Assembly: GCA_029820295.1 (NCBI GenBank)
Contig: JALGVA010000002.1
Location: 51,481 to 115,480, forward strand
Length of the DNA stretch: 64,000 bases
Direction: 5' to 3'
Source of the DNA: Candidatus Zipacnadia bacterium
GTDB lineage: Bacteria; Armatimonadota; Zipacnadia; Zipacnadales; UBA5352
Positions 1 to 64,000 of this stretch are shown here, in pieces; position 1 is the stretch's first letter, and every line of letters starts with the position of its first letter. Made by a program: the position numbers and the translations under genes. The notes below the pieces were generated by a model. The model had not been told where the DNA came from and made no database searches. It was given only the letters and a program-made list of their open reading frames with translations.

Positions 1-1598
1 TCGCCCACCACCGCGAAGATAAGGTACATCCGGCAGTCGGGCCAGCGCTCGATCCACTCGTCGAAGCTCGCGGTGTCCGGCGCCTCGATCACGTTCCCCG
101 CATCGTCAAAGTGGCCGGACCTGGTCCACGGCCCGCTCGCCCAGGGCGCGTTGACGTAGTGCTCCTGCAGGTAGGCCTCCAGCGCCTCGTAGTTGTCGAG
201 GGTGAGGCCGTAGCCGCGCTTGTTGTTGGTGTCGCTCCAACCGCCGACGAGCAGCGTCGTGCGGTCGGGGAAGCGCAGCGGGTAGATACGCAGGTTCAGC
301 GGTACCCGCGCCGAGAAGCCCGCCGCCGAGGACAACTCGACTGCGCCCTCGTGCAGGCCGGGCTCGATCTCCGGGCGGTTGATGGCGAGCCAGACCTGTC
401 GGGTCATCCCCCGCGGCACGTCGATGACCCAGGCGTCGCCGCTGCGCTCGGCCTCGGGCAGCGCGGCCGCCACCGAGGTGAACCAGCGCGTGCCCACGTG
501 CTCCACCTGATGGACCGAGATCCACTCGGGATTGCCGCCGCCGGGCAGGCCGGTGATGCGCAGGCGCAGGCGCCGGTCGCGATCGGACGCGTTCGTGATG
601 TTGAGCACATCCGCGCGGTACTCGTTGCTCATCATCGCGACCGCGAGCGCCGCCGGCTCATCCGTCACCGGCTCCTCGCATGGCGTCAGCGGCTCCCAGC
701 GGTGCTTGTGCCACAGGCGCAGCTCCGGCTGCCCCTGCGCGCGCCACACCTCCGCCTGCAGCCGGAAGATCGCCTCCTCGAGAGGCGTCATGGGCAGGAT
801 CGCGACGAAGCCCTCCATGTCGATGGGCGCCATCTGGGCGATCGCGGTCTCAAGATCATCGGCGCGCGCCTCGAAGTCGGTGCGCCGGTCGGCGGGCAGC
901 TCGGCGATGTCCTCGCGCACCGCGGCCAGGTCGCGCCGGAACTGCGTGGCGATCAGACCGGTGATGCGCACGTCGTCAAGGTAGGTCTGCACGTCGGTCA
1001 GGGGCTCGCCCTCGTACGCCCGGGCCAGCCACGCGTCATCGCCGCGGAAGACCTCGATCTCGTCGCAGACCGTGTAGGGACCCGCCGGCTCGATGGCCAG
1101 CATGAGGTAGCGACCGTGCGTCTGCATCGCGCCGGTGAAGATGGGCAGCACCGCGTACTCGCCGTACCGGGGCAGGGCGCGCTCGGCCAGGTGCATGGCG
1201 ATGAGGTCGCCGACCGCATGCCACGATTCGCCGTCGAGGCTCACGTAGAGGAGGATGCGGGCGGGCCAGTGCACATCGGCCACGCCTGCGGCGGTGTTGA
1301 ACGAGACGCCCCGGATGGGCAGATCCTGGCCCAGGTTGATAGTGATGTACTTCATGCTCATGCCCGTCCAGCCGACGGTGCTGAGCTGCGTCCAGAAGTA
1401 GCCCTCACTGTACTCGCCATCGGTGAGCTGGCTCGCATCGCCGTCGTCCGCGGTGTCGCGGTAGCGTGGCGGCGGCTGCATCGTGTAGGGCCTGCCCAGG
1501 GCGATGTTGTCGCCCGGGTCGGGCAGCGCCGGGTCGGCCTCGGCGATGGCGGCCAGGCAGATGCACGCGATGGCGAACTCAATCGGCAGGGAGCGCAT
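1..1598 (-). CDS. Secreted glycoside-hydrolase-like protein, C-terminus cut off by the window edge
   Basis: The reading frame is open from an ATG at 1598 to the window edge (532 codons), so the C-terminal part is missing. The start is chosen for an AGGAGG Shine-Dalgarno about 7 nt upstream. Residues 1-21 form a short signal peptide. Residues ~55-150 resemble an F5/8 type C (discoidin-like) galactose-binding fold: a hydrophobic strand pattern around ITINLGQDLPIRGVSFNT, then a second strand set ending in a 'YLMLAIEP'-like edge. From about residue 300 there is a beta-sandwich ending in RVPLNLRIYPLRFPDR, which in GH123/DUF4091-type proteins precedes the catalytic TIM barrel, and the barrel seems to start at LLVGGWSDTNNKRGYG just before the edge. 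The role as an exported glycosidase is inferred from this architecture. It is divergent from the aminotransferase gene at 1775. Confidence 0.8.
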   Translation of the reverse strand, partial: MRSLPIEFAIACICLAAIAEADPALPDPGDNIALGRPYTMQPPPRYRDTADDGDASQLTDGEYSEGYFWTQLSTVGWTGMSMKYITINLGQDLPIRGVSFNTAAGVADVHWPARILLYVSLDGESWHAVGDLIAMHLAERALPRYGEYAVLPIFTGAMQTHGRYLMLAIEPAGPYTVCDEIEVFRGDDAWLARAYEGEPLTDVQTYLDDVRITGLIATQFRRDLAAVREDIAELPADRRTDFEARADDLETAIAQMAPIDMEGFVAILPMTPLEEAIFRLQAEVWRAQGQPELRLWHKHRWEPLTPCEEPVTDEPAALAVAMMSNEYRADVLNITNASDRDRRLRLRITGLPGGGNPEWISVHQVEHVGTRWFTSVAAALPEAERSGDAWVIDVPRGMTRQVWLAINRPEIEPGLHEGAVELSSAAGFSARVPLNLRIYPLRFPDRTTLLVGGWSDTNNKRGYGLTLDNYEALEAYLQEHYVNAPWASGPWTRSGHFDDAGNVIEAPDTASFDEWIERWPDCRMYLIFAVVG

Positions 1599-1774
1599 GG
1601 CGTGTCCTCCTCACGGCCACGTCGGCCGCGCGGACAGATTGTCCGCACGCAGGCAGATTCCCTCCCGCGCCGCGCCGGAGGACATCGCGCCCGCGCCGAC
1701 GAAGCAGTCGGCGCAGGCGAACTGCTCGGCAGCATGTCGCACCATCCCGAACGTACACACTCCGGAGGTCTGAC
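1599..1774. promoter_or_regulatory. Divergent intergenic region between the left-edge glycosidase and the aminotransferase operon
   Basis: This 176-bp spacer separates two divergently transcribed genes, so promoters for both directions should lie here. It carries an AGGAGG ribosome site on the minus strand next to 1598 and GGAGGT at 1764-1769 on the plus strand. I cannot name convincing -35/-10 boxes in it. Confidence 0.4.
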
Positions 1775-3055
1775 ATGAGTGAGCTGGCCCTGCTGGGAGG
1801 ACAGCCGGCCGTCACCAGCCCGCCGCGCGAGCGGTGGGTGCAGGTGAATGACGAAGTCAAGAGCGCCGTCATGGGTCTGCTCGATCAGGGCATCATCACC
1901 ATCTCCGGCCCGACCGGCGTGATCGGCGAGTTCGAGGCGGAGTTCGCGGCCATGACCGGCAGCCGTTACGCGCTGGCGATGAACAGCGGCACGGCCACGC
2001 TGCACAGCGCCTACTTCGCGGTGGGCGTGGGCCCCGGTGACGAGGTGCTGGTGCCCAGCTATACCTGGCACGCCAGTGCCACGCCGGTCATCCACTGCGG
2101 CGCGACGCCGGTGTTCTGCGACATCCGCCCCGAGTCGCTGACCATCGATCCCGACGATGTCGAGCGACGCATCACCGAGCGCACGAAGGCGCTGTGCGTG
2201 GTGCACGTGTTCGGCAATGTCTGCGACATGGACCGGCTGTGCGAGATCGCGGAGCGGCACGACATCGCGCTCATCGAGGACGCCAGCCACGCCCACGGGG
2301 CGCTGTGGCGGGGCCGGCCGGTGGGCAGCTTCGGCCGCGTCGGCTGCTTCAGCCTGCAGGGCAGCAAGGCGGTCAGCGGCGGGGAGGCGGGCGTCGCGGT
2401 CACCGACGACCCGGTGCTGCTGGACCGCATGATCCTGCTGGGGCACTTCGGCCGCCCGCGCGTCGGGGCGGTGGAGGTGGTGAACGAGATCGGCGACATG
2501 AGCCTGGGCATCAAGTACCGCGCGCACCCGTGGGCCATCGCCATGGCCCTCGTTGGCCTGCGGCGGCTGCCGGAGCTGAACAGGCTGCGCACCGCCAACT
2601 ACGATTTCCTCAACGACGAGCTGCGCGACTGCCCCGGCCTGGAGGTCATCGACGCGCTGCCGGGGGCCACGCGCGGGGCGTACCTGGAGTACAAGTTCAA
2701 GCTCTCCGCCGACGCCGTGCGGGTGGCGAACCGCGAGCGTATCGTGGAGGCGATGGCGGCCGAGGGGGCGCCGGTGACCGCCGACCGCTACTCGGACCTC
2801 AACTTCACCTACGGGCTGCTGCACGCCGCGCCGCTGTTCACCAGCGTGAACCGCCGGGAGCTGGGCGGCTGCTTCTACGACCCGGCACGGACCGAGACCC
2901 CGCCGCGGCCGTCCCTGCCGGTCGCGGAGTCGCTCAACCGGCGCCTGATCTCGCTGCCTGGCTTCACCGACGTGGAGCGCGAGTCCCTGGCCGAGGTCGC
3001 GGCGGCGATGCGCAAGGTCATGACGCACCTCGACGAGCTGGCCCGGGAGGCGTAG
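1775..3055 (+). CDS. DegT/DnrJ/EryC1/StrS family PLP-dependent aminotransferase
   Basis: 426 aa, the usual size for sugar aminotransferases of the DegT/StrS family, which move an amino group from glutamate to a keto-sugar nucleotide. The ATG at 1775 has GGAGGT 5 nt upstream. The fold-type I PLP features are visible: the SGTATLHSAY phosphate-binding turn (residues ~71-80), IEDASHAHGA with Asp169 facing the pyridine nitrogen, and the Schiff-base Lys198 in SLQGSKAVSGGEAG. It has no signal peptide, so it is cytoplasmic. It is first in an operon with two secreted glycosidases (20-nt and 4-nt gaps), an unusual setting. The StrS-like enzymes best known from antibiotic or O-antigen sugar pathways normally sit next to nucleotide-sugar genes, which are absent. 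Family assignment is firm; the substrate is unknown. Confidence 0.93.
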   Translation: MSELALLGGQPAVTSPPRERWVQVNDEVKSAVMGLLDQGIITISGPTGVIGEFEAEFAAMTGSRYALAMNSGTATLHSAYFAVGVGPGDEVLVPSYTWHASATPVIHCGATPVFCDIRPESLTIDPDDVERRITERTKALCVVHVFGNVCDMDRLCEIAERHDIALIEDASHAHGALWRGRPVGSFGRVGCFSLQGSKAVSGGEAGVAVTDDPVLLDRMILLGHFGRPRVGAVEVVNEIGDMSLGIKYRAHPWAIAMALVGLRRLPELNRLRTANYDFLNDELRDCPGLEVIDALPGATRGAYLEYKFKLSADAVRVANRERIVEAMAAEGAPVTADRYSDLNFTYGLLHAAPLFTSVNRRELGGCFYDPARTETPPRPSLPVAESLNRRLISLPGFTDVERESLAEVAAAMRKVMTHLDELAREA

Positions 3056-3075
3056 ACGAAGCAGAGGTGACCGTG

Positions 3076-6000
3076 ATGGTCGCGCTGGTCAGTGTGCTGA
3101 TCGTGCTGGTGTGCACCTCGGTGGCGGGGGCGGCGCCGTCGATGACCGACGAGATCGCGCCCGGCATCTACATGGCCCATGATGATACCGGCCGGGCCTG
3201 GGGCGGCTGGACCATGGGCGTCACGCACATGAACGAGCCGACCTACCAGGCCAGGAAGGTCCTCGACCTGAGCGACCTGCCTGAGGACGTGTGGGCGCAG
3301 GTGCGCGAGGTGCGGCTGTCCGCGTTCATGATGGTGTACGACTACTCGCCGCATGCCAACCCGCCGGTCAATGGCCTCAACGAGCAGTTCGAGGTCGTGG
3401 TCAACGGGACGGTGCACACCTACCCGACCAGCGGCGGGATGCCTCAGTACCGCGACGGGGCTCTCAACATCCCCGACTGGTACGACTTCGCGCTCCCGAA
3501 GGACGAGTTCGTGCGCGGCCCCAACGAGATCATCTTCCGCAAGGCGCCCAGTGAGGGCAACGATGACTACCTCTACATCGGCATCGACGCCATCGCGCCG
3601 CGCGGCAACAGCTCGGTGACCTTTGACGGGGAGACCTGGACGCAGGAGAAGCTGACCGTGCCCGGCGGCAACGGCGAGTACATGGTGCGCCTCTACCTGA
3701 TCACCGCCGACACGAGCTTCACCGCAACCTGGAACGCGGTGACCGGCGAGCTGAGCGACCCCGCCGGGCTGATCCTCTACGCCGGGGGGCACGGCGCCGA
3801 GGACGGGGCGCTGGCGGCGGGTCAGAACGCGCGCGTCGAGTGGCGGCCGGGAGCGCTGGACCGGCTCGAGCCCGCCACCGTCACGGTCGAGGCCGAGGGC
3901 CCGCTGCAGCTCGCGTGGCTCGACGAGGATGGCGCGCCCGGTGAGGCAGTGGCCGGGCCGACCACCGAGCTGCCCGCGAACCGCACCGACAGCGTCTCGG
4001 GCGTCGTGGTGACGGCCGGCGAGGGCGGGGCGCGGCTGAGCCGCATCACGGTCGAGGGCGCACTGAGCTACCACCCGCAGCCCGAGCCGATCGACATGGC
4101 GCCCGTCGTCGCGACTCCTCCTCCACCCGCGCCTCGGCGCCCGCCCACCTGCGCGATGACCGACCGTGCCGCCACGCTCAGCAACGGCACCATCCGCGCG
4201 CGCTTCGAGTTCGGCGAGCGCGTGCGCCTGGCCTCGCTCTACCACCGGCTGGCGGGCGTGGAGATGGCCCGCGTGCCAGAGGAGATCGCGCTGTTCGTGG
4301 TCGAGATCGGCGATCAGCGATACGCGGGCAGCAGCAACTTCACGCTCGCGAGGGTCGAGGCGGTCGAGGGCGGCTTCACCGCGACGCTCGAGCTGGCTGA
4401 TCCCGGCCTGCGCGCGGAGCTGACCGCGACCATCGACGAGGAGGGTCTGCGACTGGGGCTCGACGTCGTCAACGGCGGCGATGAGCCGGTCGACTTCAAG
4501 CTGGCCTTCCCGCATCTGTCGGGGCTCGCGGTGTCGGCCGATCCGGCTGATGACTACTACTACTTCCCCTACGGCGGCGGCATCATCGCCGACCGGCCGG
4601 CGATCCTTCGAGCGGGCTATGGCGATCACCAGGCCCTCTACCAGCTCATCGACCTGTACTCGCCCGCGGCCGGCTGCGGGCTGTCCCTGCGCATCGATGA
4701 CGATGAGGGCTGGCACAAGAACATGGCCCTGCGCAAGCACCTGCCGGGCCGGGCCGAGTCGGCGCCACACCAGCTCATCGCGCGGGTGCGCCCGGAGTAC
4801 CAGTGGACCGAGGTGTCTCTGGCGCCCGTCGATGGCACGGGCATGGCCGCCGAGTACCTGCGCCGCACGCGCGCGCCGGGGGCCTCGTTCGCACCCGAGC
4901 CCGCGGTGCTGGCGGCCCACCCGGGCGACTGGCACGTCGCCATGCAGCGCTATGCCGACTGGGCGCACCGTGTCTGGCAGTGGCGGCCCTACCCGTCCCG
5001 CCTTCATGATGTGCGCAACATGATGCCCGCCGGCTGGGGGCAGGGGGTCCTGTTCCGCGACGGCGCCTATCGCACCGATTTCGTCACGCCGCGCACCGAT
5101 TCGCTGGAGCTGATGAGCTGGTGGGAGTGGTCGGAGCTGGGACCCTTCGGCACACCCATGGACCGGCTCAGCGACGTCATGACCGAGGCGCAGATCGAGC
5201 GCTGGAAGCCGTACTTCGTCGAGGACCCGGTCACCGGCGAGATGATGTGGAACAACCAGCCGGGCGACTACCGCGGCTACAACGAGCGCTTCGGCGGCCT
5301 GCCCGCCTTCCGGCAGGCGATCCAGACCTATCGCGACATGGGCGTCAAGCTGGTCACGCTCTACACCGACCCCTTCCGGCTCGACCAGAACTGCGAGACC
5401 GGCCGGGAGCACGGTGAGGAGTGGGGCGTGGTGGGCGTGGATGGCGAGAAGCTGAAGAACTACCTGGTCTGGAACCCCTGTCATGATCTGCCGGCGGTGC
5501 GCGAGTGGATCGCGCGCGAGCTGGCGCGAGTGATGCGCGAGACCGGCGCCGATGGCATCCGGCTGGACGAGTACGGCCACGCCGGTTGGGCCTGCTACGA
5601 TGAGACGCACCGGCACACCTACGCGGAGTTCGGTATCACGCAGTGGCAGAAGGCCGTTGCCGAAGCCACGCGCATGATCCACGAGGCCATGGACCAGGTG
5701 CGGCCGGACCTGGTCCTCACGACCGAGCACCCCGGCTACGACTATCTGATGCAGTACCTCGAGGGCTGCATCACCTACGACCTGACCGTGCTGTCCTCGC
5801 CCATGCGGCCGCTGGAGTGCAACACCCAACGCTTCTACTTCCCGGAGTGCAAGCCCTACGAACTCGACCATCGCAGCGCCGATGTGCGCGATGTGAAGAA
5901 GTTCTGGAACGCGGTCGAGTCGTTCGAGCGCTACTGGCCGCCGAACTTCCGTGCCATCCTGAACGAGAACCAGGAAATGTACTGGCTGGGCGAGGCCTGG

Positions 6001-6504
6001 CCGCTGCTGGTCACTCCCGGCAACGCGCAGTATGTCTACGTCAACCGCTTCTCGGGCGACGGCAAGACGTTCTACCACCTCTACAACGCCACCGGCCATA
6101 CCTTCGAAGGCGAGGCGCTGGCGGTCGAGCTGGCGGCGGGTGAGCACCTCTTCGACATGCTCGCATGCACCGAGGTCGAGCCCATCGCGCGCGCGGACGG
6201 GCTTGCGGGAGTGCGCCTCTACCTGGCGCGCGACGATGTGGGCTGCGTCGCGCAGCTCACGCGGCGGCTGACCGTGACGCATGCCCGCGATGCGCTGCAG
6301 GTGCAGGTCGAACTGCCCGAGGGCGAGTGCGCCCTGGTGGTCGCCAACACCGACGGTGAGGTGCAGGCGTCGCAGGCCGCGCAGGAGGGGGCGAACACCA
6401 TCGACCTGTCGGGCCTGCCGGAGGACGCGCGGCCGGCGTGCGTGAAGCTGCTGCGCGACGGCCAGCTCGTGGACATCGCCGCGCTGCCGGGCCAGGGAGG
6501 CTGA
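3076..6504 (+). CDS. Secreted DUF6259-like (alpha-galactosidase-superfamily-like) glycoside hydrolase
   Basis: 1142 aa. Start ATG 3076 with AGAGGTG just upstream; a GTG three bases earlier is in frame and possible. Residues 1-21 are a signal peptide. Residues ~30-200 look like a galactose-binding beta-sandwich. A Pro-rich linker near 340-360 leads into a beta-supersandwich (~365-600) and a TIM barrel (~650-1010). The barrel holds the strand GADGIRLDEYGHAGW with Asp831 and Glu832, and a following strand LVLTTEHPGYDYL, in the arrangement of nucleophile and acid strands in the GH36/DUF6259 group. A C-terminal beta-domain closes the protein. It probably removes terminal sugars from an exported or cell-surface-bound glycan; the exact bond cannot be told. 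It sits between the aminotransferase and the GH2 gene in one operon. Confidence 0.75.
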   Translation: MVALVSVLIVLVCTSVAGAAPSMTDEIAPGIYMAHDDTGRAWGGWTMGVTHMNEPTYQARKVLDLSDLPEDVWAQVREVRLSAFMMVYDYSPHANPPVNGLNEQFEVVVNGTVHTYPTSGGMPQYRDGALNIPDWYDFALPKDEFVRGPNEIIFRKAPSEGNDDYLYIGIDAIAPRGNSSVTFDGETWTQEKLTVPGGNGEYMVRLYLITADTSFTATWNAVTGELSDPAGLILYAGGHGAEDGALAAGQNARVEWRPGALDRLEPATVTVEAEGPLQLAWLDEDGAPGEAVAGPTTELPANRTDSVSGVVVTAGEGGARLSRITVEGALSYHPQPEPIDMAPVVATPPPPAPRRPPTCAMTDRAATLSNGTIRARFEFGERVRLASLYHRLAGVEMARVPEEIALFVVEIGDQRYAGSSNFTLARVEAVEGGFTATLELADPGLRAELTATIDEEGLRLGLDVVNGGDEPVDFKLAFPHLSGLAVSADPADDYYYFPYGGGIIADRPAILRAGYGDHQALYQLIDLYSPAAGCGLSLRIDDDEGWHKNMALRKHLPGRAESAPHQLIARVRPEYQWTEVSLAPVDGTGMAAEYLRRTRAPGASFAPEPAVLAAHPGDWHVAMQRYADWAHRVWQWRPYPSRLHDVRNMMPAGWGQGVLFRDGAYRTDFVTPRTDSLELMSWWEWSELGPFGTPMDRLSDVMTEAQIERWKPYFVEDPVTGEMMWNNQPGDYRGYNERFGGLPAFRQAIQTYRDMGVKLVTLYTDPFRLDQNCETGREHGEEWGVVGVDGEKLKNYLVWNPCHDLPAVREWIARELARVMRETGADGIRLDEYGHAGWACYDETHRHTYAEFGITQWQKAVAEATRMIHEAMDQVRPDLVLTTEHPGYDYLMQYLEGCITYDLTVLSSPMRPLECNTQRFYFPECKPYELDHRSADVRDVKKFWNAVESFERYWPPNFRAILNENQEMYWLGEAWPLLVTPGNAQYVYVNRFSGDGKTFYHLYNATGHTFEGEALAVELAAGEHLFDMLACTEVEPIARADGLAGVRLYLARDDVGCVAQLTRRLTVTHARDALQVQVELPEGECALVVANTDGEVQASQAAQEGANTIDLSGLPEDARPACVKLLRDGQLVDIAALPGQGG

Positions 6505-6508
6505 GACG

Positions 6509-9500
6509 ATGCGCAGGGCCGTGCCGAGCACCCTCATCACGTGCTCGCTGCTAATCTCCTGGACGTGCGGCGCCGCGGAGATCGACATCTCGGCGGCGCC
6601 GCAGCCCACCGCAGACACCACCTTCCTGCTCGATTTCGAGCAGCCCGACCTGGCCCCGGTGGTGGCCGCCGGGGAGGGGGGGCCGCCTGCCGGGCAGGTC
6701 GAGGTCGCCGAGGGACACCGGGGCGTCGGCGCCGACTTCACCGGGTCGCGAGCGCTGGAGTACCCCGCGCGCGGCAACATCGACCTCAACCAGGGGACGC
6801 TTGAGCTGTGGATCAACACCCATTGGGGCTCGCGCGGCCGCACGCGGTCGCACTACCTGGTCTCCCACCCGCTCGACTGGGGTATCCCCGGCCACATGCG
6901 CCTGTGGTACTGGGCCCCCAGCGAGACCTGGGGCGTGCTGCGCTTCGACTACCACGCGGTCAGCTCGGCCGGCGACGGCTACATCTTCGCGGCGTGGCCC
7001 GGCGATGGCTGGCACCACATCGCCGCCCGCTGGCATAGCCGTGATGGCATCGCGCTCTACATCGATGGCGTGAAGGTGGCGGAGAAGCGCGGGACCTGGG
7101 AGCCACTGCCGCCCGCCGGGGGCCTGCTGACCTTCAGCAACGCGGACAACCCGGCCGACGCCGTCATCGACGATGTGCGCATCCGCAGCACGCCCTCGTA
7201 CGCGCCAGACGAGCCGGCGCTGGTGCTGGACGTGGGTGACGCCGCGATGCTTCAGGCCGACGCGGGCGCGGTCCCGGTGCGTGTGATGAACCGGCGTGAG
7301 GAGCCCGCGACGGGCGCCCTGACGGTCGCCGTGCGCGACTACTTCGGCGAGCGCGTGGCCGAGACTGTCCAGCGGCTCGAGCTTCCCGGCTTCTCCGAGC
7401 GCGTGCTCGACGTCGAGTTCCCGGTCACGCGCCCGAGCCGCTACTTCGTGGCGCAGGTATCGCTGCGCGACGGCGCCGGGGAGGCGATCGTCGAGCGCGA
7501 GGACATCGTGACGGTCAGCGCGCTCAGCGGGCCGCGCAAGGCCATCTGCCTCGACGGCGAGTGGGAGCAGGCCGACGGCGTGTGGGGCGAGTTCACTCCG
7601 CCCGCGGACGGGTGGTCGCCGGTCGTCCTGCCGCGCAAGGAGCCCAGCTTCCCGACGCACCTGCGCTGGTACCGGCGGAGCTTCGAGGTGCCCGCAGAGA
7701 TGGGCGAGCGCGTGCGGCTGGTGCCGCGGCATGTCAAGCAGCGGGCGCGCTGGTGGGTGAACGGCATCGAGGTCGGCGACAGCGAGTACGCCTACGTGCC
7801 CTACAGCTTCGATATCACCGACGCGATCCGCCCGGGCGAGCGCAACGAGATCCTGGTGGCGGTGATGGACTGGGTCGAGTGCGCCCGTCCCGACCTGCAG
7901 GCGCATCTGGCGACCACGCACCCGGGCGACCGCGGTGGCGTCGAGGGCTGGCCCTTTATCAAGCCGTGCGGCGGCGAGGTGCTGCCGGCGGGCATCATCG
8001 AGAGCGTCTGGGTTTACGGCCACGGCGGCGTGTGGGCCTCGGACGTGGCGGTGGTAACCTCGACCCGCAACAGGACCATGACCGTGCGCGGGGTCGTGCA
8101 CAATGACTCCGGCCGGCAGCGGCAGTGCACCGTCGGTAACGTCGTGTTCGACGGAGCGGAGCAGCCGCTGGCGTTACCCGAGTGGGCCGGCAATCTTCCG
8201 GGGGGACAGAGCCGGCGGTTCGAGGTCACGGCACAGTGGGATCAGCCCCGCCTGTGGTGGCCGGACGATCCGCACCTGTACCGTCTGCAGACGGATGTGC
8301 AGGTCGGTGACGCGCTTGAGGACTCAGTCAGCACGCGCTTCGGCTTCCGCGAGTTCCGGCCCGAGGGCGACGTGTTCATGCTCAACGAGGTGCCCATGCA
8401 CCTGTTCGCGGCGGCGTCATGGCCGAACACGGTGCCCATGGGCTGGCCGGGCCGGGTCAGCGACCGGTGGGACGCCACGCGCGTGCTCTTCGAGTCGCTG
8501 CGCGAGGCCGGCCACGATATCTTCCGCGCCCACACCGAGCCGTGGAGCGACCTGCTGGCCGACCTGTGCGACGAGACCGGCATGATGCTGGTGACCGAGG
8601 GCGTGATGAGCTCGATCCCCGGCAAGTACAACTGGAGCCACCCGGACCTCATGCCCAACATGGAGGCGTTCTACCGCCTGTGGCCGCGCCGGGAGATGAA
8701 CCATCCCGCACTGGTGATCCGCAGCATCGAGAACGAGGTCGGTTACCTGCTGCAGGAGCGCATCATGGGCGACCAGGAGACCATCGCGCGCGTGCGCGAC
8801 GGCTTCGTCGAGTGCGGCCGCATCGTGCACGAGGCCGACCCGTCCCGGCCCATCATGTACGAGGGCAGCGGCCCCGTGTTCTACGACGTGGCCGACATCT
8901 ACAACAACCACTATCCGGGCGACGAGTACCGCTGGGCCTGGTACCCCAACGCCTCCTGGTGGCCGGGCCGGCAGATGGACATCTACTTCACCAGGGACTG
9001 GATGTGGGACCGGCGCAAGCCGCTCTACATGGGCGAGTGGGGCTGGTTCCCCGGCGGGCAGGACCAGTTCGCGGCCTACATGGGCCCGGCGGTCTACCGC
9101 CCGGGCGTGACGCTGGGCCTCGCCAAGTCGGTGCTGTGGGAGATGGGCATCGCGGGCATGCGCTACTACGGCGTCTCGGCCAACTGCCCCTGGAACGCGC
9201 TCGAGGGCACGCGCTTCGAGCGCTTCACCACCGACCGCCCTCGGCACCGCGTCGTGCGTGAGGGCTTCGCCAAGCTGAAGGTCGCCATCCGCGAGCGCGG
9301 CAGCGTCTACTTCGTGGGCGACGACGTCACGCGGACGGTGTCGGCGTACAATGACACGCTGCAGGTTCAGGACTTCTCGGTGCGCTGGCGCCTGCTGGTC
9401 GATGGCGCTGTGACCGACGCGGGCGAGTGGTCGGCGACCGTGCCGCCCGCAGGGACGACCCGCCGGGTCATCGTCGCCGACGTGCCGCGCGATCTCGACG

Positions 9501-11431
9501 GCGTCCACGAAGGCAGCTTCGAGGCGACGTTGCACGTCGCGGGCGAGCAGGTGTCCTCCGCCGACAGCCCCTTCCGCGTGTTCCCGCACATCACGCGCCG
9601 GCACGATCTAAGTGTGCTGGCCGCCGGCCTGCGCGCGACCACCATGCGCGGGCTGCAGCGTCTGGGCGTCGCCGTGCGCGAGCTGGGAGAGCTGAGTGCA
9701 CTCCAGGACGGCGCGATGTCGCTCATCATCGGGCCGCATGCGGGCCTCACCGCGGAGGACGCGCCCGCGCTGCGGAGCTTCGTCGAGCGCGGCGGGCAGC
9801 TCGTGGTCCTCCAGCAGATGAGCCGGCCGGCGTGGCTGCCGCTCGACGCGGAGCTTGCGGCCGATGAGCCGATGACCCGATGCTTCGCGTCCTGGCGCGA
9901 CAGCCCGCTGCTGGACGGGCTGGAGGAGCGCGACCTGTCGTTCTGGCCGGACGACCACGTGGTGGCCGAGGGCGGCTGGCGGCGGCCCGAACAGGTGCGC
10001 TACCGGGCGGTCATGGAGGGCGGGGTGGGGCTGGGCCTGTCGCCGCTGGCCGAGGCGCGCGTTGGCGCCGGGCGCGTCTGGCTGGTGCACCTGCCGCTGT
10101 GGGCCAGTACGCCGGTCAACCCGGTCACCGAGCGGGTGGGGCACAACCTGCTGGACGAACTGGGGCGCTTCGAGCCACGTCCGCCGGGCACGGTGGCGCT
10201 GCTCGACGAGCCACATGGCGACGTGGAGGCGCTGCTGGCCGACGTGGGCGCGCACCCGACGTCTCTGACCGGACGGCTGTCCGACGCCGACCTGTCCGGA
10301 CACGCGTGCGTGGTCGTCGAGGCCGCGCCGGAGAGCATGGCCGAAGCGGTCGCGAACACGGAGCGACTGCGGGGCTTCGTCGCCGCCGGGGGCACCGTGT
10401 GGCTGCACGGCGTCCGGCCCGAGAGCGCCGACGCGGTGGCCGAGCTGTGCGGACGCAGTGTGCGGCTGGAGGGGCTGTTCGAGCTGCCGTTGACGCTGCT
10501 GCCGCATCCGCTGACCGCGGGCATGACCGAGGCGCAACTGCACTGGTCGGTGGACCCCGCCAACTTCCGCCCGGTCAGGGCCGACATGGTGGACTGGATG
10601 GTTGACGTCGCGGGCGGGCGCGCTGTCACTGAGCCCGCGGCGCTGGTGGAGGCGCCGCACGGCAGCGGGCGCTTCCTGATCGATCAGCTCCACTGGGAGA
10701 CCGAGTTCCGCAATCGCACTCGAGCGCGCGAGTTCGTCGCCGGGTTGTGCGCCAACCTGGGCGTCGAGCTGTCCCCGGTCGAGCCGCCGGAGCCCGCAGT
10801 CACCTTCGTGGCGCACTTCGACGGCAGCGCGGTCGCCGACTACGCCGCCGGCAGGGCCACGCCGGAGCCGATCGAGGACATCGCCTTCGTCGAGGGCAAG
10901 TTCGGCCGGGCGGTGGACTTCACCGGAACCGAGGACCTGCGCTACCAGCAGCGGCTGAACCTGGATATCAACAGCGGCACCATCGAACTGTGGTTCAACG
11001 GCAGCGCGGCGGACGACCAGATCCTCTTCCGCACCACGCCGGGCCAGTTCAACGACGCCGACTTCGTCGCGTTGTGGACCTGGCAGGGCCTGCTGCGCCT
11101 CGACCACCACTCGCTGCCGGGCGGCCTGGGCAGCGGCTACATGGTGCACAAGTTGGAGCTGTCCCCGGGCTGGCACCACATCGCCGCCACCTGGGACCAC
11201 AGCAGCGGCGCCGCGCTCTACGTAGACGGCCAGATGGTCGCCCGCAAGGAGGGCGGCTGGGAGCCCACGGAGGCCCGCTTCCGCCACTTCACGCTCAGCG
11301 CGCCGCATCGCCCCGTGACCGGGGCGATCGACGAGCTGCGCATCCTGACCTACGCGCTGACCCCCGAGCAGATCGCCGCCGACGCGGCCGCGACTGAGCC
11401 CTTCCCGGCCCCACACGACGGAGGCCCCTGA
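6509..11431 (+). CDS. Giant secreted GH2-family glycosidase with LamG domains at both ends and two amidotransferase-like domains
   Basis: 1640 aa, far above the usual 600-1000 for GH2. Start ATG 6509 with GGGAGG 8 nt upstream, 4 bp after the previous stop. Order: signal peptide (1-22); LamG/concanavalin-A-like domain (~40-230, with WHHIAARWHSRDGIALYIDG); GH2 sugar-binding jelly roll (~344-470, WYRRSFEVP and YVPYSFDITDAI); Ig-like domain; TIM barrel (~615-930) with the GH2 acid/base Glu743 in SIENEVG and probable nucleophile Glu843 in YMGEWGW; two class-I-amidotransferase/ThuA-like Rossmann domains (~1035-1160 and ~1230-1330); second LamG (~1430-1620, WHHIAATWDHSSGAALYVDG). It most likely hydrolyses beta-linked galactose, mannose or glucuronic acid residues. 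The terminal LamG domains suggest glycan anchoring. Confidence 0.85.
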   Translation: MRRAVPSTLITCSLLISWTCGAAEIDISAAPQPTADTTFLLDFEQPDLAPVVAAGEGGPPAGQVEVAEGHRGVGADFTGSRALEYPARGNIDLNQGTLELWINTHWGSRGRTRSHYLVSHPLDWGIPGHMRLWYWAPSETWGVLRFDYHAVSSAGDGYIFAAWPGDGWHHIAARWHSRDGIALYIDGVKVAEKRGTWEPLPPAGGLLTFSNADNPADAVIDDVRIRSTPSYAPDEPALVLDVGDAAMLQADAGAVPVRVMNRREEPATGALTVAVRDYFGERVAETVQRLELPGFSERVLDVEFPVTRPSRYFVAQVSLRDGAGEAIVEREDIVTVSALSGPRKAICLDGEWEQADGVWGEFTPPADGWSPVVLPRKEPSFPTHLRWYRRSFEVPAEMGERVRLVPRHVKQRARWWVNGIEVGDSEYAYVPYSFDITDAIRPGERNEILVAVMDWVECARPDLQAHLATTHPGDRGGVEGWPFIKPCGGEVLPAGIIESVWVYGHGGVWASDVAVVTSTRNRTMTVRGVVHNDSGRQRQCTVGNVVFDGAEQPLALPEWAGNLPGGQSRRFEVTAQWDQPRLWWPDDPHLYRLQTDVQVGDALEDSVSTRFGFREFRPEGDVFMLNEVPMHLFAAASWPNTVPMGWPGRVSDRWDATRVLFESLREAGHDIFRAHTEPWSDLLADLCDETGMMLVTEGVMSSIPGKYNWSHPDLMPNMEAFYRLWPRREMNHPALVIRSIENEVGYLLQERIMGDQETIARVRDGFVECGRIVHEADPSRPIMYEGSGPVFYDVADIYNNHYPGDEYRWAWYPNASWWPGRQMDIYFTRDWMWDRRKPLYMGEWGWFPGGQDQFAAYMGPAVYRPGVTLGLAKSVLWEMGIAGMRYYGVSANCPWNALEGTRFERFTTDRPRHRVVREGFAKLKVAIRERGSVYFVGDDVTRTVSAYNDTLQVQDFSVRWRLLVDGAVTDAGEWSATVPPAGTTRRVIVADVPRDLDGVHEGSFEATLHVAGEQVSSADSPFRVFPHITRRHDLSVLAAGLRATTMRGLQRLGVAVRELGELSALQDGAMSLIIGPHAGLTAEDAPALRSFVERGGQLVVLQQMSRPAWLPLDAELAADEPMTRCFASWRDSPLLDGLEERDLSFWPDDHVVAEGGWRRPEQVRYRAVMEGGVGLGLSPLAEARVGAGRVWLVHLPLWASTPVNPVTERVGHNLLDELGRFEPRPPGTVALLDEPHGDVEALLADVGAHPTSLTGRLSDADLSGHACVVVEAAPESMAEAVANTERLRGFVAAGGTVWLHGVRPESADAVAELCGRSVRLEGLFELPLTLLPHPLTAGMTEAQLHWSVDPANFRPVRADMVDWMVDVAGGRAVTEPAALVEAPHGSGRFLIDQLHWETEFRNRTRAREFVAGLCANLGVELSPVEPPEPAVTFVAHFDGSAVADYAAGRATPEPIEDIAFVEGKFGRAVDFTGTEDLRYQQRLNLDINSGTIELWFNGSAADDQILFRTTPGQFNDADFVALWTWQGLLRLDHHSLPGGLGSGYMVHKLELSPGWHHIAATWDHSSGAALYVDGQMVARKEGGWEPTEARFRHFTLSAPHRPVTGAIDELRILTYALTPEQIAADAAATEPFPAPHDGGP

Positions 11432-11648
11432 GCGCGCAGAGCGCCGTGACCGGTTTCATCCGCCGCGGAACCGTTCCCGCCGCAGAGGCGTCCAAGTGCC
11501 CGCAGAGGAATGCGCAGGCGGCGCGCACAGAGGAGCCTCGGTCGGCCCGCGCGAAGCCACCGGCTGAACCTCAGGAGCGTCGGCCCCACCCGGTGGCGTG
11601 ACCGCAGGGGCGCGCCGCGTTGATCTCACACGCCGGGATGTGACACCC

Positions 11649-13712
11649 ATGGTCGGACGCAATCGGCGATTCTCGCCGGATGGCTGCCGCGCACTGCGCG
11701 CACTGATCACCACCTGTCTGCTGCTGGCCGGCGCGGTCGCCGCGTGCGCGGCGCCCGCAGGCATGGTGTCGATGCGCGATTGCCGGTCGCCGCGCTGGTT
11801 CGGCAACGGCGCCAGTGTCGTGTTCGTATCCGACCACTACGGGCAGACCGACCTGTTCGTGTGCGACGGACAGGGGATGAACGTGCGCCGACTGACCGAC
11901 GACGCCGCCGAGGAGGCGGCGCCGGCGTGGTCGCCCGACGGCACGCGCATCGCCTTCGAGAAGGTGGTGGACGGCAACCGGGAGATCTGCGTCATCAACG
12001 TCGATGGCACCGACCTGCGCATGCCCGCGCCCGACCCGGCCGAGGACCGCGGTCCGGCCTGGGCGCCGGATGGCAGCCTGATCGCATTCTGGTCCGAGCG
12101 CGGCGGGGACGTGTGCGTCTGGTCGGTGCGGCCCGACGGCGCCGATCTGCGCCGGCGCATCGACTCGCGCGGCGATGACGTGGACCCGGCGTGGTCGAAT
12201 GATGGCGAGCGCATGTGCTGGGCCTCCACCCGCGATGAGGCGGAGGGCCGCTGGCGCATCTTCACCGGCCCGACGTGGCGCCTGCGCAGCGCCGACCTGC
12301 ACGGCTACTTCCCGCTGGGTTCGCGCGCTCCCGCGTGGTCACCCGACGACACGCGCATCGTGGTGGTCTGCGACGGCGACCTCCAGCTCGTGGGGCTTGA
12401 GGACCGCAGTGTGCTGCGCCTCACCGCCGACCCGGCGGAGGACGCCTGCCCCGCATGGCTGCCCGGCGGCGACCGCGTCGGCTTCCACTCCATGCGCGGC
12501 GGCACCGCCCAGCTCTACACAATGGCGACCGACGGCACCGAGCCCGAGCGCTTCGACGCGTGGGTGCCCGGTGAACCCGAGCCCGTGGTCGCCGCCGAGC
12601 CGGTGGCGGACGAGGATCTGCTGTTGATCCCGCGCGCGCCCGGCGGCGCCAGCTCGCCCGGGCCACTGCTGGTCGCGCGCCCGCAGTCCGGCCAGGGCAC
12701 GCAGGCGAGTGGCGGCGCGCCCAGGCCCGGCGAGACCGCCACGGGGGCGCTCAGCGGCCCGCCGGTCGATCCGCGCGCGCGGCGGGCGATCATCGATCTG
12801 CTGGGCATGTTGCAGGAGGGCAGGCAGCCGGACGCGACCTGGTACATGGAGAACCTGGACCTGCTGATCGGGGCCGCCACCGGGCCTCCGGGGACGATGC
12901 AGGACGTCGTCGGGATGTTCAGCGGCGGCGAGACCGGCATCGGCGATCCGGACGCGACCGACGCGCTGGCCGGCGTTATCGGTCAGATGGTGGGCGGCAC
13001 CGTCGGGGGCGTCAACGTCGCCGCGCTGGTGGCCGAGCCGGGCGTGCGCCGCGGCCTGACCAGCGTCTTCGGCATGCTGGGCGGACTCTTCCGCTCGGTA
13101 TTCGGCTCCGGCGGCGAGCGCCGGCACGAAGTCCGGGCGCGCGTGCCCTACGAGGAGCAGCGCTCGCGGCTGGTGCCGCTGACCCTGTCGGATATCTGGA
13201 AGACCGGCGCGGCCAAGTGGGGCCCGTGGGTATTCGTCAGCGGGAAGAACCTCAACACCGCGCAGATGGATCGGGAGGCCAACCGGACCGTGGGGCGCGA
13301 AGCGCGCGATGACTGGAACGGGCGCATCCTCACCATCCGGCACGGTGAGCGCGACCTCAACATCACCTTCGACCCGAACACCCAGGTGGTGCGCGTGGGC
13401 GCGGGCGATGGGGAGATGTACCTCGCCGAGGGCCGCCAGGTCGATGCCACTGCGGCGCGCCGCCGCGCGCTGCGACTTCCGGAGGCGGTGGACAACCTGC
13501 TCGACTACCCGCCCACGCAGCGCCTGGCGCCCTGCCACGTGTGGGTCGGCACCTGGCGCATCGAGGTCACGCAGTACTCGATCGTCGCCGACAACTTCGC
13601 GTCCACGTCAGGCGGCACCGCAGTGCTGTCCGACAACGGGCAACTGCTGTGGCGCCATCCCGACGGCAGCGGCCTGCTGTGGCGGGCGGAGGACTATCCG
13701 CCACTGGGCTGA
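11649..13712 (+). CDS. Exported TolB-like PD40 beta-propeller protein with unknown C-terminal domain
   Basis: 687 aa from ATG 11649. An in-frame GTG at 11598 would add a basic leader and is less likely, because the hydrophobic signal segment (about residues 16-34, ending AGAVAAC) fits the shorter form. AVAAC could be a lipobox. Residues ~40-310 contain at least five PD40/TolB blades, seen as SPDGTRIAFE, APDGSLIAFW, SNDGERMCWAS, SPDDTRIVVV and LPGGDRVGFHS. A Pro/Gly-rich linker follows (~325-385), then a Gly-rich helical stretch, and from ~490 a domain with GRILTIRHGERDLNITFDP and EMYLAEGRQVDATAARR. That pattern is weakly reminiscent of copper-amine-oxidase-N-type repeats. Possible roles are a periplasmic scaffold or sensor; there is no catalytic motif. 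It follows the GH2 gene by 217 bp and may have its own promoter. Confidence 0.8.
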   Translation: MVGRNRRFSPDGCRALRALITTCLLLAGAVAACAAPAGMVSMRDCRSPRWFGNGASVVFVSDHYGQTDLFVCDGQGMNVRRLTDDAAEEAAPAWSPDGTRIAFEKVVDGNREICVINVDGTDLRMPAPDPAEDRGPAWAPDGSLIAFWSERGGDVCVWSVRPDGADLRRRIDSRGDDVDPAWSNDGERMCWASTRDEAEGRWRIFTGPTWRLRSADLHGYFPLGSRAPAWSPDDTRIVVVCDGDLQLVGLEDRSVLRLTADPAEDACPAWLPGGDRVGFHSMRGGTAQLYTMATDGTEPERFDAWVPGEPEPVVAAEPVADEDLLLIPRAPGGASSPGPLLVARPQSGQGTQASGGAPRPGETATGALSGPPVDPRARRAIIDLLGMLQEGRQPDATWYMENLDLLIGAATGPPGTMQDVVGMFSGGETGIGDPDATDALAGVIGQMVGGTVGGVNVAALVAEPGVRRGLTSVFGMLGGLFRSVFGSGGERRHEVRARVPYEEQRSRLVPLTLSDIWKTGAAKWGPWVFVSGKNLNTAQMDREANRTVGREARDDWNGRILTIRHGERDLNITFDPNTQVVRVGAGDGEMYLAEGRQVDATAARRRALRLPEAVDNLLDYPPTQRLAPCHVWVGTWRIEVTQYSIVADNFASTSGGTAVLSDNGQLLWRHPDGSGLLWRAEDYPPLG

Positions 13713-13722
13713 TCCGCGCGGC

Positions 13723-16700
13723 TCAGTCGGCCACGGCCATCTCCCAGCGCGTGGTCCAGCTCCGGCCGCTGGCCAGCGTCTGCCGGCGGTACATCCACTC
13801 GAGCGTGTAGCGGCCCTGATCGGTCCCGTCCCACCAGCGGTAGAGCTGCAGCAGCTCCGGCCCGGCGGTGACCGTCACGCGCGGGCCATCGGGCGGGCCG
13901 AGCGTGAACGACGGCTCGGCCAGCGTGGCATTGGCGGGCCGGCTTCGCATCCCGCCCTCCTCCTCGGCCACACCGGCCATGGCTGCCCACACCTCGCGCG
14001 CCTGATCGGGCCCGGCGTAGACCTGCTCGCCCTCCGGGGTCCTGATGGTCAGCGTCGGCGTCGGCCCGAGCTGCAGCGCGCCGTGCGACCAGTAGCTGAT
14101 CTCGTGCTCGTCGGGCGACTCGTTACGCACTGTGATCGTGACCTGCACCGACGTGCCGGTCTCGGGCACCGACCAGGTCTTCTCCAGCACCAGGCCGCCC
14201 AGCGCCCAGTGCGACAGCCGCCGACGGAAGCTCACGGTGGCGCGCCCGGCCTTGATCTCACGCGCGACCAGCTCGTACTCGGCCTGACCATCCTCGCTTG
14301 ACCGCGCCTCCTCCGGCCACCAGAACCGATCCTGGGCGAAGCCCGCGCCGTCGAACCGACTCACCAGTTCCCGCCCGTCGCCATGCACCTGCCACGACCA
14401 CAGGTTCCCGGAGGGCGCAAGCCCCAGCTCCTGGTCGGCTGAGGAGATGCGCACCTCGGCGTAGCCGTCGCCGTCGAGGTCCGCCCAGTCGATGGTCAGC
14501 TCGCCCTCGCGGATGGTGGCTGCGCCGCCGCGCGCCTGCGCCTCGGCGCTGCGGGCCGCGAAGCGCGCGCGCACCTCGGCCTCGGCGACGCTGCCCGCGA
14601 AGCCGTCCTCGGGGACCGCGCGGCTCAGCACCAACATGCCCGCGCTCAGCGCCGGCACCTCGAAGTGCAGCCCCTCTGCCAGTTCCTCGGCCGTCCACGT
14701 CTGCCCCTCACCGGGCGCGAGCGCCGCGCGCGTGACCGGATCGTACGCGTACCACGTGCCATCCGGCGCATCCGCCACGCCGACCAGCACGGTGGCGGGC
14801 TTGTCCGGATGCATGTTGCACACCGCCGCCAGGGCCTCGCCGTTTCGCTCAAAGGCGAAGGCCATCGCGAAGCGATCCCACTGGGGCGAGGTAATGCGGA
14901 TGGTCCCGGTGGCGGTCTGCACCTGCGTCTCGCTCTCGGGTAGAACCCGGACGGTCACCCCGTCCGGGTCACGCCGGCCGTCGAAGACGAAGTCCTCAAC
15001 CGTGGCGAGGTCACGCATGGCGCGCGTGATCTCCCACACGTACTCCATGTCCATGCCGCGCACCAGGTCCGGCCAGTGCGAAGCGCCGATGGCGCCCAGG
15101 AAGGCGGGCGTGAGGAAGTCGAAGTACATGCTGCGCGGCGACTTGGCCGCCGACCAGCCGCCGTCGGCGACCATGCTGGTGCTGGTCATCGGCCACAGCC
15201 GGGCGTCGGGCAGGTAGTCGCGCATCCCGCCGACGTTGCGCGCAAAGTCCATCGGGCTGGCGGTGTATATCATGGGCAGGTGGATCAGGCGCGGGATGTC
15301 GTTGTAGGCGTGGTAGTCCACGTGGCGGTCGGGTGGGATGCCGGAGCCCTGGCAGATGGCGATGTCAAGGTCGGGGTCGATGGCGTGCACGTGCTGCGCC
15401 CACAGGCGCACGACCTCGCCGAGCTGCCAGGTGCGGAAGGCGAGGAAGCGTTCGCGCAGCTCGCCCTGCAGGCGCTCGGGCGTGAGCGTCGCGACGTCGA
15501 GGCCCTCGCGTGCTGCGAAGGCGGCCACGGTCTCCGGCTCATCCCACAGCGGGTTGCGCAGGGCGTTGGCGGGCTCCCAGTCCCAGAACGCGCCGGTGAT
15601 GATCGGGCTGAGGGTGCGGTAGTGGTCCGCCCAGGGCTCGAAGGCCGCGGTGCCCTGTGCGATGATGCGCGTCTCGGCGCCCGGCCCGGAGATGAGCTGC
15701 CTGTATCCGCCGGGGATGTTGGCCCACAGCTCGCCGCCGTCCTCGCGCAGGCGCTGCTGGAAGTACGCCCGCCAGCCCGTGGGCTCAGCGGACGCCAGGT
15801 GGTGGGTCACGCCCATGCCCCGCACCATCTCGTAGACGCGCGCCCGCAGCGGCTCGGGCACGTCGCCGAACAGGCCCCAGCAGAAGAAGCCCCGGTAGCG
15901 CGTCGGCCGCGGGCCGGCGGGCAGCGATGGCAGCACCTTGAGCGGCACGCGCCGCTCCTCCAGCGCCTGCCCGTCGACCTCCGCCTGCACGTACACGGCG
16001 GCGCCCTCGGCCACACCGCCGGCATCCAGCCACAGCGTCAGCCCGCAGTGCGAGACGGTCCGGCGCAGCCCCGCCAGCAGCTCGTCCGACAGGGCGATGC
16101 GGTAGCGGGTGAACGGCTCGTCGCCATGCGTCACCGGCTCGGACTCGCCCAGCAGGCCGAAGTCGCCCACACCCGCGGGCAGGTCGAGCAGTATCTCAGC
16201 CGTCTCAAAGCGGCTGCGGTCGCCCAGGAGCATGATGCGCACGAAGTTGGGCGCGCCCCGCACCAGCGGCCAGATGTCGCCGCGACCGTACTGCGCCGGG
16301 TAGAGGCGCATGGTCAGCGGTTCGGTCACCTCCCGCAGGGCCACGTCATCGAATGAGATCATCCCCAGGTCGAAGGCCCGGAGCAGTATCACCACCGCCT
16401 CGATGCCGGGGCGCACGTTGATGTCCAGGTTAAAGGGCGTCCACTCCTTCTCGGCGCCAAGGGTCAGGTGGAGCGTATCGGCGACCGGCGCCCCGAAGTC
16501 CCAGGGCGCGGGCGTCTCGCCGTAGAGCTGCACCTGGATGCGCGCCTGTGCGGCCTCGGTCGCACGGTAGAAGCCGGTGAGCTTGAGCAGGCCCTCAGGG
16601 ACCTCGACCGGCCCGGAGGCCAGCACACTGCGCACGGCCTCGTCGCCGACGTTCTCCACGCCGACCATGCCCGCCGCGCGCTCGCCCGAATGCCCCTCCG

Positions 16701-16866
16701 CCCACCGGAACTCGGCCCGCGAGGGCTTCGATGACCAGACCAGGAAGCGCCACCCCTCGAGGCGGTCGCCGCCGGCCTCGAAATCACCGTTGGGCAGCAG
16801 GTTGTCCTGGGCCACGGCGCCCGTCGCGGCCAGCAGCAGCGCGAGCATCCATCCGCAGGCTCTCAT
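13723..16866 (-). CDS. Secreted CBM plus WDxE TIM-barrel glycosidase-like protein
   Basis: 1047 aa. The start at 16866 is preferred because GGAGG lies 6 nt upstream; an in-frame ATG 12 nt earlier overlaps that site. Signal peptide 1-18. Residues ~20-170 (NLLPNGDFEAGG...LEGW) are a CBM4/9-type jelly roll. A TIM barrel spans ~330-600 with AFWDWEP (Asp429, Glu431) followed by a helix ETVAAFAAREGL and a strand DLDIAICQGSG. This stretch aligns by eye with the WDxE segment of the three proteins at 40277-50720, except that their CxCxxC is missing here. A late beta-sandwich (~770-1040) includes a calcium-loop-like DLDGDGYAE. Substrate unknown. It is the last gene of the leftward dehydrogenase/DUF4838 cluster and is convergent with the propeller gene, 10 bp apart. 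Confidence 0.8.
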   Translation of the reverse strand: MRACGWMLALLLAATGAVAQDNLLPNGDFEAGGDRLEGWRFLVWSSKPSRAEFRWAEGHSGERAAGMVGVENVGDEAVRSVLASGPVEVPEGLLKLTGFYRATEAAQARIQVQLYGETPAPWDFGAPVADTLHLTLGAEKEWTPFNLDINVRPGIEAVVILLRAFDLGMISFDDVALREVTEPLTMRLYPAQYGRGDIWPLVRGAPNFVRIMLLGDRSRFETAEILLDLPAGVGDFGLLGESEPVTHGDEPFTRYRIALSDELLAGLRRTVSHCGLTLWLDAGGVAEGAAVYVQAEVDGQALEERRVPLKVLPSLPAGPRPTRYRGFFCWGLFGDVPEPLRARVYEMVRGMGVTHHLASAEPTGWRAYFQQRLREDGGELWANIPGGYRQLISGPGAETRIIAQGTAAFEPWADHYRTLSPIITGAFWDWEPANALRNPLWDEPETVAAFAAREGLDVATLTPERLQGELRERFLAFRTWQLGEVVRLWAQHVHAIDPDLDIAICQGSGIPPDRHVDYHAYNDIPRLIHLPMIYTASPMDFARNVGGMRDYLPDARLWPMTSTSMVADGGWSAAKSPRSMYFDFLTPAFLGAIGASHWPDLVRGMDMEYVWEITRAMRDLATVEDFVFDGRRDPDGVTVRVLPESETQVQTATGTIRITSPQWDRFAMAFAFERNGEALAAVCNMHPDKPATVLVGVADAPDGTWYAYDPVTRAALAPGEGQTWTAEELAEGLHFEVPALSAGMLVLSRAVPEDGFAGSVAEAEVRARFAARSAEAQARGGAATIREGELTIDWADLDGDGYAEVRISSADQELGLAPSGNLWSWQVHGDGRELVSRFDGAGFAQDRFWWPEEARSSEDGQAEYELVAREIKAGRATVSFRRRLSHWALGGLVLEKTWSVPETGTSVQVTITVRNESPDEHEISYWSHGALQLGPTPTLTIRTPEGEQVYAGPDQAREVWAAMAGVAEEEGGMRSRPANATLAEPSFTLGPPDGPRVTVTAGPELLQLYRWWDGTDQGRYTLEWMYRRQTLASGRSWTTRWEMAVAD

Positions 16867-16885
16867 CGGCGCCTCCATCGCGACT

Positions 16886-17200
16886 TCATTCGGCGGCCGT
16901 GCCTCTGACCGGCCGCACCTCGACCGTGCATCCGTCGCCGCAGGTGACCTCAATGGTCGTGCGCCCCGGCTCAGTACCGACAACGCGCGCCTGTGCGGGG
17001 TCGTCCAGAGGCCACTCGCCGTGCAGCGTCAGGCACACGATACGTTCGGGGCTACGCTGGACCTCGTCCGTCCAACCCGGGTCCGGGTCGCGGATGCTGA
17101 GCACGCACGCGTCGCCGGCCGACCACTCCCAGGCCGGCGCCTGTCTGCCGATCTTGGAGTGATCGGCGGAGAGTGCCGGCGGCGCCCCGCTGCGGCGGCA
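16886..17200 (-). pseudogene. Remnant of a polysaccharide-lyase (PL8-like) C-terminal beta-sandwich domain
   Basis: The 378 bp between the genes ending at 17245 and starting at 16866 hold an open minus-strand frame of 104 codons that begins right after an in-frame TGA (17201-17203). It has no ATG and no ribosome site; the only possible start is a GTG at 17104. The translation (SKIGRQAPAWEW, ACVLSIRDPDPGW, IVCLTLHGEW, TTIEVTCGDGCTVEVRPV) has the strand pattern and the 'VsDPT..v.l.l.G' feel of the C-terminal domain of chondroitin/hyaluronate-type PL8 lyases. It ends 19 bp before the next start. I read it as the 3' end of a deleted lyase gene in this operon. A short real protein from GTG 17104 is possible but less likely. 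Confidence 0.45.
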
Positions 17201-17244
17201 TCATGCGCCCTGCGATCTCAGGCAGCGTGTGCGCCTCCTCCGGA

Positions 17245-19173
17245 TCACTGTGCCCGGCGCCACTGCTCCCGCAATCCGGCGAGGTAGCGCAGCAGCGTGT
17301 AGCCATCCAGCGCCCGGGCGGTCTCGGGCTCGGTGCGACGCAGGAAGTCCTCAGCGGCCTCGACCTCGGCGACCGCCTCGTCGATGCGGCCGGCCTCGCG
17401 ATGCTCCTGCATGGCCGCGTAGCGCCCGAGCAACTGGTGGTAGTGCTGCAGCAGTCGCCACGAGCGAGCGTGCCGGCCACCGGCCGCCACCGCGCAGTCA
17501 TCCAGCGTCCCCGCGAAGGCGTCGAGGTGAGCCCGCAGGCGCCCGGCCTGTCCCGGCTCCACCTGCTGCCACCAGTCGGCCCCGTGGCGCGGCGCGCCCG
17601 CCGCCTCGACGACGCCATCGAGGAAGGCCATCGCCGTCTCGCCGTCGTCCCCGTAGGCCAGCCGGAAGTAGCGCTCGCGCTCGTCCGGCCCCGCCGTCTC
17701 CCCGCACAGCAATCGCGCGGTCGCCCAGTAGGGCCATCCGGTCGGGTAGAAGCTGCGTTGGGCGCCGCAGTTCATCAGCCCGCCCAGGTCCATGGCCACG
17801 TAGTCCTTGAGGTCCTGCGGCATGAGCGTGGCCAGGTCGATCGACAGCCGGTCGCCCATCCACGGCCACATGAAGTGGTAGTCGAAGCAGAACGAGTTGT
17901 CGCGGTCGCCCCAGCCCCAGATGCGCCACAGATCGACGAGCTGGCGGTTGTGCCGGGGCATGGCCATCTGGTTGCGTGCCGGGCGCTCAAGCTGCTCGCC
18001 CGAGTCGCACTCGGGATCGGCCATGCTGTGTGCGTAGCAGCGGCTGATGGGCGCGAACATGGAGATGAGGTTGTCGTGGTCACGGTTGATGGCCACCTCT
18101 TCGGGCGGCCACAGCAGGTCGTGGTAGGCCAGCAGCACGATCTTCATGCCCGGCGCCATCTGCGCCAGCCGCGGCGACAGCTCGTTGGCCAGCACCGCGT
18201 ACCAGTCGGCGGGAGAGTACTCGCTGCAGGCGGCGCACTCGCAGTGGTTGTTGGGCGCGTCCGAGAGCCAGAAGTGCAGGGCATCGACCTCGCGGTGCCG
18301 GTCGGCCCACGCCAGCACCGCGTCCACCATGCGCCGCCGGGCCTCCGGGTTCGAGTAGCACAGCTCGGTGTTGATGGGGATGTCGCCCCACAGCCGCCGC
18401 TCGCCGTTGACCTGCGCGATGAGTTCCCGCTCGGCGTCGGCGATCTCGCCCTTGTACGTGACCCAGCCATCCGTGGGCAGCCCCAGCGCGGCGGCCGTCC
18501 AGCCGTGGCCCACCTGGTGCAGGAGCAGCCCGCGGCGCTTGACCTCGGCGACCACCTGCCGGTCGAGCGCCTCGCACTCATCCTCGGTCAGCTCGCGCGC
18601 GTCATCCCACTCGGAGTTGAGCCGGTGCTCATACCACAGCCGCCAGAAGTAGCCCGCGACCTGGAACTGCAGGAAGTACGCGTTGTAGCCGACCTTCGGC
18701 ATCCACGCGATCATATCCAGCACGTGCTCGAGCGCCGGCGCGCCCTCGATGCACACGCCGCGGTGCCGGTGTGGCGGTGCGCACACCAGGTCGAAGCCCT
18801 GCAGAGGCACGTCGTCGATGGCCGGCAGCACCTCGCCGTCGTCCCCCGGCCACAGCCACTCCGCGCCCAGCCGGCGCAGGTACTCGTAGGCGCCCATCAG
18901 CACGCTGCGCGGGTTGGTGCCGCCGATGATCAGCGCATCGCCCGCCGAGCGCACGCAGGAGGCGTCATCCCACGCGGCGTCGCGCACCTTCGGCAGCCGC
19001 GCGGCATCGCCCAGCGCGTCCGCCACGCCGAGCCAGATGCCCGCGGCGCCGGTCATCTCCTGCGCGCCGATGAGTTGCACCTCATCGCCGGTCATCTGAG
19101 AGAGGCAGCGCTGCAACTCCTCTCCGGCCAGCACAAGCGCCGGATGGTCGCCTAGAACATGGACTGTCAGCAT
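17245..19173 (-). CDS. DUF4838 family glycoside-hydrolase-like protein
   Basis: 642 aa. The N-terminus HVLGDHPALVLAGEELQRCLSQMTGDEV has the pattern of DUF4838 and related GH20/GH67-type N-terminal domains (split beta-alpha domain before a TIM barrel), which favours the ATG at 19173; GGGAGG sits about 10 nt upstream. There is no signal peptide, so it may be cytoplasmic. The barrel includes FWLSDAPNNHCECAAC with Asp305 followed by C311, C313 and C316, the usual 'pD...C.CxxC' strand of DUF4838, probably a metal- or disulfide-bound loop beside the active site. A helical C-terminal part (~500-642) follows. Relatives are thought to act on alpha-glucuronic acid or hexosamine residues, but this is not established. 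It is 47 bp downstream of the Gfo/Idh/MocA gene, so they are co-transcribed. Confidence 0.85.
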   Translation of the reverse strand: MLTVHVLGDHPALVLAGEELQRCLSQMTGDEVQLIGAQEMTGAAGIWLGVADALGDAARLPKVRDAAWDDASCVRSAGDALIIGGTNPRSVLMGAYEYLRRLGAEWLWPGDDGEVLPAIDDVPLQGFDLVCAPPHRHRGVCIEGAPALEHVLDMIAWMPKVGYNAYFLQFQVAGYFWRLWYEHRLNSEWDDARELTEDECEALDRQVVAEVKRRGLLLHQVGHGWTAAALGLPTDGWVTYKGEIADAERELIAQVNGERRLWGDIPINTELCYSNPEARRRMVDAVLAWADRHREVDALHFWLSDAPNNHCECAACSEYSPADWYAVLANELSPRLAQMAPGMKIVLLAYHDLLWPPEEVAINRDHDNLISMFAPISRCYAHSMADPECDSGEQLERPARNQMAMPRHNRQLVDLWRIWGWGDRDNSFCFDYHFMWPWMGDRLSIDLATLMPQDLKDYVAMDLGGLMNCGAQRSFYPTGWPYWATARLLCGETAGPDERERYFRLAYGDDGETAMAFLDGVVEAAGAPRHGADWWQQVEPGQAGRLRAHLDAFAGTLDDCAVAAGGRHARSWRLLQHYHQLLGRYAAMQEHREAGRIDEAVAEVEAAEDFLRRTEPETARALDGYTLLRYLAGLREQWRRAQ

Positions 19174-19220
19174 CGCCTGTCATCCTCCCGTCGCCTCGAC
19201 ACGCCGACGCCGGAGCCACC

Positions 19221-20306
19221 TCAGTCGCGCCCCAGCCACAGCTCGATCGGCGTGGCGTCCGGCGGTGGCGTGAAGGGCAGCTCGACCTTCCGGCCGGTGC
19301 CCGCGCTCTCGTAAGCCGCGAAGATGATCTCCATGACCTTGCGCCCGTCCTCGCCGGTCTCCAGCGGCTGCTCGCCCGCGAGCATGCAGTCCACGAAGTG
19401 CTGCATCTCCTGCGGGAAGCCGTAGTTCCACGCCTCTTCGTACATGGTGAACGACCAGCCGCGCGTGGTGCTCGCCTTCTCGACCGCGTAGTCGTAGCCG
19501 GTCTCGGAGTAGGTCAGCAGCGAACTGCCGCGCAGCAGGTCGGCGAAGATGACGCCCTCCGAGCCGTAGACCTCGGCGCGATCGTCCATGCCGCCCTTCT
19601 TGATCCACGACTCCTCGGCCATCCCGCGCGCGCCGCCGTCGAACTCGACGATGATGATCGCGTCGTCATCGCCGCGCGTGCGGTCGCCGTGCAGGTGCGT
19701 GGCCATGTCCGCGTAGACGTTCACCGCCTCGGGCTTGCCCAGCATCCACCGGAAGAACTCGAAGCCGTGGCAGCCCATGTCCAGCGTCACACCACCGCCG
19801 GACAGCTCCACGTCCCAGAACCAGTCGGCGTGCGGGCCATCGTGCTTCTCGGCCTGCTTGAGCAGGTAGACCTCGCCCAGCGCGCCTGACTCCACGAGCT
19901 GCCTGGCACGCACGTACTTGGGCGCGAAGCACAGCTCCTCGGCGTACGCGAGCGTTACGCCCGCATCCGCGCAGGCTGCGATCATCCGGTCGGCCTCGGC
20001 CATGGTGGTGCACAGCGGCTTCTCGCAGATCACGTGCTTGCCCGCCGCGGCCGCGTCGCAGCAGGCTTGGGCGTGCAGGTAGTTGGGCAGTGCGAGGATC
20101 ACCGCATCGACCTCGGGCAGCTCCAGCATCTCGCGGTAGTCGGTGAACCACTTCGGGATGCCGTGCCGCTCGGCGAAGTCGCGCACGTGCTCCTCCGTCG
20201 GCGACGCCGCCGCAACCAGTTCCGCGTTGGCGATGCGCGCAAACGACTCCGCGTGGATCTCCGCCACGAACCGCGAGCCGATCATGCCGACGCCCAGCCT
20301 GTCCAT
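19221..20306 (-). CDS. Gfo/Idh/MocA family NAD(P)-dependent sugar or inositol dehydrogenase
   Basis: 361 aa, the normal family length. Start ATG 20306 with GGGAGG 8 nt upstream. The N-terminal Rossmann fold starts RLGVGMIGSRFVAEIH (a GxIG variant of the dinucleotide loop). The family motif EKPL is present with catalytic-type Lys96, and the C-terminal alpha/beta domain has GGGVTLDMGCHGFEFFRWMLG, in which Asp176 and His180 match the usual active-site pair. It is predicted to oxidise a sugar, sugar acid or cyclitol in the cytoplasm using NAD(P). It heads the leftward operon with the DUF4838 gene and is divergent from the SGNH hydrolase at 20474. Substrate cannot be deduced. Confidence 0.93.
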   Translation of the reverse strand: MDRLGVGMIGSRFVAEIHAESFARIANAELVAAASPTEEHVRDFAERHGIPKWFTDYREMLELPEVDAVILALPNYLHAQACCDAAAAGKHVICEKPLCTTMAEADRMIAACADAGVTLAYAEELCFAPKYVRARQLVESGALGEVYLLKQAEKHDGPHADWFWDVELSGGGVTLDMGCHGFEFFRWMLGKPEAVNVYADMATHLHGDRTRGDDDAIIIVEFDGGARGMAEESWIKKGGMDDRAEVYGSEGVIFADLLRGSSLLTYSETGYDYAVEKASTTRGWSFTMYEEAWNYGFPQEMQHFVDCMLAGEQPLETGEDGRKVMEIIFAAYESAGTGRKVELPFTPPPDATPIELWLGRD

Positions 20307-20473
20307 CTCCGGCACCTCCCTGCAGGTGTCTTCCTGCGCAGGCCCCTGCAGAGCGCTCCGCGCTCTCCGCGCCATGCTCCGCCGCGCCCTGCAGCGCATA
20401 ATTGCTTCGCCGCCAGGCCGCGCGCACCTGCGCCGCGCAGGTCCCGGCGACGCGCAGGTGGAAGTACTGCGTC
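20307..20473. promoter_or_regulatory. Divergent intergenic region between dehydrogenase and SGNH hydrolase
   Basis: The 167-bp spacer must hold promoters for both the leftward dehydrogenase operon and the rightward hydrolase gene. The minus-strand GGGAGG site for the dehydrogenase is next to 20306. A perfect inverted repeat lies at 20350-20366. I cannot assign promoter boxes. Confidence 0.4.
20350..20366. repeat. Short perfect hairpin AGAGCGC-TCC-GCGCTCT
   Basis: A 7-bp perfect stem with a 3-nt loop in the divergent spacer. Nearly the same element (8-bp stem, TGC loop) occurs at 30402-30420 in another divergent spacer, so it may belong to a small dispersed repeat family or be a protein-binding palindrome. 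Confidence 0.5.
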
Positions 20474-21157
20474 ATGATGATGGCGATGTTGACCGCAGCC
20501 GTCGCGTTGGCGGCCCTCGCCGGCGAGGCGCCGCAGGTCGAGGCCGGCACCACCTGCCGGCCGCCGGTGGTGCGCAAGCTGCTCATCATCGGCAACAGCA
20601 TCACCCGCCACGGGCCGAACGAGGCGCTGGGCTGGCCCTATGACTGTGGCATGGCCGCGACCGGCCCCGAGCGCGACTACGCGCACTTGACCCTCGGGCG
20701 CATCGCGCGCGCCCAGCCGCAGCTCCGGCCGGAGATGGTGCTGACGTCGCTCAGCGACGAGGCGCATATGCGCGGCTTCGAGCACGTGCTGCCCGTGGAC
20801 GCCGATCTGGTCATCATCCAGGTGGGCGACAACTACCGTGGCGCGGTCAACCAGGAGGAGCTGCAGGAGCCCTACGCCCGGATAGTCGCAGCGATCAGGG
20901 CGAGCGGCGATGCGCGGGTGTTTTGCATCAGCACCTGGGGGAACGCCGCGCTGAACCCGTTCCTGCGAGCGGCCGCCGAACAGGAGGGCGCGGTCTTCGT
21001 GGACATCAGCCACCTGTTCGCCGATCCGCTCAACCGGGCGGCGTCCGAGGGGCACTTCACGCACGCCGGCGTCAACTGGCACCCCGGCGACCGAGGGATG
21101 GCCGCCATCGCCGAGACGTTGTGGACGCACCTGAGCGCGCTGTGGGAGACCGACTGA
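20474..21157 (+). CDS. Exported SGNH/GDSL-type hydrolase (esterase-like)
   Basis: 227 aa. ATG 20474 is the first of several closely spaced Met codons (MMMAM), so the exact start is uncertain; AGGTGG lies about 12 nt upstream. Signal peptide 1-17. The block I motif is KLLIIGNSITRHGPN with nucleophile Ser42 (GNS rather than GDS), the block III-like IIQVGDNYRG supplies the Asn, and the C-terminal block is FTHAGVNWHPGDRGMAAIAE with the catalytic His. The Asp normally three residues before that His is not there (Val), which I have the impression is common in this subfamily. A role in removing acyl groups from glycans fits the neighbourhood. It converges on the heparinase-fold gene with a 16-bp gap. 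Confidence 0.85.
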   Translation: MMMAMLTAAVALAALAGEAPQVEAGTTCRPPVVRKLLIIGNSITRHGPNEALGWPYDCGMAATGPERDYAHLTLGRIARAQPQLRPEMVLTSLSDEAHMRGFEHVLPVDADLVIIQVGDNYRGAVNQEELQEPYARIVAAIRASGDARVFCISTWGNAALNPFLRAAAEQEGAVFVDISHLFADPLNRAASEGHFTHAGVNWHPGDRGMAAIAETLWTHLSALWETD

Positions 21158-21173
21158 CCGCGGGCGCTCCCGC

Positions 21174-24100
21174 TCAGAACTCGCCGCGCACGGTGCTCTC
21201 CCCGGCTGGAAGCGTCAGCCGCAGCAGGCCGTCGGCGTAGTTGACGGCCACCTCGGTCCCGTCCTCAGCCTGCAGCCGCGAAGGCTGTGCAGGCAACCGC
21301 ACCTCGGCCATGCCCGCTTCGAGCAGCGAAGCGGTGACCTCGAAGGCCTCAGGCCCCGCCTCGCCGGGCGCGATGCTCAGCGCCACGTTGCCGGGGGCGG
21401 CCAGGTGCGCCAGCACCCGGCCGTCCGCCGACAGCTCGGTGCCCGAGAGCAGCGCGAACTCCCGCGGCGCCTCACTCTCGCGGGCGCGCACCCAGGCCGC
21501 CCGCCCGCGCACACTGCAGCCCGCAACCTCGCCGAACTTCGCCGCGCTCTCGAGGAAGACCGCCCGATCGACCATGCCCTCGCGCGCGCAGATTGCGCCC
21601 ACGCAGCCGTCGCCTTCGACGCGCTCGGGCGCCGGCGGCTCTGCCTCCGAGTCCGCGCGGACCGGCTGCAGGACAACCAGGAAGCGCTGGCGGTCGGTCG
21701 GCGCGGGCGCGTGCATCGAGAAGTAGCGCGTGCGGTCGCGCTCGAGCGGCGCGGGTGTGGTCAGGATGTCGATCTGCGCATCGGCCGGGAAGAGCGGCGT
21801 GGCATAGAGTGTGGCCTTCTCGCCGCGCACGACCATCCGCCCCGGGCCGGCGGCGGCGTCCTGCACGCCGATCGGGCGCACGGCGTGCAGCAGCCAGTGG
21901 TAGAGCAGCGGCTCGGCGGCCGAGGCCAGCTCGTCGTAGACGATTGCCACGTCGGGCTTGATGAACAGGATGTCGCGGCGGAACCCGTTGAGCACCGGCT
22001 CAGCGCGTGTGTAGGCCGGCGCCGCTTCGCCGCTGGCGTAGTCGCATGCGCTCGCGAGCAGCACGCTCGTCAGCCGGCCGCGCGGCGTGATGCCCTCGCC
22101 GGGCTCGGCCAGCCACTGCGCGCCGTACTGCCGCCCGGTCTGATCGCCCCACACGGCGGGCTGGGTGTGCCCACCGGGCAGGATGGTGTTGTGCGCATTG
22201 GTGCCCTGGAACCAGGCGTAGAGATCGTACTGCGTCTGCGTCAACTGGCTCTCGCCCGAGGGCGGAGTGGGCAGGTCGGGCAGGATGTCCTCGCCGAACG
22301 CCCGCATGCGGAAGGCGTTGTTGTCACCGTGGTCCTTGCCCATCTCCGGTCCCGAGCGGAAGAAGATGCTCACCGCATCCTGCGACCAGTCGCTGCGCAT
22401 CTTCACCCAGCCCAGGTCGCGGAAGGCCACCGAGGGCCGACCGCGGTCCGGCGGCTGGGGCGTGACCTCCGGGTCGTAGAACAGGAACTCGAAGACCGCG
22501 GGGTACCACGGCCCGACCGCGCCCGGCTCCCAGCCGAACGGCCAGTCCTGGTTACGGTAGTCGGGCATGTGCTTCTTCACGCGACGGTCGATGTACCAGA
22601 TCATCCCGCGCATCTCGCGGTCGCCGTCCCAGGTGCGCAGGTAGAAGTACGAGGCGTCGTTGTCGCTCTTGCGCAGCTCGAACTCGATGGCTCCGTGCGT
22701 CAGCGGCGGCAGCGCGAATGACAGCATTCCGGCCTGGTCATCGGAGGCGTCGGTGAAGCGCAGGATCGGCTCCTCCCCCGGGATTACCTCTACGATCTGC
22801 GCATCGGGCGGCCGGATGCCGATGTCACCGCCCGCCTGCAGCTTGCCCTCCCCCAGGTCGGCCAGCGTCAGCACCGGCCGCGCTTCGTCGGCCGAGAGAT
22901 CGAGCACGCGCAGGCCGCGGATGTCCACAACGCAGTCGGTCCTCCAGTGGCCCATGAACGCGAAGCGGTCGATGCTCGCGAACTCGCGGTCGAGCATCGG
23001 CATGTCCTCGAGCAACCTGCCGTCGATGGTGGTGCGGAAGCGCTGGGTGGCCGCGTCCCATTCGAGGCGCACGTGGTACCAGGTGTTCGGCTCGTACGGT
23101 GGTGTGATGATGCCGCCGCTGCCGGGCCAGCGGCGGCTGTGCGCGGATGACGACAGGCCCAGGCCGTTGGCGAGTGCGATCCACTGTGTCTCGGAATCGT
23201 CGTAGCGCGAGGCCAGCTCCAGCAGCGAGTAGCGCACGTCGTAGGGGGGCAGCGACGCGTCTTCGGCGAGCAGTTCGCGATCACGCACGATGAAGTCGGC
23301 GACGTGGTCGAGATTCGAGCCCTCGTAGAGATCACAGCCATTGCGGCGCATGGCGGCCAGGAACAGCAGGCCGTTCTGCAGGCAGTAGGTCAGCCAGCCG
23401 CCCGAACCGTCGATGTACTCGCCATCGCGGCCGATGCTGGACGGGAGGATCTTGTCGCGCCAGCAGATGATCTCGGTCTCCAGCCATCGTCGAGCCTGCG
23501 GCTCCTCGTAGAGCTGCGCCAGCGCGCCCACGGCGGGCGCCGCGTGCGAGACCCAGGTGTGGTTGTTGGCGATGCCGCCGCGGTGCCCGGGCAGCGCCTG
23601 CTCCGCCAGCCCGCCGCGGTGCGTCTGGAAGGTCTCGCCCAGACGGCGCAGCCCGTCCTGGATCTGCGCGCGCTCGTCGTCGGCGAGCTGGTCGTAGAGC
23701 CAGTCGTAGCCGATGGCGAGGCCCATGTATGAGTGGGCAGACTGGTTGTCGGCGAGGGCACTCTTGACGCTCCACTGCTGCCACGTCGAGTAGTGCAGCA
23801 TCCACTGCTTCGCACGGTCGGCGAAGCGCTGCTCGCCGGTGAGCAGCCAGGCCATGGCGAGCGTGGGCACGATGTCGTTGATGGCGTGGCCGGCGTCGTA
23901 GAACTCGTAGTGAATGCGCAGGTAGTAGGCGGTGTAGTTGCCCTGCTCGTCGCGGGGCTGGTCGGGGCCCTCGTCGGGCTCGGGCGGGATGTCGGCCGTC
24001 ACCGCGGCCTCGGCGCTGCGCACGATCAGGTCGGCCGCCTGCGACCAGGGCTCGGTCGCCATCCGCTCCCGCATGGCGGGAATGTCCTCGGCACTGAAGA

Positions 24101-24233
24101 ACAGGTACGGGTGTTCTCGCGGGGTCTGCAGCAAGGTGTCCACCTCCCCGGCGAGGCCGGGCACGGCGGCGCACGCCACGGCGAGCACAACGCAGCGCAT
24201 CTGCCACGGCAATCGAGTCGTCACGACCGTCAT
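21174..24233 (-). CDS. Secreted heparinase II/III-fold lyase split by a concanavalin-A-like insertion
   Basis: 1019 aa from ATG 24233, chosen because it puts a signal peptide at the N-terminus (MTVVTTRLPWQMRCVVLAVACAAVPGLA). A GTG at 24278 with GGGGGAG upstream would add 15 residues, and an ATG inside the signal is also possible. Residues ~40-365 form the alpha/alpha toroid with HPYLFFSAEDIPAMRERM and GIANNHTWVSHA (His225). Residues ~370-560 form a LamG-like sandwich (TWYHVRLEWDAATQRFRTTIDG). The lyase resumes at ~570 with the heparinase II/III beta-sheet including GKDHGDNNAFRMRAFGEDIL (His635). The normal lyase has no such insertion, which may act as a built-in binding module. Expected chemistry is beta-elimination of a uronic-acid polysaccharide. 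Confidence 0.85.
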   Translation of the reverse strand: MTVVTTRLPWQMRCVVLAVACAAVPGLAGEVDTLLQTPREHPYLFFSAEDIPAMRERMATEPWSQAADLIVRSAEAAVTADIPPEPDEGPDQPRDEQGNYTAYYLRIHYEFYDAGHAINDIVPTLAMAWLLTGEQRFADRAKQWMLHYSTWQQWSVKSALADNQSAHSYMGLAIGYDWLYDQLADDERAQIQDGLRRLGETFQTHRGGLAEQALPGHRGGIANNHTWVSHAAPAVGALAQLYEEPQARRWLETEIICWRDKILPSSIGRDGEYIDGSGGWLTYCLQNGLLFLAAMRRNGCDLYEGSNLDHVADFIVRDRELLAEDASLPPYDVRYSLLELASRYDDSETQWIALANGLGLSSSAHSRRWPGSGGIITPPYEPNTWYHVRLEWDAATQRFRTTIDGRLLEDMPMLDREFASIDRFAFMGHWRTDCVVDIRGLRVLDLSADEARPVLTLADLGEGKLQAGGDIGIRPPDAQIVEVIPGEEPILRFTDASDDQAGMLSFALPPLTHGAIEFELRKSDNDASYFYLRTWDGDREMRGMIWYIDRRVKKHMPDYRNQDWPFGWEPGAVGPWYPAVFEFLFYDPEVTPQPPDRGRPSVAFRDLGWVKMRSDWSQDAVSIFFRSGPEMGKDHGDNNAFRMRAFGEDILPDLPTPPSGESQLTQTQYDLYAWFQGTNAHNTILPGGHTQPAVWGDQTGRQYGAQWLAEPGEGITPRGRLTSVLLASACDYASGEAAPAYTRAEPVLNGFRRDILFIKPDVAIVYDELASAAEPLLYHWLLHAVRPIGVQDAAAGPGRMVVRGEKATLYATPLFPADAQIDILTTPAPLERDRTRYFSMHAPAPTDRQRFLVVLQPVRADSEAEPPAPERVEGDGCVGAICAREGMVDRAVFLESAAKFGEVAGCSVRGRAAWVRARESEAPREFALLSGTELSADGRVLAHLAAPGNVALSIAPGEAGPEAFEVTASLLEAGMAEVRLPAQPSRLQAEDGTEVAVNYADGLLRLTLPAGESTVRGEF

Positions 24234-24422
24234 CTCCCATCGGTGTCGTCCGGCCGGGAGCCTGGCGACCAAGAACACTGCTCCCCCCTTCGCCGGCGCC
24301 TGCCGCTATCCCTCGGCGGACGGTGCGAGAGTCCGACATGGGCTTGACGCGCACATGCAGGATGCCGGCGCCGGTGGGACGAAACATGCGGCCATGTGAC
24401 CGCCACCACAATGGAGGACATC
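24234..24422. promoter_or_regulatory. Divergent intergenic region between heparinase-fold gene and nucleoside hydrolase
   Basis: The 189-bp spacer lies between divergent genes. On the plus strand it ends in ATGGAGGACATC just before the nucleoside hydrolase start, so the ribosome site overlaps an in-frame upstream ATG. No clear promoter hexamers or hairpins seen. Confidence 0.35.
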
Positions 24423-25361
24423 ATGGCCTTCCCTGAACTCGCCGAAGCGTTACGCATCGAGCGCCTGACGCCGCCCACCGGACGCGTCTCCATGGTGCTC
24501 GACACCGATACCGCCAACGAAATCGACGATCAGTTCGCGGTTGCCTACGCGCTGCTGGCGCCGGAGCGGCTGGAGGTGGAGGCGCTCTACGCGGCGCCGT
24601 TCTCGATCACGGACTCCGTCGGCCCCGAGGAGGGCATGGAGCGCAGCTACGAGGAGATCGTGCGCGTGCTGGACCGCATGGGCCGCTCGCCCGAGGGGTT
24701 CGTGCTGAAGGGATCGCGGGGCTACCTGCCCGCGGCCGACAGGCCGGTGATCAGCCCGGCGGCGGAGGACCTGGTGGAACGCGCGCTGGCCCCGCGCGAG
24801 GGTCCGCTCTACGTGTTGGCGATCGGCGCCATCACCAACGTGGCCTCGGCGCTGCTGATGGCGCCGGAGATCATCGAGCGCGTGGTGGTGGTGTGGCTGG
24901 GCGGACATCCGCACTCATGGCACACCGCCATCGAGTTCAACCTGCACCAGGACCTGCACGCCGTCCGCGTGATCCTCGATAGCGGCGTCCCCTTCGTGCA
25001 GATCCCGTGCAAGAACGTATCCGAGCACCTCACCACCACCCTGGCCGAGCTGGAGGCGCACATCGCCGGCCGCAACCCCCTGTGCGACTACCTGTGCGAG
25101 ATCTTCCGCAACCACTCCGACGACCACTTCGCCTGGGCCAAGGTGCTCTGGGACATCTCGGGGGTCGCCTGGCTGCTGGACGCGAGCTGGGTGCCCAGCG
25201 TGCTCACGCACTCGCCGCTGCTGACCGAGATGGGTACCTGGTCGCTCGACCGCTCGCGGCACTTCATCCGCGAGGCCGTGCACTGCAACCGCAACGCCAT
25301 CTTCGGCGACCTGTTCCGCAGGCTGGCGAGGGCCGATGAGCCCCGCGGAACCGAGGAGTGA
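24423..25361 (+). CDS. Inosine/uridine-preferring nucleoside hydrolase family protein (IUNH)
   Basis: 312 aa, typical for the family that hydrolyses the N-glycosidic bond of ribonucleosides. Start ATG 24423 has GGAGG 5 nt upstream; an ATG 12 nt earlier is in frame. The calcium and ribose-binding Asp cluster is clear as VLDTDTANEIDDQFAVAYAL (Asp27, Asp29, Asp35, Asp36), followed by YVLAIGAITNVASAL, another conserved IUNH strand. The C-terminal ligand strand is less canonical. No signal peptide: cytoplasmic. Together with the secreted hydrolases it may salvage nucleosides or act on another N- or O-glycoside. It is followed by the FG-GAP protein after 5 bp. Confidence 0.9.
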   Translation: MAFPELAEALRIERLTPPTGRVSMVLDTDTANEIDDQFAVAYALLAPERLEVEALYAAPFSITDSVGPEEGMERSYEEIVRVLDRMGRSPEGFVLKGSRGYLPAADRPVISPAAEDLVERALAPREGPLYVLAIGAITNVASALLMAPEIIERVVVVWLGGHPHSWHTAIEFNLHQDLHAVRVILDSGVPFVQIPCKNVSEHLTTTLAELEAHIAGRNPLCDYLCEIFRNHSDDHFAWAKVLWDISGVAWLLDASWVPSVLTHSPLLTEMGTWSLDRSRHFIREAVHCNRNAIFGDLFRRLARADEPRGTEE

Positions 25362-25366
25362 GCGCC

Positions 25367-26500
25367 GTGTCGAGCGCGAGGTTCGCCTTCCGCCACCACC
25401 TGATCGACACCGAGCTGCCACCCGGGGCGTACGGGCAGACCGCGGTGGCGGACCTCGATGGCTGCGGGCGGCCGGAGTTCATCACCGGCCAGCGTTACGG
25501 GACCATCTTCTGGTACAAGTTCCACGCGCCCGACCGCTGGACGCGACACGTGCTGGGCGAGGACTCGCCCTCGGACGTGGGCGCGTGCGTGGTGGACGTG
25601 GATGGCGACGGCAGGCCCGACCTGGTCACCGGCGGGGCATGGTACCGTAATCCGGGAGACGCCGGGGCGCCGTTCGAACGCTTCGTCTTCGACCCCGAAC
25701 TGCGGGGCGTGCATGATGTGGTTGCGGGCGATCTCGACCGTGACGGCCTCCCTGAGATCGTGACCATGTCTGACCAGAACAGCCTGCGCCGGTACCTGAT
25801 TCCCGACGATCCGCGCCGGCCGTGGACCTGCACGGAGATCGGGCCAGCGGTGCACGCCGGGGCCGCACCGGGCGACATCGACGGCGACGGCGCGCTCGAC
25901 GTGGTGCGCACCGATGTGTGGTTTCGCAACGTCCGCGGTGACGGCAGCGAGTGGGTGCCGGTCGAGATCGGCCCGAACACGCCGCCTCCCGAGGACTTCC
26001 GGCCGCCCTTCGCCTTCGATGCCACCAAGAGCGTCGTGTGCGACATGAACCGCGACGGGAGCAACGACATCGTGTTCGTGGACGCCGAGATCCCCGGCGG
26101 CAAGGTGTGGTGGATGGAGAACCTCGATGGCGATGGCCGGCGCTGGCTGCGCCACGAGGTGCCCAACGCCGATCGGGTTCGCCGGGGCGCCTATCACTCT
26201 CTGCAGGTGGGCGATCTCGATGGCGACGGCGACCTCGACATCTTCACCTGCGAGATGGAGGCGGTGGGCGGCGGCGCCGATCCGCGCTGGTATATCTGGG
26301 AGAACCTCGACGGCGTCGGCGGGGCGTGGCAGGAGCACGTGGTCCTCGACGCCAACCTGGGCGGCCACGAGGCCGTCGTCGCCGACTTCACCGGCAACGG
26401 CCTGCCCGATCTCATAGGCAAGCCGTGGCGCCCTCGGGCGGAGAACGCCCTGGGCGGGCGCATGTTCGTGGTGTTTCTCGAGAACGTGTCGGCACGATGA
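25367..26500 (+). CDS. FG-GAP/VCBS seven-bladed beta-propeller protein
   Basis: 377 aa from GTG 25367, which has GAGGAG 8 nt upstream inside the end of the previous gene; a GTG at 25358 overlapping the TGA is a weaker alternative. No signal peptide is evident (MSSARFAFRHHLIDTELPPG), odd because such propellers are usually exported. Seven calcium-loop repeats are visible: DLDGCGRPEF, DVDGDGRPDLV, DLDRDGLPEIV, DIDGDGALDVV, DMNRDGSNDIV, DLDGDGDLDIF and DFTGNGLPDLI, matching one full propeller. A ligand-binding role is likely; no catalytic residues are seen. Translationally coupled to the nucleoside hydrolase. Its stop lies 24 bp from the convergent gene at 26525. Confidence 0.88.
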   Translation: MSSARFAFRHHLIDTELPPGAYGQTAVADLDGCGRPEFITGQRYGTIFWYKFHAPDRWTRHVLGEDSPSDVGACVVDVDGDGRPDLVTGGAWYRNPGDAGAPFERFVFDPELRGVHDVVAGDLDRDGLPEIVTMSDQNSLRRYLIPDDPRRPWTCTEIGPAVHAGAAPGDIDGDGALDVVRTDVWFRNVRGDGSEWVPVEIGPNTPPPEDFRPPFAFDATKSVVCDMNRDGSNDIVFVDAEIPGGKVWWMENLDGDGRRWLRHEVPNADRVRRGAYHSLQVGDLDGDGDLDIFTCEMEAVGGGADPRWYIWENLDGVGGAWQEHVVLDANLGGHEAVVADFTGNGLPDLIGKPWRPRAENALGGRMFVVFLENVSAR

Positions 26501-26524
26501 GAGTAACTGCGCGCCCGCCGCGGA

Positions 26525-27670
26525 CTACTCCACCGCGACCAGTTCACGCAGCCACAGCGAGTTGATGACCTCAGTGTTCTCGAGCACCGCGGTGCCGTCG
26601 CCGACCATCACCGTGCTCACCAGATCCATGTCCAGGGCGCCGTTGGGGTCCACCTCGTTGTCACCGAGGTTGAAGCTCGACACCGGGATGGTCAGCGTCT
26701 CCCACCCGCCGGTCGACTCCAGCGGCACCAGGGCGTAGTAGCTGGCCTTGTTCTGCTCGCCCGCCCCCCATCGCTCCTCCACGCTGACGATCAGCGTCGC
26801 CGGGCTGTTGGTCATGGCCTCGACGCGGATGGCCCCCATGCCCGCCAGCGAGCCCGGCGCGACCAGATGCATGATGGCGAACAGCGTGCCCGGCGGGACA
26901 TCGTAGTCAACGCGCAGGGCGTGGCCGCCATCGGCCAGCTCTTCGGAGACGGCGTTCACGTCCCGCCCGCCGATGAAGGCGAAGCCGCGCAGCGGGGGCG
27001 AGTAGTGGCCGATGGTCACGCCCGGGCCTTCCTCTGCCGGGGCCTCGGGGGCGCGCCCGAGCAGGCGGAGATCGTCCAGCCACAGCGTCTGCTCCTCGGG
27101 TGGGTCCACGTGGAACAGCGGCGTGCCCTCCGCCAGCATGCGTAGGAAGCTGTCGGCGTCGAGGAAGCTGACCGTGTTGACCAGGCCCGGGTCGAGCGTC
27201 CCGTTCGGGTCATCGGGGCCGTTCAGGTCCGGGAGGAAGTCGTCCAGGGACAGTCTGTACTCATGCCATGCCCCGGAGTTGCACCAGAGCATGCAGTTGT
27301 AGCGCGGGCCCTCCGGCCCCTCGCTCAGGTTCACCACGATGGGCGTGGACAGCGCGGTGGCGATGGCGAACGAGACCCCGCGCAGGTCCCCGAACTGATC
27401 GACCAGCGGCACCACCAGGGCGCCCGGGAAGCCCCTCCCGGCTCCGCCCGGAGTCGCGGCTTCCTGCATATAGTCCACCTGCAGTGACCGCTCGCCGGCG
27501 AACACGACCTCGGGGTCATCGATGGTGCACATCAGCGCCTCCGCGTCGGCGCTCACGACGCCCGCGGTGTCCTCCTCGAAGTCCAGCAGGAGCAAGGTGT
27601 CATCCTCCTGCGCCCCGGCGAAGCTGCACAGCATGAACGCCATGACTGCGGCGCTCACGAGATCTCTCAT
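26525..27670 (-). CDS. Exported protein with two tandem CBM11/CIA30-like beta-sandwich domains
   Basis: 381 aa. ATG 27670 with GGGAG 7 nt upstream. Signal peptide 1-20 (ends SFAGAQ). Residues ~25-205 and ~215-381 look like two copies of the same jelly roll: each starts with an LDFEEDTAG- or YSPPLRGFAF-like strand, has LVVPLVDQFGDLRGVSFAIAT or IMHLVAPGSLAGMGAIRVEA, then 'GGWETLTIPVSSF' or 'AWHEYRLSLDDF', and ends in LWLDDLRLLGR or LWLRELVAVE. This is the CBM11/complex-I-intermediate-30-type fold. There is no enzyme domain, so it is probably a stand-alone glycan-binding protein. It lies 79 bp downstream of the BNR_4 gene in the same direction. Confidence 0.72.
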   Translation of the reverse strand: MRDLVSAAVMAFMLCSFAGAQEDDTLLLLDFEEDTAGVVSADAEALMCTIDDPEVVFAGERSLQVDYMQEAATPGGAGRGFPGALVVPLVDQFGDLRGVSFAIATALSTPIVVNLSEGPEGPRYNCMLWCNSGAWHEYRLSLDDFLPDLNGPDDPNGTLDPGLVNTVSFLDADSFLRMLAEGTPLFHVDPPEEQTLWLDDLRLLGRAPEAPAEEGPGVTIGHYSPPLRGFAFIGGRDVNAVSEELADGGHALRVDYDVPPGTLFAIMHLVAPGSLAGMGAIRVEAMTNSPATLIVSVEERWGAGEQNKASYYALVPLESTGGWETLTIPVSSFNLGDNEVDPNGALDMDLVSTVMVGDGTAVLENTEVINSLWLRELVAVE

Positions 27671-27749
27671 AATCGACTCCCTTCACACCGTCGCCGCACC
27701 ACTCTCGTCGGTGTCTACGCGCGAGACCACGCCCGGGTTGCACTTGTGC

Positions 27750-30179
27750 TCAGGCCCCGCCGCCCGCCAGATCGCGCGTCTCCACCAGCTTCCAGCTCTC
27801 ACCGCCATCGGGCGACATGATCACCGCGCGGCGGTTGCCCCAGTGGTCGTTGCGATAGAACCAGTGCGTGGACCAGTAGTCGTAGGAGACGAACAGCCGC
27901 CCGCTCCGGTCGATGGTCAGACGGTGGTAGAAGACGCTGTACTCCGAGAACGCCGCGCGCACCAGCACCCGCGGCTCCTCCCACGGCTGCCCCGGGCGCT
28001 TGCGCTGGTAGGCGAGCGTAGCGTGCGTGCTGTTCGGAAAAGGCTCGCCCGAGCGCCACAGGCGGAAGACCACGTGCAGTGTGCCGTCAGGGCCACAGAC
28101 GAAGCCGATGTAGGTCATGTTCAGGCCCTCGCCCGCGCTCACCGGCTCGGTCCAGCCCGCGCCGGCATCGTTGGGCTGCAGCGAGCGCGCGTATTGGAAG
28201 GGCCGCCCGTGGGTGCCCACGAGCACGTGCAGGAAGCCCTCGCCATCCATGGTGATGCTGGGCGAGTTGTGCACGTCGTTGGGCGGCGGTCCGTATCCGA
28301 TCAGCACGGGTTCTCCCAGCTCACCGGTCTCGCGGTCATAGGTGACGCAGTAGGTGGGCACGCCCGGGACCTCGACCTCCGGGTCGGTGGCCTCGCCCCA
28401 CGCCACGTGGACCTTCGTGCCGCGCGACACCACCGACGACGGGATGCCCGAGTGCGCCGACAGCCCGATGCAGGCGCGCGTGATCAGGATCGGCCGGCCG
28501 ATCTCGATGCGGCCATCGACCTTGCGTGGCACGAACAGCTCGAGGTCGTTGAGGCTGCGCCAGCGCAGGTTCGGGTCGCGGGCGGTGCGGCGGAAGCGCA
28601 CGAGCGGCGGCGGGCCGTCAGGGATGTTGTGCCCGGAGAACTGCTCGATGTCCAGCCCGCCGCGATCGCCGGGCAGCTCATAGGCCGCGAAGGTGCGCCC
28701 GCCGTCCTGCGAGTGCAGCAGCGCGTTGCGCCCCGCGCAGGTCGCAGGCAGGTAGATGTCGCCGTCGCGGTCGAAGGCGATCTTGGTCGAGGCCAGGCCG
28801 ACGGCGCTGCCCTCGAAGGCCTCGGGACGGGAGGTGATCGCGTCCTGCAGGCCCAGGGGCGTCCACTGCCCCTCGCGCCAGGTGGTGATGTCGCCGCCGG
28901 TGCGCATGAACGGTTGGTTGTCAGCGCCGAAGTAGACCTGGTACTGGGTCGGGTAGTCGGGCAGGTAGCCGAACTGGGCGTTCTCGTGCTCGTAGGGATG
29001 TAGCTCGATGGGCATGTCGAGCAGCCCGGTGGCGGGCGCCTCGCCGGCGCGCGCGATGAGCGTCGAGTAGGTCGTGACCTCCGGCGTGTCGGCCGGCGTC
29101 ACCCGCACATGGCACAGGTGCGGCCCCTCGCCCTCGGGCACGGTGAAGCGCACGGTCACCGGCGTCAGCCCGCGCGCGTCGAGGGTCACGCGCTCGGGCG
29201 AGACCTCGACCGGCCACTCCCCGTCGGAAAACTCCAGGCTGAGCGCGAACTCGCGCTCAGCCAGCGCGTTGTTCTGAACCTGCAGCTCGATCTCGCCCTC
29301 AGTACCGGGCTCGCCGTAGACCGTGCGCTGATAGGGAGTGAGCAGCCAGCGGTTCTCGATGAACGCGAACCACGAGGCCGGGTCGGGCGACCAGTAGCAG
29401 GCGTTGTAGATCGGCTCGGCGTCGCCCCACCGCGTGAGGCCGTCGGCGTTGATCGTCGCCCGCATGGCCGGGAAGCGCAGCTCCCACGGGATCGCGTCGC
29501 GGTGCTCACCGGCGGAGATGGTCACCGACGCGTTCCCCTCGGCATCCGGCGTGAGCGTGCCCATGAGCGTGTCGTCGCCCGCGTACAGCTCAACCGGCCC
29601 GGCATCGACCGGCAGCCGAGACAGCTCGACTGCGAACTCGCCCTGGCGCGGGTGAAAACACACCACGCCGGGCCTGTCCGGGCTCTCAAGCACGATGGGC
29701 TCCTGATGGCGCTCGTCACGGTGCCCGCGCGCGGTCTCGATCAGGTAGCGCGGGCAGTTGGTGCGGAAGCCCCAGACCATGTTCTGGCCGTAGCGGTCCC
29801 GCGACACGGTGATGTTCAGCGCGTAGATGCCGGGGCGATCGACCTGCGCGCGCAGCGTGACGGTCGCGGGCGGCCCCAGGCCACTGCCCACCGCCGCGCC
29901 ATCGTCCGGGATAAACTCCTCAGCCAGCACCCGCCGGTCGGGCCCGGCCAGTATCGCGCGCAGCTCGCTCGTGGTGTTGCGCGCGTTGCGGTCGCGCTTC
30001 ACGACCTCGATTACCAGCTCTCCGGATTCGGCCAGGAAGTACACGCCTCCGCAGCCGCCGATGAGCGGCTCGAAGTCAGGCTTGGCCATGGCGACCTCCT
30101 CCGCCGGCTGAGCGGCGCAGAACTGAGATGCGGCGCAAGCGAGCAGCATGAGGGCAAATGCGGATGACCTCGTGGGCAT
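27750..30179 (-). CDS. Exported BNR_4-type beta-propeller protein (sialidase-fold)
   Basis: 809 aa. ATG 30179 with AGGAG about 9 nt upstream; an upstream in-frame start would add a very basic leader and is rejected. Signal peptide 1-23. Residues ~30-320 are beta-rich of unknown type; ~315-420 looks like an NEW3/Ig-like domain (EIELQVQNNALAEREF, PVTVRFTVPEGEG). The rest (~440-809) is a propeller with SQDGGRTF and SPDGGESW Asp-box-like turns and the BNR_4 hallmark HNSPSITMDGEGFLHVLVGTHG. Some BNR_4 proteins are polysaccharide lyases (PL24/25-like ulvan lyases), so lyase activity is possible. Upstream of the duplicated CBM gene, probably one transcript; divergent from the membrane/A2M/VanW operon. 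Confidence 0.82.
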   Translation of the reverse strand: MPTRSSAFALMLLACAASQFCAAQPAEEVAMAKPDFEPLIGGCGGVYFLAESGELVIEVVKRDRNARNTTSELRAILAGPDRRVLAEEFIPDDGAAVGSGLGPPATVTLRAQVDRPGIYALNITVSRDRYGQNMVWGFRTNCPRYLIETARGHRDERHQEPIVLESPDRPGVVCFHPRQGEFAVELSRLPVDAGPVELYAGDDTLMGTLTPDAEGNASVTISAGEHRDAIPWELRFPAMRATINADGLTRWGDAEPIYNACYWSPDPASWFAFIENRWLLTPYQRTVYGEPGTEGEIELQVQNNALAEREFALSLEFSDGEWPVEVSPERVTLDARGLTPVTVRFTVPEGEGPHLCHVRVTPADTPEVTTYSTLIARAGEAPATGLLDMPIELHPYEHENAQFGYLPDYPTQYQVYFGADNQPFMRTGGDITTWREGQWTPLGLQDAITSRPEAFEGSAVGLASTKIAFDRDGDIYLPATCAGRNALLHSQDGGRTFAAYELPGDRGGLDIEQFSGHNIPDGPPPLVRFRRTARDPNLRWRSLNDLELFVPRKVDGRIEIGRPILITRACIGLSAHSGIPSSVVSRGTKVHVAWGEATDPEVEVPGVPTYCVTYDRETGELGEPVLIGYGPPPNDVHNSPSITMDGEGFLHVLVGTHGRPFQYARSLQPNDAGAGWTEPVSAGEGLNMTYIGFVCGPDGTLHVVFRLWRSGEPFPNSTHATLAYQRKRPGQPWEEPRVLVRAAFSEYSVFYHRLTIDRSGRLFVSYDYWSTHWFYRNDHWGNRRAVIMSPDGGESWKLVETRDLAGGGA

Positions 30180-30445
30180 GATCTCTCTCCTGATCCGGCC
30201 TTCGCGCGGACAGCAGCGTTTCCTTCGCGACGGGCAGGCCCGCATCCTGCCCACACGGTGGCGCCTCGAGTCCCCAGCTCAGCCTGCCTCGAGCGCGCGG
30301 CTCAGAGGGAGCGCCGGGACCCGCGTGGAACTATGATGGGCACGCCGTGTTGTGGTACTGCAAAGAGCGTCCCTCGGGTGTTTGCTGCGCGAACCCCTTA
30401 AGAGAGCGCTGCGCGCTCTCCATGATGGCTGCAGGAGGGATCGGC
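30180..30445. promoter_or_regulatory. Divergent intergenic region upstream of the membrane protein/A2M/VanW operon
   Basis: A 266-bp spacer between divergent units. It contains the perfect hairpin at 30402-30420 only 25 bp before the chosen GTG start and a GGAGG ribosome site at 30434-30438. A somewhat AT-richer stretch around 30335-30365 could hold a promoter, but no boxes are convincing. Confidence 0.35.
30402..30420. repeat. Perfect hairpin GAGAGCGC-TGC-GCGCTCTC
   Basis: 8-bp perfect stem with 3-nt loop, very close in sequence to the hairpin at 20350-20366. If transcribed it lies in the 5' leader of the downstream operon. Confidence 0.5.
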
Positions 30446-32077
30446 GTGCAGACGACACCGGCAGCCGTCGCACTGGTCGCAGCCGCCGTTGCGCTCGTGT
30501 ATGCGAACCTCCAGGCCCGCGTCGCGCGGGCCGCGGGCGCGGACGACTCGGAGGGGCCACCCCGCGCATTGCTGATGTGGTATGCAGCGCTCGTGGTCGC
30601 GGGCTTCCTCGCGACTCTCCCGACGCGCCCCCCGTTCGCGCCCGGACTGACCTTCGGCTGGGGTTTCCTCATCGGCGGCCTGGCGGGAGTCTACGCCGCC
30701 TTCGAGGTCGCGCGCTCGTGGCGCAACGGCGCCTGGCTGGCGCGCGCCATCGGCCTCGTCGGCGCCGCCACCGCGGGCCCGGCCCTCATCCTCCTGCTCT
30801 TCGCCGGCAATCCCGACCACGCGCTCATGGGCTGCGCGCTGGGTGCGGTGCTGCTGGCGCTCATCTGGCGCCTGTGCCTGGGGCCGCTGGCCGCGCGTGA
30901 GCCGTCCGGCGACGAGGCGGCCAGCCAGACGCGCGGCGCCGACCTGTTCGCGCTGGTGGCGGTGGCGACGGCGGTCGCCACTCGCCTGGGCGTGGAGCAC
31001 TTCGGAGGCGACGCCGCCGGCCCTCACGGCGCCCTGCGCGCCCTGCCGCCGCTGATCGCCGGCCTGTCGGCGCTGGCGCTGATCGTGCCCTCAGCGTTGG
31101 CGGCCCCCGGACGAGTCGGTGGGGCGCGGCTGCGCGCGCTGCTGGTCGGGCTGGTGGCGGCGGCGATCACGCTGGTGGTCGTGGTGGTGCTGGCGTGGAA
31201 GGTTCTGGGCGTATGGGCGCCGGCGCTCGCGGCGCTGACCGGCTTCGCGGGCTTCGCGCTGATCGCCTGGCTGGCCTGCCCGATCGAGGAGGACGGTGGC
31301 GCGGAGGCGCGCCGCCCGGTGCTCGAGGTCTTCGGCATCGCGCTGGTGGCGCTGGCGATGGTGGCCGTAGGCTTCAAGCTGCTGCACGGTTACGGCGAAT
31401 CGCTGGCGCTGATGGCGGGCATCGCGCCGGTCATGGTGGTAGCCGCGGCGGCAGGGACGGATCGCCGGAGCATGTCGGCGCCACTGCTGGCGGCGGGCTA
31501 CGCGCTGGTGCTGCTGCTCGCGACCTACCGGCTGCTCCTGGAGCATCTCCCGGGCGCCGAACCGCTGCAGATGCAGGCACACTACGACTATTTCGCGCTG
31601 GTGCTGGGGGCGGCGGCCGTCTTCGGGCTGCTGGCGTGGGCCGAGATGGCGCGCCGCGTGGCCGCGCGCGGCGACGAGACCGAGGCCGTGCGGACGCTGA
31701 TCGGCCGCGCGCCGGGGCCGCTGATCGCGGTGGTGCTGGCGCCCATGCTGCTGCTGGTGCTGTGGGGTGAGGGCGCGGTTGGGGGGCTGCTGGTCGGGCT
31801 GGTGATCGCCGAGCTGGCGTGGATGATGGTGGTCGCGTGGAGCACCGGCGCGGATCGCCTCGTGGCCCTGTCGGCGGCCCCGCACGCGGCGCTGGTGGCA
31901 GTGGCGCTGGTTGCGGCGCAGCTCTCTCCGCGCGTTGCGGAGCTGGTGGAGCTGAGCCGGGCGTGGAAGGCCGGCGTGGTGTTGATCGTCGCCGGCGTAG
32001 CGGTGGTGTGGCTGGTGCTGGCGGCGGTGCTGGGCGCGCGGCGGCCGACTGCGGCGGGCGGTGAGAGCGATGCGTGA
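30446..32077 (+). CDS. Polytopic membrane protein of unknown family, first gene of the A2M/VanW operon
   Basis: 543 aa from GTG 30446, supported by GGAGG 7 nt upstream; ATG codons at 30421/30424 lack a ribosome site. The sequence is mostly hydrophobic Ala/Leu/Val segments separated by short Arg/Asp-rich loops; I count roughly 13-15 possible membrane helices (for example AVALVAAAVALVYANL, LLMWYAALVVAGFLATL, ALLVGLVAAAITLVVVVVLAW). Charged, maybe functional, residues sit in a central loop around YRLLLEHLPGAEPLQMQAHYDYF. I do not recognise a family and see no transporter signature. Its stop overlaps the A2M start (ATG at 32070, TGA at 32075), indicating translational coupling, so it may provide the membrane platform for the A2M protein. 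Confidence 0.75.
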   Translation: MQTTPAAVALVAAAVALVYANLQARVARAAGADDSEGPPRALLMWYAALVVAGFLATLPTRPPFAPGLTFGWGFLIGGLAGVYAAFEVARSWRNGAWLARAIGLVGAATAGPALILLLFAGNPDHALMGCALGAVLLALIWRLCLGPLAAREPSGDEAASQTRGADLFALVAVATAVATRLGVEHFGGDAAGPHGALRALPPLIAGLSALALIVPSALAAPGRVGGARLRALLVGLVAAAITLVVVVVLAWKVLGVWAPALAALTGFAGFALIAWLACPIEEDGGAEARRPVLEVFGIALVALAMVAVGFKLLHGYGESLALMAGIAPVMVVAAAAGTDRRSMSAPLLAAGYALVLLLATYRLLLEHLPGAEPLQMQAHYDYFALVLGAAAVFGLLAWAEMARRVAARGDETEAVRTLIGRAPGPLIAVVLAPMLLLVLWGEGAVGGLLVGLVIAELAWMMVVAWSTGADRLVALSAAPHAALVAVALVAAQLSPRVAELVELSRAWKAGVVLIVAGVAVVWLVLAAVLGARRPTAAGGESDA

Positions 32078-35000
32078 GCGCGGCCCGTGGCGGACGGTGG
32101 CGCTGGCGGTGGCCGTGGCGGCGGTGGGCGTGGTGCTGGCGTGGCTGGTGATGGGCGAGACCCCGCGCGGGAATCTCATGGGCGTGGTCATCGCCGAGGA
32201 GTTGGGCATCCCCATCCCGGATGCCAGGGTCACTCTGACCCCGGCCCACGGGCGCGGCAGTCAGTTGCGGATCAGGACCGACGCTGAGGGTCGCTTCCGC
32301 TTCGACGACATTGTGACCGGCGGCTGGCGGCTCATGGCCTCGGCGCAGGCGCACACCATGACCGGCCCGCGGCGCGTACAGGTCGATGAGGGCGCGACCA
32401 CGCGGCTGCGCGTGGAGCTGCCCCCGGTCGAGCCCTTCATGAGCCTGTCGATCGCCAACGAGGTGTTCACGCCCGACGAGGAGCCGCGGATCCGCGCCCG
32501 CGGCTTCACGTCGCTGGGCGCGCTCGATGTCTCGATCTACCGCATCCGCGCCGCGGAGATGCAGCAGGGCCGCCCGACGCACCTCGCGGGGCTGCTGGGC
32601 ATGCGCGATCCCTCGCCCGACCGGTGGCCGCTGGAGGGCAGCGACCGACTGGAGCGCGTCAGCCGCCGGACAATGCCCATCACCGGGCGCGAGGCCGAGG
32701 GCATCTTCACCATGCGCCTTGACCTGCCCGGGCTGAAGCCTGGTGTCTACGTGGTGGCGGTCGAGAACGAAGAGCTGCAGCGGATCGCGGTGCTCAACGT
32801 CACCGACCTGGCGCTGGTGTGCAAGTGGTCGGCGCAGGCCCTGCTGGCATGGGCCGTGGACATCGCCAGCGGCGAGCCGCGCGAGGGCGTGCAGATCACC
32901 GCGGTCGCCGACGCCCGGCCGGTTGGCGAGGGCATCACCGGTCCCGATGGCCTGTTCGCGCTGGAGATCGCGGACGCGCCCGACTACGGTCGCGTCACGG
33001 TGACCGCGCGCGCCGGCGACGCCGTCGCGACCGTGGAGACCTGGTCCTACGGCCCGCGCGAGGGTGACGCTCACCGGGTCTATTGCTACACCGACCGCCC
33101 CGCCTACCGCCCCGGCGACCAGGTACACTACAAGGGCGTCACGCGCGCGGTGGACGGCGAGGCGTACAGCGTCCCCGCCGGCGTCCCGGTGCAGGTGCAG
33201 GTGCGCGATGACCTGGACAACCTCATCCACACCGCGAACCTGCGCACCGGCGACTTCGGCTCCTTCGACGGCACACTGCAGCTCCCTGACGCGGCGATCC
33301 CGGGCGTGTACGCGCTCAAGACCTCCATCGCTGGCGAGCCGCATTACAGCGACTTCATCGTCGCCGAGTACCGCAAGCCCGAGTGGGAGGTGAAGGTGAC
33401 GACGCCGCGCGACCGCTACGTGCGTGGCGACGAGATCGAGGTCACCGCCGAGGCCACCTACTTCTACGGCGCGCCCGTGGCCGACGCGTCGGTCGAGTAC
33501 CACGTGACCCGCAGCGAGCAATGGTACTGGCCCGAAGCCGACGAGTGGGACTGGGGCGACTACGACTGGTACGACGACTACGGTGAGGGCGGCGAGGTCG
33601 TGGCCTCGGGTTTCGGCACCACCGACAGCGCCGGGCGCCTGGTCTTCACCGTGCCGACCGTGATGGAGGAGGCCGAGGGCGACGAGGGCTGGCGCATGCC
33701 GAGCGACTACAGCTACCGCATCGAGGTCGAGGTCACCGACCCCAGTCGTCACTCGGTGAGTGCCTCGCATCGGGTGAGCGTGGTGCAGGGCGAGTTCCGG
33801 CTGCAGGTGGAGGCCGACCCCTCGATCCTGCAGGTCGCGGAGACCACGCAGGTCACCATCAAGGCGACCGACCACGACGGCGACCCCGTGCGCGCCAGCG
33901 GCGAGGTGCGGCTCGACCTGACCGAGTGGCGCGGCGCCCAGGAGCGCTTCGAGGCGCGCGAGCACCTCGCCTGGGCCACGGACGAGGCCGGGACGACCAC
34001 GGTCGGCTTCACGCCCGCCGAGGAGGGCAGCTACCGGGTGCTTGCCACCGCCACCGACGCGCGCGGCAATGCGATCGCCGCCGGCGAGTGGCTGTGGGTG
34101 ACGCGCGAGGCGCACTTCAGCTACAACTACCCCTACGGCGAGCTGGACCTGGTGGCCGACCGGCGCAGCTACGAGGAGGGCGACACCGCGCGCATCCTGG
34201 TCAACACCGAGCTGGCGCCGGTCACCGCGCTGCTGACCGTGGAGAGCGACACCATCCGCAGCCATCGGCTGATCGAGCTGCCGGCCACCTCGACCATGGT
34301 CGAGGTGAAGCTGGAGCCGCAGTGGGCGCCCAACTGCTGGATCGGCGTCACCTTCGTGCGCGACAAGCGCTTCGTGATGGATGAGCTGCCGGTGCGCATC
34401 GCGCCGGTGAGCCGGAAGCTGGAGGTGACGGTGGCGAGCGACCGCGAACAGTACGGGCCGGGCGAGGACGCCGTGTTCACGGTGCATGCTACCGACCCCG
34501 ATGGCCGCGCGGCGCGGGCCGAGGTGTCGCTGGCGGTGGTGGACGAGGCGCTGTTCGCGCTCTATCCGGACCGCACGCGCGCGATCGTGGACTTCTTCTA
34601 CCCGCGCCGCGGCCACTACGTGCAGACCGACTTCTCCTTCCCGACGGTCTACCTCGACGGCGCCGACAAGGGCGCGCTGGCGCAGATCGCGACGCGCAGC
34701 CGCTTCGTGGACACCGCGTTGTGGATGCCCTCGGCGGTCACCGACGCGTCCGGCGAGGCCACTTTCCGCTTCGTCATGCCCGACAATCTCACCACCTGGC
34801 GCGCCACCGCACGCGCGCACACCCTCGACACCACCGTCGGTGAGGCCACGCACACCGCGCTGTGCACCCGGCCCTTCCTGGTGCGCCTGGCGGGGCCGCG
34901 CTTCATCACACAGGACGACCGCCTGCGCCTGGCCGCCATCGTGCACAACCGCACCGACGGGCCGCTGCAGGCCGACGTGGGTCTCAGGGCCGATCTGCTG

Positions 35001-36788
35001 GACGTCAGCGGCGGGTCGCAGTCCGGGCAGGTGGCGCCGGGCGAGGCGCGGCGCTTCGAGTGGGAGGTGTCCGCGCCCGCCGTGGGCGACGCCACCGTGC
35101 GCGTGGCGGCGAAGTCCGGCGAGTACGAGGACGCCATGCAGACCACACTGCCCGTGCACCCGCGCGGCCGGCATCGTGTCGAGCAGCGCGCGGGCGTCGT
35201 GCCCTCACGCCAGGTGGAGTCACTCCCCATCCGCGCCGACGCCATCGCGGGCGCATCGGCGCTTACCGTGCGCCTGACGCCCTCGCTGGCCGGTGCGATG
35301 CTCGGATCGCTCGACTACCTCGCGGCCTATCCCTACGGCTGCATTGAGCAGACCACCTCCGCCTTCCTGCCCGACGTGATCATCGCGCGCATGCTCGACC
35401 GGCTCCACCTCGACGCGCCGGGCCTGCGCGAGCGCCTGCCGAAGATGGTGCAGAACGGGCTGCTCAAGATCTACGGCTACCAGCGCAGCGACGGCGGCTG
35501 GGGCTGGTGGGGCTACGATGACGCCGAGCCGTGGATGACCGCCTACGTCGTGTTCGCGCTGCACCAGGCGCGGCAGGCCGGCTATGAGGTCAGTGCGCCG
35601 GTGCTGGGCGACGGCGTGGGGCGGCTGGCGGAGCTTTACGTGAACACCAGGAGCGATGACCACGAGCGCGCCTGGGCCGCGTACGTGCTGGCCCTGGCCG
35701 GACGCGCCGATGTCGTGCGGCGGGGGCGCTCGGGCGAGGGCGTGAAGGAGCTGATCGCTGCCGCCGAGCGCGGGCCCGCGGATGTGCGCGCGCTCACCTG
35801 CCTGGCGCTGCACGCCATCGGCGAGACCGTGGCGGCGCGCGATCTGCTCGACCGGCTGTGGCGCAGCGCCGAGCAGTCGGAGGACATCATCCACTGGGAG
35901 GCGGGCGGCAGCGACTACTGGCGTTCGCCCGACTCGCAGACCACGGCGCTGGCGCTGACGGCGGTCTGCCGGCTCACGCCCGATGATCCGCGCCTGACCA
36001 GGGTCGCCCGCTGGCTGCTGGTCACCCGTCGGGGCGATCACTGGTACTCCACGCGCGACACCGCGTTCGTGCTTTACGCACTGGCCGAGTACCTGCCGCT
36101 GACCGGAGAGGCCACCCCGGACTTCACCGCCACCGTCGAGGCGGACGGCGAGCAGCTCCTGTCGCGGCACTTCACGCGCGCGGACGTTGTCCGACCCGAG
36201 GTGGTCGTGCGCGTGCCTACTGAGCACCTGACTCCCGGCTCCACAGTCGAGGTCGCGATCGACCGCGAGGGTGCGGGACGGCTGTACTACACGGTGGAGC
36301 TGGACCAGTACGTGCCCGAGGATCTCGACCGGCCGCTGGTGAGCGGGACGGGCATCACCATCCAGCGCAGCTACCGCCTCGTGACCACGCGCGCGGAAAC
36401 AGGGGAGACGCTGCGCCGCGAGGCGGTGGGCGAGGCGCGGACGCAGTTCCGCAGCGGCGAGGTGATCGAGGTCACGCTGACCGTGCACAGCGAGCGCGCG
36501 CACGAGTACATGATGCTCGAGGACCCGCTGCCCGCGGGCTGCGAGATTCTCGACCGCGGCAGCGTGCCCATCTGGGAGTGGGACTGGTGGTGGGCCGACC
36601 AGATCCCGCGCGATGACCTGATGGCCTTCGCGCTGCGCGACCTGCCGGCGGGCACGCGCACGCTCAGCTACCGCATGAAGGCGCAGGTGCCGGGGGAGTA
36701 CACCGCGATGCCGCCGACCGCGTGGAACATGTACGATCCGCGCGTACGTGTCACGGGCGCCGCGGACGAGGTGGTTATCCTGCCGTAG
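32070..36788 (+). CDS. Bacterial alpha-2-macroglobulin family protein with intact thioester motif
   Basis: 1572 aa, normal for bacterial A2Ms. ATG 32070 overlaps the upstream stop by 8 nt. Residues ~8-28 are a signal anchor without a lipobox. Residues ~35-110 look like a carboxypeptidase-regulatory/MG-like domain; MG2-type YTDRPAYRPGDQVHYKG lies near 340; an acidic-aromatic loop (EWDWGDYDWYDDYGEGG) near 490-510 may be a bait-like exposed segment; the A2M core ALWMPSAVTDASGEATF...LTTWRATARAHT is near 885-920. The thioester GCIEQ has Cys1091 and Gln1094, followed by the alpha-toroid (GGWGWWGYDDAEPWMTAYVVFAL). A2Ms trap proteases in the periplasm. In proteobacteria the partner is PBP1C; here it is a membrane protein and VanW instead. 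Confidence 0.94.
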   Translation: MRERGPWRTVALAVAVAAVGVVLAWLVMGETPRGNLMGVVIAEELGIPIPDARVTLTPAHGRGSQLRIRTDAEGRFRFDDIVTGGWRLMASAQAHTMTGPRRVQVDEGATTRLRVELPPVEPFMSLSIANEVFTPDEEPRIRARGFTSLGALDVSIYRIRAAEMQQGRPTHLAGLLGMRDPSPDRWPLEGSDRLERVSRRTMPITGREAEGIFTMRLDLPGLKPGVYVVAVENEELQRIAVLNVTDLALVCKWSAQALLAWAVDIASGEPREGVQITAVADARPVGEGITGPDGLFALEIADAPDYGRVTVTARAGDAVATVETWSYGPREGDAHRVYCYTDRPAYRPGDQVHYKGVTRAVDGEAYSVPAGVPVQVQVRDDLDNLIHTANLRTGDFGSFDGTLQLPDAAIPGVYALKTSIAGEPHYSDFIVAEYRKPEWEVKVTTPRDRYVRGDEIEVTAEATYFYGAPVADASVEYHVTRSEQWYWPEADEWDWGDYDWYDDYGEGGEVVASGFGTTDSAGRLVFTVPTVMEEAEGDEGWRMPSDYSYRIEVEVTDPSRHSVSASHRVSVVQGEFRLQVEADPSILQVAETTQVTIKATDHDGDPVRASGEVRLDLTEWRGAQERFEAREHLAWATDEAGTTTVGFTPAEEGSYRVLATATDARGNAIAAGEWLWVTREAHFSYNYPYGELDLVADRRSYEEGDTARILVNTELAPVTALLTVESDTIRSHRLIELPATSTMVEVKLEPQWAPNCWIGVTFVRDKRFVMDELPVRIAPVSRKLEVTVASDREQYGPGEDAVFTVHATDPDGRAARAEVSLAVVDEALFALYPDRTRAIVDFFYPRRGHYVQTDFSFPTVYLDGADKGALAQIATRSRFVDTALWMPSAVTDASGEATFRFVMPDNLTTWRATARAHTLDTTVGEATHTALCTRPFLVRLAGPRFITQDDRLRLAAIVHNRTDGPLQADVGLRADLLDVSGGSQSGQVAPGEARRFEWEVSAPAVGDATVRVAAKSGEYEDAMQTTLPVHPRGRHRVEQRAGVVPSRQVESLPIRADAIAGASALTVRLTPSLAGAMLGSLDYLAAYPYGCIEQTTSAFLPDVIIARMLDRLHLDAPGLRERLPKMVQNGLLKIYGYQRSDGGWGWWGYDDAEPWMTAYVVFALHQARQAGYEVSAPVLGDGVGRLAELYVNTRSDDHERAWAAYVLALAGRADVVRRGRSGEGVKELIAAAERGPADVRALTCLALHAIGETVAARDLLDRLWRSAEQSEDIIHWEAGGSDYWRSPDSQTTALALTAVCRLTPDDPRLTRVARWLLVTRRGDHWYSTRDTAFVLYALAEYLPLTGEATPDFTATVEADGEQLLSRHFTRADVVRPEVVVRVPTEHLTPGSTVEVAIDREGAGRLYYTVELDQYVPEDLDRPLVSGTGITIQRSYRLVTTRAETGETLRREAVGEARTQFRSGEVIEVTLTVHSERAHEYMMLEDPLPAGCEILDRGSVPIWEWDWWWADQIPRDDLMAFALRDLPAGTRTLSYRMKAQVPGEYTAMPPTAWNMYDPRVRVTGAADEVVILP

Positions 36789-36805
36789 CCACGGGACGAG
36801 CGCTG

Positions 36806-37564
36806 ATGCGCAGCAGGCTGTCGTGGACAATCGGCGCGGCGTTCGCGCTCGCGATCGTGGCGCTGGTGGCGATGCCGCCGGCCCAGGTGGTGGTGGGCAG
36901 CTACCGCACGCCCTTCGACGGGCGCAGCGAGCACCAGCGCCTGAACGCGTTGCGGGCCGCTCAGGCGCTCGATGGCGCGGTCATCGCGGCCGGCGCGACG
37001 CTCTCCTTCAACCGCACGGTGGGCCCGTGGACCGCCGACCGCGGCTACCTCAAGGCGCCGGTCAGCTTCGGCGGTGAGATCGAGCCGGCGTGGGGCGGCG
37101 GCGTCTGCCAGACCTCGACCACGCTCTTCAACGCGGCGCTGCTGGCGGGGCTGGAGATCGTCGAGCGCCATCGCCACCAGTGGGCGCCGCACTACGCGCC
37201 CCTGGGCCGCGACGCCGCGGTCGCGCAGTACGACATCGACCTGCGCATCCGCAACCCGCACCCGTGGCCGGTGCGCATCGAGGCGCAGCCGGCGGCCGAC
37301 TCGCTGGGCATCGTGCTGCTGGGACGCCGCGCCGGGCCGCTGGCGGCGGTGCACACACAGGTGCGTGCCGTGGTACCGCCGGGCGAGGTGCTGCGCATCG
37401 ACCCCGAGCTGCTGCCCGGCGAGTGCCACCGCGTCGTGCGCGGCCGGCCCGGCTACCGGGTGCTGGTTTACCGCCGGTCCCTCGACGCCGCCGGTGGTGG
37501 CCGCGAGCTGGTCTCGGAGGACCGCTACCCGCCCATGAACCGCCTGGTGGTGGCCGGCCCGTAG
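36806..37564 (+). CDS. VanW family protein
   Basis: 252 aa. ATG 36806, 17 nt after the A2M stop, with a weak ribosome site. Residues 8-25 are a signal/anchor helix, so the domain faces outside. The VanW core is clear: SFNRTVGPWTADRGYLKAP (67-85), WGGGVCQTSTTLFNAALLAG (with Cys101), ERHRHQWAPHYAPLGRDAAV and YDIDLRIRNPHPWPVRI. VanW is named from vancomycin-resistance clusters but its biochemical role is unknown; it often occurs with peptidoglycan-binding (PG_binding_4) or G5 domains, absent here. Co-occurrence with an A2M in one operon suggests a cell-envelope protection or remodelling role. Confidence 0.92.
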   Translation: MRSRLSWTIGAAFALAIVALVAMPPAQVVVGSYRTPFDGRSEHQRLNALRAAQALDGAVIAAGATLSFNRTVGPWTADRGYLKAPVSFGGEIEPAWGGGVCQTSTTLFNAALLAGLEIVERHRHQWAPHYAPLGRDAAVAQYDIDLRIRNPHPWPVRIEAQPAADSLGIVLLGRRAGPLAAVHTQVRAVVPPGEVLRIDPELLPGECHRVVRGRPGYRVLVYRRSLDAAGGGRELVSEDRYPPMNRLVVAGP

Positions 37565-37703
37565 CGGGTCCGCGCGACGCGCACGGCGCATCCCCCTGGA
37601 CGCTCGATGGCGCCTCAAGAAGGACATCGCCCCCTTCATGCCGCAATGAGCCGGTGACACGAACTCGTACCACCGGTATCCGGGTCCCCGCGGAGGAGAG
37701 CCC

Positions 37704-40280
37704 ATGGCGTGTCGCGGCGTTGCACTACAACTGATCTGGATCCTGGGAGCATCGGCCATGAGCGCGTCACAGAGCCCCGCCGCCGAGGGCTGGGTCCATC
37801 CCGCGGGACTGATCGACCGTGCCACGCTCGACGAGGTCCGCCACAAGCGTGACACACAGCCGTGGGCGCAGGCGGTCATCGACGGGCTCGATCGCGGGGT
37901 GCAGCCGTGGCTGGCGCAGTCCTCCGAGCGCCTCGAGGAGCTGCTGCCCAGGGGAAAGGTCCAGGTCTACTGGCTGCTGATCTGTCCCGAGTGCCGCGGT
38001 CGCATGACCTTCGATCCGTTCAACGACCAGACCGCGACCTGCGAGGTCTGCGGCCGGACCTTCGCGCTCTCGGAGCCGTCGATCGCGACGCCGCCGGATG
38101 CGGCCTACGCGGGCACGCTCTACGACGGCTGGGGCTGCCACTACCTGCTGGCCATCTCCCGCACCACCCAGGAGCTGGCGTTGCTGCACGCCCTGGGCGC
38201 CGACGACAGCTACGCGCGGCGCGCCGCGGACATTCTGCGCATCTTTGCCCGGCACATCGGCCCGCTGCCCGTGCTGGGTGACAGTCATCGAGTCATCTGG
38301 ACCTACGCCTACGAAGGCGACATAAGCGTGCTGCGGCCGCTGATCGTGGCCTATGAGCTGCTGCGCGACGTGGACGGCCTGTTCACCGACGAGGATCACC
38401 GCGCGATCCGCGAGGACCTGATCCGGCACTGGACCGACTCGGTCCTGCGCTTTCAGGAGGATGCCACCCAGCGTCACAACAACACCTACCGCTGGCTGAC
38501 CACGGTCGTGCTGGCGGGCTGTGCGCTCGAGGATGCCGACTACGTGGACTGGGCCTTCGGCGTGCGTAAGTACTCGCCGGCGCAGCGCCCGAACCATCAC
38601 AGCCTGGCGTGGCTGGCCGAAAACAACTACCTGGACGACGGCGCCTTCTGGGGGCTGTGCAGCGCCTACCACCTCTACGCCCTCGGCCCGCACTGCGAGG
38701 CGATGGTGCTGGGTCGCAGGCTGTCTCAGCAGATGCCCGACCTCTTCCCGCCCGAACTATTCGACGAGATGGACCCGGCCCACCCGCGCGGGCAGGTCGC
38801 GCGCAACGCCATCAAGTGGTTCACCGCTCAGTGCTTCCCCGACCTCACCATGGCTCCCTTCGGCGACATGGGCGGGCGCGTCAGCCTGGCCACGTACCCC
38901 CTCACCGCCGAGATCGGCTACCGCTACCTGGGCATCGAGGAGGTGGGCAGCTACCGTTCGTTCCGCGAGGGCAAGCGCGGACTCACCGGCCTGCTCTACG
39001 GCGCCGACACCATCGAGGAGCGACCATGGCCCTGCGAGAGCGTGCACCTGTCCAGCGGCTTCGTGGCCCTCAAGCGCGAGACGAACGCCGGCAACCGGCT
39101 CTACGCGGGGCTGAATGCGCTCATCCCCGGCAGCGGTCACGCGCACGCCGACCGGCTGAACCTGATCACCTACGCGCGCGACCGGATGCTCTCGGGCGAG
39201 AAGCGCACGCGCTACGATGACCCCGAGCAGCGCGTCTACAGCGGCGCCTCCTACGCGCACAACACGGTCACCGTGGACGAGACCTCGCAGGTGCACGGCA
39301 ACTACCTCGAAGGCGGGCGCATCCCGCACATCGAGACCTTCGTGGACTTCCCGGTGGTGCAGGTGGCCGAGGCGCACGGCGACCGGGTCTACGAGCAGAC
39401 GCGCGCCTACCGCCGCCTGCTGTGCCAGTTCGACGACTACCTCGTGGACATCTTCCGCGTCGAGGGCGGGACGACGCATGACTGGTTCTTCCACGGCGTC
39501 GGCGAGAGTCCGGTCCTGACCATCCCGCTGGAGGAGCGCCCGTCCTTCGAGCCTGCTGCCTACGTCGTCCGCGGCGCACCCGAGTACCGAACGGGCGTGA
39601 CCGATGACACCTTCTCGGCTACCTGGCGCATCCCCGCCGCCCCCGACGCCGACCTGCCCGGGCGCCGGCGCGACGTGTTCTCGCGCGTGACCCTCGCCGG
39701 CTTCCCGGCGCAGAGCGTGAGCGTGCTCAGCACCTGGCCCAGCCCCGCTGCGCACAGCCTGATGGTGCGCCACACCGGGACCGATGACCCCTTTGTGGCG
39801 GTGCATGAGGCCTGGGTGGACGAGCCGGTGGTCACGGGCGTGCGCGCGTTGCCGGGGTCCAGTGACGCGGCGGTCGAGGTGACGCACGCGGACGGCTCCC
39901 GCCGCGTCGTGGTCTACGGCTCAGGAAGCGCCGGGGATGATGCCTCCCTGCGGGGGCGGGTGGGCGTACTTGACTTTGGCCCCGACGGCCGGCTGCGCGG
40001 CCTCGCGCTGGTGCGCGGCCGGGAGCTGCGCTGGGGCGGAGCACGCCTGCTGCGCAGCAGAGACGACGTGTGCGTATCCCTGAGCTTCGACGGCGGCGAG
40101 GTCACGGCCGTGTCCTCGCCGCCGATCGCCTGGCACACGGTCGGGGGCCGCCGCGTCCTCGCGTCCGGCAGCGAGGCGACGGTGCAGGTGCGCGTCCCCG
40201 CTGCGCTCTCCCCTACCGGCGCGGAGTGGGCAGCCACCATCGACCTCCCCGGACAGGACGGCCTCGGAGCCGCCGGCTAG
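37704..40280 (+). CDS. Secreted heparinase II/III-fold lyase containing a zinc ribbon
   Basis: 858 aa. ATG 37704 with GGAGGAG 5-6 nt upstream. Signal peptide ~1-27. The toroid domain begins GWVHPAGLIDRATLDEVRHK and contains a four-Cys insert CPEC...CEVC (Cys94, 97, 113, 116), a rubredoxin-like zinc ribbon at a spot where several planctomycete and armatimonad heparinase-like proteins carry one. HNNTYRWLTTVVL matches the conserved Asn-rich helix. The catalytic-type heparinase II/III motif GHAHADRLNL has His479, His481 and Asp483, followed by YSGASYAHNTVTVDE. A C-terminal beta-sandwich completes it. Expected to cleave a uronic-acid-containing chain by beta-elimination. Its TAG stop shares the CTAG tetranucleotide with the convergent gene at 40277. 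Confidence 0.88.
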   Translation: MACRGVALQLIWILGASAMSASQSPAAEGWVHPAGLIDRATLDEVRHKRDTQPWAQAVIDGLDRGVQPWLAQSSERLEELLPRGKVQVYWLLICPECRGRMTFDPFNDQTATCEVCGRTFALSEPSIATPPDAAYAGTLYDGWGCHYLLAISRTTQELALLHALGADDSYARRAADILRIFARHIGPLPVLGDSHRVIWTYAYEGDISVLRPLIVAYELLRDVDGLFTDEDHRAIREDLIRHWTDSVLRFQEDATQRHNNTYRWLTTVVLAGCALEDADYVDWAFGVRKYSPAQRPNHHSLAWLAENNYLDDGAFWGLCSAYHLYALGPHCEAMVLGRRLSQQMPDLFPPELFDEMDPAHPRGQVARNAIKWFTAQCFPDLTMAPFGDMGGRVSLATYPLTAEIGYRYLGIEEVGSYRSFREGKRGLTGLLYGADTIEERPWPCESVHLSSGFVALKRETNAGNRLYAGLNALIPGSGHAHADRLNLITYARDRMLSGEKRTRYDDPEQRVYSGASYAHNTVTVDETSQVHGNYLEGGRIPHIETFVDFPVVQVAEAHGDRVYEQTRAYRRLLCQFDDYLVDIFRVEGGTTHDWFFHGVGESPVLTIPLEERPSFEPAAYVVRGAPEYRTGVTDDTFSATWRIPAAPDADLPGRRRDVFSRVTLAGFPAQSVSVLSTWPSPAAHSLMVRHTGTDDPFVAVHEAWVDEPVVTGVRALPGSSDAAVEVTHADGSRRVVVYGSGSAGDDASLRGRVGVLDFGPDGRLRGLALVRGRELRWGGARLLRSRDDVCVSLSFDGGEVTAVSSPPIAWHTVGGRRVLASGSEATVQVRVPAALSPTGAEWAATIDLPGQDGLGAAG

Positions 40281-43200
40281 CCCGACGTCAGGTGCAGCAC
40301 GCGGATGTCGCCCGGTGCGAGTTCCAGCACCACCGGCGCCAGCGGATCGTGCGCCGCGCCGGTCTCGTACTCCACCAGCCGCGGGTCGCGCGGCAGGTTG
40401 CGCAGCGTCAGCGTCACCGTTTCGGCCGCGTTCCCCGGGTTCATGACGATGATCAGGCGCTCGTCGCCATGGACCAGCGTCGCGAGGCGCGTCGCGTCCA
40501 GCTCCGGCTCGGACACCACCAGCTCATCGCGCCGCTGGAAGTCGAGGAAGAAGCGCTCGTGCTCGGCCACCAGCGCCGACACCCAGCCGATGCCCCAGTA
40601 GCCCGCGCCGTCGAGCACCGGCATGTACCAGATCAAAAAGCCGTTGCCCTCGTCGTCGAGCATCGCGCGCATCAGCCGAATGCGCCATGCCTCGAGCGTG
40701 GGGTAGGCGCGCTCGGCCACGAAGCGCTTCTCCACGTACATGCACCCGGAGGTGAAGGGCATCTCGCCCAGCGTGTCCATGGTGCGCTGGATGGTCTCGC
40801 GGTCGCCGTTGTAGCCGGCGATGCCCCAGTCGATGGCTCCGCTCATCAGCGCCCAGTCCACGCCGTAGAGCCACCTGGTGCGGTCGGTCGCGTAGCCGCT
40901 GTAGACCGAGAACGGGACGTCCGGGTCGGCCTGGCGGATGGCGTCGCGGATGATCGCGGCCATGCGCGCGTTCTGCTCGCAGCGGAAATCGACCCAGCGG
41001 TCCTGGTGCTGCTCGAATATCTCCTCCCGTGAAGGCACGGCCTCGAGCCCGGCCCACTCGGCGAAGGCCGTCCGGCAGCGGTCACACAGGCAGATCGAGT
41101 CCTCGTAGGTGACGGGGAACTCGTGGTCCCAGTCGATCATGTCGTAGGAGTTCTCGGCCACACGCGCCGCGAACCACTCGTAGAGCGCCGGGATGAACTC
41201 ATTCTCGGTGTCCAACACGATGGTCGGGCAGATCTGGTGATCATCGACCCGCCCGCTGCGGCAGACTGCCTTGTGGTCGGGATGGCGCTCCAGATACTCG
41301 CGGTCGATAGGCGACGGGTTATAGCCGTTGCGCGGGATGTGCCAGACGAAGCGCATTCCGTGCGGCTTCACCAGCTCCGCGGTCTCGCTCTGGTTGCTTC
41401 CCCACAGCCAGTTGATACCCGCGTCGAGGATCATCTCGGCGTTGGCGGCGGTCACGTCCGGGTTCTCGTAGGCGGAGCTGGCGTAGCAGACGATGATCGG
41501 CACCTGCTCGGGCGCCCGGCGCTTCATCGCGGGCAGGATGTGCACGGTGCTGGCGCGCTCTACCTCGACCACGTGTCCGCCCATGGCCTCATAGTGCGTG
41601 TACGCGACCAGTGTGTCCGCGTCGGGCGAGCCCACGTCCGCGACCAGGCAGGCGCGCCCGACGGTCTGCGGCGCCCGGATGTTCTCGCCGCGCGCGAGCA
41701 TGCGCACCACATAGCGCGCGCCGGGCTTGACCTCGATGGTGGGCCCGCTCACCCACAGGCCCATCTGCTGGTCGACCTGCTCCTCTGTGCCATGCAGGTA
41801 GACCGCGCGCGTGGGCCGGCCGTCGCGCTCGGTGGTGACGATGTGCGGCTCGCCATCCCAGCGCTCACCCTCGAAGTCGCCGTCCGGAACGATGTTCTCG
41901 TCGGTGCCCTTCTCCACGATGGTGATGTCGTCATACCAGCACTCGCCGGAGATGCCCCGGTTCTGCCATTTGAGCGGCAGCACCCCCAGCAGCTCGGCGA
42001 AGGGCGGCGCGGTGACCTCGACCTCGAACTCGCGCCAGTCGAAGGTGCCGCCCAGTGACAGCGCCGAGACATACTGGGCCTGTGTGCTCTCCTCGTTCTT
42101 CCACAGCAGCTCCAGGGTGAAGCCGCCGGTGAGCGTGCCGATGGGCGTCATCCGGTAACGCGTGTAATCGCGGCCGTCGTGCTGCACGCGCGTCTCGTCC
42201 AGCATCTCGAGCTGCGAGCCGTCGAGCCCGTCGAGCGCCACGATGCGGATCGGGTCGGGCATGTCGAGACAGAAGACGTAGTCGGAGGGCGGCGCGCCCA
42301 CGTAGTTCAGCAGCGGTTTGACGAACATCTGCGACTCGCGCGGCAGGTACAGGTCGGTCTCCAGCGGCCAGAAGCGCTCGCGCCGGTCGGCCACGGCGAG
42401 CACGCGGCGCAGGCAGATGGTGCGCGCGGGGAGCGCGACCGTCCCATCGACGCCGGGCGCGGGCAGCTCCTCCCAGTCGTGGGCGTCGAATCCGGGCAGC
42501 TCCCATCCCTGCTCGGGCGCGGCGGCCCAGCGCCAGCCACGGTCGAAGCCGAACTGCTGCTCGCCGCAGGTCAGGTTCCCGCCGATGCTCTCGGCCCCGC
42601 GCAGCCTGATCGCGAGCACATTCTCGCCCGGCTGCAGCGGCGTGCTCACCGGCGCGCGCTCCCCCGAGACGAGTGCGGCGAGCGGCTCACCGTTGTGCGT
42701 CATCTCGCCCTCCCCGCCGCGCAGTGTCAGCGAACCCGCCAGCTCGCCCCCCGGCGCCGACTGCACGAACCACGGTGAGCGGTAGAGCACGGTGCCATCC
42801 GCGAGGATGAGTTGGTAGCGCACATCGGGCGGCGCCTGGGTCACCAGCGACGGGTACTGCAAGCTCGCGGCTGTGGCCCCCGCGCTGACCGACATGCGGC
42901 GCACGATGTCGCGGTCGGTTCGTACGACCAGCTCGGCCGTGGCGTCGGCCGCGAGCCCGTCCAGCGCCAGCTCCAGCGCCGAAGCGCTGAGCGAGAGCCC
43001 GGCCAGGTCCGCCGGCCGCACCTGCGCGGTCTCCTCGCCGAAGATCATGCGCCCGAACTGCTCGGGCTGGTGAAAGCCACCGCTCAGCCCGCTCCAGGTG
43101 CTCGACTCGTTGTTGGGGTTCTGGTTGCGGCACAGGTTCAGGCCCCACTCCTCGCCCGCCGTCGGCGGATCGACGCCCAGGCCGGCCAGCGGGATGGCGA

Positions 43201-43726
43201 TCTCGACGTACCAGGCCTCTTCATCGGCGCGGGCGGCGGCCTGCCAGTCGAGATCGAAGTCGCCGTCCATGCCGCGCGCGTCGTAGCGCGTCCCGAGCAT
43301 GTTGACGGCGAGCTGGTAGTAGTCACCCGACGCCCCTGGCTGCAGGAAGATTTCGATGCTCTCGTCGCCGAACACATTGCCGTCATACTCGGTCACGTTC
43401 TGCCGGAGCAGATGGAGCTGCTGGGTCATCGGCGCGAGCGAACGCTCGAAGCAGGTGACGGCCAGGTAGAGCCGGTTGCCGTCGTGGCACATGAGCGCCT
43501 CGGTCTGCTGGGTGGCCGGTGCGCCGCCGCCGTTGAGCAGGAAGGGCGTCAGTACGGCCGCCCCTCGCCACGCCGGGTCGTCGAACGTGCCATCGATGTC
43601 GGGCGCGATATCAGTCTCCCCCACCAGTACCAGCGCGGGGCCGTCGGTCTGGCCGAACGCCACGCCGGCCACCAGCAGCAACGCGAGCGCGGCGGCGGTT
43701 CGCGTCAGAACTCGGCGCGTGTCCAT
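40277..43726 (-). CDS. Secreted CBM9 plus WDxE/CxCxxC TIM-barrel protein, paralog C
   Basis: 1149 aa. Start 43726 with GGAGG 5 nt upstream; an ATG 12 nt earlier overlaps it. Signal peptide 1-25. CBM9-like domain at ~30-240 (IAPDIDGTFDDPAWRGA, DESIEIFLQPG, WYVEIAIPLAGLGV). A GH2-like jelly roll follows near 430-500, then further beta-domains. The TIM barrel (~730-1060) has DWDHEF with Asp867 and Glu869, then C879-x-C881-xx-C884 in ICLCDRCRTAF. DWALMSGAIDWGIAGYNGD and FLIWYMPVLDGAGYWG are later barrel strands. I do not know a named GH family for it. Third gene of an operon of three relatives (50 bp after paralog B). It ends on a shared CTAG with the heparinase gene. Confidence 0.8.
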   Translation of the reverse strand: MDTRRVLTRTAAALALLLVAGVAFGQTDGPALVLVGETDIAPDIDGTFDDPAWRGAAVLTPFLLNGGGAPATQQTEALMCHDGNRLYLAVTCFERSLAPMTQQLHLLRQNVTEYDGNVFGDESIEIFLQPGASGDYYQLAVNMLGTRYDARGMDGDFDLDWQAAARADEEAWYVEIAIPLAGLGVDPPTAGEEWGLNLCRNQNPNNESSTWSGLSGGFHQPEQFGRMIFGEETAQVRPADLAGLSLSASALELALDGLAADATAELVVRTDRDIVRRMSVSAGATAASLQYPSLVTQAPPDVRYQLILADGTVLYRSPWFVQSAPGGELAGSLTLRGGEGEMTHNGEPLAALVSGERAPVSTPLQPGENVLAIRLRGAESIGGNLTCGEQQFGFDRGWRWAAAPEQGWELPGFDAHDWEELPAPGVDGTVALPARTICLRRVLAVADRRERFWPLETDLYLPRESQMFVKPLLNYVGAPPSDYVFCLDMPDPIRIVALDGLDGSQLEMLDETRVQHDGRDYTRYRMTPIGTLTGGFTLELLWKNEESTQAQYVSALSLGGTFDWREFEVEVTAPPFAELLGVLPLKWQNRGISGECWYDDITIVEKGTDENIVPDGDFEGERWDGEPHIVTTERDGRPTRAVYLHGTEEQVDQQMGLWVSGPTIEVKPGARYVVRMLARGENIRAPQTVGRACLVADVGSPDADTLVAYTHYEAMGGHVVEVERASTVHILPAMKRRAPEQVPIIVCYASSAYENPDVTAANAEMILDAGINWLWGSNQSETAELVKPHGMRFVWHIPRNGYNPSPIDREYLERHPDHKAVCRSGRVDDHQICPTIVLDTENEFIPALYEWFAARVAENSYDMIDWDHEFPVTYEDSICLCDRCRTAFAEWAGLEAVPSREEIFEQHQDRWVDFRCEQNARMAAIIRDAIRQADPDVPFSVYSGYATDRTRWLYGVDWALMSGAIDWGIAGYNGDRETIQRTMDTLGEMPFTSGCMYVEKRFVAERAYPTLEAWRIRLMRAMLDDEGNGFLIWYMPVLDGAGYWGIGWVSALVAEHERFFLDFQRRDELVVSEPELDATRLATLVHGDERLIIVMNPGNAAETVTLTLRNLPRDPRLVEYETGAAHDPLAPVVLELAPGDIRVLHLTSG

Positions 43727-43776
43727 GGTTGCCTCCATCTGTCTGTGCTTGCGGCAACTGCATCGTCTTCGTCGCC

Positions 43777-46700
43777 TTACTGCGCCAGCCTCACGATCAG
43801 CGCCCGCGCGTCGTGCGCCGGCACAGTGAGCTGCACCTGCGCCGCGTCGGCGAAGGTCTGCCCGGTGTAGTACTCGCTGACCGCTCCGGTGGCGCCGGCG
43901 ATGGCCAGCGTGTGCGTCTCCTCCACGGAACTCGGGTTGACGATGATCGCCAGCAGCTCGCCGTCGCGCTCGAGCACGAAACGCGCGCGCTCGGGCACGC
44001 CCTGCACGCGCTCATCGGCGCGCCGGCCCTCGACGAAGAACGCCTCGTGATCGGCGACCAGCGACGCGGCCTCGGCGATGCGCGTGTAGTCCAGCCCGTC
44101 CATGGGCGTCCACTGATAGTGCATGACGCCGCGGCAGCCCGCCAGCAGGTGCTTCAGGTAGTCCACCTTCAGGTTCGGATTGCGCGGCGGCCGGTAGTAG
44201 GCCTCGCCGCCGAGCAGCGGCACGCCGTCCAGTGCCGTCACGGTGTCGGCGATCACCTGCTCGTTCCAGCCATAACCCGCCGACGCGACGTCACAGAAGT
44301 CGCGCATGATCGACCAGTCGATACAATACAACCCGCGCGCCCGCGGCGTCTGGTAGCCGCTGTAGGTGTACATCTCGCCATCGGGCACGGCCATGCGCAG
44401 GCCCTCGCGGTAGACGCCCGAAAGCTGCGCCCAGGTCTGGCAGCAGAACTCGGTCCACTGCTCCTTGTGCTGCTCCATCACGAGGGTCGGCGTCAGCTCG
44501 CCCGCGATGCCAAACTGCTCGGCGAAGGCGCCGAGGCAGCGCGGGCAGAAGCAGGCGGTCATGGGCCCGTACTCCATGTCCCACCACAGGCCCTGCGGCG
44601 GCACGGGCGCCTCGCGCAGGTAGCTGGCCAGCGCCTCGGTAGTGCGCTGCCGCCCCTCGTTGATGATCCACCGCGGGCAGGCGAAGGTGTAGCCCGAGCC
44701 GCGGTGGGCCTCATCGAAGTCCACGAAGCGGTTGCCCTCAGTGTCGATGCCGCGATGCCAGTGATAATGCGTGGACTCGGCCACGATCTTGAAGCCGCGC
44801 TCGGCCAGCAGTGGGTAGTAGACCTCGCGCGCATGGGTGCGCTCGATGTAGGCGTTGAAGCCCGCGGCCGCCATCGTGTCCAGCAGCGCCGTCATGTCCG
44901 GCCCGGCGTAGTTGCCTGCGCCGAAGCCGTGGCACATGAGCAGCTCGATCTCCCGCGGGCGCTTGCCCGGCAGCGGCGGGAGCACGGTCAGCGGCACATC
45001 GCGCGGCACCTCAACCACGGCTCCGCCCTCGCCCTCGACCCACAGGTACACGTGCTTCACGCCGGGAGGCAGATCTCCGGCACGCACCACCAGCCCCAGC
45101 GTGTGCAGCCGCTCGTTGTCGTACGACTCGTGTGCTCCCTCGCGATACGTGACCGGCTGCAGCAGCTCCCACGCCAGCTCATGGCGCGTCCACTGCTCGC
45201 CGTCGCGCTCGAAGGGCTCCGCCTGATAGCCCGCCCACGTGCCGGTCCATTCGTAGGGCTGCTTGTCCGCCCAATCGAGCAGCTCCAGGCCCGGCGGCGT
45301 CTCGATCACCAGCACGGCGCCCTGCAGCGGTCGCTCCAGCGGACTTGCCACCACCAGCGGCAGGTGCTGCGCGCCGCCGGCGACGATGTGGATGTCGTCC
45401 GGGTCGCCCAGGCTGGCGAAGTGCGTCGCCTCGGCCGCGATGACCCGTCGGAAGCACGTGCCCTGCGCGGGGTCGAGCTTCCCGCCCGCGTCCGCGGCGG
45501 GCCGCCAGCCGCTGTCGTCGAACTGCGGCTCCAGCCAGCCCTCGGCCGGCGCATCCGCCTGCCGCCAGCCCGCCGTGCCCGCGAGGTTGAGCCCGCCGAC
45601 GGTCACACGTACCGCCACCGGTTCCTCAGCGACCACCCCGAGCACGTTCGGACCCGGCTCGAGATAGCCCACCAGCGGCTCTGCGCCGCCGCGCCCGAGC
45701 GACGCGCCGTTCAGGAAGACCTCGCACGGGCCGTCGGCGCTGATGGTCGCCGCGGCGACGGCGGCGGTCGCGAAGTGACACACCGGCGACTGGTAGTAGA
45801 GCGCGTCGGTGGCGGCATCCAGCGCCGCGTAGACCACCGACACTTCTCCCGGCGTGTCGATCTCAATGGGCAGCTCGGCGCGCTCGGTCGCCCCCGCCGC
45901 GACCGGCACGGCGCGCGTGTTGCTGGTCGTGCGCTCGCCCTGGGTCACCCGCCAGCGCAGCACCACCTCGCCGCCGGCGATTCCGGTCAGCGTCGGCTCG
46001 ATGGCGTTGGCGCCCATCATCAGCGCCGGGATCGTGCCCGCCTCGACCACGACCCGCGGCGCCTCCGCGAGCAGCACCAGCCGGCCGAACTCGTCGGGCG
46101 CGTGGAAGCCGTGGGTGACCGGTGAGAACATGCTCACCTCGTTCTGAGCGATGTTGTTGCGGCATACGTTGAGCCACAGCGCCGACCCGGCGGCGGGCTC
46201 GATGCCCAGGCTACTCCACGGGATGGCGACTTCGGCGCTCCAGAAGCCCTCGTCGCCGGTGGCGCCCGCCGCCTGCCACGGCACATCCCAGCTCCCGTCC
46301 ATCCCCCGGCCTTCGTAACGGGTGCCGAGCGCGTTGGTCACGAACTGCATGTAGTCCGTGGGCGCGTCGGGGGGGCCGAGGAAGATCTCGATGGAATCAT
46401 CGTGAAAGACCCGACCGTCGTGCTCGGTCGCGCGCGCGATGAACTCGCCGGTGCGCTGCAGCGCCGGCCGTAGCACCTCGGCGCGGCAGCGCACCGCGAG
46501 GTAGAGGTCCCGCGCGTCCCACAGCGCGCGCAACTCGCTGGTCTCCTTCGGCAGGCCCTCGCCCTTGCGGGCGAAGAACTGCTGTGCCGCGGGCGTGGTC
46601 GCCCAGCAGGCATCATCGAGCCGGCCGTCGATCGCCGGAGCGGCCGTGGTGGGCGCGGCGGCCAGCGCGGTCGGCTCCCAGGCGCGCGAGCGCGTTACCG

Positions 46701-47211
46701 GTCCGATCCAGTAGTCGGTGGTGACGCCCGCCTCGTGGCCGTAGAAGTCCTGCCAGGCCGAGAAGAAGATCATCTTCACACGCGAGAAGTCGAGCGGCGC
46801 GTCCTGCGGCTGCGCGCGCACGAAGTCCCAGCTCATGGGCAGCCAGCGGCCGAGCTGATGGGCGGGGATATCGCGCCGCATCATCACCTGGTGATTGGCA
46901 GCGTCGAAGAGCTGCACCTGGATATGTGTGCTCGCGCCGGTGGTGTTCGCCAGCAACTCCCAGTGCAGCGTGTCGTAGCCGCGCCAGTCCTGCGGCTCGG
47001 CGAAGATGTGGCGGATGGCCGCGACGCCCGTGCCCGTGCAGGGCAGGCGCATGTGCAGCGCGCGGCGGCCGTCCCGGTTCTCGACCACAAGCGGCTTGAT
47101 CGGCTCATCGACGGTGAAGGCCGCGGGGTCGTCCATGGTCAGCACGGTCACATCGGCGCAGGCAACGCCGGCGGGAATCGCGGCAAGCAGCAGCACGGCG
47201 AGAAAGCGCAT
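43777..47211 (-). CDS. Secreted CBM11-like plus CBM9 plus WDxE/CxCxxC TIM-barrel protein, paralog B
   Basis: 1144 aa. Start ATG 47211 with GAGGTG 5 nt upstream; longer in-frame starts (to 47418) run through Arg-rich non-coding-like sequence and into paralog A, so they are rejected. Signal peptide 1-19. Residues ~20-165 resemble CBM11 (VTVLTMDDPAAF, DWRGYDTLHWELLANTTGA, WIGPVTRS). CBM9 lies at ~175-390 (PAIDGRLDDACWATTP, DDSIEIFLGPP, WSAEVAIPWSSLGIEP). The barrel has GLWWDMEYGP with Asp878 and Glu880, then C887-x-C889-xx-C892 in CFCPRCLGAF, and WTPMDGLDYTRIAEA on a late strand. Middle gene of the operon, 44 bp after paralog A. Confidence 0.8.
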   Translation of the reverse strand: MRFLAVLLLAAIPAGVACADVTVLTMDDPAAFTVDEPIKPLVVENRDGRRALHMRLPCTGTGVAAIRHIFAEPQDWRGYDTLHWELLANTTGASTHIQVQLFDAANHQVMMRRDIPAHQLGRWLPMSWDFVRAQPQDAPLDFSRVKMIFFSAWQDFYGHEAGVTTDYWIGPVTRSRAWEPTALAAAPTTAAPAIDGRLDDACWATTPAAQQFFARKGEGLPKETSELRALWDARDLYLAVRCRAEVLRPALQRTGEFIARATEHDGRVFHDDSIEIFLGPPDAPTDYMQFVTNALGTRYEGRGMDGSWDVPWQAAGATGDEGFWSAEVAIPWSSLGIEPAAGSALWLNVCRNNIAQNEVSMFSPVTHGFHAPDEFGRLVLLAEAPRVVVEAGTIPALMMGANAIEPTLTGIAGGEVVLRWRVTQGERTTSNTRAVPVAAGATERAELPIEIDTPGEVSVVYAALDAATDALYYQSPVCHFATAAVAAATISADGPCEVFLNGASLGRGGAEPLVGYLEPGPNVLGVVAEEPVAVRVTVGGLNLAGTAGWRQADAPAEGWLEPQFDDSGWRPAADAGGKLDPAQGTCFRRVIAAEATHFASLGDPDDIHIVAGGAQHLPLVVASPLERPLQGAVLVIETPPGLELLDWADKQPYEWTGTWAGYQAEPFERDGEQWTRHELAWELLQPVTYREGAHESYDNERLHTLGLVVRAGDLPPGVKHVYLWVEGEGGAVVEVPRDVPLTVLPPLPGKRPREIELLMCHGFGAGNYAGPDMTALLDTMAAAGFNAYIERTHAREVYYPLLAERGFKIVAESTHYHWHRGIDTEGNRFVDFDEAHRGSGYTFACPRWIINEGRQRTTEALASYLREAPVPPQGLWWDMEYGPMTACFCPRCLGAFAEQFGIAGELTPTLVMEQHKEQWTEFCCQTWAQLSGVYREGLRMAVPDGEMYTYSGYQTPRARGLYCIDWSIMRDFCDVASAGYGWNEQVIADTVTALDGVPLLGGEAYYRPPRNPNLKVDYLKHLLAGCRGVMHYQWTPMDGLDYTRIAEAASLVADHEAFFVEGRRADERVQGVPERARFVLERDGELLAIIVNPSSVEETHTLAIAGATGAVSEYYTGQTFADAAQVQLTVPAHDARALIVRLAQ

Positions 47212-47255
47212 GAAGTCACCTCGCAGAAACTCGTTGGGCTTCTCTCTCTCGGGGA

Positions 47256-50200
47256 CTATGGGCGCAGCACCACCCAGCGGCAGTTGAGGGGCTCGACCTG
47301 CGCGGTGAGCGCCCTCCCGTCGAGGGCTATGCCGCCGTCGTGGTCCTGGCGGGCGATGCTCAGGCCCGCCGGGACGGTCGCGGTGGCGGCGAGGTCGCCG
47401 CCGGTGGTGTCGTTGCACAGCATCACCAGCAGCTCATCGCCCAGGCGCCAGGCCACGCGCGTGGTGCCCGCGATCTCCTCGCCGGCCAGCTCATCGGCGG
47501 CGTAGGTACCGTCCACGAAGAAGTCCTCGATGGGCGCAAGGGTGCGGCTGGCGTCGGCGTAGGCGGTGTAGTGGCGGCCGTCGGTCGGGCCCCACCACCA
47601 TTGCGTGGTGCCGTCGGCGCCCCACGCGACGGACTTGATGATCTGCATGCGCGTGATGCGGCCGTCGGCGATGTAGTGTGAGGTGCGGCTGTGGCCGACG
47701 CTGAGCGTGTTCCACACCGGAATGTCCCTGAGGCCGTGCACCAGCTCGACGAAGCTGCGCGTGCCGGCGGTGAAGGTGGTCGCCAGATCGCCCACGCCGC
47801 GCGAGTAGAAGCTGGGCGTGGCCACGTCGATCACCGGGATGACCGTGGTCCAGTCGACGCGGTAGGCGCGCCGGGTGTGGTCGTTCTGCACCGCGCTGTA
47901 GACCGCGAGCCGCCAGTCCACGCCCCGCGCGCGCGCGTACGACTTCATGCGCGCGCACACGCGCGCGGTCTGTCCGGTCGCGAACTCCAGCCATTGCTCG
48001 GCGTAGCTGCTCTGGATCTTCAGCGGCGTCAGCTCGACATCATCCGCGATGCCCGCGAACTGCCGGAACGCCGCCAGGCAACGGTCGCAGAAGCACACGT
48101 TGAATGAGCCCGGCCCCTCCAGGTCCCACCAGGTACCCACGTAGCGCCCCTCGGCGACGTCCGCGAGGATCGGGTCCATCAGCCCCGCGATGGCGTCGTT
48201 GTCCTCGGCGATCATGATCTCCGGGCAAATCATGCGCTCGTCGCGCTCACCCTCGAAGTTGATGGCGGCGTGCTCGGGGTGCGCCTCCAGGTAGGCCTCA
48301 TTCCACCAGAACCACCACAGCATGCGCCAGGAGGCCATGCCGCGCGCGTGGATCTCGTCCGACCACTTCGCGTCGCGCGCGGAGATCCACGCGTCCACCA
48401 TGTTGATGCCGCAGAGCCGGTAGGTGTCGAGCAGGCGCGACCAGAACTCCTCGGTGGGGCTGATGGTCCAGCACGACATGCCCAGCGTCAGGTGCTGCAG
48501 CGGCGCGCCGCGCGGCTCGGGCAGGATGAACAGCTCACCGGCGTGCTCGGGCTCGACCTCATCGCCGGACTCCAGGTGGAACCAGAACGGATGGCTGCCC
48601 TCGGCCAGATCATCGGACGGGATCAGCCCGGCGATCCAGCCATGGTAGAACGGCGCGGTGGCGATGTCGCGCGGGGGCAGGCCGCGATCGGCGGCGAAGA
48701 CCCAGCGGACGAAGCGCCGACCGTCGCGCTCGACAGGCTCGCGGCTCACCAGCGTCGGCTTGTAGTACAGCTCGTGCACCTCGCCGGTGGCCTGGATCAC
48801 CTCGATGCCCTCGGGCACGGTGAGCACGAACGAGAAGTCCTCGTAGGTCTGCTCGGAGTGGTTGCCGGGCATGAAGATCAGGTGCTGGACGGTACCCTTG
48901 CAGACCATCAGGCGATTGCCGTCCTTCTCGGCCGGGAAGACCGCGCTGTTGAGGCCCATGCTGTGCACCACACCGGTGAAGATCGCGCACAGCACATCCG
49001 TCGCGCCGGGCGTCGAGCCCAGCGTAAGCCGCAGCTCATACTCGCCGGGGCCCCTGAGCGCGTAGGGCGCCTCCACCACCTGTGACGCACCCGCGGGCAG
49101 CTCGGCGGCGATCGGCAGCGCCTCCGCGGCGCCGCCGGGTGCGGCCACGGTCAGCTCGCCCGCGAGCCCGCGCGGCGCGTCGCCGGGGTTGGCCACAGTC
49201 AGGCGCAGGGTGCGCTCGCCGTCGCGCTCGTCCAGGCCGGTGTGCACATGCGCGACCTGCAGCGGTGGCGCGCCGAAGACGAGCACTCCGAAGCGCTCCG
49301 GCACGTGGAAGCCGTCGAAGGTCGGTGACCAGCAGGTGGCCTCGCGCACCGGCAGGCGCGAGCGACACAGGTTCATCCGCCAGGCCTGTCCGGGCTCGGG
49401 CGCGGGAGCCTCCAGATCGGTAAAGGGCACCGCAATCTCGACCGACCAGAAGTCCTCGCCGCGCCCCGCCGCCGCGGTCCACGCCGGCGCCACGGCGCGC
49501 TCTGCGGGCAGATCGTCCTGGCGCACGCCGGCGGCGTTGACGATCAGGTGCGCGTAGGTACCGTCGCCCTCCGGGTCGAGGAACAGCTCCACGCAGTCGT
49601 CCGTCCACACGCGGCCGCTGCCCGGCGCGGCATCCGCCTGCACCTGGCCCATCAGCGGCTCGTCGCAGCGCACACCCAGGTAGAGCGCCTCCGCGTCGTG
49701 CACCAGCCGCGCCGTGGTCTGCGCGGCGGCGAACGACTCTCCACGTATGGCGATGAAGCGGTCCATCACGCCCCCGGACTCCCAGCACGCGTCGTCGAGC
49801 ACGCCGTCGATCTCCGGCGGCGCGCTCGCGGCGGGGCACACCGTCGCGCGCAGACCCTGCGACAGCTCGGCCGCGTCGGCGGCCGGCACCTGCGCGGCGG
49901 GGGGCAGGTAGTCGATCGGCCCGGCTCCCGCCTGAGCACCCGCCTGCGCGGCGGCGGCCAGATCGCCCTGGGCCAGGACCACGTTGTGTGCAAAGCGCAC
50001 TTCGTCGCCGGGCGCGAAGTCGCGCATGGGGTGCAGGCGCATGGCCAGCGACAGCCGATCGTCGTCGCTGCGGCCGATGTAGTTCACGCGGTACATCTCC
50101 GGCCGGCTCACCGGCACCACGACCAGGCCGTGGCCGGTCACGGATGAGCTGAAGCCGTACCAGTCGGCCTTGAGTTCCAGCGCCAGGCTGTTGACCTCCA

Positions 50201-50720
50201 GGTCGGTAACCGGCAGCTCGCCGCCGGGGGTGGTCAGCCGGTCGAGGCCGGCCGCACACTGGAGGCCCACCGGCACGATCAGATGCGGCGTAGTCTCGGC
50301 CGCGGCCTGGAGCTGATAGCTGAGCTGGAGCACCGGGCTGCCGTCGCGGATGGTCACGGCCTTGCGCAGCGCGAAGCCGCCAAAGCTCGCACAGTCGAAG
50401 GTGAGGGTCACGCCGTCGGGCAGGTCGGTCTGCGCCACGCCCGTGGCCGGCATCCAGCTCTCATCGACCCAGTGCTGCTGCTCGCTGAAGTAGAGCCCCG
50501 CGCGCAGTGCGGTGGCGACCGGCTGCGGCACGCCCGCGGGCGTGAGGCCGGTCAGGTTGCCACACGACTTCTCGACGTCGAAGACCGCTGTGAACATGCC
50601 GTTGTCCACGGTGATCTCGGTGTCGGTGCGTATGACCTGCGCCGCCCATCCGTTGGCCGCGGCGGCCAGCAGGAGGGCCGCCGACAGCGCACGCGCCGGC
50701 TTCCCTGCGTATGACCTCAT
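47256..50720 (-). CDS. Secreted CBM9 plus WDxE/CxCxxC TIM-barrel protein, paralog A (first gene of the operon)
   Basis: 1154 aa. ATG 50720 with a short GAGG site upstream. Signal peptide 1-26. Unlike its relatives it starts with a beta-supersandwich-like region (~28-260; VDNGMFTAVFDVEKSCGNL). CBM9 is at ~300-470 (PPEIDGVLDDACWESGG, DDCVELFLDPEGDG, WSVEIAVPFTDLEAP). The barrel contains TWWDLEGPG with Asp866 and Glu868, then C876-x-C878-xx-C881 in VCFCDRCLAAF, and later WGADGTTQWWWGPTDGRHYTAYADA. The acid pair sits at almost the same residue number as in the other two copies despite different N-terminal modules. Promoter probably in 50721-50850, divergent from the prepilin genes. Confidence 0.8.
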   Translation of the reverse strand: MRSYAGKPARALSAALLLAAAANGWAAQVIRTDTEITVDNGMFTAVFDVEKSCGNLTGLTPAGVPQPVATALRAGLYFSEQQHWVDESWMPATGVAQTDLPDGVTLTFDCASFGGFALRKAVTIRDGSPVLQLSYQLQAAAETTPHLIVPVGLQCAAGLDRLTTPGGELPVTDLEVNSLALELKADWYGFSSSVTGHGLVVVPVSRPEMYRVNYIGRSDDDRLSLAMRLHPMRDFAPGDEVRFAHNVVLAQGDLAAAAQAGAQAGAGPIDYLPPAAQVPAADAAELSQGLRATVCPAASAPPEIDGVLDDACWESGGVMDRFIAIRGESFAAAQTTARLVHDAEALYLGVRCDEPLMGQVQADAAPGSGRVWTDDCVELFLDPEGDGTYAHLIVNAAGVRQDDLPAERAVAPAWTAAAGRGEDFWSVEIAVPFTDLEAPAPEPGQAWRMNLCRSRLPVREATCWSPTFDGFHVPERFGVLVFGAPPLQVAHVHTGLDERDGERTLRLTVANPGDAPRGLAGELTVAAPGGAAEALPIAAELPAGASQVVEAPYALRGPGEYELRLTLGSTPGATDVLCAIFTGVVHSMGLNSAVFPAEKDGNRLMVCKGTVQHLIFMPGNHSEQTYEDFSFVLTVPEGIEVIQATGEVHELYYKPTLVSREPVERDGRRFVRWVFAADRGLPPRDIATAPFYHGWIAGLIPSDDLAEGSHPFWFHLESGDEVEPEHAGELFILPEPRGAPLQHLTLGMSCWTISPTEEFWSRLLDTYRLCGINMVDAWISARDAKWSDEIHARGMASWRMLWWFWWNEAYLEAHPEHAAINFEGERDERMICPEIMIAEDNDAIAGLMDPILADVAEGRYVGTWWDLEGPGSFNVCFCDRCLAAFRQFAGIADDVELTPLKIQSSYAEQWLEFATGQTARVCARMKSYARARGVDWRLAVYSAVQNDHTRRAYRVDWTTVIPVIDVATPSFYSRGVGDLATTFTAGTRSFVELVHGLRDIPVWNTLSVGHSRTSHYIADGRITRMQIIKSVAWGADGTTQWWWGPTDGRHYTAYADASRTLAPIEDFFVDGTYAADELAGEEIAGTTRVAWRLGDELLVMLCNDTTGGDLAATATVPAGLSIARQDHDGGIALDGRALTAQVEPLNCRWVVLRP

Positions 50721-50833
50721 CTCGCCTCAGCTCCACGCTCGCCGTCCAGGTCGGCGGCCTGCGGCCGCCGCTGGGGCGTAACTTTCCATGCCGGGACCTC
50801 CCCGACCTTCGCGCGCGACCTGTCGCTCGGCGG

Positions 50834-50859
50834 TGTACATTGGTGACATATGACGTTTT
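50834..50859 (+). promoter_or_regulatory. AT-rich patch, possible promoter of the first prepilin-like gene
   Basis: TGTACATTGGTGACATATGA and the following bases are clearly more AT-rich than the surroundings and lie just upstream of the conserved leader at 50873. Possible -10 boxes are TACATT or CATATG. A shared GTGTAC also occurs before the second leader (around 51674). Assigned by composition and position only. Confidence 0.22.
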
Positions 50860-50872
50860 GCTCGCGACACAA

Positions 50873-50937
50873 GGAGGAATCATGGCAGAAAAGGAGGAAC
50901 ACATCGCCGTCGGGAAGAGCACGGCGAAGGGCATCTG
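50873..50937 (+). promoter_or_regulatory. Structured 5' leader of the first prepilin-like gene (copy 1)
   Basis: Two conserved boxes flank a hairpin: box 1 AGGAATC-ATGGCAGAAAAGG (to 50894), stem CGCCGT/ACGGCG at 50905-50910 and 50921-50926, box 2 GGGCATCTG at 50929-50937. The same order occurs at 51735-51814 before the second gene with a different stem sequence, which points to an RNA structure or cis-regulator. Class unknown; it does not match riboswitch consensus sequences I can recall. Confidence 0.45.
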
Positions 50938-50944
50938 TGCGTGA
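50882..50944 (+). CDS. Possible 20-residue leader peptide upstream of the first prepilin-like gene
   Basis: ATG 50882 follows an excellent AAGGAGG site (spacing 4-5) and opens a 20-codon frame ([20 protein letters not shown]) that ends in TGA 40 bp before the prepilin start. In the duplicated leader the corresponding ATG (51743) opens a frame that runs without a stop into the prepilin, so the peptide itself is not conserved. It may be translated as a regulatory leader, or the site may be part of the RNA element only. Confidence 0.3.
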
Positions 50945-50984
50945 GAGGGTCGCATCAATCTTGTCGAACAGAGAGGCGATAGTG

Positions 50985-51611
50985 ATGCGCAGGTCGGGCT
51001 TTACCCTGATCGAGCTGCTGGTCGTCATCGCGATCATCGCGATCCTGGCGGCCATCCTGTTCCCGGTCTTCGCGCGGGCGCGGGAGAAGGCGCGCCAGAC
51101 GAGCTGTCTGTCGAACCTCAAGCAACTTGGCCTTGCTCTCCAGATGTACGCACAGGACTACGACGAGTACCACCCGCGCTACTGCCGGGTTGAGGTCGCG
51201 GGCTGGGACGACGGGGTGAATGTGGGCGGGTACACCGTCTACAGCGGGCTCATCCCCTACGTGAAGAACACCCAGATCTTCGTGTGCCCCAGCGACCGGC
51301 CTCCGGGCCAGATCAACTGGAGCAGTTGGGGCTACAACATCACGACATATACCTCCTACGGCCTGAACTGGTACTACTACCTCTCGCCCCCCTACATGGA
51401 CGAGACCTTCAACGGCGACGACCCGGCACGGGTCGCGGCCATGACCGAGTTCGACGCCAGCTATCACACCGCGTACTGGCCGTGGATGAACAACGATGGC
51501 CTGTTCCTGCATAACGGCGGCCAGAACGTGGTGTTCGGCGATGGCCACACCAAGTGGTACAGCCGGACGGACATCATCAGCGGCTTCAACTCCTACGGCT
51601 ACAAGTCATAG
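50985..51611 (+). CDS. DUF1559-like prepilin-type N-terminal methylation protein, copy 1
   Basis: 208 aa from ATG 50985. The class III/type IV prepilin signature [17 protein letters not shown] is present, with predicted cleavage after Gly5 and methylation of Phe6, then the helix and the lineage-typical [19 protein letters not shown]. The C-terminal part has [18 protein letters not shown], the 'H.gG.N..F.DGH' motif of H-X9-DG proteins. These proteins are abundant in Planctomycetota and Armatimonadota and are thought to form pseudopilin- or type II secretion-like structures; exact function unknown. Start chosen because the prepilin leader must be short. Followed by a hairpin at 51639-51670. Confidence 0.92.
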
Positions 51612-51638
51612 CGCACGTCGCGAGGGAGTAGAACCTGC

Positions 51639-51670
51639 GGGCCCCGCGGGCTTGCCGCCGGGGGGCCCGT
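51639..51670 (+). terminator. GC-rich hairpin after the first prepilin-like gene
   Basis: CGGGCCCC (51639-51646) pairs with GGGGCCCG (51663-51670); an inner GCGG/CCGC extends the stem with a 3-nt bulge. No T-run follows, but TTCGTGTACCG after it resembles TCCGTGTACCG after the second gene's hairpin, so the terminator region was duplicated too. Confidence 0.6.
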
Positions 51671-51734
51671 TCGTGTACCGTATGCATGTGACCCCTCGTC
51701 CCCGCAGCATTCGGGTTGGGCCCACCGGCGAAAG

Positions 51735-51814
51735 AGGAATCCATGCAGAAAAGGCGAAGCCAGAACAGCGGCGTGCTTTCAGCCCGCCGACGCTCCTTAC
51801 GTGAGGGGCATCTG
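51735..51814 (+). promoter_or_regulatory. Structured 5' leader of the second prepilin-like gene (copy 2)
   Basis: Box 1 AGGAATCCATGCAGAAAAGG (51735-51754), a CGGCG/CGCCG stem (51769-51773 and 51785-51789) and box 2 GGGCATCTG (51806-51814) repeat the order seen in copy 1 although the spacer and stem sequences differ. The box 2 to start distance is 33 nt here and 47 nt in copy 1. Confidence 0.45.
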
Positions 51815-51847
51815 CATCCATCTCAGGCGACAGGAGAAGGTAACGCA

Positions 51848-52483
51848 ATGCGCAGGTCAGGTTTCACGCTCATCGAACTGCTGGTCGTCATCGCAATCAT
51901 CGCGATCCTGGCGGCCATCCTGTTCCCGGTCTTCGCCCGGGCGCGGGAGAAGGCACGGCAGACCAGTTGTCTGTCCAACCTCAAACAGCTCGGACTCGGT
52001 CTCGCGATGTACAGCCAGGACTACGACGAGTGCCACCCGGTCTACTGCCGGGTGGTGATCGCGCCCAGCTACACCAACGGCGTCGATACCGGTGGCCACA
52101 CGATGTACGGCGCGCTCGTCCCCTACGTCAAGAACGCCCAGATCTTCCAGTGCCCGAGCCACCGGCCCGTGACCGGCATCAACTGGAACAACTGGGGGTA
52201 CGCCATCACCACCAAGACGTCCTACGGCATCAACCTCTACTACCTGAACAACAGTTCCTACAAGTACGCCAGCGACACCCTCAGCAACGATGACCCGGCC
52301 CGCGTCGCCTGCATGACCGAGTGGGACGGCAGCTACCACTCCGTCTACTGGCCGTGGATGAACAGCGATGGCCTCTACCTGCACAACGGCGGCCAGAACG
52401 TCGCGTTCGCCGACGGCCACAGCAAGTGGTACAGCGAGACGGACATCGTTAGCGGCTTCGACCAGTACGGCTACAAGATGTAG
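51848..52483 (+). CDS. DUF1559-like prepilin-type N-terminal methylation protein, copy 2
   Basis: 211 aa from ATG 51848 (an in-frame ATG at 51743 would add a basic leader and is unlikely for a prepilin). The first ~52 residues are identical to copy 1, including [12 protein letters not shown] and [19 protein letters not shown]. The globular part is diverged but collinear ([33 protein letters not shown]). Same H-X9-DG ending. It arose by tandem duplication of a unit that includes leader and terminator. A fibre or pseudopilus subunit role is inferred from the leader peptide class. Confidence 0.92.
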
Positions 52484-52508
52484 CCGCAACCACGTCTGAG
52501 CCGACCCG

Positions 52509-52538
52509 ACAGGCCCCCCGCAGTCGCGGGGGGCCTGT
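52509..52538. terminator. Perfect 13-bp hairpin between convergent genes
   Basis: ACAGGCCCCCCGC and GCGGGGGGCCTGT form a perfect 13-bp stem with an AGTC loop. It lies between the stop of the second prepilin gene (52483) and the stop of the lyase gene (52563), so it can end transcription from both sides. No T-tract. Confidence 0.75.
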
Positions 52539-52562
52539 CCGTGTACCGGGACCGCGGATCAT

Positions 52563-54872
52563 TCAGCGCGGGAGCAGCCGCAGGGCGTGGCGGCCGGCGG
52601 GCAGCCGCACGGTCACCGAGCCGGCGGTCCGTCGGACCGGCTCCAGCACCTCGTCGTCAAGCTCGACGCCGGTCGCGCCCCCGAAGGTCACCAGTGTCTC
52701 CTCCGCCGCCTGCACCTCACCGGACGCGCCCTGCATGGCGATGGTCACCGGCTGCGCGGAGCGGACCTTAACGCCATCGGCGGAGAAGCGCGTGCAGTCC
52801 ACCACCAGCCAGCCGCCCTGCGCGCCGCGGCGCAGTGCGAACACAGTCGCGTCGGTCTCGGCGCCGAGCGCCGCGATGCGCCCACCGTCCGCGTTGAAGC
52901 CGATGGTGTCGGTCTCGCCCACCGTGAAGGTGACCGCTCCGCCGGAGGCGTCCGCCGTGACCGCAGGCATGGCGTCACCGCCGCGCACCGGATAGAGCAG
53001 CGTGGCGAACAGCCCGCGGTCGCGTGGCTGCGGCGTGCCGACGATGTGGAAGGCCGGCATGTCCTCGACCGACTGCATGGTGGCCACCCACGCCGCCTTC
53101 TGCTCATCGGTCAGGCGGTCCGCGGGGACATAGCGCAGGTAGCGGGCAATGCGCTCGACCGTGGGCGGGGACACGGTCACCTCGTCGGGGGCCGCGAAGT
53201 GGATGAGCAGGTCGGCGGCCTCGCCGCGCATGATGAACTCGCCCTCGCCGCGCGCGTCGATCTGCCGATGCCGGTCCGAGTGCAGCAGCAGCTCGTAGCG
53301 GCGCGGCTGATCGTCCTTGATGACGTCGTCGACGATCACGAAGTAGGACGGGCGCACGAAGACCACGTGGCGCAACGCGCGCCGCACGGGCGAGCGCGCG
53401 TCATAGGCCGGCTCGGGGTTGGCGCGCAGGTAGTCGAACAGGTCGCTGTGTACGAACTCGTCGATGGTCCCGTGGCTGTTGATGGCCTGGGCGTCATCGT
53501 CGATCATCACCAGGCTGTGCGCCGCCGAGCACATGCCCCAGCCGTAGTTGGGCGAGGTGCCCGAGTCATCGATGAAGCGCTCGCCGAAGGCGTTGAGGAT
53601 GAAGTTGCCGTGGTCGGCCTGACTGTGGCCGTGGCTGGGGCGACGCGATTCGAGCGCGAAGTGCACGTCCTCGGTGCTCTCGAAGCCGGTGCGCAGCACG
53701 ACCTTGCCCGCGCCCTCGCAGTAGAGCGCCCCGCCCAGGCGCGGCGAGGAATCGGGGTATTCGATGGGCACGTCCTTCCACCACAGCAGCGGGAAGGAGT
53801 TGTCCTCGGCCGAGAAGATGTTGCCCTGCACCGCCAGGCCGTGCGGGCCATGCACGTACTCGTAGTACCAGCGCGCGAGGCCGTCATCGAGCAGCCGCGC
53901 CAGCCCCACCATGTTCTGCGGGCAGCCCGCGGCGCCCTCGGTGCGCGCGGTGCTCTCATAGCTGGTCTGGCGATCATAGACGCCGAACTCGCCCTGCCCG
54001 TCGCGCTGGGGCTCGAGGCGGTAGAGCTGGTAGATGACGTTGCGACGCAGCTTCGGCGTGTCCGCCAGGTTCTCGCCGGTCAGCCGCTCCCAGGCGATGT
54101 AGAAGCCCAGCAGGTAGTTCAAGGACAGCGTGTTGTAGCACGACTCCGAGGCGTAGTAGAACGCGCCCTGGTCGTCGAAGCCGTTCTGAACCCAGGCGGG
54201 AAGCTGCTGCGCGCAGAACTGCGCCCACTCCTCGGCCCTGGGGTATTCGCCGATGAGCGCGATGGCGGTCACGCCGAAGGGGCCATAGGTGCGCGGAGCC
54301 ATGCTGCTGTGGTAGTTCACTGCGCCGCGGCCGTCGTCGCCGTAGAGGAACCTGGACATCTCCTCGGCCTCGGAGGCGATCTTAGCCGCGACCGTGGCGG
54401 CGCGCTCGGGGCCCAGGCGGTCGAAGAGCAGGTCGTAGGCCACCGCCGCCCCCTGCAGCAGCACGCCGCGGTTGGGCTCGTAACCCACGTACCAGGTGGG
54501 CCAGGTGCACACCTTCATGAGCGCGTCCACGGCCAGCTCGCCGTAGCGCTCGTCCGCGCCGATGGTCCAGGCCACCGACAGGTCGATGAGGCCGCGCGCG
54601 GCGCTCCAGTTGCACTTCTGATCGACGACCTCCGACCACTCACGCGCGTCGAGGTCGATCGCATCCAGCAGGATGTCGCAGTGCGCGATGACCTGCTGAT
54701 ACATCCACTGCGCAGTGCCTGACGTGACCGCCTCGCGCAGGGCCGGGATGTCCTCCTCCGAGAAGAAGATGCGTGGATGGTTGGCCGGGTCGGGCTGCAC
54801 GGTCTGGGCCGATGCCATCGAGGCACACATGGCTATCACGCACGCCATCAGGATGAGATGGGCCGACTTCAT
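52563..54872 (-). CDS. Secreted heparinase II/III-fold lyase (third in the window)
   Basis: 769 aa from ATG 54872, with GGAGGT about 11 nt upstream; the frame stays open far upstream but encodes Arg/Ala-rich non-protein-like sequence. Signal peptide 1-22 (ends MASAQ). Order: NHPRIFFSEEDIPALREAV start of the toroid, repeated helices to ~400, then the heparinase II/III beta-sheet with SHGHSQADHGNFIL (His414, His416, Asp420, His421) and FVRPSYFVIVDDVIKDDQPRRYELLLHS, typical of the C-terminal lyase domain. No zinc ribbon and no insertion, in contrast to the other two lyases here. Probably an exported uronate-polysaccharide lyase. Divergent from the giant protein at 55340 across a hairpin-rich gap. 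Confidence 0.88.
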   Translation of the reverse strand: MKSAHLILMACVIAMCASMASAQTVQPDPANHPRIFFSEEDIPALREAVTSGTAQWMYQQVIAHCDILLDAIDLDAREWSEVVDQKCNWSAARGLIDLSVAWTIGADERYGELAVDALMKVCTWPTWYVGYEPNRGVLLQGAAVAYDLLFDRLGPERAATVAAKIASEAEEMSRFLYGDDGRGAVNYHSSMAPRTYGPFGVTAIALIGEYPRAEEWAQFCAQQLPAWVQNGFDDQGAFYYASESCYNTLSLNYLLGFYIAWERLTGENLADTPKLRRNVIYQLYRLEPQRDGQGEFGVYDRQTSYESTARTEGAAGCPQNMVGLARLLDDGLARWYYEYVHGPHGLAVQGNIFSAEDNSFPLLWWKDVPIEYPDSSPRLGGALYCEGAGKVVLRTGFESTEDVHFALESRRPSHGHSQADHGNFILNAFGERFIDDSGTSPNYGWGMCSAAHSLVMIDDDAQAINSHGTIDEFVHSDLFDYLRANPEPAYDARSPVRRALRHVVFVRPSYFVIVDDVIKDDQPRRYELLLHSDRHRQIDARGEGEFIMRGEAADLLIHFAAPDEVTVSPPTVERIARYLRYVPADRLTDEQKAAWVATMQSVEDMPAFHIVGTPQPRDRGLFATLLYPVRGGDAMPAVTADASGGAVTFTVGETDTIGFNADGGRIAALGAETDATVFALRRGAQGGWLVVDCTRFSADGVKVRSAQPVTIAMQGASGEVQAAEETLVTFGGATGVELDDEVLEPVRRTAGSVTVRLPAGRHALRLLPR

Positions 54873-55339
54873 TGCCGAAAGGGACCTCCAGTCGGGTCGG
54901 TCGCGGCGGTAGGGACGCACACCTGGTGCTTCGCCCTCGAAGGCGCACCGGCCTTCATGCCACGCGAGAGGAGCGCGCCCGCGGGCGCAGGAGACGCTCG
55001 CGTCGCAAACGCGAGCACCGACGGCGCAGCGGCGCAGACGTCGTGCCGAGTGCAGCGAGGCGCGAGACTGCGCCGCCACCGGCGATGCGCGCGGAGGTCC
55101 GTCCGAAGGACGGGGCGTAGCGCGCGAGCCGGCCGCGGGCGCCGACCGGTCGCTACCGGTCCCGGCCTGCCGCTGAGCACACCGTTCGGCCGATTGCGCG
55201 CGAAGACACATGCGCCTCACCCACGCCGTCGCCGTCAAGCTGCGCAACGTGCCATCAGGAGGTGCGGGCACGCGCGTCGCGAAGCCACTCGCACACCACC
55301 GAACGCGAAGCCGTCGCTCGACCAGGAGGACGCCACAAA
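54873..55339. other. 467-bp gene-free divergent region rich in hairpins
   Basis: No believable gene on either strand: frames are open but give Arg/Ala/Pro-rich translations with no ribosome site. It holds several inverted repeats: GCTCGCGT/ACGCGAGC (54996-55003 with 55009-55016), GCGGCGCAG with CTGCGCCGC about 30 nt apart (around 55028-55075), CCGTCC-GAA-GGACGG (55099-55113) and GACCGGT-CGCT-ACCGGTC (55144-55161). It must also carry promoters for both flanking genes. It could encode a structured RNA; high GC makes chance hairpins easy, so this is tentative. Confidence 0.5.
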
Positions 55340-58300
55340 ATGTGCGCGCGCACGCTGAGCCTGTCATGCATCGCCATCATCGCCATTGCCCTGATGCTGC
55401 CCTGCACATCTCCCGGTGACGACGCCCCGGTCGGCGAGAACCTGGTGTCGAACCCGTCGATCGAAGAGGGCGCGGACGACGCGCCGGCCGACTGGCGGTT
55501 CTGGGGTTGGGCGCCTGAGGGCATGCCCCGCACGTCCACCGGCGTCTGGGACAGCGAGGTCGCCCGCACCGGGGAGCGCTCGCTCAAGATCGTCAACCCC
55601 GCCGCGTCGGACGTGGGCACGTGGACCAACCGCGAGGGGGATGGCTTCATCCCGGTCGAGCCGGGCGAAGTGTACACCGCCAGCGCCTGGATGATGGTCG
55701 AGTCGGTGGAGCCCGGCCAGTTCACCAACTTCCGCGCGGGCTTCTGCCGCATCGACGCCGATGGCGAGATAAGCTACCTGCCGGCCGACACGCGCCGGGA
55801 GATCGCCCCCGCGGACGGCGGCTTCCCCGAGGCCGGGGTGTGGCGCCGCTTCGCGGTGGCCGCGCGCGCGCCGACGGACGCGACGCACATAGGCGTGGAC
55901 ATCGACCTGCACGGCCCGGGCACCGCGTGGATCGACGACGTGGCGGTGACGCGCGGCTACGACATCGCGGCGCTGGGCGGCGAGCCGCCGGCCGCGGAGA
56001 TCACCATCGCGCAGGACCCCGACCTCGACCCGCCATCGGCCGACGCGCCGCTGTCGGTGACCTTCCGGGTCACCAACGGCCTGCAGGCGCGCCCGTTGAC
56101 GCTCGAGTGCGAGGTGCTCGACTACTGGTTCCGCCCGTCGGTGTTCACGCAGGATCTGCAGCTCGACGTGGCCGAGATGCGCGAGGTGACGGTCGAGTTC
56201 GACGATGCCACGCGCGCGCGGCTGTTCGACATGCGCGAGAAGGCGGGGGCCAACGGCTTCCGGGTCACGGGCGTACTGCGCGCCGGCGATGACGAGGTGG
56301 CGCGCACGCGCAAGGGCTACCGCTTCGCCAACCGTGTGCGCGAATGGGAGCCGCTCCCGCCGCTGCCGCCGCGCGCCGAGCGCGTCGATGACCTGTTCGG
56401 CGAACAGACGCTGGTCGATGTCATCAACTGCGGCGACCCCGATGACCCGCACCCCTACTTCGAGGGCGGGCGTGGCATGGGCGCCAAGACCACCGGCGCG
56501 GTACCCAATGAGGCCTGGAAGGACATCTACCGCGAGCCCGCGCCGGCGTTCACCACCATCGAGACCATCCTCGGGAAGCGCTGCCGCGTCACCCACGGCT
56601 GGGGCTGGTTCGCCTACAAGTTCAACCGCCCCGGCCTCAAACCCGGCACGCCCTACCTGGTCGTGATGGAGTACCCCGAGGATACCGGCCGCACCTACAA
56701 CATCTTCAACACCGGCATCTCGTGCAGCCTGGTCGGCGGCTACGGCTTCCACACCGGCCGGACGCTGGGCGACCACTGGACGCGTACGCTCAACTCCGAG
56801 TACGCCGACTACCCGCTCAGCGGCGAGATCCGGCGCTGGCACAGCCTGTTCCACCTGGGCGAGCAGACGTGGGCGCCCGGGGACCCATGGCGCACCTCGG
56901 CCACGCGCGCCGACTCCGAGGACGGCTTCTGGTTCATCGTGGGCGGCGTGGGGCCCAGCCAGGACGCGCTCGCGAGCGGCGCGGCGGTGAGCACCATCAA
57001 GCTCTACGAGATCAGCAACGTGCCCGCACTGTTCCCGCGCATTGAGGAGCCGCCGCTGGAGCTGGGACGACGCGAGATGTTCGTCACCGCCGAGAGCGAC
57101 GGCGTCACCAAGTACCTGCAGGACGAAGAGTCGCTGGCGGACTGGGCACGTGTGCGGCTCCATGACGCGCGCTTCATGGGCTTGAGCGGCGTCTCGCCCA
57201 ACCGAAACAACTATCTCGACCGGCTGCTGCAGAGCAACCGCGAGGAGGGGACGGGCCTGCGCATCTTCCCGCGCTGGATGATCGAGCGCGAGGTGCTGGG
57301 CAAGGTGGGCGTGCCGCCCGAGGGGGTCGCCAAGGGCCCCGATGGCGAGGACATCGCCGGGCAGCGGCTCACGCAGCTTCCCGACATCCTGCACCCGAAC
57401 ACGCTGCGCGAGGTGCTGCGCCTGATCACCGAGGAGCTGTCGGCGCAGGCCGCCGACCCCGCGCTGGCGGGGATGATGCTCTACAAGCACTACGGCAGCC
57501 CTATCCCGGTCAGCTTCAGCGACTACGCTCTGGGACGGTTCGAGGAGGAGACCGACACGCGCATCGAGGGCGCCGACTCCGCGGCGCGGCGCGCCTGGCT
57601 GCTGGCCAACCGCAAGGAGGAGTACTACCGCTGGTGGTACGCGCACAAGCGCGAGTTCCTGCTGGCCATCCGCGACCACCTGCGCGCGCTGCGACCGGAC
57701 TTGAAGCTGTTCTACTTCCCGTGGCACAGCGACGACGACTTCCCGTTCTCCTGCGGTCGCCTGCGCTACGCCGGTGAGCCGATGATGGACAGGATCTACG
57801 TGCCGGGCACCAACATCCTGCTGGTGCCGAGCTTCACCGTGCCGCCCGAGCAGTGGACCGAAGAGCAGAAGCGCAACCCCTTCCTGGCGCGCTCCTACTA
57901 CCGCGAGCGCATCGCGCCCGAGCTTGAGGGCCAGGTGACCATCGAGGACGTGCTCTACGGCCGCTACAAGGACATGCCCCAGTTCTGGGGCGCACCGCGC
58001 AGCGGGGAGCTCCCGCACCTGCTCTACCCCGACCAGATGGACCTTATCGCGATGTTCACCGAGCCGGGCGGGATCTACGCCAACCACGTGGGCTACAGCC
58101 CGCGGCTGTTCCGCGAGGACGACGGCATCGTCTACTGGGCACCGGTGCGCTACACCTTCACGGCCGACAACCCTCAGTTCCTCGACCTGTTCCGCACCGG
58201 CGAGGGCTCGGCCATCGCGGTGCACATGCCCTACAATGAGGAGACCACGCATCTGAACGTCCCCTCGATCCACGGAGCGCTGGGCGTCGAGCACGGCGGC

Positions 58301-59770
58301 CCGTTCTGCATGATGGAAGAGGTCCTGTCGATGGCGCACTCGGACCCCGTGTACATCATGGAGAGCATGTGGGAGCCGCTCAAGCGCGGCTTCCCGCACC
58401 ACGCGCGCGCCTTCGCTCAGGCCTATCGGGCGCTGCCGGCGCTGCCCACGACCGTGCTTGAGGGTGCCGTTACGCCCGCCGACGAGGCCATCGTGGTGCG
58501 CTCGTGTGAGACCGACTACGGGCAGTACCTGGCCGTCATCAACACCGCCTTCGACCTGCGGCAGCGGCAGGTCGCGCTGACCATCACACCCGCAGTGCAG
58601 GCGGTCGAGCGCGTGGTCAATCTCGGCACCGGCGAGGCCGTGCCCTTCGCCGACGTGGGCGACGGCCGCATCCGCATCGACCTGCCGGCGCCGCCCATGT
58701 CGCTGACCAGCCTGCGCGTGATCGACCGCGTCCCGCGCGCGGTCGTGCGCGACATCCGCATCGAGCCGGAGGTGTTCTCGCCCAACGGTGACGGCGCGCA
58801 GGATACCGTCACGGTCACCGGCCGCACGGTTATGCAGATCGCCGAAGGCCGGTGGTCGGCGGAGATCATCGATGGCGACGGCCGCGTGGTGCGCCGCTTC
58901 GAGGGCGATGCGCCCCGGGTGCAGTTCGCCTGGGACGGGCTGACCGACGACGGCGAGCGCTGCGCCGATGGCGACTACGACATCCGCTTCGTGGCCGACG
59001 CGTTCCCGGAGATCGAGCAGCGCCGCGGGATGACCGTGGACACCAGGCCACCGGAGACGCGGGTCGTGCTGGAGCAGGACCGGATGGACGTGCCGGTCAA
59101 CAACGTCGAGCTGAGCGGGCGCCTCAGTGCGATGGTCGCGGGCGAGTCGCTGCACCTGCTCCGGGAGGGCATGCCCGACCGCACCGTGCCGCTGGGCGCG
59201 GACGGCTCATTCACCGTGGGGGTCGAGGGCCTGAACCTGGGGGACAACACGTTGTCGCTCGTGGTCCGCGACCGCGCGGGCAACGCCACCGAGCCCGCGT
59301 CGGTGCAGGTGCGCTTCGCCCTCGACATGACCGGCCCCATCGGCTTCGACTTCGGCGCCGGACCGATCATGGAGGGCTTCAGCGCCATCCGCAACGACAC
59401 GCGCTACTCGCCCGAGCGCGGCTACGGCTGGATCAAGTACGATAACGTGTGGAAGGGCGACCGCGGGGTGGGCGACCACCTGATCCGCGACTACTGCAGC
59501 GGCGGCGAGGATCGCGAGTGGGCCGTCGCCCTGCCCGACGGCTCCTACACCGTGACCGTGGTCATGGTCGATACCCTCTTCGACCAGTTCACACCCGACA
59601 TCTACCTCGAAGGTGAGCAGGTTTTCGAGAGCACGTCGATCCGGGCGAACGAGCCCATCCGACCCAGCTTCCAGACGCAGGTGAGCGACGGCCTGCTCAA
59701 CTGTGAGTTCATCAACCCGGGCGGTCTGCCCTACTTCGCGCTCAACGGTATCATCATCGAGCGCAACTGA
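55340..59770 (+). CDS. Very large secreted CBM / TIM-barrel / FlgD-Ig / malectin-like protein
   Basis: 1476 aa. ATG 55340 preceded by AGGAGG (spacing 10). Signal peptide ~1-26 (a Cys near the cleavage site is not in a clean lipobox). Residues ~30-215 form a CBM4/9-type jelly roll (ENLVSNPSIEEG...WRFWGWAPEG, WIDDVAVTRG). A TIM-barrel-like region lies at ~600-1000 with FPRWMIEREVLG, MMLYKHYGSP and DLKLFYFPWHSDDDFP. Residues ~1140-1240 hold a FlgD/CHU_C-like Ig domain (EVFSPNGDGAQDTVTVTG, FAWDGLTDDGERCADGDYDI). An Ig-like domain (~1245-1325, LNLGDNTLSLVVRDRAGN) and a malectin/PL-like C-terminal domain (FDFGAGP...FALNGIIIERN) follow. Likely an exported glycosidase with surface or glycan anchoring modules. 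Confidence 0.82.
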   Translation: MCARTLSLSCIAIIAIALMLPCTSPGDDAPVGENLVSNPSIEEGADDAPADWRFWGWAPEGMPRTSTGVWDSEVARTGERSLKIVNPAASDVGTWTNREGDGFIPVEPGEVYTASAWMMVESVEPGQFTNFRAGFCRIDADGEISYLPADTRREIAPADGGFPEAGVWRRFAVAARAPTDATHIGVDIDLHGPGTAWIDDVAVTRGYDIAALGGEPPAAEITIAQDPDLDPPSADAPLSVTFRVTNGLQARPLTLECEVLDYWFRPSVFTQDLQLDVAEMREVTVEFDDATRARLFDMREKAGANGFRVTGVLRAGDDEVARTRKGYRFANRVREWEPLPPLPPRAERVDDLFGEQTLVDVINCGDPDDPHPYFEGGRGMGAKTTGAVPNEAWKDIYREPAPAFTTIETILGKRCRVTHGWGWFAYKFNRPGLKPGTPYLVVMEYPEDTGRTYNIFNTGISCSLVGGYGFHTGRTLGDHWTRTLNSEYADYPLSGEIRRWHSLFHLGEQTWAPGDPWRTSATRADSEDGFWFIVGGVGPSQDALASGAAVSTIKLYEISNVPALFPRIEEPPLELGRREMFVTAESDGVTKYLQDEESLADWARVRLHDARFMGLSGVSPNRNNYLDRLLQSNREEGTGLRIFPRWMIEREVLGKVGVPPEGVAKGPDGEDIAGQRLTQLPDILHPNTLREVLRLITEELSAQAADPALAGMMLYKHYGSPIPVSFSDYALGRFEEETDTRIEGADSAARRAWLLANRKEEYYRWWYAHKREFLLAIRDHLRALRPDLKLFYFPWHSDDDFPFSCGRLRYAGEPMMDRIYVPGTNILLVPSFTVPPEQWTEEQKRNPFLARSYYRERIAPELEGQVTIEDVLYGRYKDMPQFWGAPRSGELPHLLYPDQMDLIAMFTEPGGIYANHVGYSPRLFREDDGIVYWAPVRYTFTADNPQFLDLFRTGEGSAIAVHMPYNEETTHLNVPSIHGALGVEHGGPFCMMEEVLSMAHSDPVYIMESMWEPLKRGFPHHARAFAQAYRALPALPTTVLEGAVTPADEAIVVRSCETDYGQYLAVINTAFDLRQRQVALTITPAVQAVERVVNLGTGEAVPFADVGDGRIRIDLPAPPMSLTSLRVIDRVPRAVVRDIRIEPEVFSPNGDGAQDTVTVTGRTVMQIAEGRWSAEIIDGDGRVVRRFEGDAPRVQFAWDGLTDDGERCADGDYDIRFVADAFPEIEQRRGMTVDTRPPETRVVLEQDRMDVPVNNVELSGRLSAMVAGESLHLLREGMPDRTVPLGADGSFTVGVEGLNLGDNTLSLVVRDRAGNATEPASVQVRFALDMTGPIGFDFGAGPIMEGFSAIRNDTRYSPERGYGWIKYDNVWKGDRGVGDHLIRDYCSGGEDREWAVALPDGSYTVTVVMVDTLFDQFTPDIYLEGEQVFESTSIRANEPIRPSFQTQVSDGLLNCEFINPGGLPYFALNGIIIERN

Positions 59771-59842
59771 TGCGGCCACGTCGGCAACGGGGGCAGATCG
59801 GGCATCGCGAGCAGCACGACTCAAGGGCAGGCCACCGGCACC

Positions 59843-61840
59843 ATGCAGGAGATGGCGTCACAGGACACCACCGCGGGCGAGCCCCGCACGTCTCTGACCT
59901 TCGGGCAGGCGGCATGGGCCTTCGGGCTGGCGCTGCTGCTGCTGGTGGCCGCGAACCTGTTCGTGCTGCGCTACGACCTGGAGGGCGGGCGCTCCTACGG
60001 CATCCGCGACGTGCCGCCGGCGCTGCCCTGGTTCCTGCTGCTGGTGCTGCTGCTGGCGAGCGCCGCCGCGCGCCGCATCGCGCCGCGCCTGGCGCTGGAG
60101 CGCCGACAGGCGCTGCTGATCTTCGGCTTGCTGGCGCTGGCGATCCCGATCTCTGGCTTCATGGGCGTGCGCTCGTTGCTGCCCCACCTGTCCTTGCTGC
60201 AGTATTACCAGGGCCCCGACAACGAGTTCGCGCGCATCGCCGCGCACATCCCGGACCACCTGATCCCCAAAGACCCCGACGTGATCATCCCCGCCTATGA
60301 GGGCAGCGAGAGCGGCACCGTGATGTGGGCGCCCTGGCTGGGGCCGATCGGCCTGTGGGGCGGGTTCATGCTGGCGCTGGGGCTGGGCACGCTGTGCTGG
60401 ATCACGCTGCTGCGCAACTACTGGAACCGCAGCGAGCACCTGAGCTACCCCATGCTGGAGCTGCCGCGGCAGTTCGTCGGGGCGGGTGTCTACGGGCACA
60501 GCGACCGCGGCTTCCTGCGGGACCCGCTGATGTGGCTGGGCTTCGCGCTGGCGGTGATCTTTCACGCCGGCGACATCCTCAAGTACTTCAACCCATCGAT
60601 CCCGGCCATCCCCGGGCGCACCGACCTCGCGCCGCTGCTGACTGAGGGCCCGTTGCGCCATGCCCTGCCGCTGCGCTTCTACATCAGCCCGCTGACCATG
60701 GGTGCGGCCTATCTGGTGCCCCAGAATGTGCTGTTCTCGGTCTGGGCGGTCTACCTGCTCTACAAGGTCGTGGCCGTGATCGGCGGCACCATGGGAGTGC
60801 AGGCGGGCGACGCCTTCCCGTTCTACCAGGAGCAGGCTACCGGCGGCTACATCGCCTACGGGCTGCTGCTGATCTGGGCCGCGCGCAAGCACATCGCCAG
60901 GCTGTGGCGCATGGCGGTGCACGCCCGACGGGATGGCGAGACCTACCCGCTCACGCCGCGGCTGGCCATCTTCGGGGTGATCGGCGTGGGGCTGTTCGTC
61001 CTGGGCTGGTGCCACGTGAACGGCTTCACGCTCAAGCTGGCCGCGCCCTACTTCGTGATCCTGCTGCTCTACGTGACGGTGCAGGCGCGCATCCGCGCCG
61101 AGACCGGCGTGCCGCTGGCCTGGGACTACCCCTTCGGCACGCAGAAGACCATCTTCCAGCGGGTTCTCGGCGCCGAGGGCATCATGGCCGTGGGCGGCGA
61201 GCGCGGGCTGGTGATGCTCTCGTTCTACTCGTGGCTGGCGCGCTACAACTACCTCGGGCACACCGCGGCCTTCCAGATCGACGACGTCACGCTGTGGGAG
61301 GAGCAGCGGGTGCTGTGGCGGCGCGCACTGTGGTTCGTGGTGGCGGCGCTGGTGCTCGGGATTGCGCTGGGGTTCGCCATACACCTGAAGGCCTATTATG
61401 ACTGGGGCGCGTCGCTGCTGCAGGGCGGCGCCCTCTACGGCGGGGCCAACACACAGGTGGCGCGGGGGGAGTACATCAACCTCAGCGCCGAGCTACTTGC
61501 CCCGGGCGTGCGCGACGCCACGCGCACCAAGTACATCATCCTGGGCTTCGTGCTGGTGCCCGTGCTGGCGCTGGTGCGCAAGAGCTTCCTGCGCTTCCCG
61601 GTGCATCCGCTGGGCTTCCTGCTGGCCACCTGCTACGGCCCCACCCCGTACTACTGGTCCGACTTCTTCCTGGCCTGGATCGCGAAGACCCTCGTCCTGG
61701 TGCTCGGCGGTGCGGGCAGCTACCGCCGGCTGGTGCCACTGTTCCTGGGGATGGTGCTGGGCAGCGCCATGGCCTACGACGTCGTGTGGATGATCGTGCG
61801 CGCGCTGCTGCCCGAGGGCGTGGTGCGCGGCTACGTCTGA
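59843..61840 (+). CDS. DUF6785/DUF6784-type polytopic membrane protein, copy 1
   Basis: 665 aa. ATG 59843 has no strong ribosome site; ATG 59852 is an alternative. About 12-14 hydrophobic segments are seen, starting AAWAFGLALLLLVAANLFVL. Conserved-looking features: NEFARIAAHIPDHLIPKD followed by WAPWLGPIGLWGGFML, the loop ITLLRNYWNRSEHLSYPMLELP, and the C-terminal RFPVHPLGFLLATCYGP...WIAKTLVLVLGGAGSYRRLVPLFLGMVLGS. This is the pattern of DUF6785 with a C-terminal DUF6784, found mainly in Planctomycetota, Lentisphaerota and Armatimonadota. A transport role is likely from the topology, but no substrate is known. It lies 72 bp after the giant secreted gene, in the same direction. Confidence 0.85.
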   Translation: MQEMASQDTTAGEPRTSLTFGQAAWAFGLALLLLVAANLFVLRYDLEGGRSYGIRDVPPALPWFLLLVLLLASAAARRIAPRLALERRQALLIFGLLALAIPISGFMGVRSLLPHLSLLQYYQGPDNEFARIAAHIPDHLIPKDPDVIIPAYEGSESGTVMWAPWLGPIGLWGGFMLALGLGTLCWITLLRNYWNRSEHLSYPMLELPRQFVGAGVYGHSDRGFLRDPLMWLGFALAVIFHAGDILKYFNPSIPAIPGRTDLAPLLTEGPLRHALPLRFYISPLTMGAAYLVPQNVLFSVWAVYLLYKVVAVIGGTMGVQAGDAFPFYQEQATGGYIAYGLLLIWAARKHIARLWRMAVHARRDGETYPLTPRLAIFGVIGVGLFVLGWCHVNGFTLKLAAPYFVILLLYVTVQARIRAETGVPLAWDYPFGTQKTIFQRVLGAEGIMAVGGERGLVMLSFYSWLARYNYLGHTAAFQIDDVTLWEEQRVLWRRALWFVVAALVLGIALGFAIHLKAYYDWGASLLQGGALYGGANTQVARGEYINLSAELLAPGVRDATRTKYIILGFVLVPVLALVRKSFLRFPVHPLGFLLATCYGPTPYYWSDFFLAWIAKTLVLVLGGAGSYRRLVPLFLGMVLGSAMAYDVVWMIVRALLPEGVVRGYV

Positions 61841-61946
61841 CGGCCGCACGATCCGCACCTGCGCGCCGATGCCTGCCGGCAACCGTCGGGGGCGTAGCCG
61901 ACCGTCCGCGCGACCGCGCATCATCTCGGCCACGTCGGGGCGGAGC

Positions 61947-63890
61947 ATGACTCGACGCGCCATCGTCATCGGAATCATCTGCGTCCTGCTCATCGCGGTC
62001 GCCACCCCGTACACCGACCTGGTGGTGCAGGGCACCTGGCTGGGCCTGACCAGCTTCCCCATCAGCGCGTTCTTCGTGCTGATCGTGCTGGCGGGCGCGC
62101 TCAATGTCCTGCCCCGAGCGTTCGGCATCGGCCTGAGCACCGCCGAGCTGCTGGTCATCTACGCCATGGCGCTGGTGGCCGCGGGGATCCCCAGCTTCGG
62201 CCTCACCGGTCTGCTCATCCCCTACATGGCCGGGCCGCTCTACTTCGCCACCGAGGAGAACCGCTGGGCAGATACGCTCTGGCCGCTGCTGCCCGACTGG
62301 CTGCACCCGCCCGCCGGGCCGACGGTGACGGGGCTCTACGAGGGCCTGCGTCCGGGTGTGCCCATCCCGTGGGGAGACTGGCTGGGGCCGCTGGCGGCGT
62401 GGACCGTGCTGGCGGCGGGCGTCTACGCCGCGCTCTTTTGCCTTACCGCGCTTCTGCGCCGGCGCTGGATTGACGATGAGAAGCTGGTCTTCCCGCTCAT
62501 CCAGCTCCCCATCGAGGTCGCGCAGTACGAGGCCGCGCACGCGGTACTGCCCGGGCTGCTGACCAACCGGATCATGTGGCTGTTCTTCGCGCTCCCGTTC
62601 ACCATCCACACGATCAACGGACTGCACTCGTATATCCCGGCCATGCCGGCCATCAACGTGCACGAGATCTCGCTCAACGCGGCCATCACCGCGCGGCCGT
62701 GGACGGCGCTCAAGCCGTTGTGGCTGCGCGTGCTGTTCAGCATCATCGGCCTCGCTTTCATCCTGCCCGCGGAGCTGTCGCTGAGCCTGTGGCTGTTCTA
62801 CTTCTTCTTCCTGGGGCAGCAGGTGGCGGGGGAGGCGCTGGGGCTGCCCATGCCGTCGGTGCAGGCCTACCCGGTGCGCGCCTTCGTGGCCCATCAGATG
62901 ATCGGCGGCATCCTGTGCTTTCTGGTGCTCGGGCTGGCGGCGGCGCGTGGCGGCCTCGCCGACATCTGGGCCCATGCGCGCCGACCGCTCACCGGCGAGC
63001 CGCCGCCGAGGTCATCGGACCGGCGCGAACCGTTGCCCTACGCAGTCGCGCTGTGGGGCGCGGTCGGGGCGCTGGGGCTGATCGTGGCATGGGGCGCGGC
63101 TGCCGGGGCCAGCGCGCTGGTGACGCTCGTCCTCTTCGTCCTGTTCTTCGCGGTGCACATCGTGGCCACGCGCCTGGTGTGCGAGGGAGGCATGCTGTAC
63201 GTCCAACACCCCTATCGGCCGCTGAACCTGATCCTCGCGGCGGTGGGCACGCGCGCACTGGCGCCGCGCACCATCGCCATCAGCACGCTCTTCGACCATC
63301 TGTGGATGCTCGACAACCGCAGCCCGCTGATGCCGTCGCTGATGCAGAGCATGCGCCTCGCCGACGCCGGCGGCATCGATCGCCGGCGGTTGTTCGGGGC
63401 GCTGACGCTCTCGGTCGCGCTCGCGGTCGTGGTCTCGTACGTGGCCTATCTGCGGCTGATGTACGTGCACGGGGGGACGGCGCTCAATACGTGGTTCACC
63501 AGTTACTACACGCGCAACCTCTACTGCACGTGGACCAACCACCTCGTGACCAGTGGCGAACCGGCGCAGCCGTGGGCGTTCGCGACCATGGGCGTGGGCG
63601 CCGCCACCATGTGGGCGCTGGTGACGCTGCACCGCCTGTACATCTGGTGGCCGCTGCACCCCATCGGCTACCTGATGGGTGCGTCATGGCCGATGCTCAA
63701 CTACTGGTTCCCGATCCTCGTCGGCTGGGTGCTCAAGAGCGCGGTGGTGCGCTTCGGTGGCCATCGCGTCTACCGGCAGGTGCTGCCGGGCTTCCTGGGC
63801 CTGATCTTCGGCGAGTTCCTCAGCGCGGGCCTGTGGACGGTGGTGGACCTGATCGCGGGCGTGCGCGGGCACCAGATCTTCTCGTTCTGA
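61947..63890 (+). CDS. DUF6785/DUF6784-type polytopic membrane protein, copy 2
   Basis: 647 aa from ATG 61947, with GGAG very close upstream; an earlier in-frame ATG (61869) gives an Arg-rich leader and is unlikely. Same topology and landmarks as the protein before it: NRWADTLWPLLPDWLHPP followed by WGDWLGPLAAWTVL, LLRRRWIDDEKLVFPLIQLP, and the end WPLHPIGYLMGASWPMLNYWFP...KSAVVRFGGHRVYRQVLPGFLGLIFGE. The two are distant paralogs and probably work as a pair. About 12-14 membrane helices. An internal soluble loop lies near GEPPPRSSDRREPLPY (~345-360). Probable transporter component; substrate unknown. Copy 1 ends 106 bp upstream. Confidence 0.85.
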   Translation: MTRRAIVIGIICVLLIAVATPYTDLVVQGTWLGLTSFPISAFFVLIVLAGALNVLPRAFGIGLSTAELLVIYAMALVAAGIPSFGLTGLLIPYMAGPLYFATEENRWADTLWPLLPDWLHPPAGPTVTGLYEGLRPGVPIPWGDWLGPLAAWTVLAAGVYAALFCLTALLRRRWIDDEKLVFPLIQLPIEVAQYEAAHAVLPGLLTNRIMWLFFALPFTIHTINGLHSYIPAMPAINVHEISLNAAITARPWTALKPLWLRVLFSIIGLAFILPAELSLSLWLFYFFFLGQQVAGEALGLPMPSVQAYPVRAFVAHQMIGGILCFLVLGLAAARGGLADIWAHARRPLTGEPPPRSSDRREPLPYAVALWGAVGALGLIVAWGAAAGASALVTLVLFVLFFAVHIVATRLVCEGGMLYVQHPYRPLNLILAAVGTRALAPRTIAISTLFDHLWMLDNRSPLMPSLMQSMRLADAGGIDRRRLFGALTLSVALAVVVSYVAYLRLMYVHGGTALNTWFTSYYTRNLYCTWTNHLVTSGEPAQPWAFATMGVGAATMWALVTLHRLYIWWPLHPIGYLMGASWPMLNYWFPILVGWVLKSAVVRFGGHRVYRQVLPGFLGLIFGEFLSAGLWTVVDLIAGVRGHQIFSF

Positions 63891-63926
63891 TCTGCGAACG
63901 AGGCCAGACGTCGTTGCCGTGAGCCT

Positions 63927-63945
63927 GAGGATGCTTCGCATCCTC
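63927..63945 (+). terminator. Hairpin GAGGATGC-TTC-GCATCCTC after the last gene
   Basis: Perfect 8-bp stem, 3-nt loop, 37 bp after the stop of the last membrane protein. It may end the transcript; no T-run follows. The remaining bases to 64000 show no gene. Confidence 0.45.
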
Positions 63946-64000
63946 CTGGAGGGGCCGCGGCGAGCGCCGCCGGCGCGGCTGCGATCACTTCGTCTGTCAG

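Follow-up and report, generated by a model that had tools for sequence, protein, structure and literature searches.

An operon of Armatimonadota encoding a thioester A2M, a VanW protein and an apparent distant relative of membrane pyrophosphatases

The window analyzed here (the whole 64,000-nucleotide stretch of DNA from Candidatus Zipacnadia bacterium) contains three adjacent plus-strand genes encoding a polytopic membrane protein (MEM), an A2M and a VanW protein. This raises the question of whether the three genes form a single unit and what such a unit might do. The original prediction, made from the DNA alone, was that they do, and that the unit serves in cell-surface defence or envelope repair.

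Gene order and its conservation

MEM (543 amino acids, approximately 16 to 17 helices) is encoded from a GTG start at 30446 to a TGA stop at 32077, and a strong ribosome-binding site, GGAGGG (30434 to 30439), lies 6 nt before the start. The second gene (ATG at 32070 to TAG at 36788) encodes a type I bacterial A2M of 1,572 amino acids. Its start overlaps the MEM stop by 8 nt (32070 to 32077), an arrangement predictive of translational coupling. The third gene (ATG at 36806 to TAG at 37564), which follows after 17 nt, encodes a membrane-anchored VanW protein of 252 amino acids (PF04294). The three genes, the overlap and the spacing were all found on the plus strand where the original prediction had placed them. 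Upstream of MEM is a divergent gene for a BNR-repeat protein (27750 to 30254, minus strand), and a heparinase II/III-like gene lies 139 nt downstream of VanW. Because of these two flanking genes, the unit was taken to comprise MEM, A2M and VanW alone. A scan for promoter and terminator consensus sequences at the operon found nothing, such a scan being uninformative in a G+C-rich genome, and the operon had no match in the PADLOC defence library.

A survey of A2M gene neighbourhoods had been proposed with the original prediction. When it was carried out, the order was neither unique to this genome nor were the genes usually apart, and the data from 201 Armatimonadota genomes ruled out an accident of one genome. 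A profile search detected MEM in 86 of the 201 genomes, its carriers belonging to more than 20 families. With a second profile applied to the same genomes, a short VanW gene was found downstream on the same contig and strand for 66 of 87 MEM genes. The gap between MEM and VanW in these 66 pairs was 4,666 to 5,222 nt (median, 4,788 nt), which just fits an A2M. Indeed, A2M lay directly 3' of MEM in 29 of the 30 loci that were read, and the remaining locus stops at the end of its contig. Of 89 pairings, a count that includes repeat retrievals of a locus, 85 had a MEM stop that overlapped the A2M frame or was separated from it by no more than 10 nt. Among 61 relatives, several genera have the three genes grouped and in this order, as do nine GTDB loci whose full context was available. 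Two single-contig genomes, of 3,437,861 and 5,231,762 bp, also carry the operon. Of the named contigs with all three genes, the closest were from Chthonomonadaceae, Fimbriimonadaceae and other Armatimonadetes. Fifteen short-VanW loci had no MEM match in the first search; 7 of these carried a more divergent MEM at the A2M.

The order also was found in a complete genome of 4,724,791 bp (L297) related to a Gloeobacterales bin. The bin itself, a MAG, has the three genes as well, making two Gloeobacter-type cyanobacterial genomes in all. Since L297 shares the order, the unit has crossed phyla or predates them. This recurrence within and outside the phylum bears out the view that the three genes are one unit.

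Partial arrangements were observed too. MEM and A2M occur without an adjacent VanW in L215, L216, L217, L221 and L223, A2M and VanW occur without MEM in L040 and L209, and VanW and MEM occur with no A2M nearby in L218 (G138, 9566 to 11856), where VanW overlaps MEM by 4 nt. All three pairwise links therefore occur alone, which speaks for a three-way relation. Five loci contain a solitary short VanW (L199, L200, L202, L203 and L208). In several genomes VanW lies apart from A2M, so at the gene level the two need not go together. In one further locus (L219 in G200, 7975 to 10958), MEM stands without A2M or VanW in its vicinity; there, the MEM stop overlaps the start of a gene for a 515-amino-acid protein with several membrane helices, to which no Pfam family matched.

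The A2M and VanW proteins

Pfam domain analysis of the A2M revealed MG2, bMG3, bait-region, A2M, TED and bMG10 domains above the cut-offs, the complete set of a bacterial A2M, together with a carboxypeptidase regulatory-like domain. The N-terminal carboxypeptidase regulatory-like domain, which is of Ig type, is encoded at 32181 to 32420 (PF13620; E, 5e-14), the bait-region domain at 34143 to 34562 (PF07703; E, 7e-22), and the C-terminal, receptor-like bMG10 domain at 36351 to 36740 (PF17973; E, 2e-23), all on the plus strand. Inspection of the TED sequence identified the thioester motif Cys1091-Ile-Glu-Gln1094 within YPYGCIEQ (35340 to 35351, plus strand). The best PDB matches were Escherichia coli YfhM and human CD109. 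The protein carries an N-terminal hydrophobic membrane helix, and no lipobox cysteine was found in this segment. In an alignment of 12 VanW- or MEM-linked A2Ms (alignment A3), the thioester cysteine was present in 11, and the bait region likewise was kept in 11. The linked A2M of locus L035 (G052:C2) has the altered motif YPYSSVEQ and so has lost the thioester cysteine; its MEM and VanW are intact. Type I bacterial A2Ms trap proteases via bait cleavage and the thioester, and classically they are encoded beside PBP1C (PMC5764988, PMC3328433). The features listed above suggest that the present A2M would also trap proteases after cleavage of its bait region.

No protein of this genome scored above the PBP1C cut-off. 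The best class A penicillin-binding protein reached 334 bits against a cut-off of 494 and is encoded on another contig than the operon. The predicted absence of a penicillin-binding protein at the operon was thus confirmed, with no PBP1C adjoining it. Elsewhere in the survey, locus L303 (G044:C44) contains a classical A2M (a 1,922-amino-acid frame, 1180 to 6948) and, directly behind it, a PBP1C whose score exceeds the curated cut-off (6626 to 8986). Both arrangements of A2M, with PBP1C and with VanW, exist in Armatimonadota. The genome under study also encodes a second A2M (L047; G000:C23, 3018 to 7511), which is 32% identical, has the motif GCAEQ, and is flanked by AhpC/TSA-type and AMMECR1 proteins and by no wall enzyme.

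The VanW protein contains an LD-transpeptidase-type catalytic domain at residues 47 to 168 (36944 to 37309, plus strand; PF04294; E, 4e-42; 143 bits). The candidate nucleophile, Cys101 in the motif GGGVCQ (37106 to 37108), and His124 (37175 to 37177) were invariant in two alignments of VanW proteins (n = 17 and n = 40); Asp136 (37211 to 37213) accompanies them. A C-terminal G5 domain is encoded at 37337 to 37561, its Pfam match being weak (E, 0.002) and its profile match against the PDB having an E value of 9e-8. The AlphaFold2 model (mean pLDDT, 91.4) comprises a membrane helix at residues 6 to 21, the VanW domain at approximately 28 to 176, and G5 at 178 to 252. When this model was compared with the PDB, no match to the catalytic fold stood out, and the G5 part alone matched (4fzq: Foldseek E, 4e-6; VIA-align Z, 7.4; rmsd, 5.0; 76 residues aligned). 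A PG4 domain was not found in the 252 residues, which hold VanW and G5 only.

The original prediction had credited VanW with no known biochemical role, which is outdated. Two reports describe VanW proteins of Clostridioides difficile as LD-transpeptidases (2024), the second such family (PMC12729407, PMC11986978), with a triad of Cys, His and a small residue and a fold unlike that of YkuD enzymes (PMC12729407). Certain VanW proteins show no LD-transpeptidase activity (PMC12729407). Given its domain and conserved residues, the present VanW is probably a cell-wall cross-linking enzyme of the LD-transpeptidase type. The protein does not qualify as a glycopeptide-resistance VanW of the vanB and vanG cluster type: it scored 43.9 bits against a cut-off of 365 for the NCBIfam equivalog NF033128, and no other van genes lie next to it. 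A longer VanW paralogue (approximately 525 to 550 amino acids; in this genome L034, G000:C16, 3847 to 5424) is found in nearly all surveyed genomes and is likely the housekeeping copy.

The membrane protein and membrane pyrophosphatases

MEM had been considered an unknown membrane protein. None of its family members scored above any Pfam or NCBIfam cut-off, which ruled out a known transporter family, and PF03030, the membrane pyrophosphatase (M-PPase) family, matched none of 48 members as single sequences at E values up to 1. Matches to YLATT and to the P5A-ATPase hairpin (E, approximately 0.002) were dropped as weak and scattered. One member gave a subthreshold NCBIfam match to the Na+-PPase (E, 0.004), and the eight best Foldseek matches of the MEM structure model, itself of low confidence (pLDDT, 51.6), were all M-PPases. 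Because both results pointed to M-PPases, homology was tested directly using hhalign, with M-PPase sequences collected from the same phylum by PF03030 and with MEM profiles cleaned of M-PPases.

Against 54 M-PPases, the MEM profile aligned with a probability of 98.2% and a score of 119.9, collinearly over 432 columns, and against 30 M-PPases the probability was 96.6%. A further hhalign comparison gave 97.7%, and two disjoint subsets of MEM gave 96.9% and 93.8%. Thirty-nine other polytopic families, taken from the same loci as controls, reached at most 0.9% probability and a score of at most 21; the scores were at most 17 for reversed alignments, 22 for column shuffles, and 35 for block shuffles. 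Unlike the hhalign E values, which refer to a single comparison and are not database calibrated, a profile search of MEM against all PDB sequences is calibrated; its best match was the M-PPase 8b37 over the corresponding region (E, 1e-4). VIA-align of the low-confidence model returned M-PPases of three species as its first 21 entries (Z, 13.6 to 9.2; top row 6qxa_D, rmsd 4.0, 245 residues aligned), the next family having a Z of 6.7. The region concerned, MEM residues 1 to 456 (30446 to 31813, plus strand), is collinear with M-PPase residues 10 to 631. Taken together, these analyses make it very nearly certain that MEM is a distant homologue of M-PPases.

Further inspection of the alignment indicated that the catalytic apparatus is gone. 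M-PPases have 66 polar or charged residues with a conservation of at least 97%, and MEM keeps none of them, 31 falling in deleted loops and 35 being replaced. The losses include the pyrophosphate- and Mg-site Asp and Lys residues (DVGADLVGK, DNVGDNVGD, GDTVGDPFKD and others) and the gate residues, which are taken as catalytic in this family. MEM is accordingly predicted to lack pyrophosphatase activity and to be catalytically dead. The ancestry of the protein has thereby been found. Within the MEM family, identity is low (median, 19%), and the helices contain conserved residues of its own: G317, R362, G388, G451 and R505. The same genome has a normal M-PPase elsewhere (G000:C130). Genuine M-PPases of some other Armatimonadota (G056, G069, G070, G080, G089, G096 and G103) match PF03030 in two parts within one frame of approximately 1,000 to 1,130 amino acids and have a large mid-pump insertion near model position 298. 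According to a review, no known ion pump is homologous to the M-PPases (PMC9408878), and we found no earlier report of such a relative in the limited set of literature searched. If the assignment is true, this apparent noncatalytic relative would be the first distant family next to M-PPases.

A proposed role and its relation to known systems

As a best guess, with function read from sequence, we uphold cell-surface defence or envelope repair. Specifically, we propose that the operon encodes an inner-membrane envelope-protection module with an A2M trap, VanW for wall repair and MEM as a platform, a reading that we hold at even chances. The A2M, anchored by one helix, would expose its bait region and thioester in the periplasm and covalently trap proteases that get through the envelope. 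VanW would be anchored next to the A2M and attached to the wall via its G5 domain; it would remake peptidoglycan cross-links by a Cys/His reaction of the LD-transpeptidase type, such that lost wall is repaired while the A2M neutralizes the protease. MEM would be a former M-PPase that no longer binds pyrophosphate or gates ions, and most likely would serve as a membrane platform holding A2M and VanW together in a physical complex. We favour this role because MEM is made first and is coupled to A2M, but it is the default reading of a dead enzyme, and MEM may transport or bind something new. The fuller picture, in which an M-PPase relative stripped of catalysis and gating is the membrane hub of an immune-like envelope system coupling a complement-type thioester trap to LD-transpeptidase repair, is more tentative and falls somewhat short of an even chance.

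It is possible, if on balance doubtful, that MEM uses the M-PPase scaffold for active transport or for carrying lipids, moving for example an isoprenoid lipid or an ion and so powering or supplying the periplasmic pair. MEM retains the helix arrangement across most of the M-PPase core, the family has conserved helix residues of its own, and its presence in 86 of 201 genomes implies selection. However, the pyrophosphate-site and gate residues of M-PPases all are lost, the family conserves few polar residues, and so low an identity would be unusual for an enzyme or pump. The A2M could instead be a large scaffold at the cell surface, with VanW doing housekeeping work on the wall, and the operon would then serve growth or surface architecture rather than defence. 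Record titles suggest that the carriers are free-living and environmental, and the A2M of L035 does without its thioester cysteine. A scaffold would need neither thioester nor bait region, yet both are kept in 11 of 12 linked A2Ms, and the VanW paralogue of approximately 550 amino acids is the better housekeeping candidate; we consider this reading unlikely.

It is a little less likely still that VanW links the A2M, or some other protein of the envelope, to peptidoglycan by a covalent bond, making the operon a wall-anchored protease trap. LD-transpeptidases, including some YkuD enzymes acting with lipoproteins, do tether proteins to peptidoglycan (PMC12729407), VanW comes directly after A2M, and an A2M without a lipobox makes another anchor plausible. 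Against this, the A2M has its own N-terminal hydrophobic helix, its alignment contains no conserved C-terminal Lys tail of the Lpp type, and tethering by VanW-type proteins was not reported in the literature searched. Least probable by far is that the order reflects inherited co-location without joint function. The genes are separated in some genomes, but where the operon occurs its order and overlaps persist at minimum identities of 13% (MEM) and 22% (A2M), more than 20 families of the phylum and the genome related to the Gloeobacterales bin share it, and the flanking genes differ from locus to locus.

If the envelope-protection reading is true, MEM-A2M-VanW would be a new class of A2M partner complex, and the operon suggests a protective module that has taken in a retired ion pump as one of its parts. 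This subgroup of VanW proteins gains a defined genetic partner not long after the discovery of a first activity for VanW. The present VanW shares with LdtCd4 and LdtCd5 of C. difficile a VanW domain, the conserved Cys and His, and an N-terminal membrane helix, but it has G5 in place of PG4, belongs to another host group, and is partnered by an A2M. MEM is related to the H+- and Na+-PPases (PF03030) by distant homology that runs collinearly through most of the membrane core; unlike them, it is encoded in an envelope operon, is approximately 200 residues shorter, and lacks the cytoplasmic catalytic loops, which are deleted.

Two A2M systems invite comparison. The MagABCDEF operon of Pseudomonas also is a multigene A2M operon with a membrane partner, MagB, which stabilizes and locates its type II A2M (PMC5764988). 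That requirement for MagB offers a model by which a platform role may be given to MEM. The Pseudomonas system differs in that MagD has no thioester, MagB has one helix, and there is neither a VanW nor an M-PPase relative. The other is the A2M-PBP1C pair (yfhM-pbpC; ECAM, Sa-A2M), in which a thioester A2M likewise is encoded beside a peptidoglycan synthesis enzyme, and which has been proposed to defend the periplasm, the A2M trapping proteases and PBP1C mending peptidoglycan (PMC3328433, PMC5764988). Here a VanW cysteine protein replaces the penicillin-binding protein, the A2M lacks a lipobox, and an M-PPase-like polytopic protein is added. The pairing of A2M with a peptidoglycan enzyme is thus a design that recurs with unrelated partners, PBP1C in one case and VanW in the other, and its recurrence makes the long-standing, little-tested hypothesis of A2M and wall repair testable in a second system. 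On the best reading, by analogy, the operon would work like A2M-PBP1C, with another wall enzyme and, in addition, a polytopic partner of pump ancestry.

Follow-up and report, generated by a model that had tools for sequence, protein, structure and literature searches.

Small interspersed repeats, found as many similar intergenic copies with no coding capacity, have received close study in only a few groups of bacteria. The BOX repeats of Streptococcus pneumoniae (PMC3049150) are modular intergenic sequences of variable length, restricted to their lineage and predicted to fold if transcribed, with modules absent or multiplied in individual copies; terminal inverted repeats (TIRs) and target-site duplications (TSDs) have been reported for them. 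The REP/BIME/REPIN sequences with their RAYT enzymes (PMC2817692, PMC3116915) combine extragenic hairpins, mosaics and Y1 transposases in the same genome. The REP itself is a single palindrome of 20-40 nt with an unpaired GT(A/G)G head, an inverted pair of REPs flanks the rayt gene, and some enterobacterial REPs have tips of the C(GNA)G type (Table 1, PMC2817692). CGTC-tagged REPs (PMC3733652) consist of one short stem-loop, with a CCA-like tail and a CGTC tag that stays unpaired, and often form head-to-head dimers; they set a precedent for palindromic hairpin repeats that are not flanked by a transposase of their own. The MITE-like repeats ERIC, Correia/NEMIS, RUP and CIR (PMC2229807) are small, non-coding and dispersed, with stable stem-loops; most are A+T-rich and shorter than 200 bp, have TIRs with TA ends, and make TSDs.

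Here we describe a repeat from an uncultured class of Armatimonadota, Zipacnadia, which was described from Guaymas Basin sediment (PMC10290634). With its many similar intergenic copies and lack of coding capacity it is a member of the broad class of small interspersed bacterial repeats, and its cloverleaf architecture is unusual there. Full copies measure ~380-440 nt and hold five hairpins, far longer units than REPs, CGTC-tagged or not, and longer than the MITE-like repeats, from which the high GC content also sets it apart (73% in the gap discussed below). Hallmarks of REP/RAYT and MITE systems were looked for and not found: no consistent GTAG head is present at the palindrome of full copies, and no TIRs are seen, the 5' palindrome not being complementary to the 3' tail. 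For TSDs the picture is less clear: no consistent one is seen in the 11 full copies, whose flanks share words of just 4-5 nt in 10 of the 11 and a 9-mer in L028, next to a 3' end that is not sharply defined. It shares with BOX the modularity, intergenic position, variable length, predicted fold and lineage restriction, and differs in that no TIRs or consistent TSDs are seen, in its GC-richness, in its four-way cloverleaf core and in the exchange of whole arms, a distinction drawn from the published description of BOX rather than from the boxA, boxB and boxC sequences. C(GNA)G tips are shared with the enterobacterial REPs mentioned above. The repeat is most likely akin in broad kind to BOX and REP/BIME, with an architecture for which we found no report.

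The window gap and the repeat family

The window, meaning the whole 64-kb stretch of DNA that was analysed, is 95.3% coding by a codon-usage gene call, with a median intergenic gap of 72 bp. Its longest gene-free stretch in that call is 54873-55339 (467 bp), identical to the one singled out in an earlier note on this DNA. The gap separates divergent genes. The minus-strand gene on one side has DUF4962 and a heparinase II/III-like C-terminal domain; the plus-strand gene on the other carries domains of two types, FlgD Ig-like and agarase-type galactose-binding, and matches CBM_4_9 below threshold. ARAGORN found nothing tRNA-like. Open frames across the gap are unsupported as coding, because the copies described below differ by indels that break the frame. 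Elsewhere in the window (50850-52483) lie two adjacent paralogous genes with prepilin-type N-termini.

The gap almost certainly holds a copy, deleted at its 3' end, of a repeat that is dispersed between genes. Searched against the genome from which it comes (331 contigs totalling 5.63 Mb, 98.6% complete), the gap gave 28 matches including itself, nearly all limited to window positions ~54974-55204, and the best non-self match extends over 191 nt at 90% identity (E = 1.8e-67); this recurrence rules out chance hairpins. An nhmmer profile built from six other copies recovered the window copy with E = 1.4e-43 over profile positions 2-235 of 440, and ordinary spacer of ~100 bp is left on either side of it. 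Strong profile matches place the repeat, whole or partial, at ~48 places in this draft genome, and modules D and E (see below) were located at further places; all of these are minimum counts.

R1, a covariance model built on arm C, has 22 matches in the same genome, 8 in a genus-mate (G001), one in a member of another genus of the family (G005), and none in the remaining 288 genomes of a 291-genome phylum sample. A DNA search adds 2 partial copies in the genus-mate, bringing its total to ~10. The large searches ran with stricter filters, by which weak relatives of the repeat may be missed. In a pattern scan of one genome per species across 84,980 species, from which records of the window's own genome were possibly left out, the repeat appeared only in the Candidatus Zipacnadia MAGs Meg22_1214 Bin_164 and Bin_167, besides one chance match. 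The latter, L068 in a deltaproteobacterial MAG, is the sole match outside Zipacnadia in the genome collection and was rejected as a chance pattern match. The repeat is absent from the viral, phage and plasmid collections searched. Rfam 15 gave no match at the gathering score in the window or in 12 loci, and the weak matches in L013 all fall under that score. Since there is no Rfam entry, and nothing was found in the open-licence literature searched, the family appears to be undescribed. It is non-coding, modular and interspersed, and confined to one Armatimonadota lineage, whose relatives bear the name Candidatus Zipacnadia.

One stretch of 2.7 kb with a repeat copy (L016 in the window's genome, L107/L065 in the genus-mate) is 97% identical between the two genomes, and reflects either recent transfer or a mis-binned short contig. 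The flanks of the window copy, unlike this stretch, have no detectable match in the genus-mate.

Anatomy and fold of the element

Full copies (L013, L019, L017, L016, L010, L028 and L011, and in G001 L104, L108 and L109) have the following module order: a 5' palindrome GCGCCCGCGGGCGC; arms A, B and C; the sequence GCCGGCCGCGGGCGCC; a spacer; hairpin D; a second spacer; and module E, which consists of a mini-hairpin and a long GGGGAGGG...CCCTCCCC hairpin. Many also have a tail of the GCCGTT type. Because CCGCGGGCGC, which follows arm C, pairs with the first part of the palindrome, the core is a cloverleaf. In the window all parts lie on the plus strand. The 5' strand of the closing helix P1, GCGCCCGCGG, occupies 54975-54984; it is the first part of the palindrome, at which copy alignments place a sharp 5' end, and its pairs include compensatory changes. 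Arm A (54985-55027) has a GCGC base, CTCGCGTC, a CGCGAG tip and a covarying stem, five pairs of which show double change in alignment A3. Arm B (55029-55076), also marked by covariation, is based on GCGGCGCAG (55029-55037) and CTGCGCCGC (55068-55076), 100% complementary with 30 nt enclosed, the long stem among the inverted repeats that the earlier note had rightly reported. Arm C (55079-55132) reads CCGGC-GCGCGC-CCGTCC-GAA-GGACGG-GCGCGC-GCCGG and is the basis of R1. The cloverleaf is closed by the 3' strand of P1, CCGCGGGCGC at 55133-55142, on the evidence of pairing and compensatory changes. Comparison with full copies identifies 55182-55204, CCGTTCGGC...GCGCGCGAA, as what is left of the 5' half of hairpin D; the remainder of D and the whole of E are gone. 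By the profile and the own-genome matches the copy as a whole runs from 54975 to 55204. A possible remnant of the 3' tail, CTCACCCACGCCGTCGCCGTC (55214-55236), is put forward with low confidence from its likeness by eye to full-copy tails, and lies outside the profile match.

Other copies are incomplete in other ways. Many keep just the 3' part of the element, while the 5'-short copies L088 and L092 are internal deletions that retain the 5' palindrome. Extra hairpins lie inside module E in L090 (791-1027; tips of the CGCAG type) and in L104, which suggests that mini-hairpins come and go as whole units. The window's genome, G000, has short arrays of the hexamer (GCCGTY)n at ~16 places, some of them at 3' ends of the repeat and others elsewhere.

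How strongly the sequence folds relative to shuffled controls depends on the boundaries chosen. For the whole gap the excess over shuffles, a comparison that the earlier note had proposed, is marginal (z = -1.9 on the plus strand, -0.26 on the minus); it grows for 54980-55180 (-3.6 and -0.5) and is clear once the true ends of the 170-nt core, starting at ~54975, are used (-6.3 and -3.0). Over 20 copies the mean core z is -5.6 on the plus strand and -3.6 on the minus, with the plus strand folding better in 19 of them. Hairpin E is also very strong (z = -6.4). The same cloverleaf, with minor deviations, is common to the 20 folded copies, including those with swapped arms (L014, L026, L028, L113): arm B is shortened to GCAGCGC-GCA-GCGCTGC in L026 and replaced in L014, and arm A is shortened in L028, L011 and L113. 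Thus the shape is retained as the sequence and length of the arms change. This persistence of a multi-branch fold through arm exchange provides a natural experiment for asking if repeats of this sort are recognised by their shape.

In a 13-copy alignment of the core, 96.0% of cells pair, and compensatory double changes occur at 15 pairs (29 cells), a level reached by 0 of 500 shuffles, with at most 4 pairs in slid controls; arm C analysed alone shows 24 cells with compensatory change, every one of them inside the inner stem, again with 0 of 500 shuffles. The aligned copies are related, so these shuffle counts are not probabilities, and the slid controls preserve the relatedness. The double changes cluster in the hairpin arms, chiefly helices 3, 4 and 8, and two are found in P1, whose halves are ~150 nt apart (L016, L109). 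Mispairs, taken as a test of strand, show no clear preference, with G.U in 15 cases vs A.C in 7. C(GNA)G loops, which are exceptionally stable in DNA, cap 53 of the 75 perfect triloop hairpins in the elements, a count from non-independent copies in which several different hairpins carry such loops; none appears among 20 listed of the 32 perfect triloop hairpins in the window.

The fold and covariation bear out the earlier view that the gap hairpins exceed what an ordinary promoter needs. They also uphold the part of its proposal, a structured RNA encoded in the gap, that concerns a maintained secondary structure. The other part, an RNA gene particular to this locus, falls away, since the sequence is a dispersed intergenic repeat, here in a 3'-deleted copy, with mixed orientation to genes. 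One repeat copy was taken for an RNA gene, and the underlying observation is real; the case is a caution that folding or covariation detected at one intergenic locus may stem from a repeat and not from an RNA gene. The maintained structure may work as RNA or as single-stranded DNA.

Genomic setting and competing explanations

All scored copies are intergenic, in mixed orientation to neighbouring genes. The gene downstream of a copy is on the same strand in 28 cases and convergent in 22; where it is convergent, the 3' end of the element often falls 12-18 nt past the gene's stop codon, and the distance to a co-directional gene is mostly ~40-200 nt. As expected for a repeat, ~12 copies run into contig ends. 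One copy (L012) adjoins a C-terminal fragment of an SDR protein (profile positions 204-236 of 236, the last 33; E = 2e-11) and another (L022) a broken carbohydrate-binding-like reading frame with no Pfam match; in a draft MAG, either junction might be a product of assembly at the repeat. Nine relatives from the family were compared and yielded no demonstrable empty site, because the flanking DNA is too diverged in them.

We read the gap copy as a non-autonomous mobile hairpin repeat, moved in trans and now decaying, and give this explanation as a whole a probability of roughly 0.6. One rival reading is a functional multicopy structured RNA, the plus strand being transcribed at or near each copy and its regulatory or protein-binding cloverleaf being under selection. 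The strong plus-strand fold, the preference for that strand in 19 of 20 copies and the compensatory changes in long-range P1 all fit this, but orientation and distance to neighbouring genes are mixed, truncation is variable with whole modules lost, the repeat occurs in just three genomes of the phylum sample and has no Rfam relative, and a promoter scan, a weak test, found no sigma-70-like promoter in the gap; we consider such an RNA quite unlikely. The covariation might instead be a mutational effect on DNA in an inert repeat under no selection as RNA or single-stranded DNA, since quasi-palindrome correction by template switching can produce matching changes in hairpin arms without selection. 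The concentration of double changes in those arms, the exchange of arms as whole hairpins and the extra hairpins within E are in keeping with this, while the two changes in P1, with its distant halves, argue against template switching as the whole story, though their number is small, and the plus-strand folding bias is not predicted by it. We regard it as improbable as a full account; the repeat nevertheless bears on whether covariation in palindromic repeats arises by selection or by DNA template switching.

The short distance to convergent stop codons and the strength of hairpin E would suit co-opted terminators, insulators or mRNA 3' ends, in which E or the core would serve to end or shield transcripts. 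Against this, same-strand downstream genes outnumber convergent ones, a terminator scan found no T-run terminator in the gap, and the window copy, without E, sits between divergent starts, which makes the proposal highly improbable. We give least credence, and very little, to RNA-mediated (retro) spread, which would leave a 3' tail and copies truncated at the 5' end: GCCGTT-type tails and the many copies reduced to their 3' part fit that pattern, but PF00078 (RVT_1) has no match in the 98.6% complete genome, several 5'-short copies are the internal deletions noted above, and (GCCGTY)3 arrays are also found away from known copies.

Proposed route of spread

For the mobile repeat that we favour, we infer movement in trans by a hairpin-recognising enzyme. 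A transposase, the most plausible candidate being a single-strand HUH/Y1 enzyme of the IS200/IS605-RAYT type, would recognise the hairpins while their strand is unpaired with its complement, and copy or move the element into intergenic DNA. Deletion between short repeats, together with hairpin slippage, would then erode the copies and yield the truncated and mosaic forms. The window copy is probably passive, its insertion lengthening the promoter region between two divergent genes. A Y1 enzyme as the mover is a tentative suggestion, to which we give less than even odds. It is unlikely, though conceivable, that the repeat represents a new class of mobile element, whose signal would be the four-way cloverleaf in its entirety, its C(GNA)G-capped arms being interchangeable, read by shape and not sequence, as single-stranded DNA or RNA, by a putative enzyme.

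The window's genome does encode two RAYT-like Y1 transposase genes (L035 and L036), and the repeat, in contrast to REPs at rayt genes, has no copy flanking either. The first (L035:1300-1960, in G000:C228) has an inverted REP pair of its own, CGGCCGGGCTTCAGCCCGGCCG, on its flanks and makes up a typical RAYT/REP unit that is unrelated to the repeat. The second (L036:1280-2180, in G000:C218) lies among other palindromes, such as GGCACGGGCGTCCTCGCCCGTG and CGCTCATGAGCGGGAGCGGG.
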